64,000 nt of DNA from Ruminococcus sp. (lineage in GTDB: Bacteria > Bacillota > Clostridia > Oscillospirales > Ruminococcaceae), in the NCBI GenBank assembly GCA_021199305.1, contig JAJQIH010000011.1, positions 1-64,000 of the forward strand. The letters run 5' to 3'. The position numbers and the translations under genes are program-made. This document shows positions 1-64,000 of this stretch, in pieces (position 1 is the stretch's first letter; every line of letters starts with the position of its first letter). Under the pieces are notes generated by a model. That model searched no databases. It worked only from the letters and a program-made list of their open reading frames with translations, and was not told the DNA's origin.

Positions 1-2
1 AA

Positions 3-1265
3 GGCAGATTCCATTCAGGCGGCGTGGTCGGTTACAACGACGGTGGTTCTGTAACGGGTTGCAGCAACAGCGGCACAGTTATCGGTGAAAGTTTTTACAC
101 AGGCGGTGTGGTCGGTTACAACGACGGTGGTTCTGTAACAAACTGCTATAACTCTGGAAGTGTCAGCGGCACTTGGGCTGTAGGCGGTGTGGTCGGTTAT
201 AACAAGTATTCCAGCACATCAAACTGCTATAACTCTGGAAGCGTCAGCGGAGATGGAGAAGTAGGTGGCGTAATTGGAACAAACTACGCTGGTGTCAGCG
301 CATTAAACTCATACTGTCTGGAAAGCACAGCAACTGCGGCAATTGGACGGGATGATTCCAGCTCGTCAACAACAAGTGTTGCGGTAAAAAGCGCAGCAGA
401 GTTTGCATCTGGAGAAGTGGCATATTTGCTCAACGGAAGTGTTTCGGGCGGCACAATATGGTATCAGAACCTTGACAACGGAGAGACAGTAGACAGCTAT
501 CCCGTATTGGACAGCACGCATGGTACGGTGTATTACGGCACAAATTGTGCAGGAACGACGATTTTTTACAGCAACAGTCCAGTTTCTGCGGAACACAGCT
601 ATGAAGCTGTTGTAACGGCACCTACCTGCACGGTGAATGGCTATACAACTTACACCTGCTCCCTCTGCGGTGACAGCTATACTGCAGATGAAACTGAGGC
701 TTTGGGTCATACAACCGAAATTCAAAACGCAAAGGAAGCTACCATCACGGAGGACGGATATACCGGCGATGAGGTTTGCACAGTTTGCGGCGAGGTTGTA
801 AAATATGGTGAGGTTATTCCTTCTTTGGGCAAAGATATAACAGGTACGATAAACGTTTCAGACGCTGACGCTACAACTGATATGACAGTTACAGCGATAG
901 CAGAGGACGGAACTGAAACGAGCGTAACCGCTACAAGCATGGGCGAGTATACTATCGAAAAACTTGCACCAGGCACATATACGCTTGTTGTAAGCGGTGG
1001 AAAGTATGTACCACGTGAATACAGCATTGAGGTTGATACTGAGGACATCACTCAGGACGTTAGCCTGAACCCTTACGGAGATGTAAACGGCGACGGAAAT
1101 GTAACAACCGCTGACGTTGGACTTGCAAATTCACACGCTAAGGGAGTTAATCTTCTTGAGGACTACGAGTTTGACTGCGCAGACGTTAATATTGACGGAA
1201 GCGTAACGACAGCAGATGTTGGAAAGATAAACTCACACGCTAAGGGAGTAGCATTACTCTGGTAA
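3..1265 (+). CDS. GLUG-repeat, dockerin-bearing extracellular protein (5' truncated)
   Basis: The reading frame is open to the left edge, so only the C-terminal part (about 420 residues) is present. It begins with four GLUG-like repeats (GGVVGYNDGGS..., spaced about 33 residues apart). Two Cys-pair modules follow (CSLCG and CTVCG, each preceded by a PTCT/GYT-type lead). A carboxypeptidase-regulatory-like beta-sandwich (DITGTI...) comes next. The last 65 residues form a type I dockerin with two calcium-binding segments, GDVNGDGNVTTADVG and ADVNIDGSVTTADVG. Dockerins bind cohesins in cellulosome-like assemblies, so this is probably a secreted or surface protein of a scaffoldin system. No catalytic domain is visible in the part present. 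The gene ends just before a strong terminator. Confidence 0.85.
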   Translation, partial: GRFHSGGVVGYNDGGSVTGCSNSGTVIGESFYTGGVVGYNDGGSVTNCYNSGSVSGTWAVGGVVGYNKYSSTSNCYNSGSVSGDGEVGGVIGTNYAGVSALNSYCLESTATAAIGRDDSSSSTTSVAVKSAAEFASGEVAYLLNGSVSGGTIWYQNLDNGETVDSYPVLDSTHGTVYYGTNCAGTTIFYSNSPVSAEHSYEAVVTAPTCTVNGYTTYTCSLCGDSYTADETEALGHTTEIQNAKEATITEDGYTGDEVCTVCGEVVKYGEVIPSLGKDITGTINVSDADATTDMTVTAIAEDGTETSVTATSMGEYTIEKLAPGTYTLVVSGGKYVPREYSIEVDTEDITQDVSLNPYGDVNGDGNVTTADVGLANSHAKGVNLLEDYEFDCADVNIDGSVTTADVGKINSHAKGVALLW

Positions 1266-1292
1266 GACGAAGGTAAAATATGCTGAAAGCAA

Positions 1293-1330
1293 AAACAGGG
1301 CAGCTCGAACAGCTGCCCTGTTTGTTTTTT
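1293..1330. terminator. Bidirectional Rho-independent terminator
   Basis: A 10-bp GC-rich stem (CAGGGCAGCT/AGCTGCCCTG, loop CGAAC) is extended by AAA/TTT and followed by a T-run on the plus strand and TTTTTGC on the minus strand. It sits between the convergent dockerin gene and the nine-gene minus-strand operon and can serve both. A near-identical copy lies at 15635-15673. Confidence 0.9.
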
Positions 1331-1335
1331 AAATA

Positions 1336-2502
1336 CTATCTTTTGGGGATTTTATTGCGTATATTCTCCAATCTATTTAGTGCCTCGATTAAAGTTTTGT
1401 CTTTTTTTGCAAAATGCAAACGAATCAGATTATTGACAGGTTCTCTAAAAAAGCTTGAACCTGGAACAGCGCCAACTCCAACTTCTCGAGCTAAATCCTC
1501 GCAAAATTCATAATCTGAAGAATAGCCATATTCCGAAATATCAAGAAGCACGTAATAAGCACCCTGCGGAACTGTGTGAGAAATTCCTATATCGTCAAGT
1601 CCTTTTATAAACAAATTCCTTTTGCGAGTATATTTATCCCGAAGCCACTGGTAATAATCATCTCCAAATCGCAGTCCTGTAACAGCCGCTTCCTGAAGCG
1701 GTGCCGCTGCACCGACAGTAAGAAAATCATGTACCTTTTTTGCTGTATCAATGATATGTGGCGGAGCAATTATGTAACCAAGTCTCCAGCCAGTAATAGA
1801 ATATGTCTTTGATAATGATGAACAGGAAATCGTGCGTTCCCACATATTTGGAAGAGAAGCAAAATATATATGCTTGTTTGGTTCATAGACAATATGTTCA
1901 TATACTTCATCTGTAATGACAAACACATCATATTTTTCTGCGAGATAGGCTATCTGCTTTAGCTCATCATATGTAAATACTTTTCCGCATGGATTTGATG
2001 GGTTGCACAAAATAAGAGCTTTTGGCTTTTGCTTAAACGCATTTTCAAGCTCATCAGGATCGAAGTTAAATTCGGGCGGATGCAGTGGCACATAAATCGG
2101 CTCTGCTCCCGATAGGATTGCATCTGCACCGTAATTTTCATAAAAAGGCGAAAAAACTATTACCCTATCACCTGGATTTGTAACTGTCATCATTGCCGCC
2201 ATCATTGCTTCGGTGCTGCCGCAGGTAACAACAATTTCTTCATCCGGATTTATTTGTCGTCCCATAAGCTTAGATTGTTTTTCAGCCAAAGCCTCTCTGA
2301 AATTTTGTGCGCCCCAAGTTATAGAATATTGATGAAAATCCTCGTTTGTTACTTCAGCCAGACGATTCAGAATTTCTTTAGGCGGTTCGAAATCAGGAAA
2401 TCCCTGCGAAAGATTAACTGCTCCATATTGATTTGAAACTCTTGTCATTCTTCGAATTACCGAATCTGTAAAGGTTTCGGTGCGTTTTGATAGCTGAGGC
2501 AT
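1336..2502 (-). CDS. PLP-dependent aminotransferase, methionine/KMTB-type (YbdL/KAT-like)
   Basis: A 388-residue class I/II fold-type I aminotransferase. Seen: SQGFPDF near the N-terminus, NPSNPCG, TDEVYEH, and the PLP-lysine region SSLSKTYSITGWRLGY. The C-terminal RLHFAKK motif and overall layout recall the kynurenine/glutamine transaminase group that includes E. coli YbdL, which prefers methionine and its oxoacid. It is the last gene of the operon with the acyl-CoA ligase and ferredoxin oxidoreductase, so it probably interconverts the 2-oxoacid of that pathway and an amino acid. The substrate cannot be fixed from sequence; methionine, aromatic or branched-chain are all possible. It starts 14 bp after paaK and ends at the 1293 terminator. 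Confidence 0.88.
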   Translation of the reverse strand: MPQLSKRTETFTDSVIRRMTRVSNQYGAVNLSQGFPDFEPPKEILNRLAEVTNEDFHQYSITWGAQNFREALAEKQSKLMGRQINPDEEIVVTCGSTEAMMAAMMTVTNPGDRVIVFSPFYENYGADAILSGAEPIYVPLHPPEFNFDPDELENAFKQKPKALILCNPSNPCGKVFTYDELKQIAYLAEKYDVFVITDEVYEHIVYEPNKHIYFASLPNMWERTISCSSLSKTYSITGWRLGYIIAPPHIIDTAKKVHDFLTVGAAAPLQEAAVTGLRFGDDYYQWLRDKYTRKRNLFIKGLDDIGISHTVPQGAYYVLLDISEYGYSSDYEFCEDLAREVGVGAVPGSSFFREPVNNLIRLHFAKKDKTLIEALNRLENIRNKIPKR

Positions 2503-2516
2503 ATAGCTTCCTCCAA

Positions 2517-3857
2517 TTAAATATTGTATTCAAGCTTGCGCTCGTCAATAATTCTCTTTGATTTGTGCTCTGAGCGTGTATCTAATCCACCGTCTGGGTG
2601 AACAACTACATTGTATGGCTTAACTCCAATTCGAGCCTTAAGTGCTGCAGAAACTTCTGCTGCGACCTCTTCATCAGTCTTTGGGTTATCTGCATTCTTC
2701 TCTATTTCTACTGAATACTTGCAAGTGAAATCCTTTTCAAACACTCTTATCAAATATTCGCCCGTAATTCCCGAAAGCTCACGAACTACCGCTTCAATAT
2801 CGCTAGGAAATACATTTACTGCCGACACGATAAACATATCGTCCTTTCTGCCGTTAATGTGTATTCTTCCATGAGTTCTGCCGCATGAACATGGAGTATT
2901 GTCTATCCAACCTATATCTCCTGTACGGAAACGAATTAACGGACGAGCGTGCTTACGGAGTGTAGTAAATACAAGCTCGCCAACCTCACCAGGCTTTAGC
3001 ACTTCTCCTGTGTGCAGATCAACCGTTTCAACAAGAATATGGTTTTCAGCTATATGCAAGCCGTCTTTTGCCTCACACATTGCAGCACAAGCGCCAAAAA
3101 TATCTGATAATCCATAGAAATCATACACTTCCGCTCCCCACAAATCCTCAATTGCTTTTCTGGTTGCGTCGATAGATCCGCCTAATTCTCCTGCAACTAT
3201 AATCTTCTTAATGTTCAGGTCTTTTTTCGGGTCTATACCCTGCTTTAACGCTTTTTCGCCTAGCTGCCATGCATAAGATGGACTTGTCCATATAATAGTC
3301 GGCTGGTATGTCTTTAAAATAAACAGAAGTCTTTCACTGGGAAGAGTTCCGCCCCAAATACATAAAGCACCCAGATTTTGTGCGCCTATAACGTCTGGTC
3401 CTCCAACATAAAGTGAGAAATTAAGCGCATGAACATATCTGTCGTTCGGACGCATACCGATTTGCCAGAACCAACGACTTTCTGTATCCTGAAATTCATC
3501 AAAATCCTTTTTTGTAAACGGGCTCATTGTTGGAACGCCTGTTGAGCCAGATGAGGTTGAAATAAAAACTACCTCCTCCTCTGGTACAGCTGCCAGCTCA
3601 CCTAAAAACGAACCTACTCCCTGAGTGTCTCGCTGTGTTTTCTTATCGATAAACGGAAATTTTTGAATATCAGCAAGCGTTTTTATATCGGAAGGCTTCA
3701 CTCCAGCCTCGTCAAAAGAACGCTTATAATACGGTGCATTGTCATATGCAAACTGTACTATTTCCTTTAAGTCCGCAAGCTGTCTTTTTTCCAGCTCCTC
3801 TCTTGGGAGAGTTTCCAACTCTTCATCCCAATACTTGTTATTTACATCTCTGCTCAT
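2517..3857 (-). CDS. PaaK-like (phenylacetate-CoA ligase family) acyl-CoA ligase
   Basis: A 446-residue AMP-forming ligase of the PaaK family: R-CO2H + ATP + CoA -> R-CO-CoA + AMP + PPi. Seen: the P-loop-like STSSGSTGVPT, the adenylate region YGLSDIFG, the RTGDIG motif with a Cys-rich CSCGRTHGR insert typical of PaaK, and a C-terminal lid with Lys near the end (EHKSKRIIDER). The length is normal for the family. It is immediately followed (in transcription) by the aminotransferase and preceded by porB. In rumen and gut anaerobes, PaaK-like ligases beside a 2-oxoacid oxidoreductase can supply acyl-CoA for reductive carboxylation. The acid used here is unknown. Confidence 0.9.
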   Translation of the reverse strand: MSRDVNNKYWDEELETLPREELEKRQLADLKEIVQFAYDNAPYYKRSFDEAGVKPSDIKTLADIQKFPFIDKKTQRDTQGVGSFLGELAAVPEEEVVFISTSSGSTGVPTMSPFTKKDFDEFQDTESRWFWQIGMRPNDRYVHALNFSLYVGGPDVIGAQNLGALCIWGGTLPSERLLFILKTYQPTIIWTSPSYAWQLGEKALKQGIDPKKDLNIKKIIVAGELGGSIDATRKAIEDLWGAEVYDFYGLSDIFGACAAMCEAKDGLHIAENHILVETVDLHTGEVLKPGEVGELVFTTLRKHARPLIRFRTGDIGWIDNTPCSCGRTHGRIHINGRKDDMFIVSAVNVFPSDIEAVVRELSGITGEYLIRVFEKDFTCKYSVEIEKNADNPKTDEEVAAEVSAALKARIGVKPYNVVVHPDGGLDTRSEHKSKRIIDERKLEYNI

Positions 3858-3872
3858 AATTGTTTCCTCCTG

Positions 3873-4769
3873 TTAGTTTACTACTTTAAAGTTTTTATGA
3901 ATAGCCTCCCATTTTGCATCACGGGAAGTTATAATCGTTTGTATATCTTCATCTGATAAGTGCTTGAATCTACCCTGCCTTTTCAGATAATCGGATACGC
4001 TTGTAAATTCTTTGGGCTGATGATTTAATGTGAACTGACCGTTTTCGTATTCAGCAAGATACCACAATCCGCAGTCAACTACTTCCTTTGCCACTTCAAC
4101 AGTTTCATCTGTGTTTATTCCCCAGCCTGTAGGGCAAGGTGCAATAACATGAATATATTTTGTCCCAAAAATTCTGGAAGCTTTTTCGACCTTGTTTATA
4201 AAGTCATTCATATATCCAATACTTGCTGTTGCCGCATAAGGAATGTCATGTGCGGCGACAATCTCAAACATATTCTTCTTTGGTCTTATGTTGCCATGTA
4301 TGTTCTTTCCTGCTGGCGTAGTTGTTGTTCTTGCGCCAAAAGGAGTAAGAGAGCTTTTTTGTATACCAGTATTCATATAGGCTTCATTGTCATAGCAGAT
4401 ATAAAGAATATTGTCATTTCTGTCGATTGCACCAGATAGTGCTTGAAGTCCTATATCGGCAGTTCCGCCATCTCCTGCAAAGCCGACTGCCTGAAAATCA
4501 GTTATCCCCTGTGCTCTTAGTCCTGCTTCTATGCCTGTAAGCATCGAAGCCGTACCTGCAAATGTTGAAATTATTGCATTGTTGCCAAAGCAAAGCTGTG
4601 GGAAGTTAAAGCCAACAGCAGACATACAGCCAGCCGGAAGAACGGCTATTGAACGCTCACCCAACACCTTTAATGCAATTCTGACAGCAAGACTTCCGCC
4701 ACAACCTGCACACGCCTTATGTCCATAGAAAAGCTCATCTTCATTGAGTGTTCTTGCATTTATGCTCAT
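3873..4769 (-). CDS. porB: 2-oxoacid:ferredoxin oxidoreductase, beta (TPP) subunit
   Basis: A 298-residue PorB/VorB-type subunit that binds thiamine pyrophosphate. Seen: GHKACAGCGG at the N-terminus (Cys residues that ligate a cluster in PORs), the TPP motif beginning GDGGTADIG and ending ...DNEAYMNTG, and the TPFGARTTTTPAGK segment typical of POR/VOR. Its start overlaps the stop of the alpha subunit by 4 bp. With the adjacent alpha, delta and gamma subunits it would form a complete four-subunit enzyme for reversible 2-oxoacid + CoA <-> acyl-CoA + CO2 + reduced ferredoxin. The symbol denotes the family only; the substrate need not be pyruvate. Confidence 0.9.
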   Translation of the reverse strand: MSINARTLNEDELFYGHKACAGCGGSLAVRIALKVLGERSIAVLPAGCMSAVGFNFPQLCFGNNAIISTFAGTASMLTGIEAGLRAQGITDFQAVGFAGDGGTADIGLQALSGAIDRNDNILYICYDNEAYMNTGIQKSSLTPFGARTTTTPAGKNIHGNIRPKKNMFEIVAAHDIPYAATASIGYMNDFINKVEKASRIFGTKYIHVIAPCPTGWGINTDETVEVAKEVVDCGLWYLAEYENGQFTLNHQPKEFTSVSDYLKRQGRFKHLSDEDIQTIITSRDAKWEAIHKNFKVVN

Positions 4770-5932
4770 TCCTCCCCGCCTCCGATTCCAATAAATTCAA
4801 TCTTGACTTCTTCTTTTTTCAATTCGTCAAATATATTTTCAATTTCAACAGCAGAAATATTTTTACCGCCCAGACCGCCAATATAATTTGAACACGGCAG
4901 CGTATTTCCTGACTTTTGAAGTGATGAATTTACATTAGTATACACTGTTCCCTCGTTTCCAAAGGAAATGTCCTTTTCTAAAACAGCTATTGCTCTGGCA
5001 TTTTTAACGGCAAGTGCTATTTCTTCATTTGGGAATGGACGAAGATATCGAATGCGAAGAAGTCCAACCTTCTCACCATTTTCTCTCAGCTTATCAACCG
5101 TTTCCTTTACAATTCCAGCAATGCTTCCAAGAGTAATAAGGATATAATCAGCATCTTCCGTTTGATAATTTTCGGTCAAGCCAGTATATTTTCTGCCAAA
5201 AATTTCGGCGAATTTTTGTTCCACCTGATGAATCACCTGTTTGGCATTCAACAATCCAATATGCTCCTTATACTTAAAAGCAATATTGTGTGCAGGTCCT
5301 GCTGAAAAACCCAGATTACGAGGGTTATCCAGGTCAAGCTTGTTCTCTGTCTTGAATTTTGGGAGAAAAGCATCAGCTTGCTCTTGAGTTGGAACATCCA
5401 CAACTTCATAGGTATGAGTCAATACGAAACCGTCAAGATTTGCCATATATGGAGTAGAAACCAAAGAGTTTTCAGCGATATGATAGCTCATAAGTGCTAA
5501 GTCAAGTGCCTCTTGAGCATCTACTGCATATGCTTGTATCCAACCACTGTCAAGAAGAGATATGGAGTCACGCTGATCTCCATATATATTCCAAGGTAAA
5601 GCAGTAGAGCGATTGGCATTCATCATAACGATTGGGAATCTACCACCTGATGCATAAGTCAAGCATTCAGCCATATATAAAAGTCCTTGTGAAGAGGTTG
5701 CGGTAAAAGCTCTGGCACCAACTGATGATGCACCCATAGCGCAAGAAAGTGCTGAGTGCTCTGACTCTACATGAATAAACTCCGCTTTCAAGCTGCCCTC
5801 CTCAACCATTTCTGACAGTCGTTCGACAACTATTGTCTGCGGTGTAATAGGATAAGCCGAAATAACTTGTGGTCTTGCGAGGCGAATGCCTTCAGCAAAG
5901 GCTTCGTTTCCAGATAAAAATTTTTGTGCCAT
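4766..5932 (-). CDS. porA: 2-oxoacid:ferredoxin oxidoreductase, alpha subunit
   Basis: A 388-residue PorA/VorA-type subunit. Seen: SAYPITPQT near residue 25, HVESEHSALS, TATSSQGLLYM and a C-terminal transketolase-like domain ending in a Gly-rich GIGGGEE tail. The order gamma-delta-alpha-beta, with 4-bp overlaps between genes, is that of the four-subunit POR/VOR class. The alpha/beta pair forms the active site and CoA-binding face. Its place beside a CoA ligase and an aminotransferase suggests a biosynthetic (reductive carboxylation) or degradative amino-acid role rather than central pyruvate metabolism. Confidence 0.9.
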   Translation of the reverse strand: MAQKFLSGNEAFAEGIRLARPQVISAYPITPQTIVVERLSEMVEEGSLKAEFIHVESEHSALSCAMGASSVGARAFTATSSQGLLYMAECLTYASGGRFPIVMMNANRSTALPWNIYGDQRDSISLLDSGWIQAYAVDAQEALDLALMSYHIAENSLVSTPYMANLDGFVLTHTYEVVDVPTQEQADAFLPKFKTENKLDLDNPRNLGFSAGPAHNIAFKYKEHIGLLNAKQVIHQVEQKFAEIFGRKYTGLTENYQTEDADYILITLGSIAGIVKETVDKLRENGEKVGLLRIRYLRPFPNEEIALAVKNARAIAVLEKDISFGNEGTVYTNVNSSLQKSGNTLPCSNYIGGLGGKNISAVEIENIFDELKKEEVKIEFIGIGGGEE

Positions 5933-6222
5933 TACTTTTCAGCCTCCATTCTTATTGCTCCACGCTTACAGGCTCTTTTGCATATTCCGCAGCCCTTGCA
6001 GAAGTCATAATCTATGGACACCTTATTCCCGCTTTTGTAAATCACGCCATCAGGACAATAGAGGTAGCATTGCAAACAACCAATACATTTTTCACTATCA
6101 ATAACCGGACGGAAATTACGCCAACCCGCATTTTTGGTTACCAAGTAGCCTGCTTCAAACGCTGTTGTATCAGGGATTTCTGACAGTTTTTCAGGTATCT
6201 TTTCTCTTAAATATGGCTTCAT
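5932..6222 (-). CDS. porD: 2-oxoacid:ferredoxin oxidoreductase, delta (2[4Fe-4S]) subunit
   Basis: A 96-residue ferredoxin-like subunit with two [4Fe-4S] motifs: CIGCLQCYLYCP (about residue 42) and CKGCGICKRACKRG (about residue 71). It wires electrons between the TPP site and external ferredoxin. It overlaps both the gamma-subunit stop and the alpha-subunit start, which indicates translational coupling. Confidence 0.92.
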   Translation of the reverse strand: MKPYLREKIPEKLSEIPDTTAFEAGYLVTKNAGWRNFRPVIDSEKCIGCLQCYLYCPDGVIYKSGNKVSIDYDFCKGCGICKRACKRGAIRMEAEK

Positions 6223-6755
6223 CTATCGTTCTCCCTTCTGATAACTTCGGCGGCGGCTCTTACAGCTAAAATATTTTTTCTTTGCAGCTTCTCAGACATA
6301 TTTTGATAAATTGCTTTCTCAATATTTTCCAGGGAAACATCAGTGCTTACAGCCGCAAAAGCACCGAGCATTATAGTATTTGTAATCGGAAGCTTTAAAA
6401 TTTCTATTGCCAATTCGTCTGCATCAATCGAAATTACTCTCTCACTTAATACTGACTGCTTAGTATTTAAGAGAATTTTTCCATTTGGTTTCAGCTCTTC
6501 AAATGACTTCTCCGAGAACAACGTATCATCAAGGAAAATACTGAAATCGGCCTTTTCGATTTCACTTCGATCGCCGATAGGCTTTTCGTCCAATTTCGTG
6601 AAAGCTCTAATTGGTGCCCCTCGTCTTTCCGGGCCGAAAGACGGAAACGCAAGTGCGTAGCTTTCATTGTCTTTCAAAGCAAATGCGGCACCGAGCAATC
6701 GTGCTGCCGTAAATGCTCCCTGCCCTCCTCTGCCGTGCCATAAAATTTCAGTCAT
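6219..6755 (-). CDS. porG: 2-oxoacid:ferredoxin oxidoreductase, gamma subunit
   Basis: A 178-residue PorG/VorG-type subunit with the diagnostic WHGRGGQGAFTAARLLG start and FPSFGPERRGAP. I chose the ATG at 6755 because AAGGAG lies just upstream; a longer frame to 6779 has no such support. It overlaps the permease stop region upstream by about 10 bp in the transcript, so importer and oxidoreductase are one transcription unit. The last residues overlap the delta-subunit start. Confidence 0.9.
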   Translation of the reverse strand: MTEILWHGRGGQGAFTAARLLGAAFALKDNESYALAFPSFGPERRGAPIRAFTKLDEKPIGDRSEIEKADFSIFLDDTLFSEKSFEELKPNGKILLNTKQSVLSERVISIDADELAIEILKLPITNTIMLGAFAAVSTDVSLENIEKAIYQNMSEKLQRKNILAVRAAAEVIRRENDR

Positions 6756-6766
6756 AACATCTCTCC

Positions 6767-7687
6767 TTATCGCTTCCAACGGAGCAAATATTTTTGAAGT
6801 CTATTAAACAAAAACGATATTGCGACAACTACAATGCCAATTACAATGATTCCGACAATAGTTCGTGTGTAATCGCCAAAATCCGAATAGTTCTTAACGT
6901 AGTATCCCATTCCATCCTGAGCTCCTATCATCTCTGCTGATGTCAACAATATAAACGAAACTGTCAATCCTTGATTACATCCAATAAATATCTGTGGCAA
7001 CGAAGCTGGAAGAATCACGGAAAAAAGCATCGTAAAACGATTTGTATTTAACACCTTAGCTGAGTCAATCAGCTTTCCCTCAACATTCATCACACCGCTC
7101 ATTGTGCTTGCGAAAATCGGCCAGAATGATGCGAGAAAAATTACCATTACAGAAACGCTTCTGAAAGTTGGCAACAAAGCAATTCCATAAGGAATATACA
7201 CTATAGGCGGGATAGCACTTAAAAACTTTGATATATAAGTTGCTGCACTGCCTAGTCTGACACTCCATCCAATAAAAAGTCCTAACGGAATAGCCACAAC
7301 AGTAGCAATCAAATAGCCTTCAACAATAATTCCCAACGAGCTGCAAATGTTTACAATTATCTTGTCGATGTCATCTAAAAACTGCCAAATTACCCTTCCC
7401 GGCGGCGGGAACAGCGATTCCTTGAGCAGATTAAACTTTGCCGTTGCAAGCGTCCAAGCAATTAAAATAACGAACAAAAATCCGATAATATCTAGAAATA
7501 AATTCAGTCCCTGCGGCTTTTTAAGAAATGCAGAAACGACCAGAACTAAGACCTCTAACGCAATTGATACACATATAACATACGATGTTTTGGTTTCGGT
7601 TGTAATCTTGTTTGGTAAAAACTGTACAGCAATTAAAATCAAAAAAAGTAGATTAGTAACTCTCAAATATCTTTTCTTCAATGTCAT
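6767..7687 (-). CDS. SsuC/TauC-like ABC transporter permease
   Basis: A 306-residue inner-membrane permease of the nitrate/sulfonate/taurine (BPD_transp_1) family with about six to seven hydrophobic segments. Two or three are N-terminal of the core domain, making it longer than a typical 250-residue SsuC. The EAA-like loop region (DSAKVLNTNRFTMLFSVILPASLPQ) for ATPase contact is present. It starts in a TAATG overlap with the ATPase stop and overlaps the start region of porG. It is part of the importer that heads the oxidoreductase/ligase/aminotransferase operon. Confidence 0.9.
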   Translation of the reverse strand: MTLKKRYLRVTNLLFLILIAVQFLPNKITTETKTSYVICVSIALEVLVLVVSAFLKKPQGLNLFLDIIGFLFVILIAWTLATAKFNLLKESLFPPPGRVIWQFLDDIDKIIVNICSSLGIIVEGYLIATVVAIPLGLFIGWSVRLGSAATYISKFLSAIPPIVYIPYGIALLPTFRSVSVMVIFLASFWPIFASTMSGVMNVEGKLIDSAKVLNTNRFTMLFSVILPASLPQIFIGCNQGLTVSFILLTSAEMIGAQDGMGYYVKNYSDFGDYTRTIVGIIVIGIVVVAISFLFNRLQKYLLRWKR

Positions 7688-8526
7688 TACAGCACCACCT
7701 CATCTCCGCCAATTTTGCTCGCAATATCGCTGTAGAAAAGCGATTGCAGCTCGTTTCTGAATTTTCCATATTGCACAGTTTGTACAAGCTCAGCACGATT
7801 CCTTGGGCGATCAAATGGAACGGTAATTTCTTTATACACTCGTCCTGGACTGGTCGTCATCATAACTATGCGATCGGAAAGTAAAATAGCTTCATCAATA
7901 TCGTGAGTTACAAAAATTACTGTTTTCTTTTCCTGCGTTCCGTCACCCTCCCAAAGCTTTAACAAAAGCTCCTGGAGAATTGTTCGGTTTTTCGTATCAA
8001 TTGCGCCAAAAGGCTCGTCCATAAGCAGAATATCAGTATCCATTGCAAGTGCTCTTGCAATAGCAACTCGCTGCTGCATTCCTCCAGAAAGCTGAGAGGG
8101 ATACTTGTTTTTAAATTCCTCAAGCCCCACCCTGTCAAGAAAATCATCAGCAAATTTCAATCTTTCAGCTTTCGGTAGGCCTTTTTTGCTCTGCTTTACT
8201 CCAAATGCAACATTCTTTCGTGCTGTCATCCAAGGAAACAACGAGTAGTGTTGAAATACAACTCCCCTGTCAGTTCCTGTTCCATGTATTTCATTTCCAT
8301 CTATTAAAACAGCACCTGATGTCGGAGTGTTTATCCCTTCAAGTACGCTGAGGAGAGTGCTTTTACCACATCCGCTGGATCCGATTACGCTTACAAACTC
8401 GCCTGCTTCTACAGAAAACGATACATTGTCAAGTGCAGTAAAGCAATTATTCTTTTCACGATAATCTACTGATAAATTTTGTATTTCAATTTTGCTCAAA
8501 TCTGACTCACCTCTTAATTTTGCCAT
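7687..8526 (-). CDS. SsuB/TauB-like ABC transporter ATPase
   Basis: A 279-residue nucleotide-binding subunit: Walker A GSSGCGKST, Q-loop FQHYSLFPW, signature LSGGMQQRVAIARA, Walker B ILLMDEPFGAID and H-loop VTHD. The ATG at 8526 is used here. A TTG at 8499 with a closer GAGGTGAG site would give MSKIEIQN..., a more typical SsuB start, so the first nine residues are uncertain. It would power uptake of the ligand bound by the lipoprotein encoded just upstream. Confidence 0.92.
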   Translation of the reverse strand: MAKLRGESDLSKIEIQNLSVDYREKNNCFTALDNVSFSVEAGEFVSVIGSSGCGKSTLLSVLEGINTPTSGAVLIDGNEIHGTGTDRGVVFQHYSLFPWMTARKNVAFGVKQSKKGLPKAERLKFADDFLDRVGLEEFKNKYPSQLSGGMQQRVAIARALAMDTDILLMDEPFGAIDTKNRTILQELLLKLWEGDGTQEKKTVIFVTHDIDEAILLSDRIVMMTTSPGRVYKEITVPFDRPRNRAELVQTVQYGKFRNELQSLFYSDIASKIGGDEVVL

Positions 8527-8537
8527 TTCATCTTTTC

Positions 8538-8587
8538 AACCCTAAAGGCAGAACGAAGAGTAGCTTCGCTCTGCCTTCGATAGGGTT
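8538..8587 (-). promoter_or_regulatory. Intercistronic hairpin between binding protein and ATPase genes
   Basis: AACCCTA and AGGCAGA arms pair with TCTGCCT and TAGGGTT around an inner ACGAAG/CTTCG helix, giving a long stem in the gap between the lipoprotein stop and the ATPase start. No T-run follows on the minus strand, so it is more likely an mRNA-stabilising or partial-termination element than a full terminator. This layout usually raises binding-protein level over the membrane components. Confidence 0.6.
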
Positions 8588-9679
8588 TTATTCATACTGG
8601 TCGAAATGCTCCTGCAATTCAGCATAAATAGAATCGTCGGGGTTTTCTTCGATTAAACTTTCCAGCGCTTGCTCGTAAACAGAAGTGTTATAAAGAGAAT
8701 CTATATCATAATCATCTGTATAACCAAGCTCAACTATGCTATCCTTGAGTTCAACAGTCGCCTGCTTGTCAGGGTCAGGGTTTGATGTTCCATAACCGCC
8801 ATAAACCTCTGTTCTGATGTAATCCTCTTCAATATCTATGTACTCCTTGATATCACTTATCGTACTGTCTTCATTTTCCTGCGAAAACTTGTAAGCCTTA
8901 ATCAAAGCACGCTCAAAAGCATTGTAAGAATTTGGATACTCCTCAAGTGCTTCGGTTGTGGCTACCTGACGGCAGCAAGGCTGATTTTCAAGAAGCTCTT
9001 CCTCGCTGCAGCGATAAACTATTTCATAGCCCTGTGACTCAGCAAGTGAAGCATAAGGAGAATATACTGACGCTGCGTCTATAGTATCGTTCTGAAGTGC
9101 TGAATATGCATCTTTCTGGCTATCAAAATAAACAATGTTTACCTGATCATCGCCCTCGCCTATCTCAATGCCGGCATCCGCTAGCAGAAGCTGAAGCTCC
9201 GCATCCTGAACACTGTTTTTAACAGATGCTACATTTTTACCTTTCAATATGCTTATGTCGACATCGTCAACACCCTCTGTGTATTCAGACTTGATAACAT
9301 ATCCATGGCCGTTGCTCATTGCTCCACCGAATATTGTTAAATCGTGTCCTGAGCTTTGGAAAGTTATTATAGGTACTGAACCAATAAAAGCTACATCCAA
9401 TTTTTCTGACTCAAGTCCAGAAGCAAGCTCTGATGCACTGGAAAACTGTGTCAACGTAACGTCTAATCCTTCTTCCTCAAAGTAACCTTCCTCTTGCGCT
9501 ACAAATGCAAGAAGATGTGCTGTTGAGTTCAAATATCCAATATTAAATTCTGTTTTTTCAAGTTCTATTGCTTGCTCATCTGTATTCGTTGTAACGCTGT
9601 CGTCTTCCGAATCTGAGCAAGCCGTTAAAGACAACAGCAATGACAAAGCAATAATGCCTGCTGTAATTGATTTTTTCAT
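8588..9679 (-). CDS. SsuA/NMT1-like substrate-binding lipoprotein
   Basis: A 363-residue binding protein with a lipoprotein signal (SLLLSLTAC, lipid Cys about residue 21) and a Ser/Asp-rich linker. The fold is NMT1/SsuA-like (NIGYLNSTAHLLAFVAQEEGYF, FIGSVPIITF). It is about 40 residues longer than a usual SsuA, with an acidic C-terminal extension. It is the first gene of the importer-oxidoreductase-ligase-aminotransferase operon and has its own promoter. The family binds sulfonates, taurine, nitrate, thiamine precursors and aromatic acids, so the ligand cannot be named. The operon context suggests a carboxylate that can be made into a CoA ester. Confidence 0.9.
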   Translation of the reverse strand: MKKSITAGIIALSLLLSLTACSDSEDDSVTTNTDEQAIELEKTEFNIGYLNSTAHLLAFVAQEEGYFEEEGLDVTLTQFSSASELASGLESEKLDVAFIGSVPIITFQSSGHDLTIFGGAMSNGHGYVIKSEYTEGVDDVDISILKGKNVASVKNSVQDAELQLLLADAGIEIGEGDDQVNIVYFDSQKDAYSALQNDTIDAASVYSPYASLAESQGYEIVYRCSEEELLENQPCCRQVATTEALEEYPNSYNAFERALIKAYKFSQENEDSTISDIKEYIDIEEDYIRTEVYGGYGTSNPDPDKQATVELKDSIVELGYTDDYDIDSLYNTSVYEQALESLIEENPDDSIYAELQEHFDQYE

Positions 9680-9813
9680 GAGTATATTTCCTTTCCTATT
9701 GAAGTTTAATGATTTAATATTTAACGAGTTGTACTCTTACACATTCGCTCCCAACATCGTTTGTGTCTCACCATAAATATTGCATTGTACACTGTTACCA
9801 GCCCCTCTCATAA

Positions 9814-9838
9814 TACAGTAAACCTGTATGTTTACTAT
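9814..9838. promoter_or_regulatory. Dyad operator at the start of the importer operon transcript
   Basis: AGTAAAC-N6-GTTTACT (9817-9836) is a perfect 7-bp dyad located just downstream of the -10, where a repressor or LysR-type regulator could act. It overlaps TACAGTA (9814-9820), a half-site also found in the leader of the cysteine operon at 15530. No regulator can be assigned from sequence; the nearby LysR gene is the obvious candidate. Confidence 0.5.
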
Positions 9839-9845
9839 GTTATGA

Positions 9846-9875
9846 ATTATAACACCAGCTTTAGCATTTGTCCAA
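9846..9875 (-). promoter_or_regulatory. Promoter of the importer-oxidoreductase operon
   Basis: On the minus strand: TTGGAC (-35, 9870-9875), 18-bp spacer, TATAAT (-10, 9846-9851). It lies about 165 bp upstream of the lipoprotein start, leaving a long leader. Confidence 0.7.
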
Positions 9876-9967
9876 TACATAATAATCATTAAAATCAATA
9901 GAAAAAAGTAATAAGCTCACAACATTTTGCCTGCCACATCTGGCTTTGATAAAGAAGCCATTCAAGA

Positions 9968-11164
9968 CTACAAATTTACAGACAGCAACGCAAGATTTAA
10001 ATCAGAAATAATATCATCGACATCCTCAAGCCCAACACTGAAACGTATAAAGCCGTTTCTGAATTTTTCGGGATAAAGATTTATACGCTCATCGTAGCTT
10101 GGCTGAGGAAATATCAAGCTTTCATCGTGTCCTAGAGAAACAGCAAAGGTTATAACCTTTAGCTTTGCGCACATTCGTTCAATAGTTTTATCATCCGCAT
10201 TTAATCCAAATGAAATCACTCCGCCGTATCCATTTTTCATTTGCTTCTTTGCAATCTCATATCCTGGATTGCTTTTTAGTCCCGGATAAGAAACAAATGT
10301 GATGTTTTCACGCTGCTCAAGCCATTCAGCTATTTTTTGTGCCGATTCATTTATTCTTTGCATTCGCAGAGGAAAGGTCACCGAACCACGGAAAATCTGC
10401 CACGCATTAAATGGGCTGATTACTGAGCCTACATTCACCTGTGCCTCATATCTGATGCGATCCATTGTTTTCAGATCATTAGAAATGATAGCTCCTCCCT
10501 GTGCATCTCCGTGACCATTTATGAATTTTGTAAGAGCATCAACAACAAAATCTGCACCCAGTTCAAGCGGCTGTTGATTAAGCGGCGAAGCAAATGTATT
10601 GTCAACAGAAAGCAGCGCACCGTTTTCGTGCGCAATTTTTGCAATTGCTTCTATGTCGGTAACACCGACTGTCGGGTTGTCAGGCGTTTCTATATGTACA
10701 AGCTTTGTACCAGGTGTAATTGCTCTTTTTACCGCTTCAAGATCCGTCATATCAACTATTACTGTTTCAACATTGAATTTTTTGTTGAACAATTCATGAA
10801 ACATTCTATAAACCGCCATATAGCTTACGTTTGGGTACACAACTCTGTCGCCTGATTTTAAAAGTGTCCAAAACAATGCATGAAGTGCCGCAACGCCACT
10901 AGCCAAAACAATGGCGTCATCTGCGTTGTATAATCCGGCAATTTTTTCTTCTAGCCAATGCTGGTTAGGATTTCCGTTTCTTGAATACATCAGCAAATCG
11001 GTCGATGAATAATTCACGGTTGACAAATCGTCTGGCAGCTTGTAGCTGTTTGCCATATGCAATGGACGGCGAACCGCTCCTGTGCCTTCGTCATAATCCG
11101 TTCCCGTATGAACAGCTTGAGTTGCTATACCGTATTCACTAAATTTGTTATCTTTCTTTGCCAT
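9968..11164 (-). CDS. Cys/Met-metabolism PLP-dependent lyase/transferase
   Basis: A 398-residue member of the cystathionine gamma-synthase/lyase and methionine gamma-lyase family. Seen: YSRNGNPNQ, the VDNTFASPLNQQP motif and PLP-lysine in DALTKFINGHGD, where the common HSATKY has become DALTKF. This divergence from the second family member at 13144 suggests a different substrate, for example methionine gamma-lyase or an O-acyl-homoserine sulfhydrylase type; I cannot decide. It lies 18 bp after the LysR gene in the same orientation, so it is co-transcribed with that regulator. Confidence 0.85.
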   Translation of the reverse strand: MAKKDNKFSEYGIATQAVHTGTDYDEGTGAVRRPLHMANSYKLPDDLSTVNYSSTDLLMYSRNGNPNQHWLEEKIAGLYNADDAIVLASGVAALHALFWTLLKSGDRVVYPNVSYMAVYRMFHELFNKKFNVETVIVDMTDLEAVKRAITPGTKLVHIETPDNPTVGVTDIEAIAKIAHENGALLSVDNTFASPLNQQPLELGADFVVDALTKFINGHGDAQGGAIISNDLKTMDRIRYEAQVNVGSVISPFNAWQIFRGSVTFPLRMQRINESAQKIAEWLEQRENITFVSYPGLKSNPGYEIAKKQMKNGYGGVISFGLNADDKTIERMCAKLKVITFAVSLGHDESLIFPQPSYDERINLYPEKFRNGFIRFSVGLEDVDDIISDLNLALLSVNL

Positions 11165-11182
11165 TAATTTTTTCTCCTCAGC

Positions 11183-12097
11183 TTATTGATTGAATAAATA
11201 TTTTTTTAGTTCCTCAATATATAGCCTACCAACTTCACTTAAAATATTATTCTTTTTTGTGATATATCCAATATTCATAATTTCAGAGCTTGCAGTATCC
11301 TCAAACGGTACTGCCACATAATCCGATCCATTTAATTCCTCACAAATAATTCCAGAGCATAGCGTATAACCGTTAAGTCCTACCATTAAATTAAGCATAG
11401 TAGCACGATCACTTGCCTTTATTGTTCTTGGATATTCCTTTTCGCTTAAAATTTCTTCCGCCAGATAAGCAGATCCTTTAATGCCTTGTTCAAAAGAAAG
11501 ACAAGGGTAGTTTTTGAGCTCTTCTAAAGTAATAATATCATTTTTAGCAAGCGGATGGCCCTTCCACAGGTACACATAAGCATTGCATTCAACAAGGCTA
11601 TGGAATGCAAGTGCAAATTCGTCTAATAATTTTCCTACAACCTGTTTGTTGAAATCGCTTATGAAAATAATGCCTATTTCACTTCTCGAAATGCCTACAT
11701 CCTCAATTACTTCATAGGTTTTGGTTTCCCTTATTGCGAACTCATATTGTGCGATGTCAAAGCATTTAACTGTTTCGACAAAAGCCTTAACTGCAAAAGA
11801 GTAATGCTGAGTGGAAACACCAAATTTAATCTTTATATTCTCTTTTGATGAATACTTTTGTTCTAACAGCTCATACTGTTGGTAAATTTGCCGAGCATGA
11901 GCTAAGAACTCCTCTCCATCGTTTGTGACTTCAACTCCCTTTCCAGTACGATGAAAAATTGAAATGCCGATGCTTTGTTCCAGCTCTTTGATTGCTTTTG
12001 TCAAAGTCGGCTGCGATACAAACAGCTTCTCTGATGCTTTGTTCATCGACTTAGTTTCTGAAATTGTAATTGCATAATGAAGTTGCTGTAATGTCAT
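11183..12097 (-). CDS. LysR-family transcriptional regulator
   Basis: A 304-residue protein with an N-terminal winged helix-turn-helix (MTLQQLHYAITI...KASEKLFVSQPTLTKAI) and a C-terminal effector domain of type 2 periplasmic-binding fold. It sits between the reverse-transsulfuration-like operon and the Cys/Met lyase it is co-transcribed with, so it probably senses a sulfur metabolite such as O-acetylserine. The two neighbouring operons carry dyads in their leaders that could be its sites. The ligand is not predictable from sequence. Confidence 0.9.
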   Translation of the reverse strand: MTLQQLHYAITISETKSMNKASEKLFVSQPTLTKAIKELEQSIGISIFHRTGKGVEVTNDGEEFLAHARQIYQQYELLEQKYSSKENIKIKFGVSTQHYSFAVKAFVETVKCFDIAQYEFAIRETKTYEVIEDVGISRSEIGIIFISDFNKQVVGKLLDEFALAFHSLVECNAYVYLWKGHPLAKNDIITLEELKNYPCLSFEQGIKGSAYLAEEILSEKEYPRTIKASDRATMLNLMVGLNGYTLCSGIICEELNGSDYVAVPFEDTASSEIMNIGYITKKNNILSEVGRLYIEELKKYLFNQ

Positions 12098-12169
12098 AAT
12101 ATATCCTGCCTATAAAGATTCAAAGCGTTGCCTGTATTATCTATAATGCCTATCGATTTAGTATATATT

Positions 12170-12198
12170 ATTGTAGCAAAAACACCAGGTTTTGTCAA
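12170..12198 (-). promoter_or_regulatory. Promoter of the LysR-lyase operon
   Basis: On the minus strand: TTGACA (12193-12198), 17-bp spacer, TACAAT (12170-12175). It lies about 75 bp upstream of the LysR start and within the short gap after the cysteine synthase stop. Confidence 0.75.
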
Positions 12199-12234
12199 GG
12201 CTGATCTTTCGGAGATATAAAAATATTGAAATGC

Positions 12235-13143
12235 TCACTCATATATATGCTTACTGAAATATCTATCTCCTCTGTCCGGCAGAATTATGACAATGTTGCC
12301 CCTTGCACCACTTGATATCAGCTTCTTTGCCGCTGATAACACTGCACCAGAAGAAGAACCTGCAAAAATACCTTCTTTCCTTGCGAGCAATCTTGCTCCA
12401 TTAACAGCGTCATTATCATCTATTTTTATTACACTATTCACCAGTGACATATCCATTGTATCAGCTACAAAATCGTTTCCAATGCCTTCAATGTTGTAAT
12501 CTCCATGCTCTCCACCACCCATTGTTGAACCAACAGGGTCGGCCAGGACCCCTTGAATTTTTGGATTCTTCTCTTTTAAATATCTAAGTACGCCCGTATA
12601 TGTTCCTCCGCTTCCTGCACCAGCTACAACATAGTCAATCTCGCCGTTTAAATCCTCGTATATTTCAGGTCCTGTTGTTTCATAGTGTGCAAGTGGATTT
12701 GACTGATTTCTGAATTGTTGTAGGGCTACCGAATCTGGAGTTTTTTTGATAAGTTCATTTGCTTTATTTTCAGCTTCAAGCATTCCACCCTCACGAGGAG
12801 TATTTATTATCTCAGCGCCAAGCGCTCGCAGCAGCGTTTGCTTTTCCTCAGAAAATTTTGTCGGAACAACAAATATAATTTTATATCCTTTATTGAGTGC
12901 GGCAAACGCTATACCAAGTCCAGTATTACCAGCAGTAGCCTCAATTATAGTTCCGCCCGGCTTTAAAACGCCTCTCCTTTCTGCATCTTCTATCATATAC
13001 TTTCCTGTGCGATCCTTGACACTTCCCGATGGATTGTAAAGCTCAAGCTTTGCAAATAATCGTACTTCCTTCGGAAGATCCAGATTGGTAAGTTGCACAA
13101 GTGGTGTTTTGCCTATAAGTTCCTGCATGGATTTATAATACAT
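12235..13143 (-). CDS. Cysteine synthase / cystathionine beta-synthase-type enzyme
   Basis: A 302-residue fold-type II PLP enzyme. Seen: PLVQLTNL, GSVKDRTGKYM with the PLP lysine, the phosphate-binding EATAGNTGLG, and GSGGTYTGVL. The EATAGNTG variant resembles the MccA (YrhA) group, which makes cystathionine from homocysteine and O-acetylserine. It begins one base from the end of the cystathionine-lyase gene, giving the same pair as mccA-mccB of Bacillus, though in reversed order. It could equally be an O-acetylserine sulfhydrylase. It is the last gene of the attenuated operon. Confidence 0.88.
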   Translation of the reverse strand: MYYKSMQELIGKTPLVQLTNLDLPKEVRLFAKLELYNPSGSVKDRTGKYMIEDAERRGVLKPGGTIIEATAGNTGLGIAFAALNKGYKIIFVVPTKFSEEKQTLLRALGAEIINTPREGGMLEAENKANELIKKTPDSVALQQFRNQSNPLAHYETTGPEIYEDLNGEIDYVVAGAGSGGTYTGVLRYLKEKNPKIQGVLADPVGSTMGGGEHGDYNIEGIGNDFVADTMDMSLVNSVIKIDDNDAVNGARLLARKEGIFAGSSSGAVLSAAKKLISSGARGNIVIILPDRGDRYFSKHIYE

Positions 13144-14304
13144 TTACATACCCTCGCTTTCAGCTATAGCGTTATCGATATCTGCTATCAAATCATCTGA
13201 GTTTTCAATTCCTACCGACAATCTGATTAGTCCATCTGTAATTCCTACCTTTTGTCTGATTTCGTATGGAATTGAAGCGTGGGTCATACTGGCAGGATGG
13301 CAGACAAGTGATTCAACACCGCCAAGACTTTCTGCGAGTGCAACCAGCCGAAGATTTTTGAAAAATTTCTTTATATCGTAGTTTTCGTACAATTCAAATG
13401 AAATCATCGCACCGCCGTTTTTTGCCTGACGCTTGTTAATTTCATATCCTTGCGCATCAGGAAGACCCGGATAGTAAACCTTTTTAACTCCCTTATGGTT
13501 TACTAGATAATTCGCAAGCTTCTCTGCATTTTCAACGTGGCGATCCAAGCGAACACCCAGTGTTTTAATACCTCGAATAAGAAGGAAGGAATCGAAGGGT
13601 CCCAGAATTCCTCCTGTTGAATTTTGAATAAACGCTAAGCGTTCTGCAAGCTTCGTATCGTTTACGACAACAAGACCTGCAACAAGATCGCTGTGACCGC
13701 CAAGATATTTTGTTGCACTATGAATTACTATATCTGCTCCCAATTCAATCGGACGCTGAAGATACGGAGTCATAAATGTGTTATCAACAATGGCGAGAAT
13801 GCCGTGCTTTTTTGTAAGCGCAGCAACCGCCGCAATATCTGTTATTGTAAGCAATGGATTTGCTGGACTTTCAATCAGAATTGCCTTCACTTCCGGAGTG
13901 ATTTTCTGCTCCAATGCATTGATATTCGTCGTATCTTCGATAGAATAACCAATGCCAAAATTATTAAACACCTTGTCTAGCACTCTGAATGTTCCGCCGT
14001 ATACATTGCTGGAAATTAGTATTTTATCTCCCGACTTAAACAAGCTAAGGACTGCTGTTATTGCTGCCATTCCAGAACCAAACGCAAAACCTGCTGTTCC
14101 ACCTTCCAACTCAGCAATAAGCGATTCAAGCGCAGCTCTTGTCGGATTACCTGTACGAGAATACTCCCATTTTGGATTTTCACCGAGTCCTGTCTGCTGA
14201 TATGTTGAAGTTTGATATATTGGAACGTTAACAGACCCTGTTTGCTTATCTGTTGTATTTCCGCCGTGAATAAGTGCCGATTCAATTTTTTCGTAGTTTG
14301 CCAT
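13144..14304 (-). CDS. Cystathionine gamma-lyase/synthase family enzyme
   Basis: A 386-residue PLP enzyme. Seen: YSRTGNPTRAALE, the VDNTFMTPYLQRP motif, the PLP lysine in HSATKYLGGHSD and the SLGGVESL C-terminal motif of the gamma-lyase/gamma-synthase family. The ATG at 14304 has GGAGG at 6-bp spacing; an upstream in-frame TTG lies in that Shine-Dalgarno sequence and is not a start. Flanked by a methyltransferase gene and a cysteine-synthase-type gene, it fits cystathionine -> cysteine (MccB role). The synthase direction cannot be excluded from sequence. Confidence 0.88.
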   Translation of the reverse strand: MANYEKIESALIHGGNTTDKQTGSVNVPIYQTSTYQQTGLGENPKWEYSRTGNPTRAALESLIAELEGGTAGFAFGSGMAAITAVLSLFKSGDKILISSNVYGGTFRVLDKVFNNFGIGYSIEDTTNINALEQKITPEVKAILIESPANPLLTITDIAAVAALTKKHGILAIVDNTFMTPYLQRPIELGADIVIHSATKYLGGHSDLVAGLVVVNDTKLAERLAFIQNSTGGILGPFDSFLLIRGIKTLGVRLDRHVENAEKLANYLVNHKGVKKVYYPGLPDAQGYEINKRQAKNGGAMISFELYENYDIKKFFKNLRLVALAESLGGVESLVCHPASMTHASIPYEIRQKVGITDGLIRLSVGIENSDDLIADIDNAIAESEGM

Positions 14305-14345
14305 TTTTATTTCCTCCAATTGTAAAATTTAAATATATAAAAAGA

Positions 14346-15248
14346 CTATTGTCTTTTCTCTGCTAAAATGAAATGTATATTTTCAAAAGCTGTGAGTTTA
14401 TCGGTTCGATTGACAAAAAATAGCCTTTGAATATCTTTTGGCATTTCGTGAGTTCGGATTATGAATCCAAACTCCGAAAGAGCTTGACGAATTTCTTCAA
14501 CGGAAAAACCATGCTGCATCGGTTCCCCTAGCTTTGCGGTAATCTGCGTCAATTGATACACTCTGTCTGAACTTCTTCTGAAAGTTGTTTCATCAGGAAA
14601 GTCAAACACCAATCTGCTTCCGCCTGTTGAAATGCGACTTATCTTTGCTATTGTCTGCTTAAAAATTGGCACCGTCAAGTAATATGTAACACCAAGTATT
14701 GCAAAGAAAGTAGGAATGCTATCGTCAAAACCAGCATCTTTCAAAGCTGTTACCATATCGTCAGTTGAAAAGTCAACGGGGATATACTTTACGTTTTTAG
14801 GAATATTCCATTCCAGCTTATCTATTTGATCAAGCTTGTATCTTTGAGTATCAGGATGATCAATCTCATATATCTGAATGCTTTCATTATCATTGCGAAA
14901 AGCAAAAGAATCCATTCCCGCTCCACAAATAACGTATTGACATTTGCTATTAAGTCTGGAAAAGTTTAACAGTTCCTGCTCAGCAAAAGCTCCCCTGGAC
15001 AACGGAATCGGCGCTATAAATCTATTTATAACAGGATAAACCAAACTGCCATTAAAAGTACGCCTATTGTCAAATGCATCTGTATCAAAATTATTTTCTA
15101 CAAGCTGTCCTATCTCGTCATATTCCTCTTTACCCATAAGATCATAAGCAAGATAGTCATCAAAAATTTTCTCTTTAACAAAGTTTGAATGATACGCTCG
15201 TGCAAACGAGCAAAGCTTAGCAGTTATACTTTCCTGTGTTTCTACCAT
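14346..15248 (-). CDS. SAM-dependent methyltransferase, leucine carboxyl methyltransferase/Tcmp-like
   Basis: A 300-residue class I methyltransferase. Seen: SFARAYHSN near the N-terminus, FDDYLAYDLMG, the SAM-binding VICGAGMDSFAFR and the acidic EIDHPDTQ that binds the ribose of SAM. It is the first structural gene after the cysteine attenuator, with GAGGTG 8 bp before the ATG. In Bacillus the mccAB operon also begins with a methyltransferase gene (yrrT), although that protein is of another subfamily. The role here, perhaps consuming SAM to feed homocysteine formation or a thiol methylation, is inference. Confidence 0.82.
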   Translation of the reverse strand: MVETQESITAKLCSFARAYHSNFVKEKIFDDYLAYDLMGKEEYDEIGQLVENNFDTDAFDNRRTFNGSLVYPVINRFIAPIPLSRGAFAEQELLNFSRLNSKCQYVICGAGMDSFAFRNDNESIQIYEIDHPDTQRYKLDQIDKLEWNIPKNVKYIPVDFSTDDMVTALKDAGFDDSIPTFFAILGVTYYLTVPIFKQTIAKISRISTGGSRLVFDFPDETTFRRSSDRVYQLTQITAKLGEPMQHGFSVEEIRQALSEFGFIIRTHEMPKDIQRLFFVNRTDKLTAFENIHFILAEKRQ

Positions 15249-15276
15249 AAATATTCACCTCATTTTGTAAACGCAA

Positions 15277-15339
15277 AGACTCCGCCTGATCTCATTTCTT
15301 TCAACTAAGAAAGAAGCTTTTAGAAATCAGGCGGAGTCT
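15277..15339 (-). terminator. Attenuator terminator hairpin of the cysteine operon leader
   Basis: A perfect 14-bp stem: AGACTCCGCCTGAT (transcript 5' arm, genomic 15326-15339) pairs with ATCAGGCGGAGTCT (15277-15290), followed by TTGCGTTT. A 35-nt loop holds a smaller inner helix (TTTCTT/AAGAAA). It lies 18 nt downstream of the leader-peptide stop and 28 bp before the methyltransferase start. The CCGCCTG of the 5' arm can alternatively pair with CAGGCGG inside the leader peptide gene. Confidence 0.8.
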
Positions 15340-15357
15340 GGACACAAATATTTTAGA

Positions 15358-15498
15358 TTATTTCAACACAAATTGCCGCCTGTGCAAACAACAGCAAAGA
15401 CAGCACGAATTATTTGATGCAACGATAACACTAAAGCGATTTGAACTTGCTTTAGCGTAATTTTCTTGAACTAATATAGTAAAGTCTAGTATTCTCAT
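15358..15498 (-). CDS. Cysteine-rich leader peptide (46 aa) controlling attenuation
   Basis: This 46-codon frame is too short for most gene finders. ATG at 15498 is preceded by GAGGAT 7 bp upstream, and TAA lies at 15358-15360. Codons 32-37 read TGC TGT CTT TGC TGT TGT (CCLCCC, 15388-15405). Immediately after them, within codons 39-41, is CAGGCGG (15376-15382), which is complementary to CCGCCTG in the 5' arm of the downstream terminator. This matches amino-acid attenuation: stalling at Cys codons would leave CAGGCGG free to form an antiterminator, while fast translation would cover it and allow termination. The downstream genes are cysteine-forming. The sequence elements are seen directly; the mechanism is inferred. 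Confidence 0.8.
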   Translation of the reverse strand: MRILDFTILVQENYAKASSNRFSVIVASNNSCCLCCCLHRRQFVLK

Positions 15499-15529
15499 AA
15501 TGCATCCTCGTTTTGTTTATTTGGCACTA

Positions 15530-15560
15530 TACAGTACGTCAAAGTTTATTGCCTACTGTA
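15530..15560. promoter_or_regulatory. TACAGTA dyad in the cysteine operon leader
   Basis: TACAGTA (15530-15536) and TACTGTA (15554-15560) form a perfect 7-bp dyad with a 17-bp gap between the transcription start and the leader peptide. It could be a DNA operator (TACAGTA recurs at 9814 in the other sulfur promoter) or an RNA stem. Confidence 0.4.
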
Positions 15561-15581
15561 CTTATAGGCTTTATGTGTATT

Positions 15582-15610
15582 ATAATAGCACTATTTTTCA
15601 CTGCTGTCAA
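15582..15610 (-). promoter_or_regulatory. Promoter of the cysteine leader and operon
   Basis: On the minus strand: TTGACA (15605-15610), 17-bp spacer, TATTAT (15582-15587). It lies about 85 bp upstream of the leader-peptide start and just beyond the terminator at 15635. Confidence 0.8.
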
Positions 15611-15634
15611 GTGGTTTTTTGTAAAAAATTGCAA

Positions 15635-15673
15635 AAACAGGGCAGCTTGAGTAGCTGCCCTGTTTGTTTTTTT
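15635..15673. terminator. Bidirectional terminator, near copy of the one at 1293
   Basis: Stem CAGGGCAGCT/AGCTGCCCTG, loop TGAGT, flanked by AAAAA and a T-run. It ends the zinc-ribbon gene on the minus strand. Over about 43 bp it differs from 1290-1332 at only three loop positions. Confidence 0.88.
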
Positions 15674-15676
15674 AGT

Positions 15677-16417
15677 TTAAAATCCTGCCGGGAAGACGGT
15701 GGTAGTTGTTGAAGATACGTATTTTCCGTCCTTCGTCTGAACTACAAGCGTTCGCGCCTGTTCATTATCAGCAGAATCTATGTAGTAATACTTGTAGGTG
15801 TAGATGATAACGTCGTCGTCATTGTATTCGGTTGTATAAGGGTCAAGGTCAACAGCCTTTTCGACCTTTGAAAAGCTATCGCCTTCGGAATAAGAGCTGA
15901 GCTTGATTTCGCCGTCAGCTTTGAGTCCCTTGTAGGTATTCTCCATAACCGTAAAGTCGTAAAGAATCACAGAAGTAACGACATCTTCTTCTTCAAAAAC
16001 TGTAACAAGCCATTCGGGCATTTTTACGCCGTCGACCTTGATTTCGTCGCTCGATTCATTAAGGTAGGAAAATTTGATATAGTCGGTAACTCCCGAATAG
16101 GTTGACTTCTCTTCAAGGCTTACATCTTCAAGCTTTAAAAGCTGACTGGTTTTGTGCCCTACCCCGTCGGCTAAAAGCTCGGCTATTTCCTCGCTTTCGC
16201 TTTTGGAAAACTGCACAACCAGAAATATAACCAGAAGAATAATAATTACCGCAACGAGAGCTAAGCCTATCAAAGCAGTTTTCTTTGAATTAGGCTTGAG
16301 CCACATACTTGCTGCCGCTTCATCTTCAGCAGCATTTTCATTCGACAAGGGATAGCCGCAGTTTATGCAATACCTCTCCTCTATCGCATTATTTGTCTTG
16401 CATTTGGGACAAATCAT
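15677..16417 (-). CDS. Zinc-ribbon membrane protein
   Basis: A 246-residue protein that opens with a zinc ribbon, CPKC...CINCG (residues 3-23). A Ser/Asn/acidic linker follows, then one transmembrane segment (about residues 47-70, ALIGLALVAVIIILLVIFLV) and an extracytoplasmic beta-rich domain of about 170 residues with no named family that I recognise. I chose the ATG at 16417 because GGAGGTG lies 5 bp upstream; the in-frame extension to 16456 runs into the IS end. The element inserted directly upstream may have separated the gene from its native promoter. Confidence 0.75.
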   Translation of the reverse strand: MICPKCKTNNAIEERYCINCGYPLSNENAAEDEAAASMWLKPNSKKTALIGLALVAVIIILLVIFLVVQFSKSESEEIAELLADGVGHKTSQLLKLEDVSLEEKSTYSGVTDYIKFSYLNESSDEIKVDGVKMPEWLVTVFEEEDVVTSVILYDFTVMENTYKGLKADGEIKLSSYSEGDSFSKVEKAVDLDPYTTEYNDDDVIIYTYKYYYIDSADNEQARTLVVQTKDGKYVSSTTTTVFPAGF

Positions 16418-16446
16418 AACAGCACCTCCATATCCAAAGTGACGTA

Positions 16447-16600
16447 CTCCCACCACTTAAACACTAACGTGTTTTGAAGTGGGGGCTTCTCGCTCAATAA
16501 TCCCAACGGACTAAGTATCAACGAGCTATCCCCGTTCGCCCAACGGTTCTATATTTTAGGTTATGCTAACACAATTCGCATACCCTCGTTTCTGATATTT
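16447..16600 (-). ncRNA. Candidate omega RNA (TnpB guide RNA) at the IS right end
   Basis: The 3' part of tnpB and the right-end region are highly structured and end at the hairpin CCACTTCAAAACAC...GTGTTTAAGTGG. In IS605 elements the RNA reading through this end carries a guide taken from flanking DNA, which here would begin near 16447 and run toward lower coordinates into the zinc-ribbon gene leader. The 5' limit is arbitrary. Confidence 0.5.
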
Positions 16601-17621
16601 ATTGCTGCATTTACATCTCTGTTGTGATGAGTGCCGCAGCTTGGACAAGTCCACTGCCTTACGGACAAATCCTTTGTTTCATTGTTTTTATATCCGCACT
16701 CACTGCACGATTGAGAGCTTGCAAAATATGGATCTACTTTTACCAATTGTTTGCCTTGCTCTTCAAGCTTGTACTGCAAAAATGTTGTGAATACACCCCA
16801 ACTGTTATCTGATACAGACTTGCCAAAGTTATACAATTGCGACATAGCTTTCATATCTAGGCTTTCTATACAAATGCAATCATAGGTATTGACTATCTGT
16901 CTAGATTGTTTGTGCAAAAAATCCCTGCGTTGATTTGAAACCTTTTCGTAGAGTTTCGCAACTTTTATGCGCTGCTTATTACGATTGTTAGAGCCTTTTT
17001 GCATTTTAGACAATTTGCGTTGTTCACGTTTCAATTGCTTTTCTGCTTTGCGGTAATATCTCGGATATTTAGGTTCGTTCCCATCGCTGTCAACATACAA
17101 TTCGTGCATAGAAAAATCTAAACCAAGGAAAGCTTGAGGTTCTGTTTCTTGTACTTGGTTTTCGTACTCAAACAGAATACTCACAAAATACTTTCCGCTT
17201 GGGTTCTGACTTACTGTTACGGATTTCAGCTTATAGTTTTCGGGTATAGAGCGGTGCTGTTTCATTTTGACAAAACCAACTTTAGGAAGCTTTATACAAC
17301 CGTCTTGTACGGAAATATTTTCGTTTACACAATTTGTCGTATAGCTGCTTCTGTTTGCTTTTTTGCTTTTGAATTTCGGAAATCCTGTTTTCGGATTTTT
17401 GAAAAAGTTATTATACGCAGCTTGAAGATTGATTTGTGCATTTGCAAGAGCAAGACTGTCAACCTCTTTAAGCCACTCAAATTCTTTTTAGTTTCACGAT
17501 AATAATTGATTTTGTCAGAAAGCATACGGTTATATATAAACCGTACACAGCCAAAGGTTTTTGCAAACATCGTTTTTTGCTCATTATTTGGATATATTCT
17601 GAATTTATAGGCTTTATTCAA
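16561..17621 (-). pseudogene. tnpB: TnpB RNA-guided nuclease, frameshifted
   Basis: The N-terminal part (MNKAYKFRIYPNNEQK..., from 17621) and the rest lie in different frames. The shift occurs at a short A-run (T5 on the plus strand, 17485-17489). Adding one A restores T-K-K-E-F-E-W-L-K and one continuous protein of about 350 residues. The RuvC residues are intact: Asp in FLGLDFSMHEL, Glu in CIESLDM and Asp in HHNRDVNAA, as is the zinc finger CSEC...CPSC. It is either a recent single-base inactivation or, less likely, a translational frameshift. A 234-residue C-terminal fragment with all the catalytic residues stays open from 17265. Confidence 0.85.
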
Positions 17622-18019
17622 TGTTTTTCACCTTGGCTTTCAATATACTTTTTGATAACATCTATCGGTGCACCGCCTGTTGTCAGCAGACAAAAGCTTT
17701 GACTCCAAAAATGTTCTTTCCACAGCCTTTGTCTTATTTGCGGAAATTCTTTCTTCAACAAACGACTGCTCGCACTCTTATAAGCATTTATAAATTTGCT
17801 TAATTCACTTTTGGGATGTGCTTTGAAAAGAATATGAACATGGTCTATATCGTGATTCCATTCCTGTAAGGTTATATTATATTTTGGACTTATATACTCG
17901 AATATCTCTTTTGCCCTGTCTGAAATATCATTATCAAAAACCTTACGTCTGTATTTTTCAACCAAAACCAAGTGGTAATACATAAGAAATACTGAATGTG
18001 CATTATTATCTAATTTCAC
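17618..18019 (-). CDS. tnpA: TnpA, Y1 (HUH) transposase of IS200/IS605
   Basis: A 133-residue single-strand transposase. Seen: the HUH pair in DHVHILFKA and the catalytic Tyr in DVIKKYIESQG. GTG at 18019 (VKLDNNAHSV) gives the usual family start and has GGTGGTG about 8 bp upstream; an extension to 18037 is open but atypical. The length is normal and no lesion is seen, so transposition in trans may remain possible even though tnpB is frameshifted. It overlaps tnpB by 4 bp. Confidence 0.9.
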   Translation of the reverse strand: MKLDNNAHSVFLMYYHLVLVEKYRRKVFDNDISDRAKEIFEYISPKYNITLQEWNHDIDHVHILFKAHPKSELSKFINAYKSASSRLLKKEFPQIRQRLWKEHFWSQSFCLLTTGGAPIDVIKKYIESQGEKH

Positions 18020-18149
18020 AATAATTTCACCACCCATTCTATTTCGACTGAAATTATTGTATCATCAAATAACTATTGTGTCAAGTACTGAAAAAACTAC
18101 GGCAATTCATCCCCTACCTAAGAGGAAGGAGACTTCTTGCAGAATAAGG

Positions 18150-20387
18150 TTAAAAAGTCAACTGGTCAGGGTCCTCTAAATCCTTTGCAAATGAACCGGC
18201 GGCAGGAATATTTTTAACTCTGTATTTACTAAGCTCAGCCGCTTTTTCGTCGCTTATAATAAACGCCTTTTGCAAAAGGTTCTTGCTCTTCAAGGTAAGC
18301 GCATTCACGCCGATTGTATCTCTTGAAGCTTTAGGAAGTATCATTCCTGTATTGAAAATTATCATTCGCTCATTGGTCGACTTCAGCATTAAATTTGTAT
18401 CCTCTTTAATGTAAAAGGCTTCAATGAGCTTTGATTTTGAGCCGTAAGCGTTTGAAAGCTTCTTTCTGTTTGTCTTTGTTTCATACGCTTTAAGGCTTAC
18501 CTTTGCAACCTTTCCGTTTTCAAAAACGAAAATCATATATCCGCTGTAGTCTGTCGTTTCAACCATATACTTGCAGTTTTCTTCTTCGTCAAAGCCCAGC
18601 TTTGCGGGAACGAAATCGCCGAGAGCTGACGCTTTGGTGTCGGAAAACTCGCTTGCTCTGGTCTTGTAAACTGTAGCCTTGTCGGTGAAGAACAAAAGCT
18701 CTGAGCGGTTTGAAGCTTCAATCTCCTGGAACATTACGTCGCCGTCTTTAAGCTTATGGTTGCTTGACATTCTGAGCGACTGCGGAGTAATCTTCTTGAA
18801 ATATCCGCTTCTTGACAAAAACAGCGTACACTTATAATCAGGAGTTTCCTCCTCAACTGTAATTTCCTCTTCGTCGGCTGAAAAATAAAGCTGTGTTTTT
18901 CTCGGCTTGCCATACTTTTTGGAAACGTTAGTAAGCTCGCTTATGATTATATTCTTTACTCTCCTGTCGCTTTGCAAAATAGCTTCCATATCGGAAATAT
19001 CGTTTACAAGCTCTGCGATTTCATTAGTTCTCTTTAAGATATACTCCCTGTTTAAATGACGGAGCTTGATTTCAGCGACGTATTCAGCTTGAATTTCGTC
19101 AATCGAAAAGCCTATCATCAGGTTTGGAATAACGTCAGCTTCCTCCTCGGTTTCACGGACAATTTTTATAGCCTTGTCTATATCGAGAAGGATTTTTTCA
19201 AGACCTTTCAGGAGGTGAAGCTTTTCCTTCTTCTTTTTAAGATCAAAGGTAACCCGCCTTTTGATGCAGTCCTTTCTGAACTCTATCCATTCGTCCAAAA
19301 TATCGTACACTCCCATAACTCTTGGGTAGCCGTGAACTAGAATATTGAAGTTACAGGAAAAGGTATCCCGAAGCGGCGTCATCTTGTAAAGCTTTTGCAT
19401 CAGCTTATCAGGATCGGTTCCACGCTTTAAATCAATTGCAATTTTAAGACCGTCAAGGTCGGTTTCATCTCTTATATACTGAATTTCTCTGATCTTGCCT
19501 GCCTTGATAAGCGATATGATTTTTTCAATTATCGCTTCGACGGTAGTTGTCGGCGGGATTTCAGTTACTTCAATTACATTGTCCTTCTTGTCGTAAGAAT
19601 ACTTCGCCTTAACCTTTACAGAACCTCTTCCCGTTCTGTAAATTCTGTCAAGCTCCTCCTCGTCGTAAAGCATATAAGCGCCTGTTGAAAAGTCGGGGCC
19701 TTTCAGAGTTTCAAGAAGATTAAAGTCCTTGTTTTTCATATACGCAATGGTAGACTCGCAAAGCTCGGTCAGATTAAACGAGCAGACGTTACTTGCCATT
19801 GAAACGCCGATTCCGACATTTGAATTTACCAGAATTGACGGAAATGTTGCAGGAAGCAATGTAGGCTCCTGCATTGTATTATCATAGTTCGGTACAAAAT
19901 CTACCGTATCCTTGTCGATGTCAGAAAACAGCTCGTTGCAAATAGCTTCAAGCTTAACCTCAGTATAACGGGAAGCGGCATAAGCCATATCCCTTGAATA
20001 CGCCTTACCGAAGTTTCCCTTTGAATCGACATAAGGATGCAGAAGTGCTTCGTTACCTCTTGACATTCTTACCATTGTTTCGTAAATTGCAGCGTCGCCG
20101 TGAGGATTAAGCTTCATAGTTTGTCCAACGACGTTTGCGCTTTTGGTCCTCGCAGAATTCAAAAGCCCCATTTTGTACATTGTATAAAGAAGCTTTCTGT
20201 GCGACGGTTTAAAGCCGTCAATCTCAGGAAACGCACGGGAAACAATTACGCTCATAGCATAAGGCATATAGTTTTTCTCAAGAGTTTCTGTTATTTTTTC
20301 CTGTACAACCTGACCTGCGCCCTCGATAAATGCGTTTTGCATTGGATTTTTACGCACCTTCGGTTGAGTGCTTTTCTTTTTTGCCAT
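18150..20387 (-). CDS. parC: DNA topoisomerase IV/gyrase A-type subunit
   Basis: A 745-residue type IIA topoisomerase DNA-cleaving subunit. Seen: the N-terminal winged helix with IDGFKPSHRKLLYTMY, the quinolone-region motif NPHGDAAIYETMVRM, and the catalytic Tyr in AASRYTEVKL. A coiled-coil and a beta-pinwheel C-terminal domain of about 200 residues follow, shorter than in gyrase A. It follows the B subunit by 31 bp and forms its operon. The position of E. coli GyrA Ser83 is Ala here and that of Asp87 is Glu. The IS200/IS605 element ends about 10 bp past its stop. Confidence 0.88.
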   Translation of the reverse strand: MAKKKSTQPKVRKNPMQNAFIEGAGQVVQEKITETLEKNYMPYAMSVIVSRAFPEIDGFKPSHRKLLYTMYKMGLLNSARTKSANVVGQTMKLNPHGDAAIYETMVRMSRGNEALLHPYVDSKGNFGKAYSRDMAYAASRYTEVKLEAICNELFSDIDKDTVDFVPNYDNTMQEPTLLPATFPSILVNSNVGIGVSMASNVCSFNLTELCESTIAYMKNKDFNLLETLKGPDFSTGAYMLYDEEELDRIYRTGRGSVKVKAKYSYDKKDNVIEVTEIPPTTTVEAIIEKIISLIKAGKIREIQYIRDETDLDGLKIAIDLKRGTDPDKLMQKLYKMTPLRDTFSCNFNILVHGYPRVMGVYDILDEWIEFRKDCIKRRVTFDLKKKKEKLHLLKGLEKILLDIDKAIKIVRETEEEADVIPNLMIGFSIDEIQAEYVAEIKLRHLNREYILKRTNEIAELVNDISDMEAILQSDRRVKNIIISELTNVSKKYGKPRKTQLYFSADEEEITVEEETPDYKCTLFLSRSGYFKKITPQSLRMSSNHKLKDGDVMFQEIEASNRSELLFFTDKATVYKTRASEFSDTKASALGDFVPAKLGFDEEENCKYMVETTDYSGYMIFVFENGKVAKVSLKAYETKTNRKKLSNAYGSKSKLIEAFYIKEDTNLMLKSTNERMIIFNTGMILPKASRDTIGVNALTLKSKNLLQKAFIISDEKAAELSKYRVKNIPAAGSFAKDLEDPDQLTF

Positions 20388-20418
20388 TTATATTTAACTC
20401 TCCTTTAAAAAATCCGTT

Positions 20419-22401
20419 TTATGAAATATCCGCCATATCAAGATAGTCGTGGCCGTTTACAGAAATAAATTCTTTTCTTCCTGCTAAGTCGTTTCCTAAA
20501 AGCATATCAAACATAAAGCTTGTATGTTCGCTTTCCTCGTGAGGAAGAACCTGTATAAGTCGTCTTGTTTCAGGATTCATTGTAGTAAGGCTCATCATAT
20601 CAGGCTCGTTCTCGCCAAGTCCTTTTGAACGCTGAAGCGTGTACTTAGTCTTGCCGATAATTTCAAGTATTTCAGACTTTTCCTTTTCGTCATAAGCAAA
20701 ATATGTTTTTTCCTTAGTCGTTATCTCGTAAAGCGGCGATTCGGCAATATAAACGTAGCCTTGCTCGATAAGCGTTGGCGTCAATCTGTAAAGCATTGCC
20801 AGAATAAGAGTTCTTATCTGGAAACCGTCCTCGTCGGCATCGGTACAGATTACTATTTTATTCCACCTTAAATTTTCAAGCTTAAAGGAGGATAAATCTT
20901 TATTGCTCTTTGTATTGACCTCAACGCCGCAGCCTAAAACCTTTATAAGGTCGGTTATAATCTCGCTTTTAAAAATCCTTGGATAATCAGCCTTCAGGCA
21001 GTTTAGGATTTTACCTCTTACAGGCATTACAGCCTGAAATTCAGCGTCACGGGCAAGCTTTACAGAGCCGAGAGCTGAGTCGCCCTCTACTATATAAAGC
21101 TCACGTCTGTTTACGTCCTTGGTTCTGCAATCGACAAACTTTTGCACCATATTTGCAAGGTCAATCTTTGCAGTCAGGGTTTTTGAAACGTTGATTCTCG
21201 TCTGCTCAGCCTTTTCTCTGCTTCGTTTATTGATAAGAATCTGATCGCAGATTTTAGTAGCTTCGTCAGGATGCTCGATAAAATAAATCTTAATCGTGTG
21301 CTTGAGAAAATCAGTCATACAGTCGTAAATAAACTTGTTGGTGATGCTCTTTTTGGTCTGATTCTCGTAAGAGGTCTGTGTTGAAAACGAGTTAGACACA
21401 ATGACGAGCGAATCCTTGACGTCGTCAAATTTAATGCTCTTTTCGTTCTTTGTATATTTTGAATTTTGCTTGAGATAGGAATCAATCTGGGATGTAAACG
21501 CTTGCCTTACAGCGTTTGCCGGCGAACCGCCATGCTCCAAAAAGCTTGAGTTATGATAATACTCCATAAAGCTTAACGACTTAGTAAAGGTAAAGGCAAC
21601 GCCGAGCTTTACTTTATACTCCTCTTTATCAGCTCTGTCCCTTCCCTTTCTGTCGGCATAACCAGACTGAATTGAAGAAATAGCTTCATCTCCTGCTATT
21701 TCCCTGACGTAGTCTTCAATTCCGTTTTCGTAAATGTAAACCGTTTCGTCAAACGAACCCTTTTCATTCTGACAGCGGAAAACAAATTGCACATTCGGAT
21801 TTACGACAGCTTGCCTTTTGAGCGTTTCCTCAAAATATTCCTTTTCGATATTTATGTCCGTAAAAACATCAAGGTCGGGACGCCAGCGGGTTTTGGTTCC
21901 CGTCTTTCTTTTTGTGGTTGGCTCCTTTTTCAGTCCGCCGATATTTTCGCCCTTTTCAAAGTGAAGGTTGTATTTATATCCGTCACGGAAAACCTCAACG
22001 TCCATATATTCAGAAGCGTACTGCGTAGCGCAAGCTCCTAAACCGTTAAGTCCTAAAGAGAACTCATAGTTCTCGCCGTCCTGCTTGTACTTTCCCCCCG
22101 CGTACAGCTCACAATAAACAAGCTCCCAGTTATATCTGTTCTGAACCTTATTGAAATCGACCGGACATCCAGCGCCGAAGTCTTCAACCTCTATTGAGTT
22201 ATCGTTATATCTTGTGAGGATGATTTTATTTCCCCTGCCATCTCTGGCTTCGTCAATAGAGTTTGAAAGAATTTCAAACACAGAATGCTTGCAGCCTTCA
22301 ATCCCGTCCGAGCCGAAAATAACTCCCGGACGAAGTCTGACTCTGTCGGCACCCTCTAACAGCTCAATAGACTCGTTTGTATATGTTTTTTTATTAGCCA
22401 T
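20419..22401 (-). CDS. parE: DNA topoisomerase IV/gyrase B-type subunit
   Basis: A 660-residue GHKL ATPase subunit. Seen: the ATP-binding EILSNSIDEARDG and FGAGCPV, the ATP lid GLNGLGA, TOPRIM EGDSALGS (common form EGDSAGG) and TDADEDGFQIRT. ATG at 22401 has AAGGAG at 7-bp spacing and gives MANKKTYTNES; the longer frame to 22467 overlaps the promoter region. It pairs with the A subunit to form the heterotetrameric enzyme that decatenates or relaxes DNA. Confidence 0.88.
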   Translation of the reverse strand: MANKKTYTNESIELLEGADRVRLRPGVIFGSDGIEGCKHSVFEILSNSIDEARDGRGNKIILTRYNDNSIEVEDFGAGCPVDFNKVQNRYNWELVYCELYAGGKYKQDGENYEFSLGLNGLGACATQYASEYMDVEVFRDGYKYNLHFEKGENIGGLKKEPTTKRKTGTKTRWRPDLDVFTDINIEKEYFEETLKRQAVVNPNVQFVFRCQNEKGSFDETVYIYENGIEDYVREIAGDEAISSIQSGYADRKGRDRADKEEYKVKLGVAFTFTKSLSFMEYYHNSSFLEHGGSPANAVRQAFTSQIDSYLKQNSKYTKNEKSIKFDDVKDSLVIVSNSFSTQTSYENQTKKSITNKFIYDCMTDFLKHTIKIYFIEHPDEATKICDQILINKRSREKAEQTRINVSKTLTAKIDLANMVQKFVDCRTKDVNRRELYIVEGDSALGSVKLARDAEFQAVMPVRGKILNCLKADYPRIFKSEIITDLIKVLGCGVEVNTKSNKDLSSFKLENLRWNKIVICTDADEDGFQIRTLILAMLYRLTPTLIEQGYVYIAESPLYEITTKEKTYFAYDEKEKSEILEIIGKTKYTLQRSKGLGENEPDMMSLTTMNPETRRLIQVLPHEESEHTSFMFDMLLGNDLAGRKEFISVNGHDYLDMADIS

Positions 22402-22545
22402 TGCGTATCTCCTTGTCTTTTTACACTTAAAATCATTATACCACAAAATGTGCGAGTTTGTAAACACTTAAACCACAATATTTGCGAAAAATTTCCATTT
22501 GTTTTGAAGCAATGCATCAAGGCTGTAATTTAAAAAGCTCAATCT

Positions 22546-22575
22546 GGAATAAGCAGAAGTCGCCTCTCATATACT
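22546..22575 (+). promoter_or_regulatory. Sigma-E-like (mother-cell) promoter of sipL-spoIVA
   Basis: GGAATA (22546-22551) and CATATACT (22568-22575) match the sigma-E pattern ATA-N16-CATACANT with a 16-bp spacer. It lies 37 bp before the sipL start. This fits mother-cell expression of spore-coat morphogenetic genes. Confidence 0.65.
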
Positions 22576-22611
22576 TTATTGAAAACGCTATCAAAAGAGG
22601 AGGAGGACATT

Positions 22612-24135
22612 ATGGACTTTTTAGTAAACCATGAAAAAATCACAAGCGCAAAAGTGCTTCTTGATACGACTTGTGAACAGTCGGCAGAGCTTGACCTTGT
22701 GCTGCCTGACTATTATCCTGATATATTCAGAATATTAAAATGCAGCTTTTCCCCTGCTGTGATTTCTCAGAGTATAAACGGCGGCAGGTTTTCATTTGAG
22801 CTGGCAGTTAAAATAAAAATTCTTTACTGCTCGGCGGAAAACAAAAAGGTTAATTGCATCGAGCAAAAGCAAAGCTTTACAAAAACTCTTGATTTAAGCG
22901 CAGACGCTACAAACCCGGAGGTATATCTTTGTCCGAGGACAGACTACATAAACTGCAGGGTTCAGAATCAGAGAAGGCTTGACATCAGAGGTTGTGTTTC
23001 CACTAAAGTTAAAATTGTCGGCGAGGAGCCGTGTGAGCTGCTGATTGGCGCAGCGGGAGCTAACATTCAGCTTTTAAGAGAGCAATTTTCAGTTCTTACA
23101 AAACGGCTGAACTATTCAAAGCGAATTACCATTTCTGAGGAAATTGAACTTAGCGAGCAAAAGCCTGATATTGAGTCATTTGTAAAGGCAGTCGCTGACA
23201 TAGAGCTTGGAGAGCGCAATATTATTTCAGGAAAAATGGTTGTAAAGGGCGACGCTAAGGCTTATATTCTTTATAACACATCGGACGATGCTTGCGACAC
23301 GCTTAAGTTTTCGCTTCCGTTTTCAAACATTTTGGATATTGACGGAATTGACGAGAGCTTTAAAACGCTTGTTGATATTGACTCGCCTGTTATTGAGCTT
23401 ATTGCCAAAAACAATTCTCAAAGAGAATACACCTGTGAGATTTCGTTTAACGTAAGCGTCAGGGCGTTAAAATTCAAGGACGAATTTTTGGTTCTAGACG
23501 CATATTCAACCTGCTACGAATGCGAGAGCGAAACCGCTCAGGTAAACTTAGAGCTTTGTCCTGTTGAAAAAAGCATCAGACTTGAAACGACAGGTACGCT
23601 TAAAAGCGACGACGCAAAAATTACTGAGGTAGTTGACGCTGACGCTAAATGTCACAATGTTCAGTACCGAACAAGCGGCGGCAGAACGCTTATATTTGGC
23701 AGCATTGACATTTCGCTTATTGCAAGGGATTCAGATTCAAGTCCGATATATCTTGAAAACACGCTTAGCTTTGAGCGTGAGCTGGACGAGGAATCATCGG
23801 ACATTTGCGGCATTGATATTTCTTCAAGAATAATAAGCACAGACTTTGCTATAAAATCATCCGAATGCGTTGACATAACGGCGGTTGCCGACATAAGGGC
23901 GGTAGTTCACAAGAGCCTTTCAAACAACACCATCAAAAACATTAAAATTGGCGGAGAAAAAAAGCTTCAGAACAAGAACTGCGCACTTAAGCTTTACAGA
24001 TGTGAGGAGGACGAATCGGTCTGGGAAATTGCAAAGCGATTCAACACCACGCCTTCGTCTATTATAAGTGAAAACGAGCTTGATGAAAAGGATAAGCTGC
24101 CTTTGGGAATGATACTTATTCCTATTACCGAATAA
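22612..24135 (+). CDS. sipL: SipL-like SpoIVA-interacting spore coat protein (DUF3794 + LysM)
   Basis: A 507-residue protein with repeated DUF3794/SPOCS-type beta modules through about residue 450 and a C-terminal LysM domain (about residues 455-505, YRCEEDESVWEIAKRFNTT...). In Clostridioides difficile SipL binds SpoIVA through LysM and anchors the coat to the forespore. The ATG at 22612 has AGGAGG directly upstream; an in-frame ATG at 22579 lacks one. The gene is followed 12 bp later by spoIVA, which supports the call. No signal peptide is seen, as expected for a mother-cell cytosolic protein. Confidence 0.88.
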   Translation: MDFLVNHEKITSAKVLLDTTCEQSAELDLVLPDYYPDIFRILKCSFSPAVISQSINGGRFSFELAVKIKILYCSAENKKVNCIEQKQSFTKTLDLSADATNPEVYLCPRTDYINCRVQNQRRLDIRGCVSTKVKIVGEEPCELLIGAAGANIQLLREQFSVLTKRLNYSKRITISEEIELSEQKPDIESFVKAVADIELGERNIISGKMVVKGDAKAYILYNTSDDACDTLKFSLPFSNILDIDGIDESFKTLVDIDSPVIELIAKNNSQREYTCEISFNVSVRALKFKDEFLVLDAYSTCYECESETAQVNLELCPVEKSIRLETTGTLKSDDAKITEVVDADAKCHNVQYRTSGGRTLIFGSIDISLIARDSDSSPIYLENTLSFERELDEESSDICGIDISSRIISTDFAIKSSECVDITAVADIRAVVHKSLSNNTIKNIKIGGEKKLQNKNCALKLYRCEEDESVWEIAKRFNTTPSSIISENELDEKDKLPLGMILIPITE

Positions 24136-24147
24136 GGAGGAAATTTT

Positions 24148-25620
24148 ATGAGTTCAATATATTCGGATATTGCAAAGCGCTCAGGCGGCAATATCTACAT
24201 CGGAGTTGTGGGACCTGTGCGGACGGGAAAGTCAACCTTTATACATCGCTTTATGGAAACGGCTGTTATTCCAAACATTAAAAGCGATTTTGCTAAGGAG
24301 CGGGCAACAGATGAGCTTCCGCAGTCAAGCGGCGGCAAGACTATAATGACCACCGAGCCTAAATTTATTCCGGAAGAAGCGGTAGAGGTAACGCTTGACG
24401 ACAACGCCGCTATAAGAATGAGAATGATAGACTGCGTGGGATATGTTATTCCCTCAGCTGTCGGATATTTTGAAAACGAAGCGCCGAGAATGGTTAAAAC
24501 GCCGTGGTTCGAGGACGAGGTTCCGTTTAATATGGCGGCAGAAATAGGCACTCAAAAGGTAATTACCGAGCATTCGACAATTGGCCTGGTAGTTACAACC
24601 GACGGCTCGATAACAGACCTGCCACGAGATGAATATGAGCTCTGCGAGGAGCAGGTTATAAACGAGCTTCGTGAAATCGGCAAGCCGTTTATAGTTTTAC
24701 TTAATTCCGTTTCGCCGGAAACCAAAGAATGCGAGGAGCTTTGCCGCAGACTTACGGAAAAATACAACTGCTGTGTTATGCCTGTAAACTGTCTTGAGCT
24801 TAACGAAGCGGACATAAAAGCTATTCTGTCGCAGATTTTATACTCCTTCCCTATCAAGGAAATCAACTTCAATATGCCGAAGTGGGTTACAAAGCTTGAC
24901 AAAGGGCATTGGCTGAAGGAGAACATTTTAAGCTGTATCAAGGAATCGGCAGCGCAGATACAAATGATTCGTGACGTTGAAAAAATGTCAAAGAGCATAG
25001 CTAAGAACGAGTATGTGGTTTCATCAAATGTTTTAAGCCTTGACTTTTCAACGGGTGCAGCGGTGCTGTCGGTAACGCTTGAAGAAAATCTATTTTATAA
25101 AATAATCGGCGAAAAGACGAACTTGGACGTTTCCAACGAATCAGATCTTATGGGTATAATTTTAGAGCTTTCAAACGCTAAAAGCTCATACGAGAAATTT
25201 GCAAGCGCACTTTCAGAGGTGGAAGCTACGGGGTATGGAATTGTAATGCCGACAATGGAAGAGCTTCGGCTTGACGAGCCTGAAATGGTAAAGTCAAACG
25301 GAAAGTACGGCGTTAAGCTTCGGGCAAGCGCACCGACAATACATATGATCAAAGCTCAGATTTCAACCGAGATAAGTCCTATTGTCGGAAGCGAGGAGCA
25401 GTCAAACGACCTGGTTTCATATATGCTTGGTGATTTTGAAGACAATCCTGAAAAGCTGTGGGATTCAAACATCTTCGGCAAAAGCCTTTACGAGCTTGTA
25501 AACGAAGGTCTTCACACAAAGATTATAAGACTTGGACCAGAAGCTCGTGAAAAGCTTGGCGAAGCAGTAGAGAGAATTGTAAACGAAGGCTGTAACGGTC
25601 TTATATGCTTTATTCTTTAG
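24148..25620 (+). CDS. spoIVA: Stage IV sporulation protein A (ATPase)
   Basis: A 490-residue protein with Walker A GPVRTGKSTF at residues 23-32 and a Walker B-like RMIDCVGY. The long C-terminal region ends in the conserved EGCNGLICFIL. SpoIVA hydrolyses ATP to polymerise into the basement layer of the spore coat around the forespore. The length matches orthologues, and the Shine-Dalgarno AAGGAGG precedes the ATG. It is co-transcribed with sipL and ends at a strong terminator. Confidence 0.95.
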   Translation: MSSIYSDIAKRSGGNIYIGVVGPVRTGKSTFIHRFMETAVIPNIKSDFAKERATDELPQSSGGKTIMTTEPKFIPEEAVEVTLDDNAAIRMRMIDCVGYVIPSAVGYFENEAPRMVKTPWFEDEVPFNMAAEIGTQKVITEHSTIGLVVTTDGSITDLPRDEYELCEEQVINELREIGKPFIVLLNSVSPETKECEELCRRLTEKYNCCVMPVNCLELNEADIKAILSQILYSFPIKEINFNMPKWVTKLDKGHWLKENILSCIKESAAQIQMIRDVEKMSKSIAKNEYVVSSNVLSLDFSTGAAVLSVTLEENLFYKIIGEKTNLDVSNESDLMGIILELSNAKSSYEKFASALSEVEATGYGIVMPTMEELRLDEPEMVKSNGKYGVKLRASAPTIHMIKAQISTEISPIVGSEEQSNDLVSYMLGDFEDNPEKLWDSNIFGKSLYELVNEGLHTKIIRLGPEAREKLGEAVERIVNEGCNGLICFIL

Positions 25621-25629
25621 TAAAAAAAT

Positions 25630-25662
25630 AACCTGCGGGGTACTTTCCCTCGCAGGTTTTTT
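25630..25662. terminator. Terminator after spoIVA
   Basis: AACCTGCG pairs with CGCAGGTT around GGGTACTTTCCCT (which can extend the stem), followed by TTTTTT. A-runs before the stem suggest it also ends the convergent pilin operon. Confidence 0.9.
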
Positions 25663-25684
25663 GTTGTTAGTACTATAGATTTCT

Positions 25685-26719
25685 CTACTTTTCAGTCCAG
25701 TCGCTTGATGAATATGCAGAAAGCGCAACGTCAGCCTTCACAAATGTGGGACTTCCGTCAGCTTCATAAACGGTTAAGAAATACGTGCTCTTTAAATCCT
25801 GCGACCAGATTGCATTTACATTAAATGCAACAGTATCAGCGTCAAGATAAATATTTTCATCAGAAATATAGTCAGAAAGAGTCATATCTCTATAGCCGTA
25901 AAGCATAAAGCAAGTAGTTGAAAATTCAATACTGCCTGAATAAATATCACTCTTCTGATCGCCTGAATACAAAACAATCGGCATATAGTCCTTACCCATA
26001 AAGCTTGTATCAAAGGCGGTCATATAGGACTCGTTTTCGTTCACCACTACAGTCAGCAGCAAGCTAAGCGTTGTATTCATCTTAACATAGCTGTTGGTAA
26101 TTGACAGGCTGTCTATAAACGCAACTGCATCGTCAAATTCAGACTCGCTTATTTTAGTAGCTGATGAGACCTCCGTAACAAGTGCTGACAAATCAGCGGC
26201 CTGATACGCATTCTTTACATCATCAGACTCGACAATTGAAATAAGTCTTTGTGCCAAAGAGGATTTATCTGAATACTCTACCTCTTCCTTCATTCCGCAG
26301 GAAAAGCTGCACTCGCCGTCGTTTCCGTCGGAGCATTCAGCCTTGACGACGACATTATAAAGACAGGCAGTATCGTCCCTGTCAATTTCCCATGAAAGGC
26401 GAACGTCGTTTTCGTCGTTACAAAAGTCATAAAGAGTCAAGCCGTAGTTGCTTGAAACGGCATCCTTTACGCTATCGTCATATGAAGCGGCAGCAGATAT
26501 TATACTCGCTGATACGGCATCTGTAGTTAAAAACCTTTTTGAAGCACAGCTTGATTCAATTTCACTTAAAAGGCTTTCCATTCCTGTCACGCAGTTTTGC
26601 CTTTTGTGCGAATTGACAAAGCCTACTATATTAGGCGTGGCAATAGCAGCTACAATCACAACTATGACAAGCGTAACTATTACTTCCACAAGGGTAAAGC
26701 CCCTTTTACTGCGGTTCAT
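25685..26719 (-). CDS. Type IV prepilin-like protein
   Basis: A 344-residue protein with the class III signal RG|FTLVEVIVTLVIVVIVAAIATPN (cleavage after Gly at about residue 7, Glu5 of the mature helix present). The globular domain of about 300 residues is acidic and Ser-rich. It is large for a major pilin and could be a minor pilin or competence-type pseudopilin. No assembly ATPase, platform protein or prepilin peptidase is present in this window. It follows a PII-like gene and prmA in the same orientation. Confidence 0.8.
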   Translation of the reverse strand: MNRSKRGFTLVEVIVTLVIVVIVAAIATPNIVGFVNSHKRQNCVTGMESLLSEIESSCASKRFLTTDAVSASIISAAASYDDSVKDAVSSNYGLTLYDFCNDENDVRLSWEIDRDDTACLYNVVVKAECSDGNDGECSFSCGMKEEVEYSDKSSLAQRLISIVESDDVKNAYQAADLSALVTEVSSATKISESEFDDAVAFIDSLSITNSYVKMNTTLSLLLTVVVNENESYMTAFDTSFMGKDYMPIVLYSGDQKSDIYSGSIEFSTTCFMLYGYRDMTLSDYISDENIYLDADTVAFNVNAIWSQDLKSTYFLTVYEADGSPTFVKADVALSAYSSSDWTEK

Positions 26720-26751
26720 AAGCCTTTCCTTTCAATGACAGTATATCGCGA

Positions 26752-27090
26752 CTACTCCTTATTTATTCCGTCGATAAAGCTAAGCGGTATTCCCATCAGA
26801 ACACCCGTATTCGGATTATTCAAATCGCCGAAAACCTCGCTTACTGTCTTTCTGACAACATCTACCTTTTCATCCTCAACGCCTATAAGTACCGTTTTGG
26901 AGGTCGTATTCTGCTGCTTTACAATTTCCTTAAACACATCAAACATTGGCATACCGTCTACATTTGCAAGACTTTTTGCCATACCTGTACTGTCGAGGAC
27001 CGTTCCGCCCCTGACGCCTGCCATTGCAAGCTGCTTCATAAGCTCGTCTAAAAGCTCTTCCTTTTTTGTAACCAATAACAATAACTGCAT
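26752..27090 (-). CDS. Small PII/CutA-like protein
   Basis: A 112-residue protein starting MQLLLLVTKKEELLDELMKQL with an alternating beta-alpha layout similar to PII-like/CutA trimeric folds. No canonical PII T-loop uridylylation Tyr is obvious. It lies between prmA (28 bp upstream) and the pilin gene and is probably co-transcribed with both. The function is unassigned; the fold call is from pattern, not from a search. Confidence 0.55.
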   Translation of the reverse strand: MQLLLLVTKKEELLDELMKQLAMAGVRGGTVLDSTGMAKSLANVDGMPMFDVFKEIVKQQNTTSKTVLIGVEDEKVDVVRKTVSEVFGDLNNPNTGVLMGIPLSFIDGINKE

Positions 27091-27117
27091 ACCATTTCCT
27101 CCTTTACTTATCCCCTG

Positions 27118-28089
27118 CTAAAGCTTAGTAAATACGGCGGAAACCCACCCTTCCTTTTCTTTGACATTTACAAGGGCAAAGCCGCATTTTTCAATTATCC
27201 CCATCACTTCTTGTTTACGCTCGGATATGACACCCGAAACAACCAGCGTTTTACCGCTTTTTAAGAACTTTGCAAAATACGGACTCATAGCTATTAAAAT
27301 ATCAGACACAATATTTGCGCAGATAAAATCATAGCCGTCGCCGATTTTTGCTCTTAACGCTTCATCGTCGATAATATTTCCACAATAAGCGTTAAAGCTC
27401 TTCTCACTTATATTATTTTTAAGCAGGTTCTCACCTGCAATTTTAACTGAGTTTTCATCAATGTCGACAAGCGTTACGCTCTTTGCGCCAAGCAAAAGAC
27501 ACGCAATTGATAAAATTCCGCTTCCGCAGCCTAAATCGAGAACCTTGTCATCCTGTGATATATAATTCTCGATATTTTCAAGGCACAGCTGAGTGGTGTT
27601 ATGCTGTCCTGTTCCAAAGCTTGAAGCCGGATCAATTTCAACCACTACCCTGTCATTATCAGCAGTTGGAATCTCCTCCCACGAAGGCTTTATAAGAAGC
27701 TTTTTACCAATTTCGAGCGGCTTGAAATACTGCTTCCAGTTATTCGCCCAGTCGTCCTCGCTGACGCTTTTAAGCTCAATTTCAAGCCTTCCGAAAGCGC
27801 CTTTCGTATCCCTACTTTTCAAGGCAGAAAGCTCGTCTTTCACAAGCGTTAAAAGCTCCTCTCCCTGAACATTTGTAGGAAGGTAAATTGTGACTGACGT
27901 TTCGCAGTCTTTAAGTCCCATTAAATCGTCGTCTATGTAATCCCAGTTTGAAAGCTTGTTGTCCAAAAACTCATCAAGCGTTTTTGAATCCTTAATGACA
28001 AAGCCTGTAATATTGAGTCCGATAAGACAGCCACAAACAACGTCTGCGCCTTCACTTGTAGTATAAATAACCGCTTCTGTCCAGTCCAT
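27118..28089 (-). CDS. prmA: Ribosomal protein L11 methyltransferase
   Basis: A 323-residue SAM-dependent methyltransferase that modifies lysines and the N-terminus of L11. Seen: an N-terminal recognition domain, then DPASSFGTGQHNTTQLC, SAM motif VLDLGCGSGILSIA and motif II VDIDENSV. ICANIVSD holds the catalytic region (NPP-like ANI). The ATG at 28089 has GGAGG 6 bp upstream; the open extension begins at a TTG inside that site. Confidence 0.9.
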   Translation of the reverse strand: MDWTEAVIYTTSEGADVVCGCLIGLNITGFVIKDSKTLDEFLDNKLSNWDYIDDDLMGLKDCETSVTIYLPTNVQGEELLTLVKDELSALKSRDTKGAFGRLEIELKSVSEDDWANNWKQYFKPLEIGKKLLIKPSWEEIPTADNDRVVVEIDPASSFGTGQHNTTQLCLENIENYISQDDKVLDLGCGSGILSIACLLLGAKSVTLVDIDENSVKIAGENLLKNNISEKSFNAYCGNIIDDEALRAKIGDGYDFICANIVSDILIAMSPYFAKFLKSGKTLVVSGVISERKQEVMGIIEKCGFALVNVKEKEGWVSAVFTKL

Positions 28090-28404
28090 AAAAACCTCCA
28101 AAAGAAAGACAAGCTTATGCGCTACCTCACTTTAAAATTTAGTATAACACATTTTAAAGGAAAAGTAAAGCAATCTTTTTGTCGGAAATTGTAACAGTGC
28201 TGCTTTCAGAGTGCCTTAAAATCGCCCTTTTTCGGCATTTTGAGAAGAATTTTGTATTTATACCCACACAAAACTTTCATCTAACCGTCACACAAGCTTT
28301 AGGTAGAATTTAGTTTATATTGCTATAATGGCTTGGAAAATGAGTACACGACTAAATAGTTTTAGCTTGTAGAGTATTCATATTAAACAACGGAGGTTAA
28401 TTTT
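28090..28404. promoter_or_regulatory. Divergent intergenic region prmA / efflux operon
   Basis: This 315-bp gap between divergent genes holds an extended -10 element (TGCTATAAT, -10 at 28324-28329) for the plus-strand efflux operon, without a clear -35. A GGAGG Shine-Dalgarno precedes the GTG at 28405. Nothing else was recognised. Confidence 0.45.
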
Positions 28405-30168
28405 GTGGACGGCGAGATATACTTAAAAATCAAAAAAGGCAACCAAAGCGCACTTAAATCACTTTGTGACAAGCATTTAAAACGCTCGTGGTTTATTTGC
28501 TACTATCTTACTATGAGTTCGGGTAGAGGCTCACCACTTTTAATTAAAGCCTGGAAGAAAACGCTGACTGAAATATCAGCTTCAAAAAATACGCCGAAGG
28601 AAGGCTTCGAAGAGCTTTTATACTGCAACATTCTGAAGCTTTATACCAAAGGCGTTTCAGAAGATCCGGATTTTGAGGATATTCCCGCTCCTCACTTAAA
28701 TGAAAAGTACAAACGTTTTGAGGAGGAAATAACGTTTCTCGATGGTGACACCAAAACCGTTTATATCTTCAGCAATTACGGAAATTTGCGGGCAGACAAG
28801 CAAGCGGAAATCTTAGGACTTACACCCGAAGAGGTTTCTTCGCTTTTAAAGCAAGCTAATAAAGAAATCAAGGAAAAGCTGCCTGTTCCTAAAAGCGAAT
28901 GGACAAAAAATGTTCAGCTATTTACTTCCCTTCGGGATACAAGCAACAGCGGCTTTGCGGATATTGCAGTAGAGCCATTTTTAAGAAAATCACTGAACCA
29001 CGAGGTTGGTTCTTTATTTAATAAAACCGTAACACCAGACAGAAAGGAACAGCAGCAAATGAAAAAAGAAAAGGTATCAAGCAGACCTACTACGAGCAGC
29101 ACAAAGGGTATTTCAAAAAGGAACAAGAGAATTATAAAGTACGCGGTAATAGCGGCGATAGTTATAGTTGTAGTTATTCTGGGAATTATCTTTATTCCGA
29201 AAATCTTTGGAAGCAGCGACACAGCGACAAGCGTTACTACATACACAGTTGATACAGTAACAACAGGAAGCGTTGACACTACAATCAGCGGAAGCGGTAC
29301 GCTCTCGCCGATTTCTCAGACGACTCTTTCAACTAATATGAGCGCCACTGTTACAGCTGTAAACTACGAGGTTGGCGACAGCGTAGACGAGGGCAACGTC
29401 ATAGCAAAGGTAGAATACGAAAACGGCGAAACTGAAAGCTTTAAAGCTCCATACGATTGCGTTATAATTGAGCTTCCTGTTGCTGAGGACGACGAGCTGA
29501 CAGATGCAAGCGAAATTGCAATGGTTATGGGAACAGACGGCTTTACAATGGGTATTGCTGTCGATGAAACGGATATTTCTACAATTGAAATAGGACAGGA
29601 CGTAACGTTTACGATTGACGCTCTCGGCGAGGAATACGACGGAAGCGTAACAGCTATTTCCTACAACGGCACCACAAGCGGAAGCACAACGGCATATCAG
29701 ATTACAGCGACAGTTGATTACGTTGAGGGAGTATATCCCGGAATGAGCGCTTCTGCAGAGATTGTTATTGAATCAAGCGGCGAAGGACTTATTGTTCCAG
29801 TAAGCGCAGTAAGAACATCAGGCGACGACAGTTATATTTACCTTGCTCCGTCAGATGCTGAGGACGGCGACGAGTATTCAGAGGACGAAATTGATGAATC
29901 AAGCCTCACTAAGGTTACAGTTGAAACGGGCACCTCGGACGGAAGCAATATTATAGTTGAAAGCGACGACCTTGAAGAAGACGATTTAATAGTTATTGTT
30001 ACTATCACTTCAACTCAGACAGGAAGCACCAGCGACGACAGCGACAGCACATTCGGCGGCAGAGGTGATATGGGCGGCGGAATGGATTTCGGCGATTTTG
30101 ACTTTGAGGACTTTGATCCTGGCACCGCAGGCGGCGGCATGGGCGGAATGAACGGTAAGGGCGAGTAA
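28405..30168 (+). CDS. Fusion: sigma-factor-like domain + TM + MacA-like membrane-fusion protein
   Basis: A 587-residue protein starting at GTG (CGGAGG 8 bp upstream). Residues about 1-165 look like a degenerate ECF-type sigma: KKGNQSALKSLCDKH resembles the start of region 2, and ADKQAEILGLTPEEVSSLLKQA resembles the region-4 helix-turn-helix. A basic linker leads to one membrane segment (about 246-268). Outside lies a HlyD/MacA-like adaptor: GSGTLSPISQTTLS, a biotinyl-lipoyl half-motif (YEVGDSVDEGNVIAKV) and beta-barrel parts. The C-terminus is Gly/Asp-rich. Directly followed by a MacB-type ATPase and permease, so it is the adaptor of that exporter. The cytosolic sigma-like domain is not normal for MacA and is shared with the cyclophilin at 32038. 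Confidence 0.8.
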   Translation: MDGEIYLKIKKGNQSALKSLCDKHLKRSWFICYYLTMSSGRGSPLLIKAWKKTLTEISASKNTPKEGFEELLYCNILKLYTKGVSEDPDFEDIPAPHLNEKYKRFEEEITFLDGDTKTVYIFSNYGNLRADKQAEILGLTPEEVSSLLKQANKEIKEKLPVPKSEWTKNVQLFTSLRDTSNSGFADIAVEPFLRKSLNHEVGSLFNKTVTPDRKEQQQMKKEKVSSRPTTSSTKGISKRNKRIIKYAVIAAIVIVVVILGIIFIPKIFGSSDTATSVTTYTVDTVTTGSVDTTISGSGTLSPISQTTLSTNMSATVTAVNYEVGDSVDEGNVIAKVEYENGETESFKAPYDCVIIELPVAEDDELTDASEIAMVMGTDGFTMGIAVDETDISTIEIGQDVTFTIDALGEEYDGSVTAISYNGTTSGSTTAYQITATVDYVEGVYPGMSASAEIVIESSGEGLIVPVSAVRTSGDDSYIYLAPSDAEDGDEYSEDEIDESSLTKVTVETGTSDGSNIIVESDDLEEDDLIVIVTITSTQTGSTSDDSDSTFGGRGDMGGGMDFGDFDFEDFDPGTAGGGMGGMNGKGE

Positions 30169-30180
30169 TGGAGGGATAAT

Positions 30181-30858
30181 ATGATAAGGCTTAAACACAT
30201 TTATAAATCATACCCTCTCGGCGACGGTCAGGTTGACGTTCTTCACGATATAAGCCTGCACGTCAGAAAAAAGGAATTCGTATCCATTCTCGGTCCTTCT
30301 GGAAGCGGAAAGTCAACGCTTATGAATATTATCGGCTGTCTTGACGTTCCGGATTCAGGCGACTATATTCTCGACGGAGAGTATGTTGACAATTGTACAG
30401 AGAATCAGCTTTCAGATATAAGAAGCAAGAAAATCGGCTTTATATTTCAGCAGTTCAATCTTCTGCCTGAGCTTACAGCTTATGAAAATGTTGAAATGCC
30501 GCTTTTGTATCACAAGCTGACGGCGGCTGAGCGCAGAGAACGGGTTGAAAGAACGCTTGAGCAGGTAGGCCTAACTGACAGAATGAAGCACAAGCCTAAC
30601 CAGCTTTCAGGAGGTCAACAACAAAGAGTGGCGATAGCAAGAGTCTTGGCGGCAGAGCCTTCGATAATTCTGGCAGATGAGCCTACCGGAAACCTCGACT
30701 CAACATCAAGTGCTGAAATTATGGGAATTATAAAGGAGCTTCACCAGTCTGGAAATACTATTGTTTTAATCACGCACGACCATAATATTGCCGATCAGGC
30801 TCAGCGCAAGGTTTATGTTCACGACGGAGTTTTAACAGAAAGAGAGGCAGTAATATGA
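30181..30858 (+). CDS. MacB-type ABC transporter ATPase
   Basis: A 225-residue ATPase of the LolD/MacB/FtsE group: Walker A GPSGSGKST, Q-loop FQQFNLLPELTAYENV, signature LSGGQQQRVAIARV, Walker B IILADEPTGNLD and H-loop ITHD. It starts 12 bp after the membrane-fusion gene and overlaps the permease by 4 bp. In Firmicutes such ATPase/permease/adaptor triads export peptides or antimicrobials, or act as mechanotransmission devices; the cargo is unknown. Confidence 0.93.
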   Translation: MIRLKHIYKSYPLGDGQVDVLHDISLHVRKKEFVSILGPSGSGKSTLMNIIGCLDVPDSGDYILDGEYVDNCTENQLSDIRSKKIGFIFQQFNLLPELTAYENVEMPLLYHKLTAAERRERVERTLEQVGLTDRMKHKPNQLSGGQQQRVAIARVLAAEPSIILADEPTGNLDSTSSAEIMGIIKELHQSGNTIVLITHDHNIADQAQRKVYVHDGVLTEREAVI

Positions 30859-32015
30859 CGCTAAAAATTATCAAGCTGTCCCTCAAGGCTATCTACAACA
30901 ATAAAATGCGCTCCTTTCTCACTATGCTTGGAATTATAATTGGCGTTATGGCAGTTGTTATACTCGTATCCATTACTCAAAGCGCAACAAAAGGAATAAC
31001 AGACAGCATTTCGAGTATGGGCAGCGATCAGATTACCGCTACAATTTCAGACGAGGACGTCGAAATCAGCCGTGACAACGTTGAACAGCTTACCAGCAAT
31101 ATGTTTATTGACGGAGTAGCGCCAGTTATTTCAACCAGCGAAACTGTCAAGCATTCAAGCAACAGCGGCTCATATTCAATAGTAGGCGTGACTACTGACT
31201 ACTTTGACGTACTGGATATAACAATTCAGAGCGGACGATTGATTGCTGACTCGGATATTGAATGGACGACCGGAGTGGCTGTTATAGGAACTGAGGTTGC
31301 GACAGATTTATTCGGAACTTGGGATGCAGTTGGTGGAACAATAACAATTGGCGACAGAAACTACACGGTTATCGGCGTTTTGGAGGAGCAAGGCAGCAGT
31401 CTTGTAGGCTCTGACGACAGCAAGGTTTTAATCCCCTACTCTTCCGCTGAACGAATTACAGGCCAAACATCGGTAAACACATTTTATATAAAGGCTTCGA
31501 GCTCAAATATGGTGGATATGGCAATAAGCAGAGTAGAAACATTTCTTCTTCAGCTCACAGGCGACGAGGATAGCTATTCTGTAAGCAATCAGTCGGACGT
31601 TCTGGATACAATGGAGGACGTTGACAGCACTATGTCGCTGTTGCTTGCAGGAATTGCGGCAATTTCACTACTTGTTGGCGGAATAGGAATTATGAACATT
31701 ATGCTTGTTTCCGTATCAGAGAGAACAAAGGAAATAGGAATACGCAAGGCGGTTGGCGCAAAAAGGCGGCACATTATGCTGCAATTTCTTTGCGAATCGT
31801 GCATACTGTCGGTCCTTGGCGGTTTAATAGGACTTGCTTTATCGTTCGGCGTAATTGAGATTTACAACACCGTTACGCAAAGTGCTACTACTATAAACTG
31901 GGCGATAGCAATGGCGGCGATTGCATTTTGTGCGGTAATCGGAGTGCTTTTTGGAAGCTACCCTGCTGCTAAGGCTTCAAGGCTGCAGCCGATTGACGCT
32001 TTGCACAATTCTTAA
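30855..32015 (+). CDS. MacB-type ABC permease
   Basis: A 386-residue permease with the MacB layout: an N-terminal membrane helix ([17 protein letters not shown]) and an extracytoplasmic MacB_PCD domain of about 220 residues. A C-terminal FtsX domain with three helices includes the conserved [27 protein letters not shown]. It overlaps the ATPase stop by 4 bp. The cyclophilin fusion gene begins 22 bp after its stop, which suggests one operon. Confidence 0.92.
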
Positions 32016-32037
32016 AGTTGATATTTGGAGGTACAAT

Positions 32038-33429
32038 ATGGCAACTACAATTATTGAAAAGGCTCACAAGGGAAATCTTGAGGCTATGAAAACACTTTGC
32101 GACAAAAATATCAAGGAGGTGCTGAATCTTTGCCAGCTGCTTCTTTGCGACGAAGCGGTTGCTCAAAGCGCAACGACGAAGCTCTTTAAAGTAACGCTTG
32201 AAAATACAGCTTCGGGATATATCACCTCGGAAGAAGAATTTCACGATTCTATTATCACAAAGACTGTAAGCTTTTGTAAAACGTACACATTAAAGAAAAG
32301 CTCAAAGGCGTTTTCAATGCCGAAAAATCAGAACTTTTCTGCAGTAAGCTACAATGAGGAAAAGATGTCGTTTGACGGAGAGCCTTATGAGGTTATACTT
32401 AAAAATCTGCCAACGCTTCACCGCTTCATTTACGTTTTGCACACAGTTCTGGAATACAGCGATACGCAGATTGCAGAGCTATTAAAAATAAACAAGTACG
32501 CTGTTTCAGCGGCTCTTGCGGCGGAAAGTACAAATGTTATGCGTATTCTTCTGATAATGTCTGAAGCTACCAAAAAGACGACAAGTATGACAGCAGACGA
32601 ATTCAACGAAGCTATATCAGAAAGCAAGTATGAGGTTACAGTTTCTGATTCGCTTGACGTGGCAATCAACGAAGAAATTGATAAAGCCTGCGAGCCGATA
32701 ATTGCGGAGGCTAAAAGAAAAAAGAGAAAAGAAGTATACATCACTCTTATATCAATCGTCTGCGTGATTTTGATTTTCGGCGTTGTGTTTGCAGTTATTG
32801 CGACTTCATCTGACGTCGACTCTACCGACAGCACAGATACGACAAGCGAAAGCTCAGAAGCAGAAGATGAGGACGAGGACGACGACAGCACCTACACGCC
32901 AGAGGCGCTTGACGAAACGCTGACCTACTACGCTGATATTGAAGTTGAAGATTATGGCACAATTACAATTGAGCTTGATCAGGAATCGGCGCCGATAACA
33001 GCCGCTAACTTTGTGGAGCTTGCTGAAAGCGGATTTTACAACGGACTTACCTTCCACCGAATTATCGAAGGCTTTATGATGCAGGGCGGCGACCCGAACG
33101 GCGACGGTACGGGCGGCTCGGACAACACTATTGTTGGAGAATTTACTGACAACGGTTACGACAACGAGCTTTCACACACAAGAGGAGCAGTATCTATGGC
33201 TCGTTCAACCGATTATGACAGCGCAAGCAGTCAGTTCTTTATCGTTCAGGAGGACATCTCAGATTCGCTTGACGGACAGTACGCAGTATTTGGCTATGTA
33301 ACAGAAGGTATGGATATTGTCGATGAAATCTGCGAAGCAGCAGAACCTACCGACGACAACGGAACGATTGAAGCTGAGGATCAGCCGGTAATTACAAGCG
33401 TTACAATTTATACAGAAGAAGCGGAGTAA
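32038..33429 (+). CDS. Fusion: sigma-factor-like domain + TM + extracellular cyclophilin
   Basis: A 463-residue protein starting at the ATG 32038 (GGAGG 6 bp upstream). Residues 1-175 resemble the N-terminal domain of the membrane-fusion protein encoded three genes earlier: [15 protein letters not shown] matches KKGNQSALKSLCDKH, and [19 protein letters not shown] is a region-4-like helix-turn-helix. A membrane segment (about 233-256), an acidic Ser/Asp/Glu linker and a cyclophilin domain follow ([32 protein letters not shown]). Cyclophilins catalyse prolyl cis-trans isomerisation, here outside the membrane. The shared N-terminal domain suggests a common cytosolic partner. Confidence 0.82.
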
Positions 33430-33453
33430 GCAAGACTTTGACTTGATAAAAAT

Positions 33454-33485
33454 AAGCGATCAGGAGAAATCCTGGTCGCTTGTAT
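33454..33485 (+). terminator. Probable terminator after the cyclophilin gene
   Basis: AAGCGA-T-CAGGA pairs with TCCTG-G-TCGCTT around GAAA, followed by GTATTTTA. The stem is good and the T-tract modest. Confidence 0.65.
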
Positions 33486-33540
33486 TTTACTATTGCATAT
33501 ACTCCCCATTTATTCACACAAAATTTACATTGATTTCGTG

Positions 33541-33577
33541 CGATTTTATTGACTAAATCGTTCGATTTGGGTATAAT
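33541..33577 (+). promoter_or_regulatory. Promoter with overlapping palindromic operator of the toxin-antitoxin operon
   Basis: TTGACT (33549-33554), 17-bp spacer and TATAAT (33572-33577). The spacer holds the perfect palindrome AAATCG-TT-CGATTT (33555-33568), and another CGATTT lies at 33541. This gives three alternating half-sites, as expected for antitoxin autorepression. Confidence 0.8.
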
Positions 33578-33608
33578 ATACTTAGGATCAAATAAAGGAG
33601 GGATTCTT

Positions 33609-33824
33609 ATGATTGTTACTGCAACAGAATTTAAACTCAATCTCGGAAAATATCTTGCACTTGCCGAAACGGAAGATATCCTCATTTCAAAAAATGGCAA
33701 GGTAAGCGTTAAGCTTGTAAACAACAACCAAGACCGTGTTGAAGCGATGCAATCCCTTTTCGGATGCATTCCTGCCGACATTACGTCAGAGGAAGCGAGA
33801 GAAGAAAGGCTGAATAAAATATGA
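33609..33824 (+). CDS. Phd/YefM-family antitoxin
   Basis: A 71-residue protein starting MIVTATEFKLNLGKYL, the N-terminal DNA-binding Phd/YefM pattern (ATEFK..LGKYL.LAE.EDI.I.KNGK). The ATG at 33609 has AAAGGAGG upstream. Its stop overlaps the PIN-toxin start (ATGA), which is the normal order and coupling. The acidic/basic C-terminus (EEAREERLNKI) would bind the toxin. Confidence 0.88.
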   Translation: MIVTATEFKLNLGKYLALAETEDILISKNGKVSVKLVNNNQDRVEAMQSLFGCIPADITSEEAREERLNKI

Positions 33825-34237
33825 ACGTGATTGTTGATACCTGCGTAATTATTGACGCCTTGCAGCAGCGCGAACCTTTCGCCAAAGATGCACAGGACTT
33901 ATGTCTTGCTGTCGCAACGGGTAAAGTTTCCGCTTTCATTCCTGCTAAGAGCGTAGCCGACATCTACTACATTATGCACCGAAGTTTGCACAGTGATGAA
34001 CAGAGCAGAGCGCTTTTAAAGAAGCTGTTTTTGTCCTTTGGCATTCTCGATACGACTGCACTCGATTGCAGAAATGCGTTTACATCTCCTGTTTCGGATT
34101 TTGAGGACGCAATTCTTGCCGAAACAGCGTACCGAAACGGTGTGGAATATATCGTCACAAGAAATACAAAGGATTTCACAAGGTCTGTTATACCAACGGC
34201 TACTCCTGCGGAATTTTTGCAGAAATTGAAAATTTAA
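33821..34237 (+). CDS. PIN-domain toxin (VapC-like RNase)
   Basis: A 138-residue PIN protein with the acidic residues in VIVDTCVIID (Asp6), FEDAILAE (Glu/Asp pair about 96-97) and VTRNTKDF (Asp about 117). PIN toxins cleave RNA, often tRNA or rRNA loops. Paired with the Phd-type antitoxin immediately upstream. The ASP/PIN family pairing with Phd rather than VapB is common in Firmicutes. Confidence 0.88.
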   Translation: MNVIVDTCVIIDALQQREPFAKDAQDLCLAVATGKVSAFIPAKSVADIYYIMHRSLHSDEQSRALLKKLFLSFGILDTTALDCRNAFTSPVSDFEDAILAETAYRNGVEYIVTRNTKDFTRSVIPTATPAEFLQKLKI

Positions 34238-34246
34238 GTTAGCTAA

Positions 34247-34400
34247 ATACGACCAGCCCTCACAGATGTGGGGGCTGGTCGTGTATCTTAACAAAGGAGG
34301 TATACATACAAGTTCTCTCAGATACAGGAGCTGACTTACTATGTATAATAAACTTGATGTTATTTTTGTATCAGCTCTCATAGATGTAGAGCTGGATTTT
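34247..34400 (+). repeat. Three related short hairpins after the toxin gene
   Basis: H1 (34249-34282) has an 11-bp stem ACGACCAGCCC/GGGCTGGTCGT with loop TCACAGATGTGG. H2 (about 34309-34336, ...TCTCTCAGATACAGGAGCTGA) is weaker. H3 (34372-34394) has stem CAGCTCT/AGAGCTG with loop CATAGATGT, followed by GGATTTTTA. All share CTC-A-AGAT in the loop side and are spaced about 61 bp. H1 or H3 may terminate the toxin operon; an AAAGGAGG sits between H1 and H2 without a clear gene. Confidence 0.5.
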
Positions 34401-34448
34401 TATGTTTGCTTTGCGTGTGTGTCAAGCAAATTTGCAAATATTAAGAGG

Positions 34449-35105
34449 TCATTTGATTTCCCACACGAAAGTCGCTGTATCATTTACGTCTATGTCGTCT
34501 GGTTCAATATCAATTGACTTTGCTTTTGGAGCTTCGTACAGACGGTCATCCGACAAAGCGAATTGGGTATGGGAGAAAATATCCAGCTCATCCCAGTTGT
34601 AATTTATGGTCAGAAGCTGTCCAAGCTCCACATTTGATGCCTCACACAGGATTTCCACCTTTCGCTTTGCGTTTGCAGTTGCCGTCCGAAGCATTTCTTC
34701 GTTAATAGCCGTGGCATCTTTCACAGTAAACCTGACAGATAGTTCCGGGTGTGAAATACACTCTGCTATTGCAGTAAGAGCCTGTGACAATTTATTCATA
34801 TCAAAATCAAATTCCAGCTTCAGATTATGACTTATTACATACCCCGCAAATTCCCTGTGATAATTCCCGTCGTGATCTTTCACATTATTGTAATCCGTAT
34901 TTGTATTAAACCTTGTAGTCTTTAAATCACTCTTTTCAAAACCAATAGCGCAGATTGTGTCAGTCAAATGCTGGATGTGCTGTGAAGCAATATCCATAGC
35001 ACGGTCATAATTTAAATCCTTTGATTTCAAAGACATAGACAAAACCACATAGTCTGGCCTTGCCAAAACCCGACCGACTCCCTTTACTGTAATTGTTCTT
35101 AGCAT
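34449..35105 (-). CDS. SIMPL-domain (DUF541) protein
   Basis: A 218-residue protein beginning MLRTITVKGVGRVLARPDYVVLSMSL, the SIMPL/DUF541 pattern. No signal peptide is apparent, which is unusual for this often periplasmic family. The ATG at 35105 has GGAGG 9 bp upstream. The function of the family is poorly defined. It lies at the downstream end of the defence island, after the WapI-like gene, with a gap of about 215 bp that holds nothing recognisable. Confidence 0.75.
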   Translation of the reverse strand: MLRTITVKGVGRVLARPDYVVLSMSLKSKDLNYDRAMDIASQHIQHLTDTICAIGFEKSDLKTTRFNTNTDYNNVKDHDGNYHREFAGYVISHNLKLEFDFDMNKLSQALTAIAECISHPELSVRFTVKDATAINEEMLRTATANAKRKVEILCEASNVELGQLLTINYNWDELDIFSHTQFALSDDRLYEAPKAKSIDIEPDDIDVNDTATFVWEIK

Positions 35106-35321
35106 TTGCAATTCCTCCGATTTTCTTAAATGCTTTCGTAACGATCAGTCTTTTTAAAGTGCCTGCTCTTCTCTTCGTATACATATATTTTACCAAAAAT
35201 TCTCCTGTATGTCAACAGCAATTTTTGAATGTGTACAATTTGTTGGACTTCAGAGAAATAAGTCTTGCGTTTTGGGGTGGTGGAGGGATTTTTTTGGGGG
35301 TGGAGATTACAAATGCTTATC

Positions 35322-35762
35322 CTAACGATTATTCCTTACCGGGAACTGTTTACTCATCTTCTCAATATCGCTGCATACTCCTTGGTACATTTCCTCTGTA
35401 AGTCCCTGGGAAACATAGATTTCCTTCCAATCGTCTGATGTATCATAAACAAACCGAATTTGCATAGCATATATGTCATCGACCTTTGTGACCGCTAACT
35501 CCAAATACGGCTCTATGAAATCAGCAATCATCCCAGTTTCTTTTCCAGAGAGGATATCTTTCATATTTTTGACTATTGACTCAAGCTCATCTGCCAACAG
35601 GCAATTATCTGTATAGGAATGATGTTCCACACCGTCAAAATATTCAATTGCCACGGTCAGCCAGTTGCTGTCGTACTCGTTCATTCCCTTTTTAGCTGCA
35701 AACTCATAATCGAAAATAGAAAGTTCTATTTTCTTGTCACCCTCAGTAAACATTACACTCAT
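35322..35762 (-). CDS. WapI-like immunity protein
   Basis: A 146-residue acidic protein with YDSNWLTVAIEY, NCLLADELESIV and FIEPYLEL, a pattern typical of the WapI immunity family. Such proteins protect against contact-dependent toxins; many are found as orphans. No toxin gene is adjacent. AGGAGAT precedes the ATG. It lies about 60 bp after the 387-residue gene of unknown function. Confidence 0.6.
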   Translation of the reverse strand: MSVMFTEGDKKIELSIFDYEFAAKKGMNEYDSNWLTVAIEYFDGVEHHSYTDNCLLADELESIVKNMKDILSGKETGMIADFIEPYLELAVTKVDDIYAMQIRFVYDTSDDWKEIYVSQGLTEEMYQGVCSDIEKMSKQFPVRNNR

Positions 35763-35822
35763 AAATATCTCCTATAAATGCTATCAATGGCTTATCGGCT
35801 ATTTGTTATTGATAAGTTTATG

Positions 35823-36986
35823 TTAAGCGTCTCTTCCTACAATAACCCGCGTCATTTCAACAGGAACTGGAACAGAAAATCTCATGTGATGCTCCACAGA
35901 AATAATCTCACCAGTGACTTTTTCGCTGTTTCCAGGCTTTGGAACAATCACATGGTCGCCGCGCCGTAGTGTGCGGTCCTCTGTTCTGTAATATATTGGC
36001 TCATCTATAGATGACAATTTCACGAGACAGTAAACATATACATGGAAATCATCATCTGCAAATGGGTCGTCATCCATTGTTGCGTCAGTTGATTCAAGAT
36101 GTGCAGCTGTCGGAGTACAGCTGGTTTGTGTTTCGTTATCAACATGAATTACAATGCTTTCTCCGGCGTTATATTTCTTGTCGTCTACCTCGATAATCAT
36201 GCCCGCGTCATCATCTTCGTTTATGTCGTTGGCATCCTCGTCTGCGGCATCGGACTTGCTCTCAGCGACTTCCTTGGCTTCCTTCAAGGCTTCTTCGTCC
36301 AATTCTCCAAAGAGAACCATATTCTCTAGAGGAATCCGTTCTTTGATAAACTCTTCAAGAGAAATCCCATCTATATGTACTCCACCATCTAATGAGCCAT
36401 CCAGTCTTCTATGAGAGCCATCTAATTCCGTAGTGAACATTTTCCAATCGCCAATATCTGTCGCGTAGCCCAAAAGCTCCCCTTGCTCAGTGTAGTCCTT
36501 GATTAAAGACAAAATCTGATACGCCTTCTCTTTCCCTATTGAACCTTGTTCTTTCCTACCTACTGTGCAATGAGGATATTCTCCATTTCCAAAAAGATAT
36601 TCCGAAAACCAATATCTTCCGGTAGCCGAAATCGTCAGTCTTTGCTCAGCTGGTGTATCAAACTTTGGACGCGGTCCATAACCAATCAGATTTGAAACAA
36701 TTTTCACACTTTGAAGTTTCTTCCTACAGACAATAAAATTCATAGCAAAAGGCAGCCCTTCTACCAAGCCATCATGCGCACTAAAGTCCAGTATGATATC
36801 TGTGCCATTTTCAATCGCAGCACAAACTTCATCTAAAACGCAATAATTTAGTGATGACGGCAAGTCGGACGAATCCCTATCAAAATGCTGCAATGCGTCT
36901 CGCATAGATAACTGTACCCCATCAGGGAGAGTTTTTATATATTCAATTACCTTATCGAGAACTTCTCTTTCTTCTTGTTGATCCAT
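35823..36986 (-). CDS. Unrecognised 387-aa protein associated with the restriction operon
   Basis: I do not recognise the whole protein. The N-terminal 200 residues are mixed alpha/beta. The middle (about 245-325) is a highly acidic low-complexity linker. The last 55 residues (TLRRGDHVIVPKPGNSEKVTGEIISV...) form a small beta-barrel-like domain of the type appended to various clostridial accessory proteins. It starts 36 bp downstream of the helicase stop in the same orientation and is probably co-transcribed. A role accessory to the restriction system or an unrelated passenger are both possible. Confidence 0.6.
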   Translation of the reverse strand: MDQQEEREVLDKVIEYIKTLPDGVQLSMRDALQHFDRDSSDLPSSLNYCVLDEVCAAIENGTDIILDFSAHDGLVEGLPFAMNFIVCRKKLQSVKIVSNLIGYGPRPKFDTPAEQRLTISATGRYWFSEYLFGNGEYPHCTVGRKEQGSIGKEKAYQILSLIKDYTEQGELLGYATDIGDWKMFTTELDGSHRRLDGSLDGGVHIDGISLEEFIKERIPLENMVLFGELDEEALKEAKEVAESKSDAADEDANDINEDDDAGMIIEVDDKKYNAGESIVIHVDNETQTSCTPTAAHLESTDATMDDDPFADDDFHVYVYCLVKLSSIDEPIYYRTEDRTLRRGDHVIVPKPGNSEKVTGEIISVEHHMRFSVPVPVEMTRVIVGRDA

Positions 36987-37021
36987 AGGCCTAAATCACC
37001 TTCACCATATGATATTTTTCT

Positions 37022-40000
37022 TTATAAATCAAATAATTTCTGCATTTCTGCATCCATTGTTCCCTTCTTTGCATATTCCAGAGTATCGCAAAGACGAATG
37101 TTGTTCTTTTCAATGTGTATCTCGTCACTGAATCCGAGAATATAACGCAGGCAGATACGATATATTATTTCTGTCGGCGCGCAACCATACACTTGCTTGG
37201 CAAAGATATGATTCAGCCTTTCAGCATCATCAGGATAAAGTGCCTTCATGCGCTTGCTTTGATAGAGCCTTGTTACAATTTCCGTTATGTACATTCCCGA
37301 TTTCATATACAGGTCGGCAAAGGTCGCATCCGGGTCATCAAAGCAGCCGGGATTTTCCTGCTCAAGTCTGTCCACCATATCCTGCACAACCTTTTTAGGC
37401 GTAAAAATCTGGTTTGTACGCTGTGGAGGAATGTAATCAAAAATATCTCCCTTGTGATCCAGCTCGAAATAATTTGCAAGGTCAGCTCGCCTTTTCAGGA
37501 ATTCCTGAACAGCGTCGTTGAATACAACCTCATCGAAAAGATGTCCGTCAAAGTGTTTTTGCTCACCGGCTTCTGTCGTATAATCTCCGCCATCGCGCAA
37601 CATACGGAATTGATCAAGCGTTACGCCCTGACCGTTCTGCGGATTGGCAGTAACCTCCCAGAAGACCTCTTCCGGCACGAGCGTGTCAAAGTTCGCAAGA
37701 GTTGTATTTTCATCTCCGTAGGCCATAAGAAACGCGGGAATCGTACGTGAAAATCCGCGCAAATGGTCACGGACGCCTCCTTCGATAGAATCCTTCATTG
37801 CATTCTTCTTTTCAGCTTCTACAGTAGCAACGACGGTCTCTGCTGCTTTCTTCCTAACTTCTTCGTTATGAAGGCTCTTATTAATGTTCTCCAACATATC
37901 CTGATGATTTTGTGCTCGTTTCTGAGTGTACTCCTCATCAATCTTAGTTATTTCCGGCATAGAAACACCTAATTGCTGTGCCTCTTTTATTTTGTTATCA
38001 TATTCCTTGGTGAGCTGATTATCCTGAATAGTATACTCACCGAAAACACGGCTGACAACCGTGCTTGTATCCTCCTGTATTTTGCGTTCCAACTGCTTCT
38101 GAGTGGATTTTCTCAGGTCATTGCCATAGGTGTTCTTTGCGTTGAAAATAAGCGTGTCAGCAACTGGCACTGCAAACTGTTCGCAAAGAGCCTTGAGTTC
38201 ATCTCTCTTAGAATCGGGAAATGCCTCATATTTTTTCTGAGCTTCTTCTACAATATCATCCCACTTATCTTCAATATCTGCATAAACCTTATCCCCAAAC
38301 AGCTCACTGGCAGTACCAATAACCTGTTCTCTCGGAATTTCAACTTCTCCATCGGCATTAAGGCTGAGAGCATCAGCTGTCGTCTCAGCTACAGAAGCAG
38401 GAGCGAGGGGCTTTGGCTCCTCGATTGCCTGCATATTGTTGATAATGTCGATAATTTCTTTCGGCGCACCAAAAATGCCGCCAATGTTCGCAAACAGGAA
38501 GTTGGACATAAAGCCGCGCTCCACGACTTCTCTGGCATGGATATGCCGAGGGATCGTAAGAACTTTCTCTGCGTCCAGTTCTACCATTGAGCCTTCATCG
38601 TCTTCGCCATAGACCGGGAAGAAATTAAGAAGCTCCCTCACGTGCTGCTTACGACTGTCAAAGTCACCCTTGTCTCCAGAAGTTTCAGGAATCAGGTCAC
38701 TAGCAAATTTCTCAAAAATCGTCAGGGTACGAGCAGGGTCAAAGTCAAACACATAAGCGTTTTCCTTAATATGAAGATTGCCGTTTTCTTGATAACGCCA
38801 AGGATTCTGTGCCCGAAAAGCCGCCTGCATATACAGAGCGGGACTCGACATATTGGAAAGCATTAAAACTGCTGTCCATTCTTTTATGGTAACGCCTGTA
38901 GTCAACTGTCCTACGGAAATGGTAATGGTTTTATTGTGTTCAGAGATTGCCTTTACGACTTTATCGAAAGACTTCTGGTTCTCATCATCGTCATCGAGCT
39001 TTCCGTCACCCGCAGCCAAAACAATCTCATAATCTTTGAATACGGGATGTAGTTTCAGTTTCTTAGCAAGTGCTTTTGCGCTTGCCACACGGTTAAGTAT
39101 CCAGAATGTGTGTTTCAGTTCATCCCGGAGTTCAGGAGTGGAAAATGGAAATTTCTCCTGCCGTGTCAAGGCGTCGAGAAACTTGTCTACATCCGAGTCA
39201 TGAATGAATTTTCCAGACTCATTCGTAGCAAAAAACTCATTCAGGTCAAAGGCATATTCTTCAATATCATCATCTGCCAGTTCTATGCCCTTTTTTACCT
39301 TATCCCGAATAATGTCGGACATTTGATATGTAAAGAGAGAAAGGCGAGGCAGATTGGCATACGGATTCTCAAGCTCACTGGAGCAGTCCCAATCACGCTT
39401 CTTTTTCTGCTCGTCTGCATAAGTCCAGTTGAATATAGCGCTATCTGGAAATTTATCATTTGCCAACGCCTTAAATGGTGTACCAGATAAATGAAGTGTG
39501 TTTGCCCTGTCAATTTGATTAAACGCTGTATCTGTTTTGTATGTGTCAACGCCTTCGTGCGCTTCGTCAATAACAAGCATATCCCACTTCATATTATGAA
39601 CTTCTGACAGCTTTTCAATGTGACCTCCAAAATAAAGAGACCCTTTTAAATCCTGCAAGCTGACAAATTCAATGCAGCCTACAAGCTCATCATCTAAGCT
39701 GTTTAAGTATTCCTCTCTGGTTAATACATACGCCTTATCTTTAAGTGCAGAAACCTCACTGACAAATTTAAACTCCGACGTTCCTAAAAATTTCGAATAA
39801 TCATCGTACCACGAGTTGGCAATCGCAGGACGATTAGTTACAATTAAAATATTGCAAGCATTATCACCCTTCTGAGCTTTTAATCGCTTGCAAAGATCAT
39901 AAGTTGCGAGAGTTTTTCCAAAACGAGGTTTTGCATTCCACAAATATTCGCCATTTTTATGACTATTAAAGTATTCAAGAGTTTGTGTAACAGCTTTTTC

Positions 40001-40414
40001 TTGTTCGTCTCTAAGTATATAAGGACTCACCTCTGAAGTTTCAAGAACTCCACGATTTTGACGGAATTGAGTAAACTGCATCAGAGATTCAACTGGCGAG
40101 ATTTTAAACCATTCCGGCGGCTGCTTGTCACCCACGAGTGGTTTCATCCGTTCTATACCCTGCTTTTGCAAATATGTATGAAAATCCTTGTCGTTAAAAT
40201 ATGTTTTTCCATCAGAAAATACAGCAATATCCGACCACTCTGTTTTATGAGGGATATTTGCTGTTTTTAGCTGTTGGTTTATTCTCTCTTCCACATCTAT
40301 CTCAGTATAGCCAAGTTTTACCCAACCATTATGGTCAGGAACAGTTGGAGTGGTATAACAATAGCAATGAGGTATAACTGTTCTTGTAGAATGCAAATCT
40401 ATTGCTCTCATCAC
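37022..40414 (-). CDS. Large restriction helicase with GIY-YIG-like N-terminus and methylase-like C-terminus
   Basis: A 1130-residue protein. Residues about 15-60 (HCYCYTTP...GWVKLGYTEIDVEERI) resemble the T5orf172/GIY-YIG nuclease pattern. A superfamily 2 helicase core follows: Walker A NAKPRFGKTL (about 165), DEAH box VIDEAHEG and LSGTPFKAL. The last 150 residues contain NQIFTPKKVVQDMVD and ADLYMKSGMYITEIV, which look like motifs X and a degenerate motif I of an N6-methylase, followed by YGCAPTEI. Its start (GTG 40414 or ATG 40411) overlaps the methylase stop. It is the likely DNA-translocating and cleaving part of a two-gene restriction-modification system. Confidence 0.8.
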   Translation of the reverse strand: MMRAIDLHSTRTVIPHCYCYTTPTVPDHNGWVKLGYTEIDVEERINQQLKTANIPHKTEWSDIAVFSDGKTYFNDKDFHTYLQKQGIERMKPLVGDKQPPEWFKISPVESLMQFTQFRQNRGVLETSEVSPYILRDEQEKAVTQTLEYFNSHKNGEYLWNAKPRFGKTLATYDLCKRLKAQKGDNACNILIVTNRPAIANSWYDDYSKFLGTSEFKFVSEVSALKDKAYVLTREEYLNSLDDELVGCIEFVSLQDLKGSLYFGGHIEKLSEVHNMKWDMLVIDEAHEGVDTYKTDTAFNQIDRANTLHLSGTPFKALANDKFPDSAIFNWTYADEQKKKRDWDCSSELENPYANLPRLSLFTYQMSDIIRDKVKKGIELADDDIEEYAFDLNEFFATNESGKFIHDSDVDKFLDALTRQEKFPFSTPELRDELKHTFWILNRVASAKALAKKLKLHPVFKDYEIVLAAGDGKLDDDDENQKSFDKVVKAISEHNKTITISVGQLTTGVTIKEWTAVLMLSNMSSPALYMQAAFRAQNPWRYQENGNLHIKENAYVFDFDPARTLTIFEKFASDLIPETSGDKGDFDSRKQHVRELLNFFPVYGEDDEGSMVELDAEKVLTIPRHIHAREVVERGFMSNFLFANIGGIFGAPKEIIDIINNMQAIEEPKPLAPASVAETTADALSLNADGEVEIPREQVIGTASELFGDKVYADIEDKWDDIVEEAQKKYEAFPDSKRDELKALCEQFAVPVADTLIFNAKNTYGNDLRKSTQKQLERKIQEDTSTVVSRVFGEYTIQDNQLTKEYDNKIKEAQQLGVSMPEITKIDEEYTQKRAQNHQDMLENINKSLHNEEVRKKAAETVVATVEAEKKNAMKDSIEGGVRDHLRGFSRTIPAFLMAYGDENTTLANFDTLVPEEVFWEVTANPQNGQGVTLDQFRMLRDGGDYTTEAGEQKHFDGHLFDEVVFNDAVQEFLKRRADLANYFELDHKGDIFDYIPPQRTNQIFTPKKVVQDMVDRLEQENPGCFDDPDATFADLYMKSGMYITEIVTRLYQSKRMKALYPDDAERLNHIFAKQVYGCAPTEIIYRICLRYILGFSDEIHIEKNNIRLCDTLEYAKKGTMDAEMQKLFDL

Positions 40415-42264
40415 TCCATCTCCTTTACGTGTGTTTCGATGAACTCGATTTCTTTCTCATCCAGACCGTACTTGCGATATAACTGCAAGTCAATCTCGTG
40501 AACCGACTTCGACCAATCGATGTCGGAGTTTTTGGTGAAATCCTGTAATGGGACGTATTTCCAAACGGGTTTAGCGTTATCTTGAGTTATCTTTAAGATT
40601 CCAAGCATCACTCTTGCAAATTTAGTTTTTATATATCTCAAGCAAGAATTGGCTTCATCAAAAGTTTCAAAATTACCAATACTTAGGAAAGTTTCAGTAG
40701 AGCCGACAAGCGGCTCGCCGACAAGCGGAGTAGATAATACTTCTCCTATTGCACCAGAACCATTAGCTTTTGGTATGAAAACTTTATATTTGTATAATGA
40801 ATCTATTTCCTTTAGATAATCTTTTCTAAACCACTTATAAACACGATTTTTGCCCATATTACCGAAAATACGGATGTATTCAAAACCGTCATCGGGCTTT
40901 TCATCAGTAAATAGCTTTGGCATCCTCTCAAAGACCGGCGCTGAAATACGAGGGTCTGTTACTTTTTCCATTTCCTGTGGTTGTTCTTTGTATGCAAGAT
41001 CAGAAAAACGGTATTGACCTCGATTTGAAACTATATCAGAGAAGCTTGCTTCTGCACATGACCAAACTTTTTGTCTTATGCTATTCAACTCAGGAAAAGC
41101 TGTAAATGTGTCGATTGCTCCAAAGTCTTGATTTGCATTGCGATATGTTATTGCAATACCGCCTTTTATATCCGTATTTGAAAACACTTTACTGCTGTCG
41201 GCTTCATACCACAAAACCTTCAAATGCGGGTCGTCAAGCATTTTTCTATTCCATGCTTTTTGCGTTCCACCAGCATTAAAGAGAAATCGTGCAGGGTGAA
41301 TCATCTCTACTACATCGGCGACTGTATAAGCACCGTCCAAAAATTTATCATAAATCGGTGCAGCAAAAGACTTTTGCTCGCCGACTGTATCGTCTTGATA
41401 CGGCGGATTGCCAATAATAAAATCGAACTTCATAGTTTCTTCCCCCTCTTTTAAATCTCTGAATAAAAGGCTCTTTTTCACCCTGTGATTGTAAATTTTA
41501 GTATCGTCTGCTTGTGTTTGCTCGTCAGGATCATCAAAAAGCGAAAACTGATGAAACTTTTCGCCAATAACCCCAAGAGGAACTGTATCCTTCAAACCAT
41601 CCATTTGAAAAATATTCCAAACGATTATATTAGCAATTTTGTTAAGCTCTGCTTCGCTTGCGGGACGGTTCCATTTATCTTGCAAATAGTCACTGAACGT
41701 CACAAGCAGATTAATTCTTGCGATCAGAAGATTATCGCCCTGATATTCGTAGCCGTAAGTATTTTCAAAAGCTTTGTATGTCCATTTGAGCCAATCAGCT
41801 TCCGTTTCGGTATTGCGTGAAATCGCTTGTAATTTACGATCAAGCAGTCCTACACGTTTCCAAAGAGAAATGTTTTCTCCTGTGGTAGTATCATATCTTG
41901 TAACGAGAAATGGTGCTTCGCCGCAGGTAATTTCAAGGACTCGCTGTGTAACTACTTTTTGCCAATCATCGTTAGTCTCAACCTGCTCATTCATTTGTTT
42001 GACAATCCAGGTTGGTGTAAAAACCTCAGCTTTTGTGCGGGTGCGCTCGTTTTGTTCTGCCTGTGATTTACGAACCCGAGGTTGAATTGCCAGCGAATCA
42101 AATCCAAGCAAATCATCAACCAAAATCTGATCGCTATCACGGCAGCCATAAACGCTATACTGGTTGGTAGCGTATATAATATTTTTACCAGTTGTCTTGT
42201 CGCAAAGTAACTTTTTCAATACAAACTTAACTGGATATTTATCAATCTCAATCAGATCTTGCAA
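40411..42264 (-). CDS. Eco57I-type adenine DNA methylase / restriction-modification protein
   Basis: A 617-residue protein starting at TTG 42264 (AGGAGG 8 bp upstream). Seen: EVFTPTWIVKQMNEQV (motif X region), VLEITCGEAPFLVTRYD in place of the usual DxxxGxG motif I, and the catalytic FIIGNPPYQDD (motif IV), which indicates N6-adenine methylation. The C-terminal 250 residues likely form a target-recognition domain. Transcribed first from its own promoter and overlapping the helicase gene, so the two are a unit. Confidence 0.85.
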   Translation of the reverse strand: MQDLIEIDKYPVKFVLKKLLCDKTTGKNIIYATNQYSVYGCRDSDQILVDDLLGFDSLAIQPRVRKSQAEQNERTRTKAEVFTPTWIVKQMNEQVETNDDWQKVVTQRVLEITCGEAPFLVTRYDTTTGENISLWKRVGLLDRKLQAISRNTETEADWLKWTYKAFENTYGYEYQGDNLLIARINLLVTFSDYLQDKWNRPASEAELNKIANIIVWNIFQMDGLKDTVPLGVIGEKFHQFSLFDDPDEQTQADDTKIYNHRVKKSLLFRDLKEGEETMKFDFIIGNPPYQDDTVGEQKSFAAPIYDKFLDGAYTVADVVEMIHPARFLFNAGGTQKAWNRKMLDDPHLKVLWYEADSSKVFSNTDIKGGIAITYRNANQDFGAIDTFTAFPELNSIRQKVWSCAEASFSDIVSNRGQYRFSDLAYKEQPQEMEKVTDPRISAPVFERMPKLFTDEKPDDGFEYIRIFGNMGKNRVYKWFRKDYLKEIDSLYKYKVFIPKANGSGAIGEVLSTPLVGEPLVGSTETFLSIGNFETFDEANSCLRYIKTKFARVMLGILKITQDNAKPVWKYVPLQDFTKNSDIDWSKSVHEIDLQLYRKYGLDEKEIEFIETHVKEME

Positions 42265-42295
42265 TGGATTATCCTCCTGATGATATATTTATTTA

Positions 42296-42324
42296 AGTAT
42301 ATCATATTTTACATAAATCGTCAA
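42296..42324 (-). promoter_or_regulatory. Promoter of the methylase-helicase operon
   Basis: On the minus strand: TTGACG (42319-42324), 17-bp spacer, TATACT (42296-42301), about 30 bp upstream of the TTG start. Confidence 0.75.
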
Positions 42325-42422
42325 TTGTTTGAGCTTTGTATCTTTTCTGTCCATTGTCCACTTGTCAATGATAGTTTACACTAACTCCAAAAAAGACAAC
42401 AACTATGAGCAGGTCAAAACTA

Positions 42423-42483
42423 ATTATCAAAAAACATCCGACCTGTTAGCCGGATGCTGGTTGTGCTTGATATTCTGTCAGGT
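42423..42483 (+). repeat. Direct repeat, left copy, flanking mcrBC
   Basis: The sequence TATCAAA...CATCCGAC...AGCCGGATGCTGGTTGTGCTTGATATTCTGTCAGG is matched in the same orientation at 46742-46800, with identity unbroken over about 30 bp (GCCGGATGCTGG to ATTCTGT). The CATCCG/CGGATG arms form a 6-bp stem here. Confidence 0.8.
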
Positions 42484-42610
42484 GGTTGAGAGAGGTTTCG
42501 TTACGAGGCGATTGTGTAGAACTCAGCGTAGCTGTGTGCGGTTTTGACATTTTCATTTTGAACTGATTCGGTTTTGGGGTGGGGTGCAGGAACTTACATT
42601 AAGCTTTCAT

Positions 42611-42653
42611 AAAAACCACCCTCAAAGTTGGATTATAACCTAACTTTGAGGGT
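42611..42653 (-). terminator. Terminator of the mcrBC operon
   Basis: A perfect 12-bp stem, ACCCTCAAAGTT (42618-42629) with AACTTTGAGGGT (42642-42653) and a 12-nt loop. On the minus strand it is followed by GGTTTTTATG. It lies about 50 bp past the mcrC stop. Confidence 0.85.
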
Positions 42654-42704
42654 AGTAGGTTGTCTTCTCTGCTTTCTAACGCTCAATGTGCGGAAGAAAA
42701 TTTT

Positions 42705-43769
42705 TTATCTAAGTTTCGCTCCAAAGAAGTCCTCCTCTATCTGATTTAGCTGCTCAGCAATAACTGAGAACTCCTGATTTAAATCCAGTGTCTTTACATC
42801 AATCCGGTTCCCACTCATCTGATACGACTGATCCGGCTGTATGGTTTCGTCCGTGCGGGCATACAACAGCATACCTGAAACAGTATGTGGCTTGTCCGCA
42901 AACTCCGTATCTTTATTTTTCACATAAGTGAAAATCTGATACATATTATTCGAGTGCAGTGTATGAACACCATACTGCTCCTGCGTCGTGCGGGAGTAAT
43001 ACTTGGCATCTATAATCAGCACCGTATCCTGGTAAGAAAGCATAATGTCACTCTGCATAACAGGCAGCATCGTTCCGATGCCGTCATCCAACGCCCAACT
43101 AATCTGTGATGCGGAAACATGTAATCGCGGAAACTCTCTGCTGTAATATTCAAGGATAAATTTCTCGTACAGCCGACACATCCGCTGCTCATCCACAAAG
43201 GACGCAAGTCGGTGTTCTCCATGCTCTGTTGTCAGCAGCATTCCCTGCAGAATAAGCTGGCATAGGCTGATGAGCATCTGATAGGTCTGGTTGTTCCGAT
43301 GAAACCGAACCCTATCCCATTGGATGGAGGACGGCTCAATCAAATCAATGTCCGAGAAGTACAGCATTTCCTTTTTTAGAATATCCTTATATTCCGTGTC
43401 CACATCGCGACTTCTGAGCAAAAGCATGACCGTCGTCTTCAGAATCTGATTCAGAAGATTGTTCTCTGACAACTCATCATATTCACAAGTCAGCACCTGC
43501 TCACGGGCAATCTTGTGTCTAATGGTTCCAGGCATATCAATCCTGCCTCGCAAAGTCGGAATGTCTTCTGTTTTATTCTGATACTCTCGATATAGCCCTT
43601 GCTTTAACTGTTGCCCGATGCCTTTGCTCAAAATGGCAGCAAACAGATTTTGTACATTATCAAATTCCTCTGTCGCCATATCGTCAAAGTTTGACTGTCG
43701 TAAAATCTGAAAGGCAAAGGACAGCATATAATATATGTTTTTTATCAGGATATTCTTATTCTGCTTCAT
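42705..43769 (-). CDS. mcrC: McrC, nuclease subunit of McrBC
   Basis: A 354-residue McrC with an N-terminal McrB-contact region (NIYYMLSFAFQ) and a PD-(D/E)XK nuclease core: Asp in QSDIMLSYQDT and IIDAKYYSR. It overlaps the McrB stop by 4 bp (ATGA). McrC stimulates McrB GTP hydrolysis and cuts DNA carrying modified cytosine. Confidence 0.9.
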   Translation of the reverse strand: MKQNKNILIKNIYYMLSFAFQILRQSNFDDMATEEFDNVQNLFAAILSKGIGQQLKQGLYREYQNKTEDIPTLRGRIDMPGTIRHKIAREQVLTCEYDELSENNLLNQILKTTVMLLLRSRDVDTEYKDILKKEMLYFSDIDLIEPSSIQWDRVRFHRNNQTYQMLISLCQLILQGMLLTTEHGEHRLASFVDEQRMCRLYEKFILEYYSREFPRLHVSASQISWALDDGIGTMLPVMQSDIMLSYQDTVLIIDAKYYSRTTQEQYGVHTLHSNNMYQIFTYVKNKDTEFADKPHTVSGMLLYARTDETIQPDQSYQMSGNRIDVKTLDLNQEFSVIAEQLNQIEEDFFGAKLR

Positions 43770-46153
43770 TGAAATACCCCGTGTAGGATATTGCTCCAGC
43801 GCTGCAGTTTTGCTGTATCGTCAAACCAATATTCATCCAGCATCGGAAGAATATCAAAATCTACAACAGCCTGCATCTTTTCATCCGTGCATTCCTTCCA
43901 GTTGCTGAAATAACTGTGACCAATACAGAAGCCCTTTCCCAGAGACCTGTCGCTTGCAATCTCCTTATTCAGTTCTTTGATTTTCTCAATGAGCTGATTG
44001 AAGGTTTCATTATTCAGTTCATTCTGATACTGGACAAATCCCTCTGAATCAAAACCCGGCTCCATTTCAAAAAAGCTGAATCTACGACGGAGTGCATAGT
44101 CAATCATGGCAAGGCTTCTGTCGGCTGTGTTCATCATGCCGATGATATAGAGGTTTGCAGGCACAGAAAATGAAATTCCGTTATAAGCCAGCGTCGTTTT
44201 TGTACCACGATAGTCGTTTTCAATCAGCATCAACAGCTCGCCGAAAATCTTGCTCATATTGCCACGATTGATTTCATCAACGATAAAGAAGAAATCCTTC
44301 CCCGGCTGATTTGCAGCCTTCTGGCAAAAGCGATAGAAAATGCCCGTCTTAAGTTCAAAGCCATCTTCTGATGGCTTATAGCCCATCATGAACTCTTCAT
44401 AGGAATAATTCTGGTGGAACTGAACGAATTCAATACGAGTATCATCCATTTCTCCCATGATGGAGTAAGCCAGTCTCTTAGCTGCGAATGTCTTGCCAAC
44501 ACCCGGCGCACCCTGCAAGATGATATTCCTCTTGTTTTTCAGCACTGCCACAAGCATATCATATCTCTGCTCGGACATAAAGACCTGGCTCAGGAAGTCA
44601 TCTTTATCATATTTCTCAACACCCTGTTCAACAACCAACGGATTTTCATCACGAATTAAATCCATGAGAAAATCATACTCGCCCTTTGTCAGACTGAATA
44701 AACTGCCATTCGGGTTAGTAAAGAACTCCATTTTATCCAATTTGGGAATGCTTTTCAGTGTAGCATAGTCAATAGGAGAAGCCAGACTCTCTACCTTTTC
44801 AAATTGAATTTTCTCGCCGTCCTGCTCCGCTGTTATTTTGCAGAGAGCAACAACCTGCTTGACGGAATTGGATTCATAACCAATCACCATATCTCCAGCT
44901 TTGACACTGAGGAAATGCTGAAAAATACGTCTCTTGTTTCCGTTATCATTATAAAGAGTGTAGACTTGAGCTTCACCGACTTTCAGATCGGCAAAGCTCC
45001 AAATCTTCGGATTTGCATTCAGCCACCAATATCTGCAATCCGAGTCATCTGCAGTCGTGACGTATAAATCGACATTGGATAAGTCAAATTTATCCAAGGC
45101 AGCCGCAAGCTCATCGCGCAGTTTCCAAACAAATACGCCCTCATCATCTTTGTCAGCATTTCTGCCAACATACAATATTGGCCACCATTTTATGCTGTCA
45201 TCTTCCGTGGGCATGACAGGGCAGCCCGTTTTGTCTGCCACACGACGAGCCAGCGCCGTAGACCCACTATTATAGAAATTATGAGACTCTCCATACTTCG
45301 TAGCAAGCTGACTGCAGGTGGCCTGCCCACCATAATCCTTCAGGCGTTTCATAATTTCCAGACTACTGTCCGTGAATACCTCGGAATCATGCAAGAGCTC
45401 CACCCATGTATCTGTTGTGATTTCCGGCGAGTAATCTTTCGGAAACCACTCCTGCGGCACTATAGATTCTTTCTGTGAATAATAACGGCTGATATAAAAT
45501 CCCACATCAACAGTCAGAGTCTTATACTCCGGGTCTGGGTAGCAGTTGCCTGTAAGTTGTGTTTTAAACAGGCTCGTCAGCTCCGTATCAGTGCGTATGT
45601 ACTCACAGATTTCATCATAAAGGCTATAGAAATTTCTGAGGTTTTCCGTATAATTGCCCTTTTTGAAGCGATAATCACTGCCAAGTTCATCCGCTACCGT
45701 TTTGACCTCACTGTATTTGTAAATATAGTATTTATCAGGGTAGCGAAGCCACAGATAAGTGCTGATGGCATTCTCGTACTGATAATGCTGACGAGCGCCA
45801 TTTCCATACTTTTCAAGCAGGACAGAAGAATTGTTCTTGAATGCCATGATGCGCTCAATCACATCCGTGCTTTCATTGAACAAAGCAATAAACATTGCAC
45901 GGACTTCTTCCGGCGCTGTCTTGGCGAATCCCGTAATCATCCCTGCTGGGAAGTTGTTTGCAGATGCCAGCAGATTATATGTCTTAGACAATGACCGCGA
46001 AAGCATATCTGCAAAATCTGTAGCATTGACATCCCAGTTGTCCTGAAACGCTTTGATTGCCTCCCATTTATACTGTTCATTTTTCCACTGAGTAGTGGTA
46101 AAATCCAGTTTGTATTTTACCAACGCCTCTCTCAAACGAAACTTGTCAAACAT
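43766..46153 (-). CDS. mcrB: EVE-domain McrB GTPase
   Basis: A 795-residue protein. A helical N-terminal region of about 350 residues is followed by an EVE domain (RYWWLNANPKIWSF..., NKRRIFQHFLSVKAGDMVIGYES, about 357-455). A C-terminal AAA+ GTPase follows: Walker A GAPGVGKTF, Walker B FFIVDEINRGN, the McrB signature MNTADRSL and arginine-rich ALRRRFSFFEM. EVE domains read modified bases, so this McrB likely senses methylated or hydroxymethylated cytosine through that module rather than the E. coli-type N-terminus. GGAGGG precedes the ATG. Confidence 0.9.
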   Translation of the reverse strand: MFDKFRLREALVKYKLDFTTTQWKNEQYKWEAIKAFQDNWDVNATDFADMLSRSLSKTYNLLASANNFPAGMITGFAKTAPEEVRAMFIALFNESTDVIERIMAFKNNSSVLLEKYGNGARQHYQYENAISTYLWLRYPDKYYIYKYSEVKTVADELGSDYRFKKGNYTENLRNFYSLYDEICEYIRTDTELTSLFKTQLTGNCYPDPEYKTLTVDVGFYISRYYSQKESIVPQEWFPKDYSPEITTDTWVELLHDSEVFTDSSLEIMKRLKDYGGQATCSQLATKYGESHNFYNSGSTALARRVADKTGCPVMPTEDDSIKWWPILYVGRNADKDDEGVFVWKLRDELAAALDKFDLSNVDLYVTTADDSDCRYWWLNANPKIWSFADLKVGEAQVYTLYNDNGNKRRIFQHFLSVKAGDMVIGYESNSVKQVVALCKITAEQDGEKIQFEKVESLASPIDYATLKSIPKLDKMEFFTNPNGSLFSLTKGEYDFLMDLIRDENPLVVEQGVEKYDKDDFLSQVFMSEQRYDMLVAVLKNKRNIILQGAPGVGKTFAAKRLAYSIMGEMDDTRIEFVQFHQNYSYEEFMMGYKPSEDGFELKTGIFYRFCQKAANQPGKDFFFIVDEINRGNMSKIFGELLMLIENDYRGTKTTLAYNGISFSVPANLYIIGMMNTADRSLAMIDYALRRRFSFFEMEPGFDSEGFVQYQNELNNETFNQLIEKIKELNKEIASDRSLGKGFCIGHSYFSNWKECTDEKMQAVVDFDILPMLDEYWFDDTAKLQRWSNILHGVFQ

Positions 46154-46237
46154 CGTATCCCTCCTTATGCTTCACGCAAGCTTTTATAAATCACCTTGCC
46201 CAGCCGTATTCTCATTATTTCTGATCATCAGTTTTCC

Positions 46238-46477
46238 TCATCCCACTTCTTCAATCGACCCTTCAATATCGGGCATAAGTCCTTGATTTCTACTGTTCCC
46301 GTTTGCTATGATTTCATAAATCAAATCAAAAATTTTGCTGTCATAGTACGATGATTCTGACAATTTTTCGACATATTTTGCAAAATTTTCACGGGCATTA
46401 AAACCAAGAGACCACTTTTCCATGCCTTCTGCTATGGTTTTTATTTCGTTTTTTAGTATTCTCATTTTCTTTTCCAT
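46238..46477 (-). CDS. Small hypothetical protein, possibly frameshifted remnant
   Basis: A 79-residue, Lys/Glu-rich frame (MEKKMRILKNEIKTI...) just upstream of mcrB with no strong Shine-Dalgarno. Near its end another frame reads ILKGRLKKWDEEN-stop, a more protein-like terminus, which suggests a C-terminal frameshift. It may be a decayed gene of the island. No family recognised. Confidence 0.35.
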   Translation of the reverse strand: MEKKMRILKNEIKTIAEGMEKWSLGFNARENFAKYVEKLSESSYYDSKIFDLIYEIIANGNSRNQGLMPDIEGSIEEVG

Positions 46478-46946
46478 ATTTGCTTCTGAAATTCAAATCT
46501 CTTCCATTGAAATATTCAATGATTTAAGTGCTTTTCCATCTGGTGTCAATCAAAATTTGCGTCATCTCTTTCCTCCGCTTCTCCAATTTGATTCAGACCA
46601 AACCGCTATACAGAATTATCCACTAAACATTATACAACGATACTCAAAATAAAGCAAGAGTTTGGACTACGCCAACAAGTAAATTTTGCAGGTTTACAAA
46701 CAATATGTACAAGCAGCATAATCATTCCCGAATAACCCTTCATATCAAACCAGCATCCGACAAAAAGCCGGATGCTGGTTGTGCTTGATATTCTGTTAGG
46801 CTAAAGTTTCTATCACTTTACGAAATGGTTGTGAATGGCATCATACTTCTACTCTGCCATGTGAAAGCTCAAACCCTATTTTCGCTTTAATTGCTTGAGC
46901 TGACAAAATTATGTTGCCTGCACGAAAACCATTACGCTTAACAGAG
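46478..46946. other. Intergenic region between the small hypothetical and the XRE regulator
   Basis: These 469 bp contain no gene that I can support. They hold the right 60-bp repeat (46742-46800), whose hairpin may also terminate the XRE transcript. Short frames here are fragmentary and look like decayed sequence. Confidence 0.5.
46742..46800 (+). repeat. Direct repeat, right copy, flanking mcrBC
   Basis: The same sequence as 42423-42483. This copy contains a perfect 10-bp stem CCAGCATCCG/CGGATGCTGG (46750-46779). The two copies are 4.3 kb apart and enclose mcrB, mcrC and the small hypothetical gene. Confidence 0.8.
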
Positions 46947-47534
46947 CTACCTCACTTCATAACTCGTCTTTACAAATTTTGTGTCGCCAATTACGAATTT
47001 CTTGCCATGCGGCTTTGACGTAAGCTCTCGGCTGGTGATAAACTCTGCTGTTACCAGCACGAGAAATTGCTTGTCGTTTTGCTCGACTAGAAAATATTGA
47101 TTATCGGCGTTCTGCACTTCACTGTACAGCTCCGCTGTTCCGAAAGGGGCGGGTGTCAGCCAACCGAGCAGCTCGCTGAACACCTTCTCGCCCTTTGTCA
47201 ACACTTTCTTTGCAACAAGCGAATGAATGCTACCATCTGGATATTTTTCACGAACCGCCTTACACTTCTTTTCAAATTTGTTGCCGCTGAATTTTGACAG
47301 ATCAATGGCTTCCTTAATTGTAACCGCCTGCAAATCTTCTCCGTCGTCAACAAGATAGTCGATACTGACGTCAAGCAACTGAGATAAAATTTTTAAATTG
47401 TCAATATCGGGTATTCCTGCGTCAGTTTCCCATTTAGCAACTGCGCTTCTGGAAACTCCCAGCTTTTCCGCCAGTTGTTCCTGAGAAAGACCTGTCTGTT
47501 TTCTTGCTTGCTTTAGTTTTTCACCTAATGTCAT
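46947..47534 (-). CDS. XRE-family regulator with C-terminal sensor-like domain
   Basis: A 195-residue protein with a helix-turn-helix (LKQARKQTGLSQEQLAEKLGVSRSAVAKWE) and a C-terminal domain of about 110 residues with no recognised family. The ATG at 47534 has GGAGG 8 bp upstream. An upstream perfect dyad GTAACA-CCGC-TGTTAC (47604-47619) abuts its promoter and may be its own operator. Adjacent to mcrBC and a Nudix gene; the target is unknown. Confidence 0.8.
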   Translation of the reverse strand: MTLGEKLKQARKQTGLSQEQLAEKLGVSRSAVAKWETDAGIPDIDNLKILSQLLDVSIDYLVDDGEDLQAVTIKEAIDLSKFSGNKFEKKCKAVREKYPDGSIHSLVAKKVLTKGEKVFSELLGWLTPAPFGTAELYSEVQNADNQYFLVEQNDKQFLVLVTAEFITSRELTSKPHGKKFVIGDTKFVKTSYEVR

Positions 47535-47564
47535 TGTTATGACCTCCTTATTTTTTGTACTTTC

Positions 47565-47619
47565 AAGATAACAGACAAGCACAAAAAAATCAATTCACCG
47601 ACCGTAACACCGCTGTTAC
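47565..47619 (-). promoter_or_regulatory. Promoter and dyad of the XRE gene
   Basis: On the minus strand: TTGATT (47588-47593), 17-bp spacer, TATCTT (47565-47570). The dyad GTAACA-N4-TGTTAC (47604-47619) lies just upstream of the -35. Confidence 0.5.
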
Positions 47620-47673
47620 TTTGCGTGACAATCGTTTTTGAGCGGGGAATTTACTTGACAAAGTGGTATAGAT

Positions 47674-48204
47674 TCAACAATTATTATTTTCAATTATCTT
47701 TTCTGCGTGCATTAAAATCGGCAATTCCCTTCTGGCAATCAATCTGCCAAGTTTCGTATCTGAGCGTTGCTCATATTCAAGGATAGCATCCTGGTATTTC
47801 ATTTTCAATGTCGATAAATGAAAATAATTGACTTCTTCATCCGTCATATTCGTATTGCCGAATGATTTGATTTTACACAGATAATAGTTGTTAATATTGT
47901 GCCTGTGAATCAGGTTGTAATAATCGCTGACAGTACCTAATTTGCAAATAATCTCAACATCTGCGCCAAGCTCTTCTTTAAGTTCTCTTTTGATAGCATC
48001 ATCATTGGATTCACCTGATTCAACGCCACCACCTGCGGTTTCAATTAATGTTGCCTTACCAAAATCATCGTCTCTTTGCACTCGCACAAAGTAAAAATAA
48101 TTCATATCATCAATTACAATTGCTCTGACAATTTGCCTGTCGTGATCGATATAATCTAACTCCCATTCCTCATCCTTAAGCTCAATGTTTACACTATTGT
48201 ACAT
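47674..48204 (-). CDS. Nudix hydrolase
   Basis: A 176-residue protein with a full Nudix box: GGGVESGESNDDAIKRELKEELGA (GX5EX7REXXEEXG). It hydrolyses nucleoside diphosphates linked to another group; the substrate is not predictable, though ADP-ribose/NDP-sugar types share this size. The ATG at 48204 (MYNSVNIEL) has GGGGG about 10 bp upstream; a frame to 48246 is longer but atypical. Confidence 0.85.
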   Translation of the reverse strand: MYNSVNIELKDEEWELDYIDHDRQIVRAIVIDDMNYFYFVRVQRDDDFGKATLIETAGGGVESGESNDDAIKRELKEELGADVEIICKLGTVSDYYNLIHRHNINNYYLCKIKSFGNTNMTDEEVNYFHLSTLKMKYQDAILEYEQRSDTKLGRLIARRELPILMHAEKIIENNNC

Positions 48205-48357
48205 AAATTCGTGACCCCCTTTTGATTGCACTATCAATCGTTTCAACTTCCGATTTATCTATTTCCTTTTATTATACCGTATATTTATGAACATTTCTAC
48301 CAATATGGAAAAAGCCTTTATTTATCAGCAATTATACAGACATTCCCACAAAACTAA

Positions 48358-48387
48358 GAAGGCGCTGTATACACAACGCCTTCAGAT
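48358..48387 (-). terminator. Probable terminator after the PepSY gene
   Basis: GAAGGCG/CGCCTTC 7-bp stem with a 12-nt loop. On the minus strand TTAGTTTTG follows, a moderate T-tract. Confidence 0.55.
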
Positions 48388-48415
48388 ATTCCTCATATTT
48401 TAAAGCATCAGCTTT

Positions 48416-50050
48416 TTAATCCTTTTCGGATTCGTATTCAAGAATTTTGCCGCTTAACGCGTTTATCGTACACTCATACTCAATTCCTGAACATTTAAAC
48501 TCGATTTCGTAAACCATAATGCCGTCGTCCTCTTCAAGCTTTGCCTTTTCAAAGGTAACCTGAGATTCGCTGAGTCCAGCCTTATTAAGAGCAATCTGTT
48601 TTGCCTTGCTAACGCTGATGTAGCTGCTCGAACTTGTAGTGGTGGTCTTCTTCACTTCAACGCTCTTGTCTAAAATTTTGCCGTCAGAAACTCTTACTTC
48701 GTATTCATACTCTTTTGAAGATGTAGTGAACTCTATATCATAAACTTGTACACCGTCATCAGTATCGGTTTTTGCTTTGGTAAAAGTAACATCTGACTTG
48801 CTTAAACCTGCATCTGAAAGAGCTATGGATTTTGCCTTCTCCAGGCTTATAGAGCTGGTGCTGTTTGATGTTTTGGCCTGCGAGGTTGTAGTTGTTTTTG
48901 TCGTCTTAATGGTTTCAACGCTCTTATCAACTATCGCTCCGTTTGAAACTTTGATCTCATATTCGTACTCGCTTGACGATGTTACAAATTCAATGTCATA
49001 AACTGCCACGCCATCGTCGGTATCACTCTTAGCCTTTGTGAATGTAACATCCGATTTACTCAAGCCTGCATCTGAAAGTGCAATAGCTTTAGCGTCTTCA
49101 AGGCTTATAGAAGATGAGTTGTTAACAGCAGTTGCTTTTGTAGTGGTAGTAGTTGTTGTGGTAGTTGTTGTTTTTGAGCCATTATTCGAGCTTGTATTGT
49201 TAGCCGAAGTGGATACTACGCTCTGCGAGCTTGTGCTATTTGCAGATTGCTCCAGAGCTTCAATACTTTTATCGATTATCTTGCCGTCTGAAACACGGAT
49301 TTCATACTCGTATTCCTTTGAAGCAGTGGTAAATTCAATATCGTAAACTGCCACACCGTCGTCTGTGTCTTTTGCTGCCTTTGTAAAGGTAACGTCCGAT
49401 TCACTCAAACCTGCATCCTCAAGCACCAGAGCTTTTGCTTTTTCTAAAGTTATTGAGGATGAGTTGTCTGTTGTTTCAGTAGCGGTTGAGAAAACCTCCT
49501 TCGACTTGCTGTAAATATTGCCTGTTGATGCGTTGATCTCATACTCATATTCAGTATCAGCTGTGTAAAAATCTATAGAGTAGACCGACATTCCATCGTC
49601 AAATTCAAGCTTGGCTTCAGTAAAGGTAGCATCGTCCTCTGAAATGTCCTCGTCTGCTAAAGCAATTTTCTTAGCCTCATCAAGCGTTATTGTCGCTGTA
49701 ATCGTTGTACCTTGATTTGAAGAAACAATTTCAATTTCCTTTTTTACAACTGTTCCATCACTGGCTTTAATCCAATATTCATACTCGCTGCCATCTGCGT
49801 AAAACTCAATATCGTATACAAATATTCCGTCCTCAAAGCTGAATTCACTGGTTACATTTTCCGCTGAAGCAGGATCTACCCCTGCGTCTGCAAATGCATA
49901 ATTTTCCGCAACATCTTCTCCTATTGCGGTTGACCTGGAAACTGCGTAAACTGTAGTTGTCCCTAGCATAGACGCCATTATGGCTATGCATACAATAGAG
50001 ATAACCTTTCTTTTTGTTGTTGAAAAACAAGCTTTAATAACATTAGTCAT
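48416..50050 (-). CDS. Exported protein with six PepSY domains
   Basis: A 544-residue protein. The signal-like helix is VISIVCIAIMASMLGTTTVYA (about 16-36). Six PepSY modules follow, each of the form EAKxIALxDAGLSESDVTFTKA...DDGVxVYDIEF...EYEYEIxxSxGxI. Thr/Ser-rich linkers separate them, including a run of about twelve Thr between modules 3 and 4. Modules 3-5 are near-identical, indicating recent internal duplication. PepSY domains are thought to inhibit or chaperone secreted peptidases. It lies downstream of a two-component system in the same orientation, separated by a terminator, so it could be that system's target. Confidence 0.85.
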   Translation of the reverse strand: MTNVIKACFSTTKRKVISIVCIAIMASMLGTTTVYAVSRSTAIGEDVAENYAFADAGVDPASAENVTSEFSFEDGIFVYDIEFYADGSEYEYWIKASDGTVVKKEIEIVSSNQGTTITATITLDEAKKIALADEDISEDDATFTEAKLEFDDGMSVYSIDFYTADTEYEYEINASTGNIYSKSKEVFSTATETTDNSSSITLEKAKALVLEDAGLSESDVTFTKAAKDTDDGVAVYDIEFTTASKEYEYEIRVSDGKIIDKSIEALEQSANSTSSQSVVSTSANNTSSNNGSKTTTTTTTTTTTKATAVNNSSSISLEDAKAIALSDAGLSKSDVTFTKAKSDTDDGVAVYDIEFVTSSSEYEYEIKVSNGAIVDKSVETIKTTKTTTTSQAKTSNSTSSISLEKAKSIALSDAGLSKSDVTFTKAKTDTDDGVQVYDIEFTTSSKEYEYEVRVSDGKILDKSVEVKKTTTTSSSSYISVSKAKQIALNKAGLSESQVTFEKAKLEEDDGIMVYEIEFKCSGIEYECTINALSGKILEYESEKD

Positions 50051-50155
50051 AACGTATTCCTCCTTTATGAATTTTAGGGGTTGTTTTTGTCTATGCTATA
50101 TTTATACCAGGAAAAGATTAGAGCATTATTAGAAGAAAAATTTTTTGTAAAAAAA

Positions 50156-50190
50156 TAAAGCCGCATTCTTTAAACAGAACACGGCTTAAA
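50156..50190 (-). terminator. Terminator of the two-component operon
   Basis: AAGCCG (50158-50163) pairs with CGGCTT (50182-50187). On the minus strand it is followed by TATTTTTTTAC. Confidence 0.7.
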
Positions 50191-50197
50191 AGTAACG

Positions 50198-51601
50198 TTA
50201 ATCCACTGATTTTTTGATTGTAAAGATAAATGTGCTTCCCTGTCCCAAAACGCTGTCAACGGAAATTTCTCCGCCGTGAAATTGTGCAATTTCACTGGCC
50301 ATTGCAAGTCCCAGACCTGTGCCACCGTTGCTTCTTGAGGAATCAACCTGATAGAAACGCCTGAAAATATTTTGCTGTTCCTCTCTTGCAATTCCTATTC
50401 CATCGTCCTTAACAGAAAGAGCAGCTATGCCCTCTTTACTTTCAAGCTTAACCCAGATGTGACCGCCCTGATTTCCATAGCGGTAAGCATTGTTTATCAG
50501 GTTTGAGATAAGTCTGCTGATAAGCTCTGAATTTGCATTGACAAAAATACTTCCTTCAATCTCAGCTTCAAGCGTTATATTTTTATCCTTTATCAGCGAC
50601 ATATCAAAGCATAGTGTTTCGCAAAGCTCGCTCAGATCAAGCTTTTCAAAGCTGTATCTCTGCGGATTAAGCTCCATTCTCGTAAAGCTGAGCATATCGT
50701 TTATCAGCCGATTCATTTTTTTGCCTTGACGCTCTATTGTTTTAATATCGTCGTTCTTGCCGCCATTTTTTTGCTCGCTCAGTTCACACTGTGCGAGTAT
50801 TACTGCGACAGGGGTTCTGAGTTCATGGGATGCGTCCGAAACGAACTGCTGCTGCGCCTTGAAGGATTCTTCCAGCCTTGAAAACATACCGTTAAACTGA
50901 TCTGCGAGCTGATGAATCTCATCTTTACCTTCGCCAATCTCTATACGCCGTTTGAGGTCATCGCCCTGACGGATTTTCGCCGCAGCATCCGAAATCTGTT
51001 TTATCGGTGAAAGTACACGCTTTGCTATGAAAAAGCCGCCAACAATTGCCGCAAGCACAATCAACGGCAGAATAATCAAGGATATTCTCGCAGTTGCTGT
51101 AAAGTCGTGCTCTCCCTGAGTTTCTGAAACCGTTCCTCTGAGCCACAAGCCCTCAAGTCCTTTTGCTTCGAGCTGCTTATCGTAGATGTAGTAAAGCTCT
51201 CCGTCTACAGTGATTTTTTGTACGGAAGAATCAGAAAATTCAAGCTTCACAGTTTCCGATGCAATTATATTTTCTCCGTAAACAAATTCGCCATCTGAAG
51301 TATAAAGCGCTGTGTAAACCTGATTTACCTCGTCTAAAAAATCATCGTCTATTTCCAGATAGCCATCGTCATACTGAAGGAAGAAATCCAAATCGTCATC
51401 AAAATCATTCGTGTCTATGTATTTGTAAAATTCTATCTCGTCAACGTTATTCTCCACAGTTTCAATCAAGCTGTCGCGTATGGTTTTTTGAACGACCTGA
51501 TGATTTACAGAAATAATCAGAACGTATGTGAGTAATACGATAAGTACCAGAGCGATCGAAAACCAAAGCGTTATTTTCACTCTTGCGGAAAGCCTTTTCA
51601 T
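50198..51601 (-). CDS. Sensor histidine kinase
   Basis: A 467-residue membrane kinase: N-terminal membrane helix (about 13-33), an acidic extracellular domain of about 125 residues rich in Asp/Glu, and a second helix (about 170-192). A HAMP domain follows (SPIKQISDAAAKIRQGD), then H-box FVSDASHELRTPVAV, N-box NLINNAYRYG, and G-boxes DDGIGI and GGTGLGLAM. The strongly acidic sensor domain suggests a cation or cationic-peptide ligand (inference). It overlaps the response regulator stop by 4 bp. Confidence 0.92.
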   Translation of the reverse strand: MKRLSARVKITLWFSIALVLIVLLTYVLIISVNHQVVQKTIRDSLIETVENNVDEIEFYKYIDTNDFDDDLDFFLQYDDGYLEIDDDFLDEVNQVYTALYTSDGEFVYGENIIASETVKLEFSDSSVQKITVDGELYYIYDKQLEAKGLEGLWLRGTVSETQGEHDFTATARISLIILPLIVLAAIVGGFFIAKRVLSPIKQISDAAAKIRQGDDLKRRIEIGEGKDEIHQLADQFNGMFSRLEESFKAQQQFVSDASHELRTPVAVILAQCELSEQKNGGKNDDIKTIERQGKKMNRLINDMLSFTRMELNPQRYSFEKLDLSELCETLCFDMSLIKDKNITLEAEIEGSIFVNANSELISRLISNLINNAYRYGNQGGHIWVKLESKEGIAALSVKDDGIGIAREEQQNIFRRFYQVDSSRSNGGTGLGLAMASEIAQFHGGEISVDSVLGQGSTFIFTIKKSVD

Positions 51602-52278
51602 TCGCCCTCACTCTCCCTGATCACATACCCGTGTCCTCGCACGGTATGCAAAAGCTTGTTTTCAAATCCGCTGTCAATTTTTCTGCGCAAATAGCTTATG
51701 TAGACATCCACTACATTTGTTCCGCCCTCATAATCGTAATTCCAGATGTGATCCTCAATTTTCTCACGGGAAAGCACAATTCCTGCGTTGTACATAAGAT
51801 ATTCAAGCAGTGCATACTCCTTGGCGGAAAGAATAATTTCTTTGCCCCCTCGTGTGACCTTTCGCCTTGCAGGGTCCATCTCCAAATCTCCAACACAAAG
51901 CTTATTATCCGAAATTCCGTGCGCAGTTCTTGTCATCGCACGAATCCTTGCGGTAAGCTCTTTAAAAGAAAACGGCTTCACAAGATAATCGTTCGCACCG
52001 CTGTCAAGTCCCTTGACTCTGTCGTCTACCGAATCCTTCGCCGTCAAGAAAAGCACAGGAGTGCTTTTGCCACTCTCTCTTAAAAATTTCAGTACCTCAA
52101 AGCCGTCTGCTCCCGGCATCATAATATCCAGAACAACTGCATCATAATCAGTATAGGATAGAATATCTATAGCCTCTCTTCCGTCAAAGCAGCTGTCAAC
52201 GCTATAACCATCAAGCGTAAGCTTTTGTGTTATTATATTGTTCAGATCCTTTTCATCTTCTGCTAAAAGTATTCTCAT
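51598..52278 (-). CDS. OmpR-family response regulator
   Basis: A 226-residue regulator: receiver domain with AEDEKD, the phospho-Asp in AVVLDIMMPG, Lys in VKPFSFKEL, and a C-terminal winged helix (VSYLRRKID...HTVRGHGYV). The ATG at 52278 has GGAGG 7 bp upstream. It is the first gene of the two-component operon. Confidence 0.93.
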   Translation of the reverse strand: MRILLAEDEKDLNNIITQKLTLDGYSVDSCFDGREAIDILSYTDYDAVVLDIMMPGADGFEVLKFLRESGKSTPVLFLTAKDSVDDRVKGLDSGANDYLVKPFSFKELTARIRAMTRTAHGISDNKLCVGDLEMDPARRKVTRGGKEIILSAKEYALLEYLMYNAGIVLSREKIEDHIWNYDYEGGTNVVDVYISYLRRKIDSGFENKLLHTVRGHGYVIRESEGE

Positions 52279-52364
52279 AGTGGTCCTCCAAAGTAAGCCT
52301 TTATATTCAGAGTATAAACACAAAATATTAGAATATAATTAGAGAATTTTGAAAAATCAGTAAA

Positions 52365-54440
52365 TCAATTTCCCTGTTCTCTCACTCTTAGCGCTCGCAG
52401 AGCGTTTAAGACGCAAAGAAGAGCTACACCGACATCGGCGAAAACTGCCGCCCACATATTTGCAATTCCTAAAGCTCCTAAAAGTAAAACCAAAATCTTT
52501 ACGGCGATTGCAAATACAATGTTCGCCCTAACGATACGCATTGTCTTTTTACAAATGCTGATAAGCGTTTTTATCTTTCCTATATCGTCATTCATAATTA
52601 CCATATCGGCAGTTTCAATCGCCAGGTCTGCGCCCATAGCACCCATTGAAATTCCTATGTCTGCTCTTGCCAGAACAGGCGCATCGTTTATTCCGTCTCC
52701 GACAAACGCAGTTGTGCCTTCGCCTAAAAGCTCCTCGACACACTTTACCTTGTCCTCCGGCAAAAGCTCATAGCGGCAGTTTGAAACGCCGAGGCTTTGC
52801 GAAACGGCAAGTGCAGCAGCTTTTTTGTCACCTGTCAGCATTATCGTCTTTATGCCCATATTATCAAGAGAAGTCATAAGCGACGCTGAACCTGGCTTTA
52901 TTTCGTCTTCAAGAACTACAGCGCCCAGATACAAGCCGTTACAAGCTATGTAAACGCTGGTGCCTGAAAGAGAAGTAAAATCAGCTTTAATATTATTTTC
53001 CTCAAGCAGTCTTTTGTTTCCTGCCAGAACTGTATTTCCGTCTGCTATCGCTTTAATTCCCCTGCCTGAAATCTCTTCAGAGCTTGTTACTCGCCCTTGT
53101 TCTATTTTGCCAAACTTTTTCTCATACTCAGCTACTATACTTTTTGCTATCGGGTGGTTGGAATTACATTCCGCTAATGCGCACAGTTCAAGCAGCTCGT
53201 CATTCGAGCAATCATTCGGCAAAAGCTCAGAAACTGCAAAGCTGCCCTTTGTGAGCGTTCCTGTTTTGTCAAATGCAATTTGCGAAATGTTCGACATAAT
53301 TTCTATATTGTTTGCGCCCTTTATTAAAATTCCCTTCCGTGAAGCTCCGCCGATTCCAGCAAAGAAACCGAGCGGTACGGAAACGACAAGCGCACAAGGA
53401 CAGGATACTACCAGGAACAAAAGCGCTCTGTAGCCCCAGTCTTTAAACACATCCAGCGAAAAGCCTGAAATTATAAATGGTATAAACGCAAGAGCTATTG
53501 CGGCAAATACTACAATCGGCGTATAGACCTTTGCAAACTTTGTGATAAAGCGTTCTGTCTTAGCCTTTTTGGCGGATGCGTTTTCTACCATATCAAGGAT
53601 TTTTGCAATCGCAGAATCGCTGAAAGGACGCACAACCTCAAGCTCTATAGTTTTTGATAAATTGATGCTTCCTGAGAGAACCTCTTCGCCAGCGGCAACC
53701 GATACTGGTACAGATTCTCCAGTTAATGCCGACATATCAAGCTCGACATTTTCGCTTGTCTTACAATCTATCGGTATTCTCTCTCCCGCCTTGACAAGAA
53801 TTACGTCGCCGACGATTATACTGTCAGGACTTGTTTTGACTATCTCGTTGCCACGCTTTACGCTTACCTCGTCCGGGCGAAGCGCTAAGAGACTCGTTAT
53901 AGACTTTCTTGAACGCTCGACTGCGTAGCTTTGGAAAAGCTCGCCAATCTGGTAAAAAATCATAACTGCCGCCGCTTCGGTAGTTTCGCCAAGCACAAAT
54001 GCGCCAATAGTTGCAACCGTCATCAAAAAGCATTCGTCAAACGGACGAAGCTTTATTACATTTCTGACACAGTTTATCAAAACGTCGTAGCCTGCAACAA
54101 GATAAGCTAAAAGGATAAGCACTATACTTGCCATATTCGGTAAAACCGGAATAAATGAAGCGGCAAAAAGCACCAACGCTACTATCAGCTTTATAAGGTC
54201 AAAAAGAGTTGCGCTCTCCTCAGCTTCTTCGTCCTCTTCCAGAACCTTGACATCAGGCTCTATTGACTTTACGATTTTTTTTATGTCAGAAACTGCGCTG
54301 TCGCTCAGCTGTGTGAACTTAAGCTTCTTTGTCATAAAGTTAAGCTCACTATCCTTAACTGACGGAAGCTTTTTAACCTCCTCAGCTATTTTCTCTGTAC
54401 AGTGTGGACAATCAAGTCCCTGCAATACTAATGTTTTCAT
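52365..54440 (-). CDS. cadA: Cd/Zn/Pb-type P1B ATPase
   Basis: A 691-residue heavy-metal exporter: N-terminal HMA domain with DCPHCTEKI, the membrane metal site SCPCALVVSVP, phosphorylation site DKTGTLTKG, SEHP-loop-like NSNHPIA, and hinge GDGINDAPVLARADIG. The CPC motif with a C-terminal membrane Asp/Ala region (FADVGVALL) fits the Zn/Cd/Pb (P1B-2) class. The gene follows an ArsR repressor by 19 bp. The symbol reflects the family; the metal is inferred. Confidence 0.9.
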   Translation of the reverse strand: MKTLVLQGLDCPHCTEKIAEEVKKLPSVKDSELNFMTKKLKFTQLSDSAVSDIKKIVKSIEPDVKVLEEDEEAEESATLFDLIKLIVALVLFAASFIPVLPNMASIVLILLAYLVAGYDVLINCVRNVIKLRPFDECFLMTVATIGAFVLGETTEAAAVMIFYQIGELFQSYAVERSRKSITSLLALRPDEVSVKRGNEIVKTSPDSIIVGDVILVKAGERIPIDCKTSENVELDMSALTGESVPVSVAAGEEVLSGSINLSKTIELEVVRPFSDSAIAKILDMVENASAKKAKTERFITKFAKVYTPIVVFAAIALAFIPFIISGFSLDVFKDWGYRALLFLVVSCPCALVVSVPLGFFAGIGGASRKGILIKGANNIEIMSNISQIAFDKTGTLTKGSFAVSELLPNDCSNDELLELCALAECNSNHPIAKSIVAEYEKKFGKIEQGRVTSSEEISGRGIKAIADGNTVLAGNKRLLEENNIKADFTSLSGTSVYIACNGLYLGAVVLEDEIKPGSASLMTSLDNMGIKTIMLTGDKKAAALAVSQSLGVSNCRYELLPEDKVKCVEELLGEGTTAFVGDGINDAPVLARADIGISMGAMGADLAIETADMVIMNDDIGKIKTLISICKKTMRIVRANIVFAIAVKILVLLLGALGIANMWAAVFADVGVALLCVLNALRALRVREQGN

Positions 54441-54459
54441 ATAAATTCTCTCCTGAAAA

Positions 54460-54825
54460 TTATTCGCTTACGTGCTCAATTGCCATTGCAATTATCGTCT
54501 TGACATGGTCGTCAGCTATAGAGTAAATTACGCTTTTCCCCTCACGGCGGTACTTTACAAGTCTTGCCTGCTTTAAAACTCTGAGCTGATGCGATACGGC
54601 AGATTGAGTAACGTCTAAAAGCTCAACAATATCACAGACACACATTTCGCTTTGAAGCAGCGTAAACAATATTCTGAGCCTTGTAGCATCACCTAAAACC
54701 TTAAAAAGCTCGGACAGGTCGTAAGCCTCCTCAAAGCCTAAAAGTTCCTCCTGAATCTTTTTAATCTTTTCAATATTTTTTCCTTGACACTCAAGGTGCT
54801 TGTTTTGTGTTGTATTTACGCTCAT
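54460..54825 (-). CDS. ArsR/SmtB-family metal-responsive repressor (CadC/CzrA-like)
   Basis: A 121-residue winged-helix repressor with EMCVCDIVELL in helix 3 (CadC-type Cys pair) and helix 5 DDHVKTIIAMAIEHVSE, which carries the Asp/His...His/Glu residues of the alpha-5 zinc site. It therefore keeps ligands for both site types. It is co-transcribed with the P-type ATPase and binds, by inference, the dyad overlapping its promoter. Confidence 0.9.
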   Translation of the reverse strand: MSVNTTQNKHLECQGKNIEKIKKIQEELLGFEEAYDLSELFKVLGDATRLRILFTLLQSEMCVCDIVELLDVTQSAVSHQLRVLKQARLVKYRREGKSVIYSIADDHVKTIIAMAIEHVSE

Positions 54826-54838
54826 TTCAATTTACCTC

Positions 54839-54891
54839 ACATATGAATAACTGTTCATATGTTATTATATCACGTATATATGATTTGTCAA
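54839..54891 (-). promoter_or_regulatory. Promoter and SmtB/CadC-type operator
   Basis: On the minus strand: TTGACA (54886-54891), 16-bp spacer, TATAAT (54864-54869). The perfect 9-bp dyad ACATATGAA-N6-TTCATATGT (54839-54862) covers the start point, matching the form of ArsR/SmtB operators. Confidence 0.85.
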
Positions 54892-54972
54892 TAGGTTTGC
54901 CGAAAAATTTTTCTGATTTTGACAAAAGCCTACAATTATGGTATACTTACTCCCTGAAAGCGGTGAATAAAA

Positions 54973-55713
54973 ATGCAAAAAATACTAGGATATATGAGAA
55001 AGGCAATACAGGAATATGACCTTATTGAAAATGGCGACAGAATAGCCGTCGGAGTTTCTGGCGGAAAGGACAGCGTAATTCTGCTTTTGGGACTTTTGCG
55101 GCTTAAAAGGTTTATAGGAATCGACTACGATATTGTAGCAATTACGCTCGACCCGCAGTTTTCAGGTATTCCGACCGACTATTCCCCTATTGAAAAATTG
55201 TGCGAGGAAAACGGTATCGAGTACCATATAGAGCGTACAAACATCGGTACAGTTGTTTTTGACATAAAAAAAGAAAGCCACCCCTGCTCTCTTTGCGCTA
55301 AAATGAGGAGAGGTGCTTTGCACGACCTTACAAAAAGATACGGCTGCAATAAAATTGCTTTGGGTCACCACAATGACGATGTTATTGAAACGTTTCTTAT
55401 GAATCTGTTTATCGAGGGCAGAATAGGCTGCTTTGCACCAAAAAGCTACCTTTCAATAAAGGATATTACAATGATTCGCCCTTTGGTTCTGGCTCCGGAA
55501 AAGGAAATCAAAAAAGCTGCGGCGAGAAACAACATACCTATTGTTAAAAGCAGCTGTCCGGTAGACGGACACACAAAGCGTGAGGAATTCAAAACTATGA
55601 TACGAGAGAAAAACCGCGAGGATAAAGGCTTTTCAGACAGGATTTTCGGCGCTTTACAGCGAAGCGGTATTGACGGCTGGGGCTTCGAATCTGAAAATGT
55701 GAACAAATTGTAA
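54973..55713 (+). CDS. TtcA-like PP-loop ATPase (tRNA 2-thiolation type)
   Basis: A 246-residue adenylate-forming enzyme: PP-loop VSGGKDSVI, the Cys pair HPCSLCAKMRRG, GHHNDDVIET and a third Cys in KSSCPVDGHT. This is the TtcA pattern, which binds a [4Fe-4S] cluster and thiolates C32 of tRNAs. Clostridial members of this size may have other sulfur-transfer roles. The upstream Shine-Dalgarno is weak. A 200-bp gap follows, holding the rplM promoter and leader. Confidence 0.82.
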   Translation: MQKILGYMRKAIQEYDLIENGDRIAVGVSGGKDSVILLLGLLRLKRFIGIDYDIVAITLDPQFSGIPTDYSPIEKLCEENGIEYHIERTNIGTVVFDIKKESHPCSLCAKMRRGALHDLTKRYGCNKIALGHHNDDVIETFLMNLFIEGRIGCFAPKSYLSIKDITMIRPLVLAPEKEIKKAAARNNIPIVKSSCPVDGHTKREEFKTMIREKNREDKGFSDRIFGALQRSGIDGWGFESENVNKL

Positions 55714-55810
55714 ATACGAAAATGATTTGTGAGAATTAAAGAGAAACAAAGAAAATACGAGCGATTTCAAGAGAAATCGGGATATATTTTAAATTTTTCC
55801 GAAAAAAGGC

Positions 55811-55839
55811 TTGACAAAGGGTTTTTGATTGACTATAAT
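55811..55839 (+). promoter_or_regulatory. Promoter of rplM-rpsI
   Basis: TTGACA (55811-55816), 17-bp spacer, TATAAT (55834-55839), consensus at both elements. Confidence 0.9.
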
Positions 55840-55849
55840 AAATAGCGTT

Positions 55850-55895
55850 GTGTTGAGCCGAATTTCAGGATTCTGAATTGCGGCGACAAAAATAT
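55850..55895 (+). ncRNA. Probable ribosomal L13 leader structure
   Basis: GCCGAATTTCAG and CTGAATTGCGGC form a long stem around GAT just before the rplM Shine-Dalgarno. Its position fits the autoregulatory L13 leader known in Firmicutes; a covariance search was not possible. Confidence 0.5.
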
Positions 55896-55917
55896 TAAAT
55901 TAACGGAGGAATAATTT

Positions 55918-56346
55918 ATGTCTACTTATATGCCAAAGGCAAGCGACATCACTCGTAAATGGTATGTAATTGACGCAGCAGGAAAGCCACTCGGTAGAGT
56001 TGCTGCTAAGGCTGCTCACATACTTCGCGGAAAGCACAAGCCAACTTATGCTCCTCATGCTGATTGTGGAGATCACGTTATCATCATCAATACTGACAAG
56101 GCTGTTTTAACAGGTAAAAAGCTTGAACAGAAGTACCACAGATGGCACACAGGCTGGATTGGCGGTCTTAAGGAAGTTCAGTATTCAAAGCTTATGAAGG
56201 AAAGCTCTGACAAGGCAATGACTATTGCAGTTACAGGTATGCTCCCTAACAACACACTCGGCAGAAAGGCTGCTACACGCCTGAGAGTTTACAAGGGCGC
56301 AGAGCACAAGCAGGCAGCACAGACACCTATTGTCTGCGAGCTTTAA
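55918..56346 (+). CDS. rplM: 50S ribosomal protein L13
   Basis: A 142-residue L13 with [42 protein letters not shown] and [12 protein letters not shown]. Length is typical. GGAGG precedes the ATG. It is followed 23 bp later by rpsI, the usual pair. Confidence 0.98.
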
Positions 56347-56369
56347 TTTTGGAAAGGAGCTTTTATAAT

Positions 56370-56771
56370 ATGTACGAATCTAAGTCACCATATTTTTACG
56401 GAACAGGAAGAAGAAAGCATTCTGTTGCCAGAGTTCGTCTTTATCAGGGAACTGGTAAAATCACTATCAACAACAGAGATATTGACGATTATTTCGGACT
56501 TGAAACCTTAAAGCTTATCGTTCGTCAGCCACTTGCTCTTACAGGCAACGAAGGTACTTTTGACATCGTTTGCGCAGTTTCAGGCGGCGGTGTTACAGGT
56601 CAGGCTGGAGCTATCAGACACGGAATTTCAAGAGCGCTTCTTGAGTTTGATGCAGAGCTTCGTCCTACTCTTAAAGCAGCGGGCTTCTTAACTCGTGACC
56701 CGAGAATGAAGGAAAGAAAGAAGTACGGCTTAAAGGCTGCACGTCGCGCACCTCAGTTCTCAAAGAGATAA
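56370..56771 (+). CDS. rpsI: 30S ribosomal protein S9
   Basis: A 133-residue S9 with [15 protein letters not shown] and the C-terminal basic tail [10 protein letters not shown] that reaches the P-site tRNA. The ATG at 56370 has AAAGGAG upstream; the longer in-frame start at 56349 lies before that site. Confidence 0.97.
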
Positions 56772-56783
56772 TTTTTACAAAGC

Positions 56784-56827
56784 AAAAAGGCTTGTATGGG
56801 ACGTACCCTTGCAAGCCTTTATTTTTT
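56784..56827 (+). terminator. Terminator of rplM-rpsI
   Basis: AAAGGCTTG pairs with CAAGCCTTT, with an inner GGG/CCC helix, followed by ATTTTTT. Confidence 0.88.
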
Positions 56828-56908
56828 AATTTGCTTTAGCCATATGCTATTCTTGACTTAAATATTTAAATGCGTTATACTTAAAGAAATGGTAAGGAGG
56901 TGTAGCTT

Positions 56909-57574
56909 GTGAAGTTTGATGATAAGTTTCATTTATCTGCTGAGGAAAGCAGATTCTTAGCTAAAAAAAAATGGGATGAAAATATTTACTGCGGTATGCG
57001 AATGGAAAACCGAGCTGTTACATTTCCGCAGACGCAAACTATTTTAAACGGCGTTAATGTGCCAAATGTTCAGCTTGACGACATTCAGGCAATTTTAAAT
57101 ATGCGTGGCGCCTGGAGATTTCTGCTTGACAGCCTTGAAAATCCGCTGACACTTGATTACATCTGCACGCTTAACGGCTATATTGCCCGAAATGAAGCAC
57201 TTAGCTGGGGAAAGCTTCGCACAGGCTCGGTTGGCATATCGGGAACTGACTATCTGCCACCTGTACCTGACTTTGAGACAGCTTCAATTGAGCTGCAAGC
57301 AATTATTGAAAATGATACCACAGTAACAGACAAGGCTTTGAGCTTATTTTTATGGGGCGTAAAGGGTCAGCTGTTCTGGGACGGCAACAAGCGCACAAGT
57401 ATGACTGCCGCAAACAAGCTGCTGCTCACCGCTGGAACTGGTATGCTTACCATTCAGGACAAGGATATGGAGCAGTTTAACGCTCTGCTTCTGGACTATT
57501 ACAGCAATGATAGTCAGGATACGCTAAAGGAATTTCTTTACGACAACTGTATTCAGGGGATTGTTTTTGAGTAA
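56909..57574 (+). CDS. Fic/DOC-family protein with substituted catalytic His
   Basis: A 221-residue Fic-fold protein starting at GTG (GGAGGTG 6 bp upstream). The core motif HxFx(D/E)GNGR reads GQLFWDGNKRTS here: the phosphate-binding loop DGNKR is kept, but the general-base His is Gln and the second Gly is Lys. LSWGKLRTGSVGISG is the typical flap-side segment. The AMP-transferase reaction of canonical Fic proteins needs that His, so this may be a non-AMPylating or pseudo-enzyme. Standing alone between rpsI and npt terminators. Confidence 0.85.
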   Translation: MKFDDKFHLSAEESRFLAKKKWDENIYCGMRMENRAVTFPQTQTILNGVNVPNVQLDDIQAILNMRGAWRFLLDSLENPLTLDYICTLNGYIARNEALSWGKLRTGSVGISGTDYLPPVPDFETASIELQAIIENDTTVTDKALSLFLWGVKGQLFWDGNKRTSMTAANKLLLTAGTGMLTIQDKDMEQFNALLLDYYSNDSQDTLKEFLYDNCIQGIVFE

Positions 57575-57587
57575 TGTTTTAGATTTG

Positions 57588-57629
57588 CACAAAAAACCGC
57601 ATTGCAAATTTTTTGCAATGCGGTTAAAT
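57588..57629. terminator. Bidirectional terminator between fic and the Na/Pi cotransporter gene
   Basis: AACCGCATTGC pairs with GCAATGCGGTT around AAATTTTTT, followed by AAATTTTT on the plus strand; A-runs before the stem serve the minus strand. Confidence 0.88.
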
Positions 57630-57636
57630 TTTTGCT

Positions 57637-59376
57637 TTAATACTGTGGCTGCAAAGCAGCTTCACTATTTCCCTCGTCAATCATAAAGTAGGAAAGTTTT
57701 GTATCATTTATTGCTGAATCTGTAAGGTTTACACAGCTATTACCCATTCGGTCTATGCAATGTAAAATTCGCATAAACGAAGCTGACATTTTCTTGTCGC
57801 AGGTTCCGCTGTTTACACGCTGGAGGTGGTTTTTCCTCATTTCAAGGTCTAAGTCCAGAAGCTCGTCCTTGTGACTTAAAAGAATGTCAATCGACTGTTT
57901 ATCGCCTGTTGACAACGCTGAAATTGCGTGCTCGTACATTCCTTCAATGCAGCTCATACTGCTTTCCAGGTTATCCATTGCGTCCTTGGAATAAACATAC
58001 TTTTTCTCACGCTTTTCCTTTATAGCGTTTGCCATTTCAGCGGACAAAACTCCCATTCGGCATATATCACCGTAAACGTACATAAGCTTGGCCGTCTGCG
58101 CCGCCTGAAGCTCGGTAAGCGCACCAGACGAGAACAGCTCCGCCAGATAGTCTTCAACTTCAGTATGCAAGTTTTTGAGCGCTGTATCGCTTTTTTGAAT
58201 TTCAGCAAGCGTTTTATTGTCCTTGCTCTTACCTCCGCTTGCTGAGGCGTTCTTTATTACGCTCAGTACGTTTGAAAGCATACCCTTTACTATATCGCTG
58301 CAGTTTTGAACCTCCTTCACAACGAGCTGAAGAGCCGCTGCCGGCTGGGATAAAACATTGTGGTCCAAATATCTTGGCTTTGAAAGGTCTATAGCATCGC
58401 CCTTCTTGTCCTTTATAAGCGTCGTTACTATCTTTACCATCAGGCCTAAGAAGATAACCCATATAATCGTCATTGTCAGATTAAACAGCGTGTGCGCATT
58501 AGCTATTTGCCTTGAAATAACGTCCAGCTCATCGCCGCTCGGTGAAATAAGCTCAACAAGCTTAGCAAACGGCTTTATAAACCAGATAAACAACAGCGCA
58601 CCTGAAATGTTAAAAATGCTGTGAGCGACAGCCGTTCTTTTAGCATCTCTTGACTGACCGATACAAGCGAGCAACGCTGTGATTGTAGTTCCTATATTGT
58701 CGCCCAGCAATATAGGAATAGCACCAGTCAGTCCTAAAATGCTGTGGCCGTCTGCTCCTGCCTGAGAAGCAAAGTTCTGAAGCACAGCTATCGTTGCGCT
58801 ACTGCTTTGAACTACGAGCGTCATTACAGCTCCTACTACAACTCCTAAAACAGGAATGTCAGCAACTCTTGCTATCATATCAGTAAATACAGGACTTGAT
58901 GCAAGCGGCTTCATAACGCTTCCCATTGTTTCAATTCCCAAAAACAAAACTCCGAAGGCAAAAATCGTTTGTCCGATATTTTTAATCTTTTCACTTTTGC
59001 AAACGAACGATACGATAAAGCCGATAAATATAATAGCGTAAATGTAATCGGAAATTTTAAAGGCAATAATCTGAGCTGTTATCGTAGTTCCTATATTTGC
59101 ACCAAAAATAACTGAAATCGCCTGTGGCAGAGATATAAGTCCTGCGCTTACAAAGCCTATTGCCATTACGGTTGTAGCACTGCTGCTTTGCAATACGGCA
59201 GTAACGAGCGCACCGGCTATAACTCCTAAGATTCTGTTCTTGGTAAGTATTCGCAAGATTTGCTTCATCTTTTCGCCAGCGGCCTTTTGCAAACCCTCGC
59301 TCATCATATTCATTCCAAAAAGGAACAGGGCAAGTCCGCCTATCAAACCAAATATTGTTACCAACGCACTACTCAT
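57637..59376 (-). CDS. Na+/phosphate cotransporter (NptA type) with PhoU-like domain
   Basis: A 579-residue membrane protein with two inverted Na/Pi repeats, each carrying QSSSAT (TAVLQSSSATTVM and LVVQSSSATIAV) and GANIGTT or GDNIGTT motifs. About nine hydrophobic segments are followed by a C-terminal cytosolic helical PhoU-like domain of about 220 residues. It moves phosphate with sodium. It begins at the stop of the PstS-like lipoprotein gene, so both are one unit, without any PstC, PstA or PstB in the window. Confidence 0.92.
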   Translation of the reverse strand: MSSALVTIFGLIGGLALFLFGMNMMSEGLQKAAGEKMKQILRILTKNRILGVIAGALVTAVLQSSSATTVMAIGFVSAGLISLPQAISVIFGANIGTTITAQIIAFKISDYIYAIIFIGFIVSFVCKSEKIKNIGQTIFAFGVLFLGIETMGSVMKPLASSPVFTDMIARVADIPVLGVVVGAVMTLVVQSSSATIAVLQNFASQAGADGHSILGLTGAIPILLGDNIGTTITALLACIGQSRDAKRTAVAHSIFNISGALLFIWFIKPFAKLVELISPSGDELDVISRQIANAHTLFNLTMTIIWVIFLGLMVKIVTTLIKDKKGDAIDLSKPRYLDHNVLSQPAAALQLVVKEVQNCSDIVKGMLSNVLSVIKNASASGGKSKDNKTLAEIQKSDTALKNLHTEVEDYLAELFSSGALTELQAAQTAKLMYVYGDICRMGVLSAEMANAIKEKREKKYVYSKDAMDNLESSMSCIEGMYEHAISALSTGDKQSIDILLSHKDELLDLDLEMRKNHLQRVNSGTCDKKMSASFMRILHCIDRMGNSCVNLTDSAINDTKLSYFMIDEGNSEAALQPQY

Positions 59377-59378
59377 AC

Positions 59379-60272
59379 TTAACTATCTCCCCGATTCAGA
59401 TTTATGCCGCTCCAATCGGATATGGCACCTGTAAACAATTCGTTCAATTCCTCTATTGTAACGCTATCCAACGGATTGTCCTTGTTGACAATTACTGCTA
59501 TTCCGTCTTTGGCTATTGTTTTCTTTTCAAGCAGCTCCTCCTCATAGCTTTCAAGCTCACGGGACGCCATTCCAAAATCGCAGCTGCCCTGCAGAGCGTC
59601 GTTTATTCCCGTCGTTGAGTCGGACGCTTCAATTACAACCTTAGCGTGAGTGTTTATGCTCATATATTCGTTTGCAAGCTCTTCAAGCAGCGGTGCCGCT
59701 GAGGTTGAACCGTGAATTGTAATTGTTCCCTCGTACTGACCTGACAAAAATGTACGGCTTTCAGAAACAGCAACGTATGAATTTTCAACTATCGCCTGTC
59801 CTTTACCGAGAGTATAGGTTAAAAAGTCCTGCTCAAGCTCGCTTAAACTTCCTGACCATACAAGTAAAAAAGGTCGGCTAAGCTCGTAATCTCCGCTTTT
59901 TACGTTTTCAAGCGTTGCACTGACGCCGTTTACTGAAAGAGTCTTTTCGTTTTCAAGCTCATCAAGCGTACCCATTGAAACGTATCCAATTGCCGAAGTA
60001 TCATCGCCTACCGCTTGAATTACTCCCTCTGCATCCTCGACTATCAAAGCGTTATCGGTAGTAGAATCTGACTTGTCGTCTTGCTCTTCATCAAAGCCCA
60101 CAAGCTGTGCAAAAGCCGTTCTTGTGCCAGAGCCGTCTTCTCTTGAAATGACTGACACCTCACCTAACTCGTCAAGTCCTTCTACAACAGACAGCTCGTT
60201 ATCTGCGCTGCAGCTGCAAAAAACGGTTATGACAACAAGCAAAAGAAAAGCCAGCCAACATTTTCTTTTCAT
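59379..60272 (-). CDS. PstS-like phosphate-binding lipoprotein with circularly permuted halves
   Basis: A 297-residue lipoprotein (lipobox VITVFCSC, lipid Cys about residue 20). The first half has the motifs that normally lie in the second half of PstS: SVISREDGSGTRTAF, SAIGYVSMG, NVKSGDYELSRPF. The second half has those that normally come first: TITIHGSTSAAPLLEELA, DSTTGINDAL, DFGMASREL, DGIAVIVN, LFTGAISDW. It stops exactly where the SREDGSGTR segment would follow in the usual order. The ligand residues of the SGTR and GSTS loops are present, so phosphate binding is plausible. Start ATG 60272 is chosen over 60341 because only it opens the signal peptide. Confidence 0.85.
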   Translation of the reverse strand: MKRKCWLAFLLLVVITVFCSCSADNELSVVEGLDELGEVSVISREDGSGTRTAFAQLVGFDEEQDDKSDSTTDNALIVEDAEGVIQAVGDDTSAIGYVSMGTLDELENEKTLSVNGVSATLENVKSGDYELSRPFLLVWSGSLSELEQDFLTYTLGKGQAIVENSYVAVSESRTFLSGQYEGTITIHGSTSAAPLLEELANEYMSINTHAKVVIEASDSTTGINDALQGSCDFGMASRELESYEEELLEKKTIAKDGIAVIVNKDNPLDSVTIEELNELFTGAISDWSGINLNRGDS

Positions 60273-60401
60273 AACACCATTCCATTCCAAGAATATGATA
60301 TGGCAAAAAGTCCGTAATAAACTCAGTCTTATTTTCGCCATATATATTTTACTACTGCTATGTAAAATCCTCGTATCACCTATTGCAAAATTTATGTAAG
60401 A

Positions 60402-60438
60402 AAAAATCGGCGAAGTCGTAAAGCTTCACCGATTTTCT
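60402..60438. terminator. Terminator after sigE
   Basis: AAAATCGGCGAAG pairs with CTTCaCCGATTTT around TCGTAAAG. T-runs on both sides; it serves the minus-strand sigE gene. Confidence 0.88.
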
Positions 60439-60439
60439 T

Positions 60440-61153
60440 TCAGCAGATTTTTTCTATATTATGCCTTATTCTCTTTAAAATCTTCTTTTCAAGTCTTGAA
60501 ATATACGACTGGGAAATTCCGACAACGTCTGCGACCTGCTTCTGGGTCATCTCCTGCCCTGAATCAATTCCAAAGCGCATTTTCATTATTGTCTTTTCCC
60601 TGCCGCTAAGCTTTTTGATTTCTTCAAGAACAAGCTGGCGTTCAACCTCGCTTTCTATTCCACGCATAACAATATCATTGTCCGTTCCTAAAATGTCAGA
60701 CAGCAAAAGCTCGTTGCCATCCCAGTCAATATTAAGCGGCTCGTCGATTGATATATCGTTTTTGTATTGATTGGATTTTCTGAGAAACATCAGAATCTCA
60801 TTTTCAATACACCTCGAAGCGTAGGTTGCAAGCTTTATATTCTTGTCGGGATTGTAGGTGTTTACGCTTTTAATAAGACCTATTGTACCAATTGAAATCA
60901 AATCCTCAAGTCCTATTCCAGTTGATTCAAACTTTTTGGCAATATACACCACCAGCCGCAGATTATGAACAATTAAAAGCTCCTTGCCTTTTTTATCTCC
61001 CTTTTTTAAAAGCTCGTAAGCTATTTTTTCTTCCTTTTCTCCGAGCGGCGGCGGAAGCGAGTCGGCTCCGTTTATGTAGTCAATCTTCCGCTTGCCGAGA
61101 AGTCTGTTTAAAATTTTTCTTTCAAAAAATAGCCTTAGTCTCAGAGTAATCAT
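60440..61153 (-). CDS. sigE: Sporulation sigma factor sigma-E
   Basis: A 237-residue sigma factor: N-terminal pro-sequence ([15 protein letters not shown]) that is removed by SpoIIGA, region 2 [16 protein letters not shown]...[16 protein letters not shown], and region 4 [21 protein letters not shown]. Located 11 bp after spoIIGA, the classic order. It directs early mother-cell transcription, and a matching promoter is seen upstream of sipL in this window. Confidence 0.97.
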
Positions 61154-61163
61154 TATTTGCCGC

Positions 61164-61928
61164 CTACCTTAAAATATCTGGATTGAAAATTGCCTTGGGT
61201 TTATCGAGCTTTACAAGCGCAATATTTGCTTCAACCGACTTTGAATCTATATATACCTTTTTTGGAACGTACACCCGCACAAGTCCGCTTCCGTTTACAG
61301 TTTCAAATGGCAGAAGCTTATACAGCTTTTTTTCAAACGCCACTTCAAGCTCTTTAGAGCTACATACAATAACAGAACGCTGGGATAAAAAATCATAAAG
61401 AGAATTTCCTGTATCGCTTATTCCGTCAAGGGTAACAAGTGAATTTTCGGTTTCAACCCTTACCTTCGCTCCCCTTTTGACGCTCAGGCGAAAGCTTATA
61501 TAATCGTACACCCAGAAAGCAGCGTAAGTTATAACTGTTACCAGAACTAAAATTACAAGGGAAATGTCAAAATACACGGTCATTCCGATTATATATACGC
61601 TTCTTCCTAGCAGCCGCCACAAAACTATGCACAGTCCGATAAAAAGCAGATTTACAATCACGAGCTTTAAAGCGGTATCAAGAAAATCTCTTGCGTTAAA
61701 ACCTGAAAGCAAAAGCGAAATCAGGACAAGAGATAAAAGCTTTGCAAGAGTACTAAGCGGCAGACTGTCGCTTATGAAAATTTGTAGTGATGATATTCCA
61801 CCGAGAAGCGATGCCAGGAGAGTTCTCAGAGGCGAAAAACGCTTGTGGGAAACAAGCATAACCGATTTTATAAAGAAGTATGTAAAGTATACGTTTGTGA
61901 GTATTAAAACGTCTATGTAAACAGTCAT
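61164..61928 (-). CDS. spoIIGA: SpoIIGA, pro-sigma-E processing peptidase
   Basis: A 254-residue protein with five N-terminal membrane helices and a cytosolic aspartic-protease domain carrying the motif [11 protein letters not shown] (catalytic Asp). It activates pro-sigma-E at the septum. The ATG at 61928 ([12 protein letters not shown]) has GGTGG upstream and gives the family length; the open extension to 62039 is unlikely. Confidence 0.95.
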
Positions 61929-62007
61929 TGTACCACCTGTATGACATTTTTTGCTTTCTGAAAATAGTATAAACCAAACAGGCTGAAAGAAATGTCGATT
62001 TAAAAGC

Positions 62008-62050
62008 GCAAAAAAGCCTTTGCGGAAAAATTTCCACAAAGGCGTTAAAG
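62008..62050 (-). terminator. Terminator after the Lys-rich membrane protein gene
   Basis: On the minus strand CGCCTTTGTGGAAA pairs with TTTCCGCAAAGGC and is followed by TTTTTTGCG. Confidence 0.85.
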
Positions 62051-62058
62051 CGAAGCTT

Positions 62059-62418
62059 CTACCAAAGCTTTAAATCAAAGGCGTTAAATATAAACACAAG
62101 CAGAACTATTATAAAAATCGCCGCAAATACTAAAGCTATTGTAATAGCTGCGAGCTTTGAGTCGCTCGTTTTCTTTTTCTTTGAGCTTTTTTTCTTTTTG
62201 TTTTTGACCGGAGCTTTTGACGTCGAAGCTGATGTGCTTTGCGACTTTGCCAGCGGCTGCCAGCTTTCGTTCTTCTGAACTCTCGCTAAAACTATCGGCT
62301 CGGATTTTTTAGTCGACTTTGCCGTTGTAGTTTTTCTTTTAGCGGCTGTGCTTTTTGAGGCAGTGCTTTTTGTTTTGGAAGATCTGGTGGAGCTTGTTTT
62401 CTTTTTTGTCTGCGCCAA
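62059..62418 (-). CDS. Lys/Ser/Thr-rich small tail-anchored membrane protein
   Basis: A 119-residue protein starting at TTG (GAGGGTG upstream). The first 85 residues are low-complexity and very basic (KKKTSSTRSSKTKS..., KKKKSSKKKKTSD). A single C-terminal membrane helix follows (about 89-113, LAAITIALVFAAIFIIVLLVFIF), ending in DLKLW. Unrecognised. A basic cytosolic tail suggests binding to nucleic acid, acidic lipid or FtsZ-like partners, which is speculation. It lies upstream of spoIIGA, separated by a terminator. Confidence 0.7.
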   Translation of the reverse strand: MAQTKKKTSSTRSSKTKSTASKSTAAKRKTTTAKSTKKSEPIVLARVQKNESWQPLAKSQSTSASTSKAPVKNKKKKSSKKKKTSDSKLAAITIALVFAAIFIIVLLVFIFNAFDLKLW

Positions 62419-62515
62419 TTATTTCACCCTCTTTAGTTGTGATTTTGCATTTACTCTTTTCATATTCTATTTTACTAAATCTGATTATATGTGTCAAGAA
62501 AAAAGAGCGCAAGTC

Positions 62516-62544
62516 TTGAAAATAAAACGAAACTATGGTACAAT
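62516..62544 (+). promoter_or_regulatory. Promoter of purC
   Basis: TTGAAA (62516-62521), 17-bp spacer, TACAAT (62539-62544), about 65 bp before the start. No purine riboswitch is apparent in the short leader. Confidence 0.7.
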
Positions 62545-62616
62545 TTATTAAAGGCTTGCAAAGAATGCATATTCTTGTCAAGCGACAGTATCAGATTTTG
62601 GAAAGGATTGTTTTTA

Positions 62617-63462
62617 ATGAAAAAAATTATCAGCGGAAAAGTAAGAGAGGTTTACGACCTCGAAAATGGTCAGCTTGTTATTGTCACAACAGACAGAATT
62701 TCAGCCTTCGACGTTATTCTTCCGACAGAAATTCCTGACAAGGGAATCGTTTTAAATCAGATGTCGCTGTTCTGGTTTGACTATGTCAAGGACATAATTC
62801 CTAACCACATCATCTCAAGCGACTTAAAGGATATGCCTGAGGAGTTTCAGAAGCCTGAATACAAGGGCAGAACTATTCTTGTCAAAAAGCTTAAAATGAT
62901 GAACTACGAGTTTATAGTTCGTGGTTATATGTTTGGAAGTATGTGGTCGGCTTACCAAAAGGGTGAGGAGTTCTGCGGCACTAAGTTTGACAAGGAGTAC
63001 CAGCTTGCCGAGAAGCTTGACGAGCCAATGTTTACACCATCTACAAAGGCAAGCGAAGGACACGACATCTATGTAAGCTTTGAGCAGATGGCGAGCGATA
63101 TAGGTTTTGAGCTTGCTGAAAAGATCAAGGATATTTCAATCAGCCTTTACAACAAGTGCTTTGAATACGCTAAGGAGCATGGAATTATTTTAGTTGACAC
63201 AAAGTTTGAGTTCGGTATGGACGAAAACGGAACGCTTACTATTGCCGACGAAATATTTACGCCTGACTCATCGAGATTCTGGGACGCAGACGAATACAAG
63301 ATTGGCACAAGTCCAAAGAGCTTCGACAAGCAGTTTGTCAGAGATTGGCTTAAAGAAATGGGAATTGACGGCAAGGAAGGCATTCAGCCGCTTCCGCAGG
63401 ATGTTGTTGACAACACAAGCAAAATCTACTGGGAAGGTCTTCACAGATTAAAGGGAGAATAA
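62617..63462 (+). CDS. purC: Phosphoribosylaminoimidazole-succinocarboxamide synthase
   Basis: A 281-residue SAICAR synthase of the longer type: SGKVREVYDLENGQLVIVTTDRISAFDV (nucleotide-binding start), VRGYMFGSMWSAYQ, TPSTKASEGHD and LVDTKFEFG. It joins CAIR and aspartate with ATP in purine synthesis. The ATG at 62617 is preceded by GGAAAGGA; the open upstream frame to 62491 overlaps the promoter. A stand-alone gene here, with no other pur genes nearby. Confidence 0.95.
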   Translation: MKKIISGKVREVYDLENGQLVIVTTDRISAFDVILPTEIPDKGIVLNQMSLFWFDYVKDIIPNHIISSDLKDMPEEFQKPEYKGRTILVKKLKMMNYEFIVRGYMFGSMWSAYQKGEEFCGTKFDKEYQLAEKLDEPMFTPSTKASEGHDIYVSFEQMASDIGFELAEKIKDISISLYNKCFEYAKEHGIILVDTKFEFGMDENGTLTIADEIFTPDSSRFWDADEYKIGTSPKSFDKQFVRDWLKEMGIDGKEGIQPLPQDVVDNTSKIYWEGLHRLKGE

Positions 63463-63510
63463 ACCCCGTAAAAAATTTCCCGAAAATGGTAAAAATAACG
63501 AAAAAAGCAC

Positions 63511-63539
63511 TTGCAATTATTGAAAAAGTGTGTTATACT
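63511..63539 (+). promoter_or_regulatory. Promoter of rplS
   Basis: TTGCAA (63511-63516), 17-bp spacer, TATACT (63534-63539). Confidence 0.75.
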
Positions 63540-63552
63540 ATTTAGGCATTTG

Positions 63553-63660
63553 AAAATCCGTCGTTCCTTTCGACGGGAGTTAGTGCATATCATTCGATAT
63601 ACATTAAAGCGGATAGTCCTCTGACACTTGAAATTTAAGTGTGTATGAATGTCTGAAAAA
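63553..63660 (+). ncRNA. Probable ribosomal L19 leader
   Basis: The rplS leader holds two hairpins: CCGTCG/CGACGG (63560-63576) and GACACTT/AAGTGT (about 63622-63642). It lies where the Firmicute L19 leader occurs. The assignment is from position and structure only. Confidence 0.45.
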
Positions 63661-63678
63661 ACACAGGAGGTATTTAAA

Positions 63679-64000
63679 GTGGATGCTTTAAAGCTTATTT
63701 CAAATTCAAGCCTGAAGGCTGAAGTTCCTGAGCTTAACATCGGTGACACCGTTAAGGTTCACGTTAAGATCAAGGAAGGCGACAAGTCAAGAATTCAGGT
63801 GTTCGAGGGAACAATCATCGCTAAGAAGCACGGCGGAATCAACGAAACCTTCACAGTAAGAAGAGTTGCTCACGGCTGTGGAATCGAAAGAGTTTTCCCT
63901 GTTCATTCACCTGTTGTTGACAAGGTTGAAATTGTTAGAAGAGGTCGTGTAAGAAGAGCTAAGCTATACTACTTGAGAGACAGAGTTGGTAAGGCTGCTA
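63679..64000 (+). CDS. rplS: 50S ribosomal protein L19 (3' truncated by window end)
   Basis: The frame opens with GTG at 63679 (AGGAGG 8 bp upstream) and runs off the window after 107 codons. Seen: [19 protein letters not shown], the [15 protein letters not shown] motif, [39 protein letters not shown]. These are the standard L19 blocks. Only the last few residues are missing. Confidence 0.96.

Follow-up and report, generated by a model that had tools for sequence, protein, structure and literature searches.

A short reading frame with clustered Cys codons, followed by a hairpin that ends just before a cysteine-forming operon, lies on the minus strand of a 64,000-nucleotide stretch of Ruminococcus sp. 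DNA (the window). It almost certainly belongs to a conserved cis-regulatory leader, and very probably this leader is a trp-type, ribosome-mediated and cysteine-specific transcription attenuator of the operon. The reading had been proposed from the sequence of the window alone. It is supported by the anatomy of the leader and its conservation, by codon-to-arm register and covariation, and by predicted folding, and from these we infer translation of the frame, ribosome stalling, termination at the hairpin and the cysteine signal.

Anatomy of the leader in the window

All of the attenuator parts named in the sequence-only reading are present on the minus strand (Table 1), and as an anatomical observation this is certain. 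The 46-codon frame was located together with its promoter, its Shine-Dalgarno sequence and the codon run TGC TGT CTT TGC TGT TGT, in which five of six codons specify Cys. The claimed complementarity of CAGGCGG to the terminator 5′ arm was confirmed, the matching CCGCCTG being at 15328..15334 (minus strand). The hairpin spans 15277..15339 and its outer stem is a perfect 14 bp (−35.9 kcal/mol). A simple terminator scan did not report it; its loop is longer than the limit of that scan. The methyltransferase gene starts 28 nt past the end of the hairpin, and its GAGGTG lies 3′ of the hairpin, outside the stem.

The predicted folding energy of the 327-nt leader RNA is 5 sd lower than that of dinucleotide shuffles. 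A scan of the whole window against Rfam at the gathering score matched no family (T-box RF00230 and the SAM riboswitch included), and the leader peptide had no match in NCBIfam or Pfam. As eight T-box matches occur elsewhere in the genome of the window, the leader is used alongside T-boxes and not for want of them.

Runs of Cys codons need care, since TGYTGYNNNTGYTGY is not rare in this genome: alone it gave 31 matches in 1.74 Mb, against 21 for the reversed control. Bare TGY strings were therefore rejected as evidence, and the codon string by itself is not proof. An equally Cys-dense ATG frame arose in 0 of 1,000 shuffles of the 320-nt upstream region of the window. At most of the other loci described below the Cys density was also beyond that of shuffles (0–7 of 1,000), with p of 0.03–0.08 for six sparse loci of three Cys each. 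It is the conservation in relatives, as read from their sequences, that rules out chance for the window element.

Table 1. Features of the leader and of the operon that follows it (window coordinates)
Feature	Position	Strand	Basis
Promoter TTGACA-17-TATTAT, TG-extended −10	15582..15610	−	11/12 consensus matches; sigma-70-like, strong
Shine-Dalgarno GAGG of leader frame	15506..15509	−	Sequence; 8–11 nt 5′ of ATG
Leader peptide frame, 46 codons/46 aa, MRILDFTILVQENYAKASSNRFSVIVASNNSCCLCCCLHRRQFVLK	15358..15498	−	ORF; one of 28 distinct loci with a Cys-rich leader
Regulatory codons (Cys-Cys-Leu-Cys-Cys-Cys), codons 32–37	15388..15405	−	Sequence; shuffles
Antiterminator arm (region 2) CAGGCGG	15376..15382	−	Starts 5 nt past last Cys codon
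Terminator 5′ arm (region 3) AGACTCCGCCTGAT, common to terminator and antiterminator	15326..15339	−	Folding, alignment
Terminator 3′ arm (region 4) ATCAGGCGGAGTCT	15277..15290	−	Folding; covariation in 4 pairs
Imperfect U-tract TTGCGTTTA after terminator	15268..15276	−	Sequence
SAM-dependent methyltransferase, LCM family (PF04072/TIGR00027)	14346..15248	−	Profile and structure search
Cystathionine gamma-lyase/homocysteine desulfhydrase type enzyme	13144..14319	−	Best NCBIfam profile NF005810, slightly below its cutoff; best match among solved structures 7d7o
CBS/cysteine-synthase type PLP enzyme, catalytic domain only	12235..13143	−	Profile and structure search
LysR-type regulator; accompanies operon in many relatives	11183..12097	−	Profile search; flanks in relatives
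Another PLP enzyme of Cys/Met metabolism, probably cotranscribed	9968..11164	−	Transcription unit by position only

The operon and its surroundings

The downstream enzymes appear to be of cysteine-forming types, and the operon is best read as one for reverse transsulfuration, with a predicted lyase and a predicted CBS-type synthase. These two form the reverse-transsulfuration pair, mccB and mccA, of Bacillus and Clostridium. Further downstream (window 1336-9679, minus strand), annotation by eye gave an ABC transporter, subunits resembling 2-oxoacid:ferredoxin oxidoreductase, a phenylacetate-CoA-ligase-like protein and an aminotransferase; together these genes resemble an amino-acid oxidation pathway beside sulfur genes.

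None of the other species searched in the genus, 14 in all, had the methyltransferase, and the closest relatives of the lyase in them were distant paralogues. Genus-wide vertical inheritance was rejected on these grounds, and the cassette was probably either gained horizontally or lost elsewhere. IS200/IS605-like transposase pieces, recognized by eye from translations as a TnpA-like frame and a TnpB-like frame split in two, lie about 1 kb upstream of the leader (window 16561-18037, minus strand), which is consistent with mobility of the region.

Conservation in relatives

Relatives were drawn from the family, from named rumen and gut MAGs, and from the order and class. Conservation of the Cys codons had been set beforehand as a check on the sequence-only reading, and it was borne out: the layout of a Cys-rich leader plus terminator was found at 28 distinct loci, counting the window and a locus, L148, described below. 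A short frame with clustered Cys codons preceded every methyltransferase of at least about 46% identity for which upstream DNA was examined. Examples of the clusters are NCCCLCCKNNTGG, RCLCCCCCSYTGGG, ICCCPCCCSKADG, MCCCCCCIDTGG, NCCCCPCCIDTGG, NNCCCIACCQKR and NNCFCCCILC. Methyltransferases at ≤39% identity (L053-L063) had no comparable Cys cluster and terminator, and no lyase gene in the flank that was fetched.

Beyond the Cys cluster, and the terminator close to the next gene, the leaders share little. The remainder of each peptide is largely unrelated from locus to locus, near-identical pairs excepted, and leader length (29–57 codons in a 15-locus set), Cys spacing and the C-terminus are all variable. 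Both Cys codons are used (51 TGT and 21 TGC over the 15 loci), a mixture to be expected if it is the amino acid that is conserved. The loci that were folded each have a stable hairpin that stops about 17–46 nt short of the next gene and is followed in most cases by a T-rich tail; the T-runs after the hairpin reach eight in L069 and seven in L178. The element directly follows a cysK-type gene in L065-L068, L070, L076, L078, L079 and others, and at loci of this kind it is apparently intra-operon. The window copy has its own promoter, without cysK directly upstream.

A covariance model built from nine copies was searched in 394 genomes of the order and gave four strong matches (76–101 bits; next best 36 bits). 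These were the window, G477 and G561, both of which are in the model, and a new locus at 80 bits (G609/L148). Weaker matches (≤36 bits) were treated as chance, the loci fetched for them having no Cys leader before an operon gene. At L148 the order is cysK, leader MNIQIRINLNTVNDAAEEASGFSGFLAVSDCCCCMIKHTGG, terminator, cystathionine gamma-lyase and CBS-type gene. Since the element there immediately precedes the lyase and no methyltransferase intervenes, regulation of the methyltransferase only was rejected, and the lyase/CBS pair looks like the constant target of the element. The methyltransferase, lyase and synthase genes had been named together as the target; the assignment to a cysteine-forming operon stands, now narrowed to the lyase/CBS pair as its likely constant part. 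A search with the same model of 398 genomes across the phylum found only the window at E 1e-8, so the motif is narrow at the level of sequence, though the layout is wider.

Covariation, register and the predicted switch

An antiterminator was found at 15 loci, which include the window and span several families and orders. In an alignment of nine sequences, 92% of cells in the terminator stem are paired and four of 11 pairs show double changes. The antiterminator core is paired in 100% of cells of this alignment yet is almost invariant, so its pairing by itself says little. Across nine distinct core sequences, divergent loci included, 94% of cells are paired between the antiterminator arm and the terminator 5′ arm, and four of eight pairs have compensatory double changes (as good in 0–1 of 500 shuffles), although these counts are inflated by the arms of L069, L177, L178 and L179, which were picked by complementarity. 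The covariation is lost on sliding by one to three columns. L069 is the clearest case: its leader and 3′ arm both carry GGACGG and its 5′ arm carries CCGTCC, all changed in concert. The leader-to-arm duplex beats dinucleotide shuffles at p < 0.05 in 12 of the 15 loci (combined p 7e-13 over the 15, which are not independent).

The register of codons and RNA arms is also kept: the distance from the first Cys codon to the antiterminator arm is 23–30 nt in 15 of 15 loci. We folded the RNA made so far by partition function with a 30-nt ribosome footprint blocked. In most loci the probability of the antiterminator is about 0.7–1.0 with the ribosome at most Cys codons of the cluster and ~0 just past it. 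Over the five Cys codons of the window it is 0.98, 0.99, 1.0, 0.84 and 0.03, and at the stop it is 0.0; the contrast between stall and stop is thus clean in the predicted folding of the window, with exceptions in other loci. In seven loci (L064, L066, L067, L069, L078, L079 and L148) the probability is mostly 0.7–1.0 on the Cys codons and ~0 after them and at the stop, and it is also low at most positions ahead of the cluster.

In the window, L065, L070, L176 and L179, folding also predicts the antiterminator when the ribosome is absent or has yet to reach the Cys codons, and what can be seen of the switch there is confined to its late part. Without a ribosome its probability in the window is 0.89. 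The window leader has no evident upstream 1:2 partner, and an untranslated leader would therefore be read through. Suppression by a ribosome at the stop is incomplete in L065, L070, L176 and L177, where the antiterminator partially recovers, and in L068 the antiterminator is weak at most Cys codons.

Proposed mechanism and alternatives

In the attenuator that we propose, RNA polymerase would start near 15575 and a ribosome would follow it into the leader frame. With Cys-tRNA(Cys) plentiful, the ribosome would pass the Cys codons towards the stop and cover CAGGCGG. Its partner CCGCCTG would be left for the distal CAGGCGG, so that the 14-bp terminator would form and transcription would end ahead of the operon. 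With Cys-tRNA(Cys) scarce, the ribosome would stall at codons 32–36 and leave CAGGCGG exposed. The exposed arm could bind CCGCCTG while the distal arm has yet to be transcribed, and the polymerase would go on into the methyltransferase, cystathionine gamma-lyase and CBS-type genes, whose products are expected to form cysteine from homocysteine.

The leader and its hairpins might instead act on translation, by masking the ribosome-binding site, as in the polycysteine leaders of mycobacteria, which are described as translation attenuators (PMC13236596). That the window hairpin ends near the methyltransferase start and has an imperfect U-tract would fit such an arrangement, but the hairpin stops short of the GAGGTG without including it, and the hairpins of most relatives have T-rich tails typical of intrinsic terminators, as in L069 and L178. 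We consider control of translation very unlikely.

Still less probable is that the frame encodes a functional Cys-rich small protein, with metal or redox binding, and has an ordinary terminator behind it by coincidence. The Cys residues of the cluster could bind metal; the peptide around them, however, is unconserved, its length, Cys spacing and C-terminus vary, and a small protein leaves both the RNA complementarity and the fixed codon-to-arm register unexplained. We give the lowest probability, close to none, to the reading in which the hairpin is a constitutive intergenic terminator or processing site and the Cys frame ahead of it is spurious. The position of the element between cysK and the next gene in many relatives would suit it, as would the occurrence of chance Cys-codon strings in these genomes, but Cys density is above that of shuffles in most loci, the register is conserved, the antiterminator covaries, and the window copy has its own promoter with no cysK directly upstream. 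Ribosome-mediated attenuation remains the reading that we prefer.

Divergent leaders and a second leader type

The Cys leader and hairpin are kept in loci of a Ruminococcus flavefaciens-like branch (L071-L075, L048, L051, L052) and in L047, L049, L050, L076 and L081. A common antiterminator was sought in this branch and in the other distant loci and was not found. The pairing of CAGGCGG with CCGCCTG, expected from the sequence-only reading to be conserved, is upheld, with compensatory changes, at the 15 loci above and was not found in most of the R. flavefaciens-like branch. Among the distant loci, a switch around the Cys codons is predicted only in L051 and L073. GCGATG(T/C) is nearly invariant near the end of the leader frame in L071, L072, L073, L048, L074, L075 and L051, and also occurs in Cys-containing leaders before a neighbouring ABC transporter; it might be an RNA element or a protein site, rather than only Arg-Cys codons.

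We also observed a second type of short Cys-containing leader (for example MTAITIEKENMCMCMMRSEDCCIMRCCVSRM and MSLKQTGTRMGMCLCTMRFSVSRIGRCCTSRM) at L064:9149-9245 (plus strand) and in L086, L089, L097, L099, L094 and L098. It lies upstream of a sulfonate/taurine-type ABC substrate-binding protein gene adjoining the cysteine operon, and in several cases a hairpin and T-run follow. Leaders of this type end in RCC..RM and have a conserved CGATGTTG stretch, features that are found in part in the R. flavefaciens-like leaders. A promoter-like TTGGACA..TATAAT and a frame, MVRHKRCWERMCKSTTR, precede the window copy of the transporter gene (8588..9679) at 9720-9860 (minus strand). The frame bears the CGATGTTG stretch with only two Cys codons and is possibly a decayed or variant leader.

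The second type suggests a Cys-leader regulon. Clostridia may have a whole regulon of this kind for sulfur assimilation, in which the second type would act through a different RNA or nascent-peptide mechanism, a proposal that we make tentatively and with some doubt. Palindromes such as TTCCGATAGGAA and ATTCCTATAGGAT were seen beside the promoters of sulfur operons, just downstream of the −10 in L071-L075 and L048 and at about 9077-9090 in L064, and could be a candidate operator for an Rrf2/CymR-like or LysR regulator.

Comparison with known systems

Cysteine genes of Firmicutes are known to be under the control of CymR, LysR regulators, Cys T-boxes and S-boxes. The element described here resembles instead the trp- and his-type attenuators of Proteobacteria. 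It has a Shine-Dalgarno-led frame with clustered, tandem regulatory codons, an intrinsic terminator before the first gene of a biosynthetic operon (with an imperfect U-tract in the window) and, as predicted at 15 loci, a mutually exclusive antiterminator overlapping the terminator 5′ arm, such that a stall would free region 2 and a ribosome at the stop would mask it. It differs from them in its amino acid, cysteine, in its clostridial host, in its longer leader (29–57 codons) and in its frequent position inside an operon. The mechanism is thus of a textbook kind; what is new, so far as we could tell, is to find it with cysteine, in this clade and at this target operon. The suggestion that cysteine attenuation of this sort is undescribed in Firmicutes agrees with our search of an open-access collection, which leaves out most subscription papers: no account of cysteine leaders in Clostridia turned up there.

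Polycysteine leaders are known in Actinobacteria, as the sequence-only reading had stated, where they precede cys operons (Seliverstov 2005, PMC1262725; Canestrari 2020, as cited in PMC13236596); Seliverstov and colleagues found no conserved terminator hairpins there. The mycobacterial frames are leaderless and are described as translation attenuators (Nature Microbiology, PMC13236596). These leaders are like ours in that cysteine genes are preceded by a short frame carrying runs of Cys codons, whereas the window frame is neither leaderless nor without a terminator: it is led by a Shine-Dalgarno sequence, has its promoter well upstream, and is followed by an intrinsic terminator and antiterminator. 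Tandem Cys codons and an intrinsic terminator are also shared with uORFC-8-2 of Rhodobacterales, found before cysS in Alphaproteobacteria only, for which ribosome-mediated attenuation was proposed (PMC8632094). That element, with two Cys codons, usually at positions 14-15, and a cysteinyl-tRNA synthetase gene as target, is set apart by its description, which gives another gene and layout. Histidine leader-peptide attenuators of Firmicutes (PMC2965389, PMC9413887) are alike in using leader-peptide control instead of T-boxes or a repressor, and differ in their His codons and his genes.

In metatranscriptomes, cysteine limitation of uncultured clostridia from gut and rumen would be readable as the amount of terminated leader RNA relative to the full-length form. 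The closest parallel in gene content is the ubiG-mccBA operon of Clostridium, an equivalent set of methyltransferase, lyase and CBS-type synthase, which is controlled by a Cys T-box with premature termination responding to the charging of tRNA(Cys) (PMC2940859). The T-box senses the tRNA directly, without a leader peptide; the window has no T-box, and its leader stands in the place of one. A conserved leader attenuator at a reverse-transsulfuration operon, in a genome that uses T-boxes, would mean that one sensor of tRNA charge has been swapped for another at equivalent genes.
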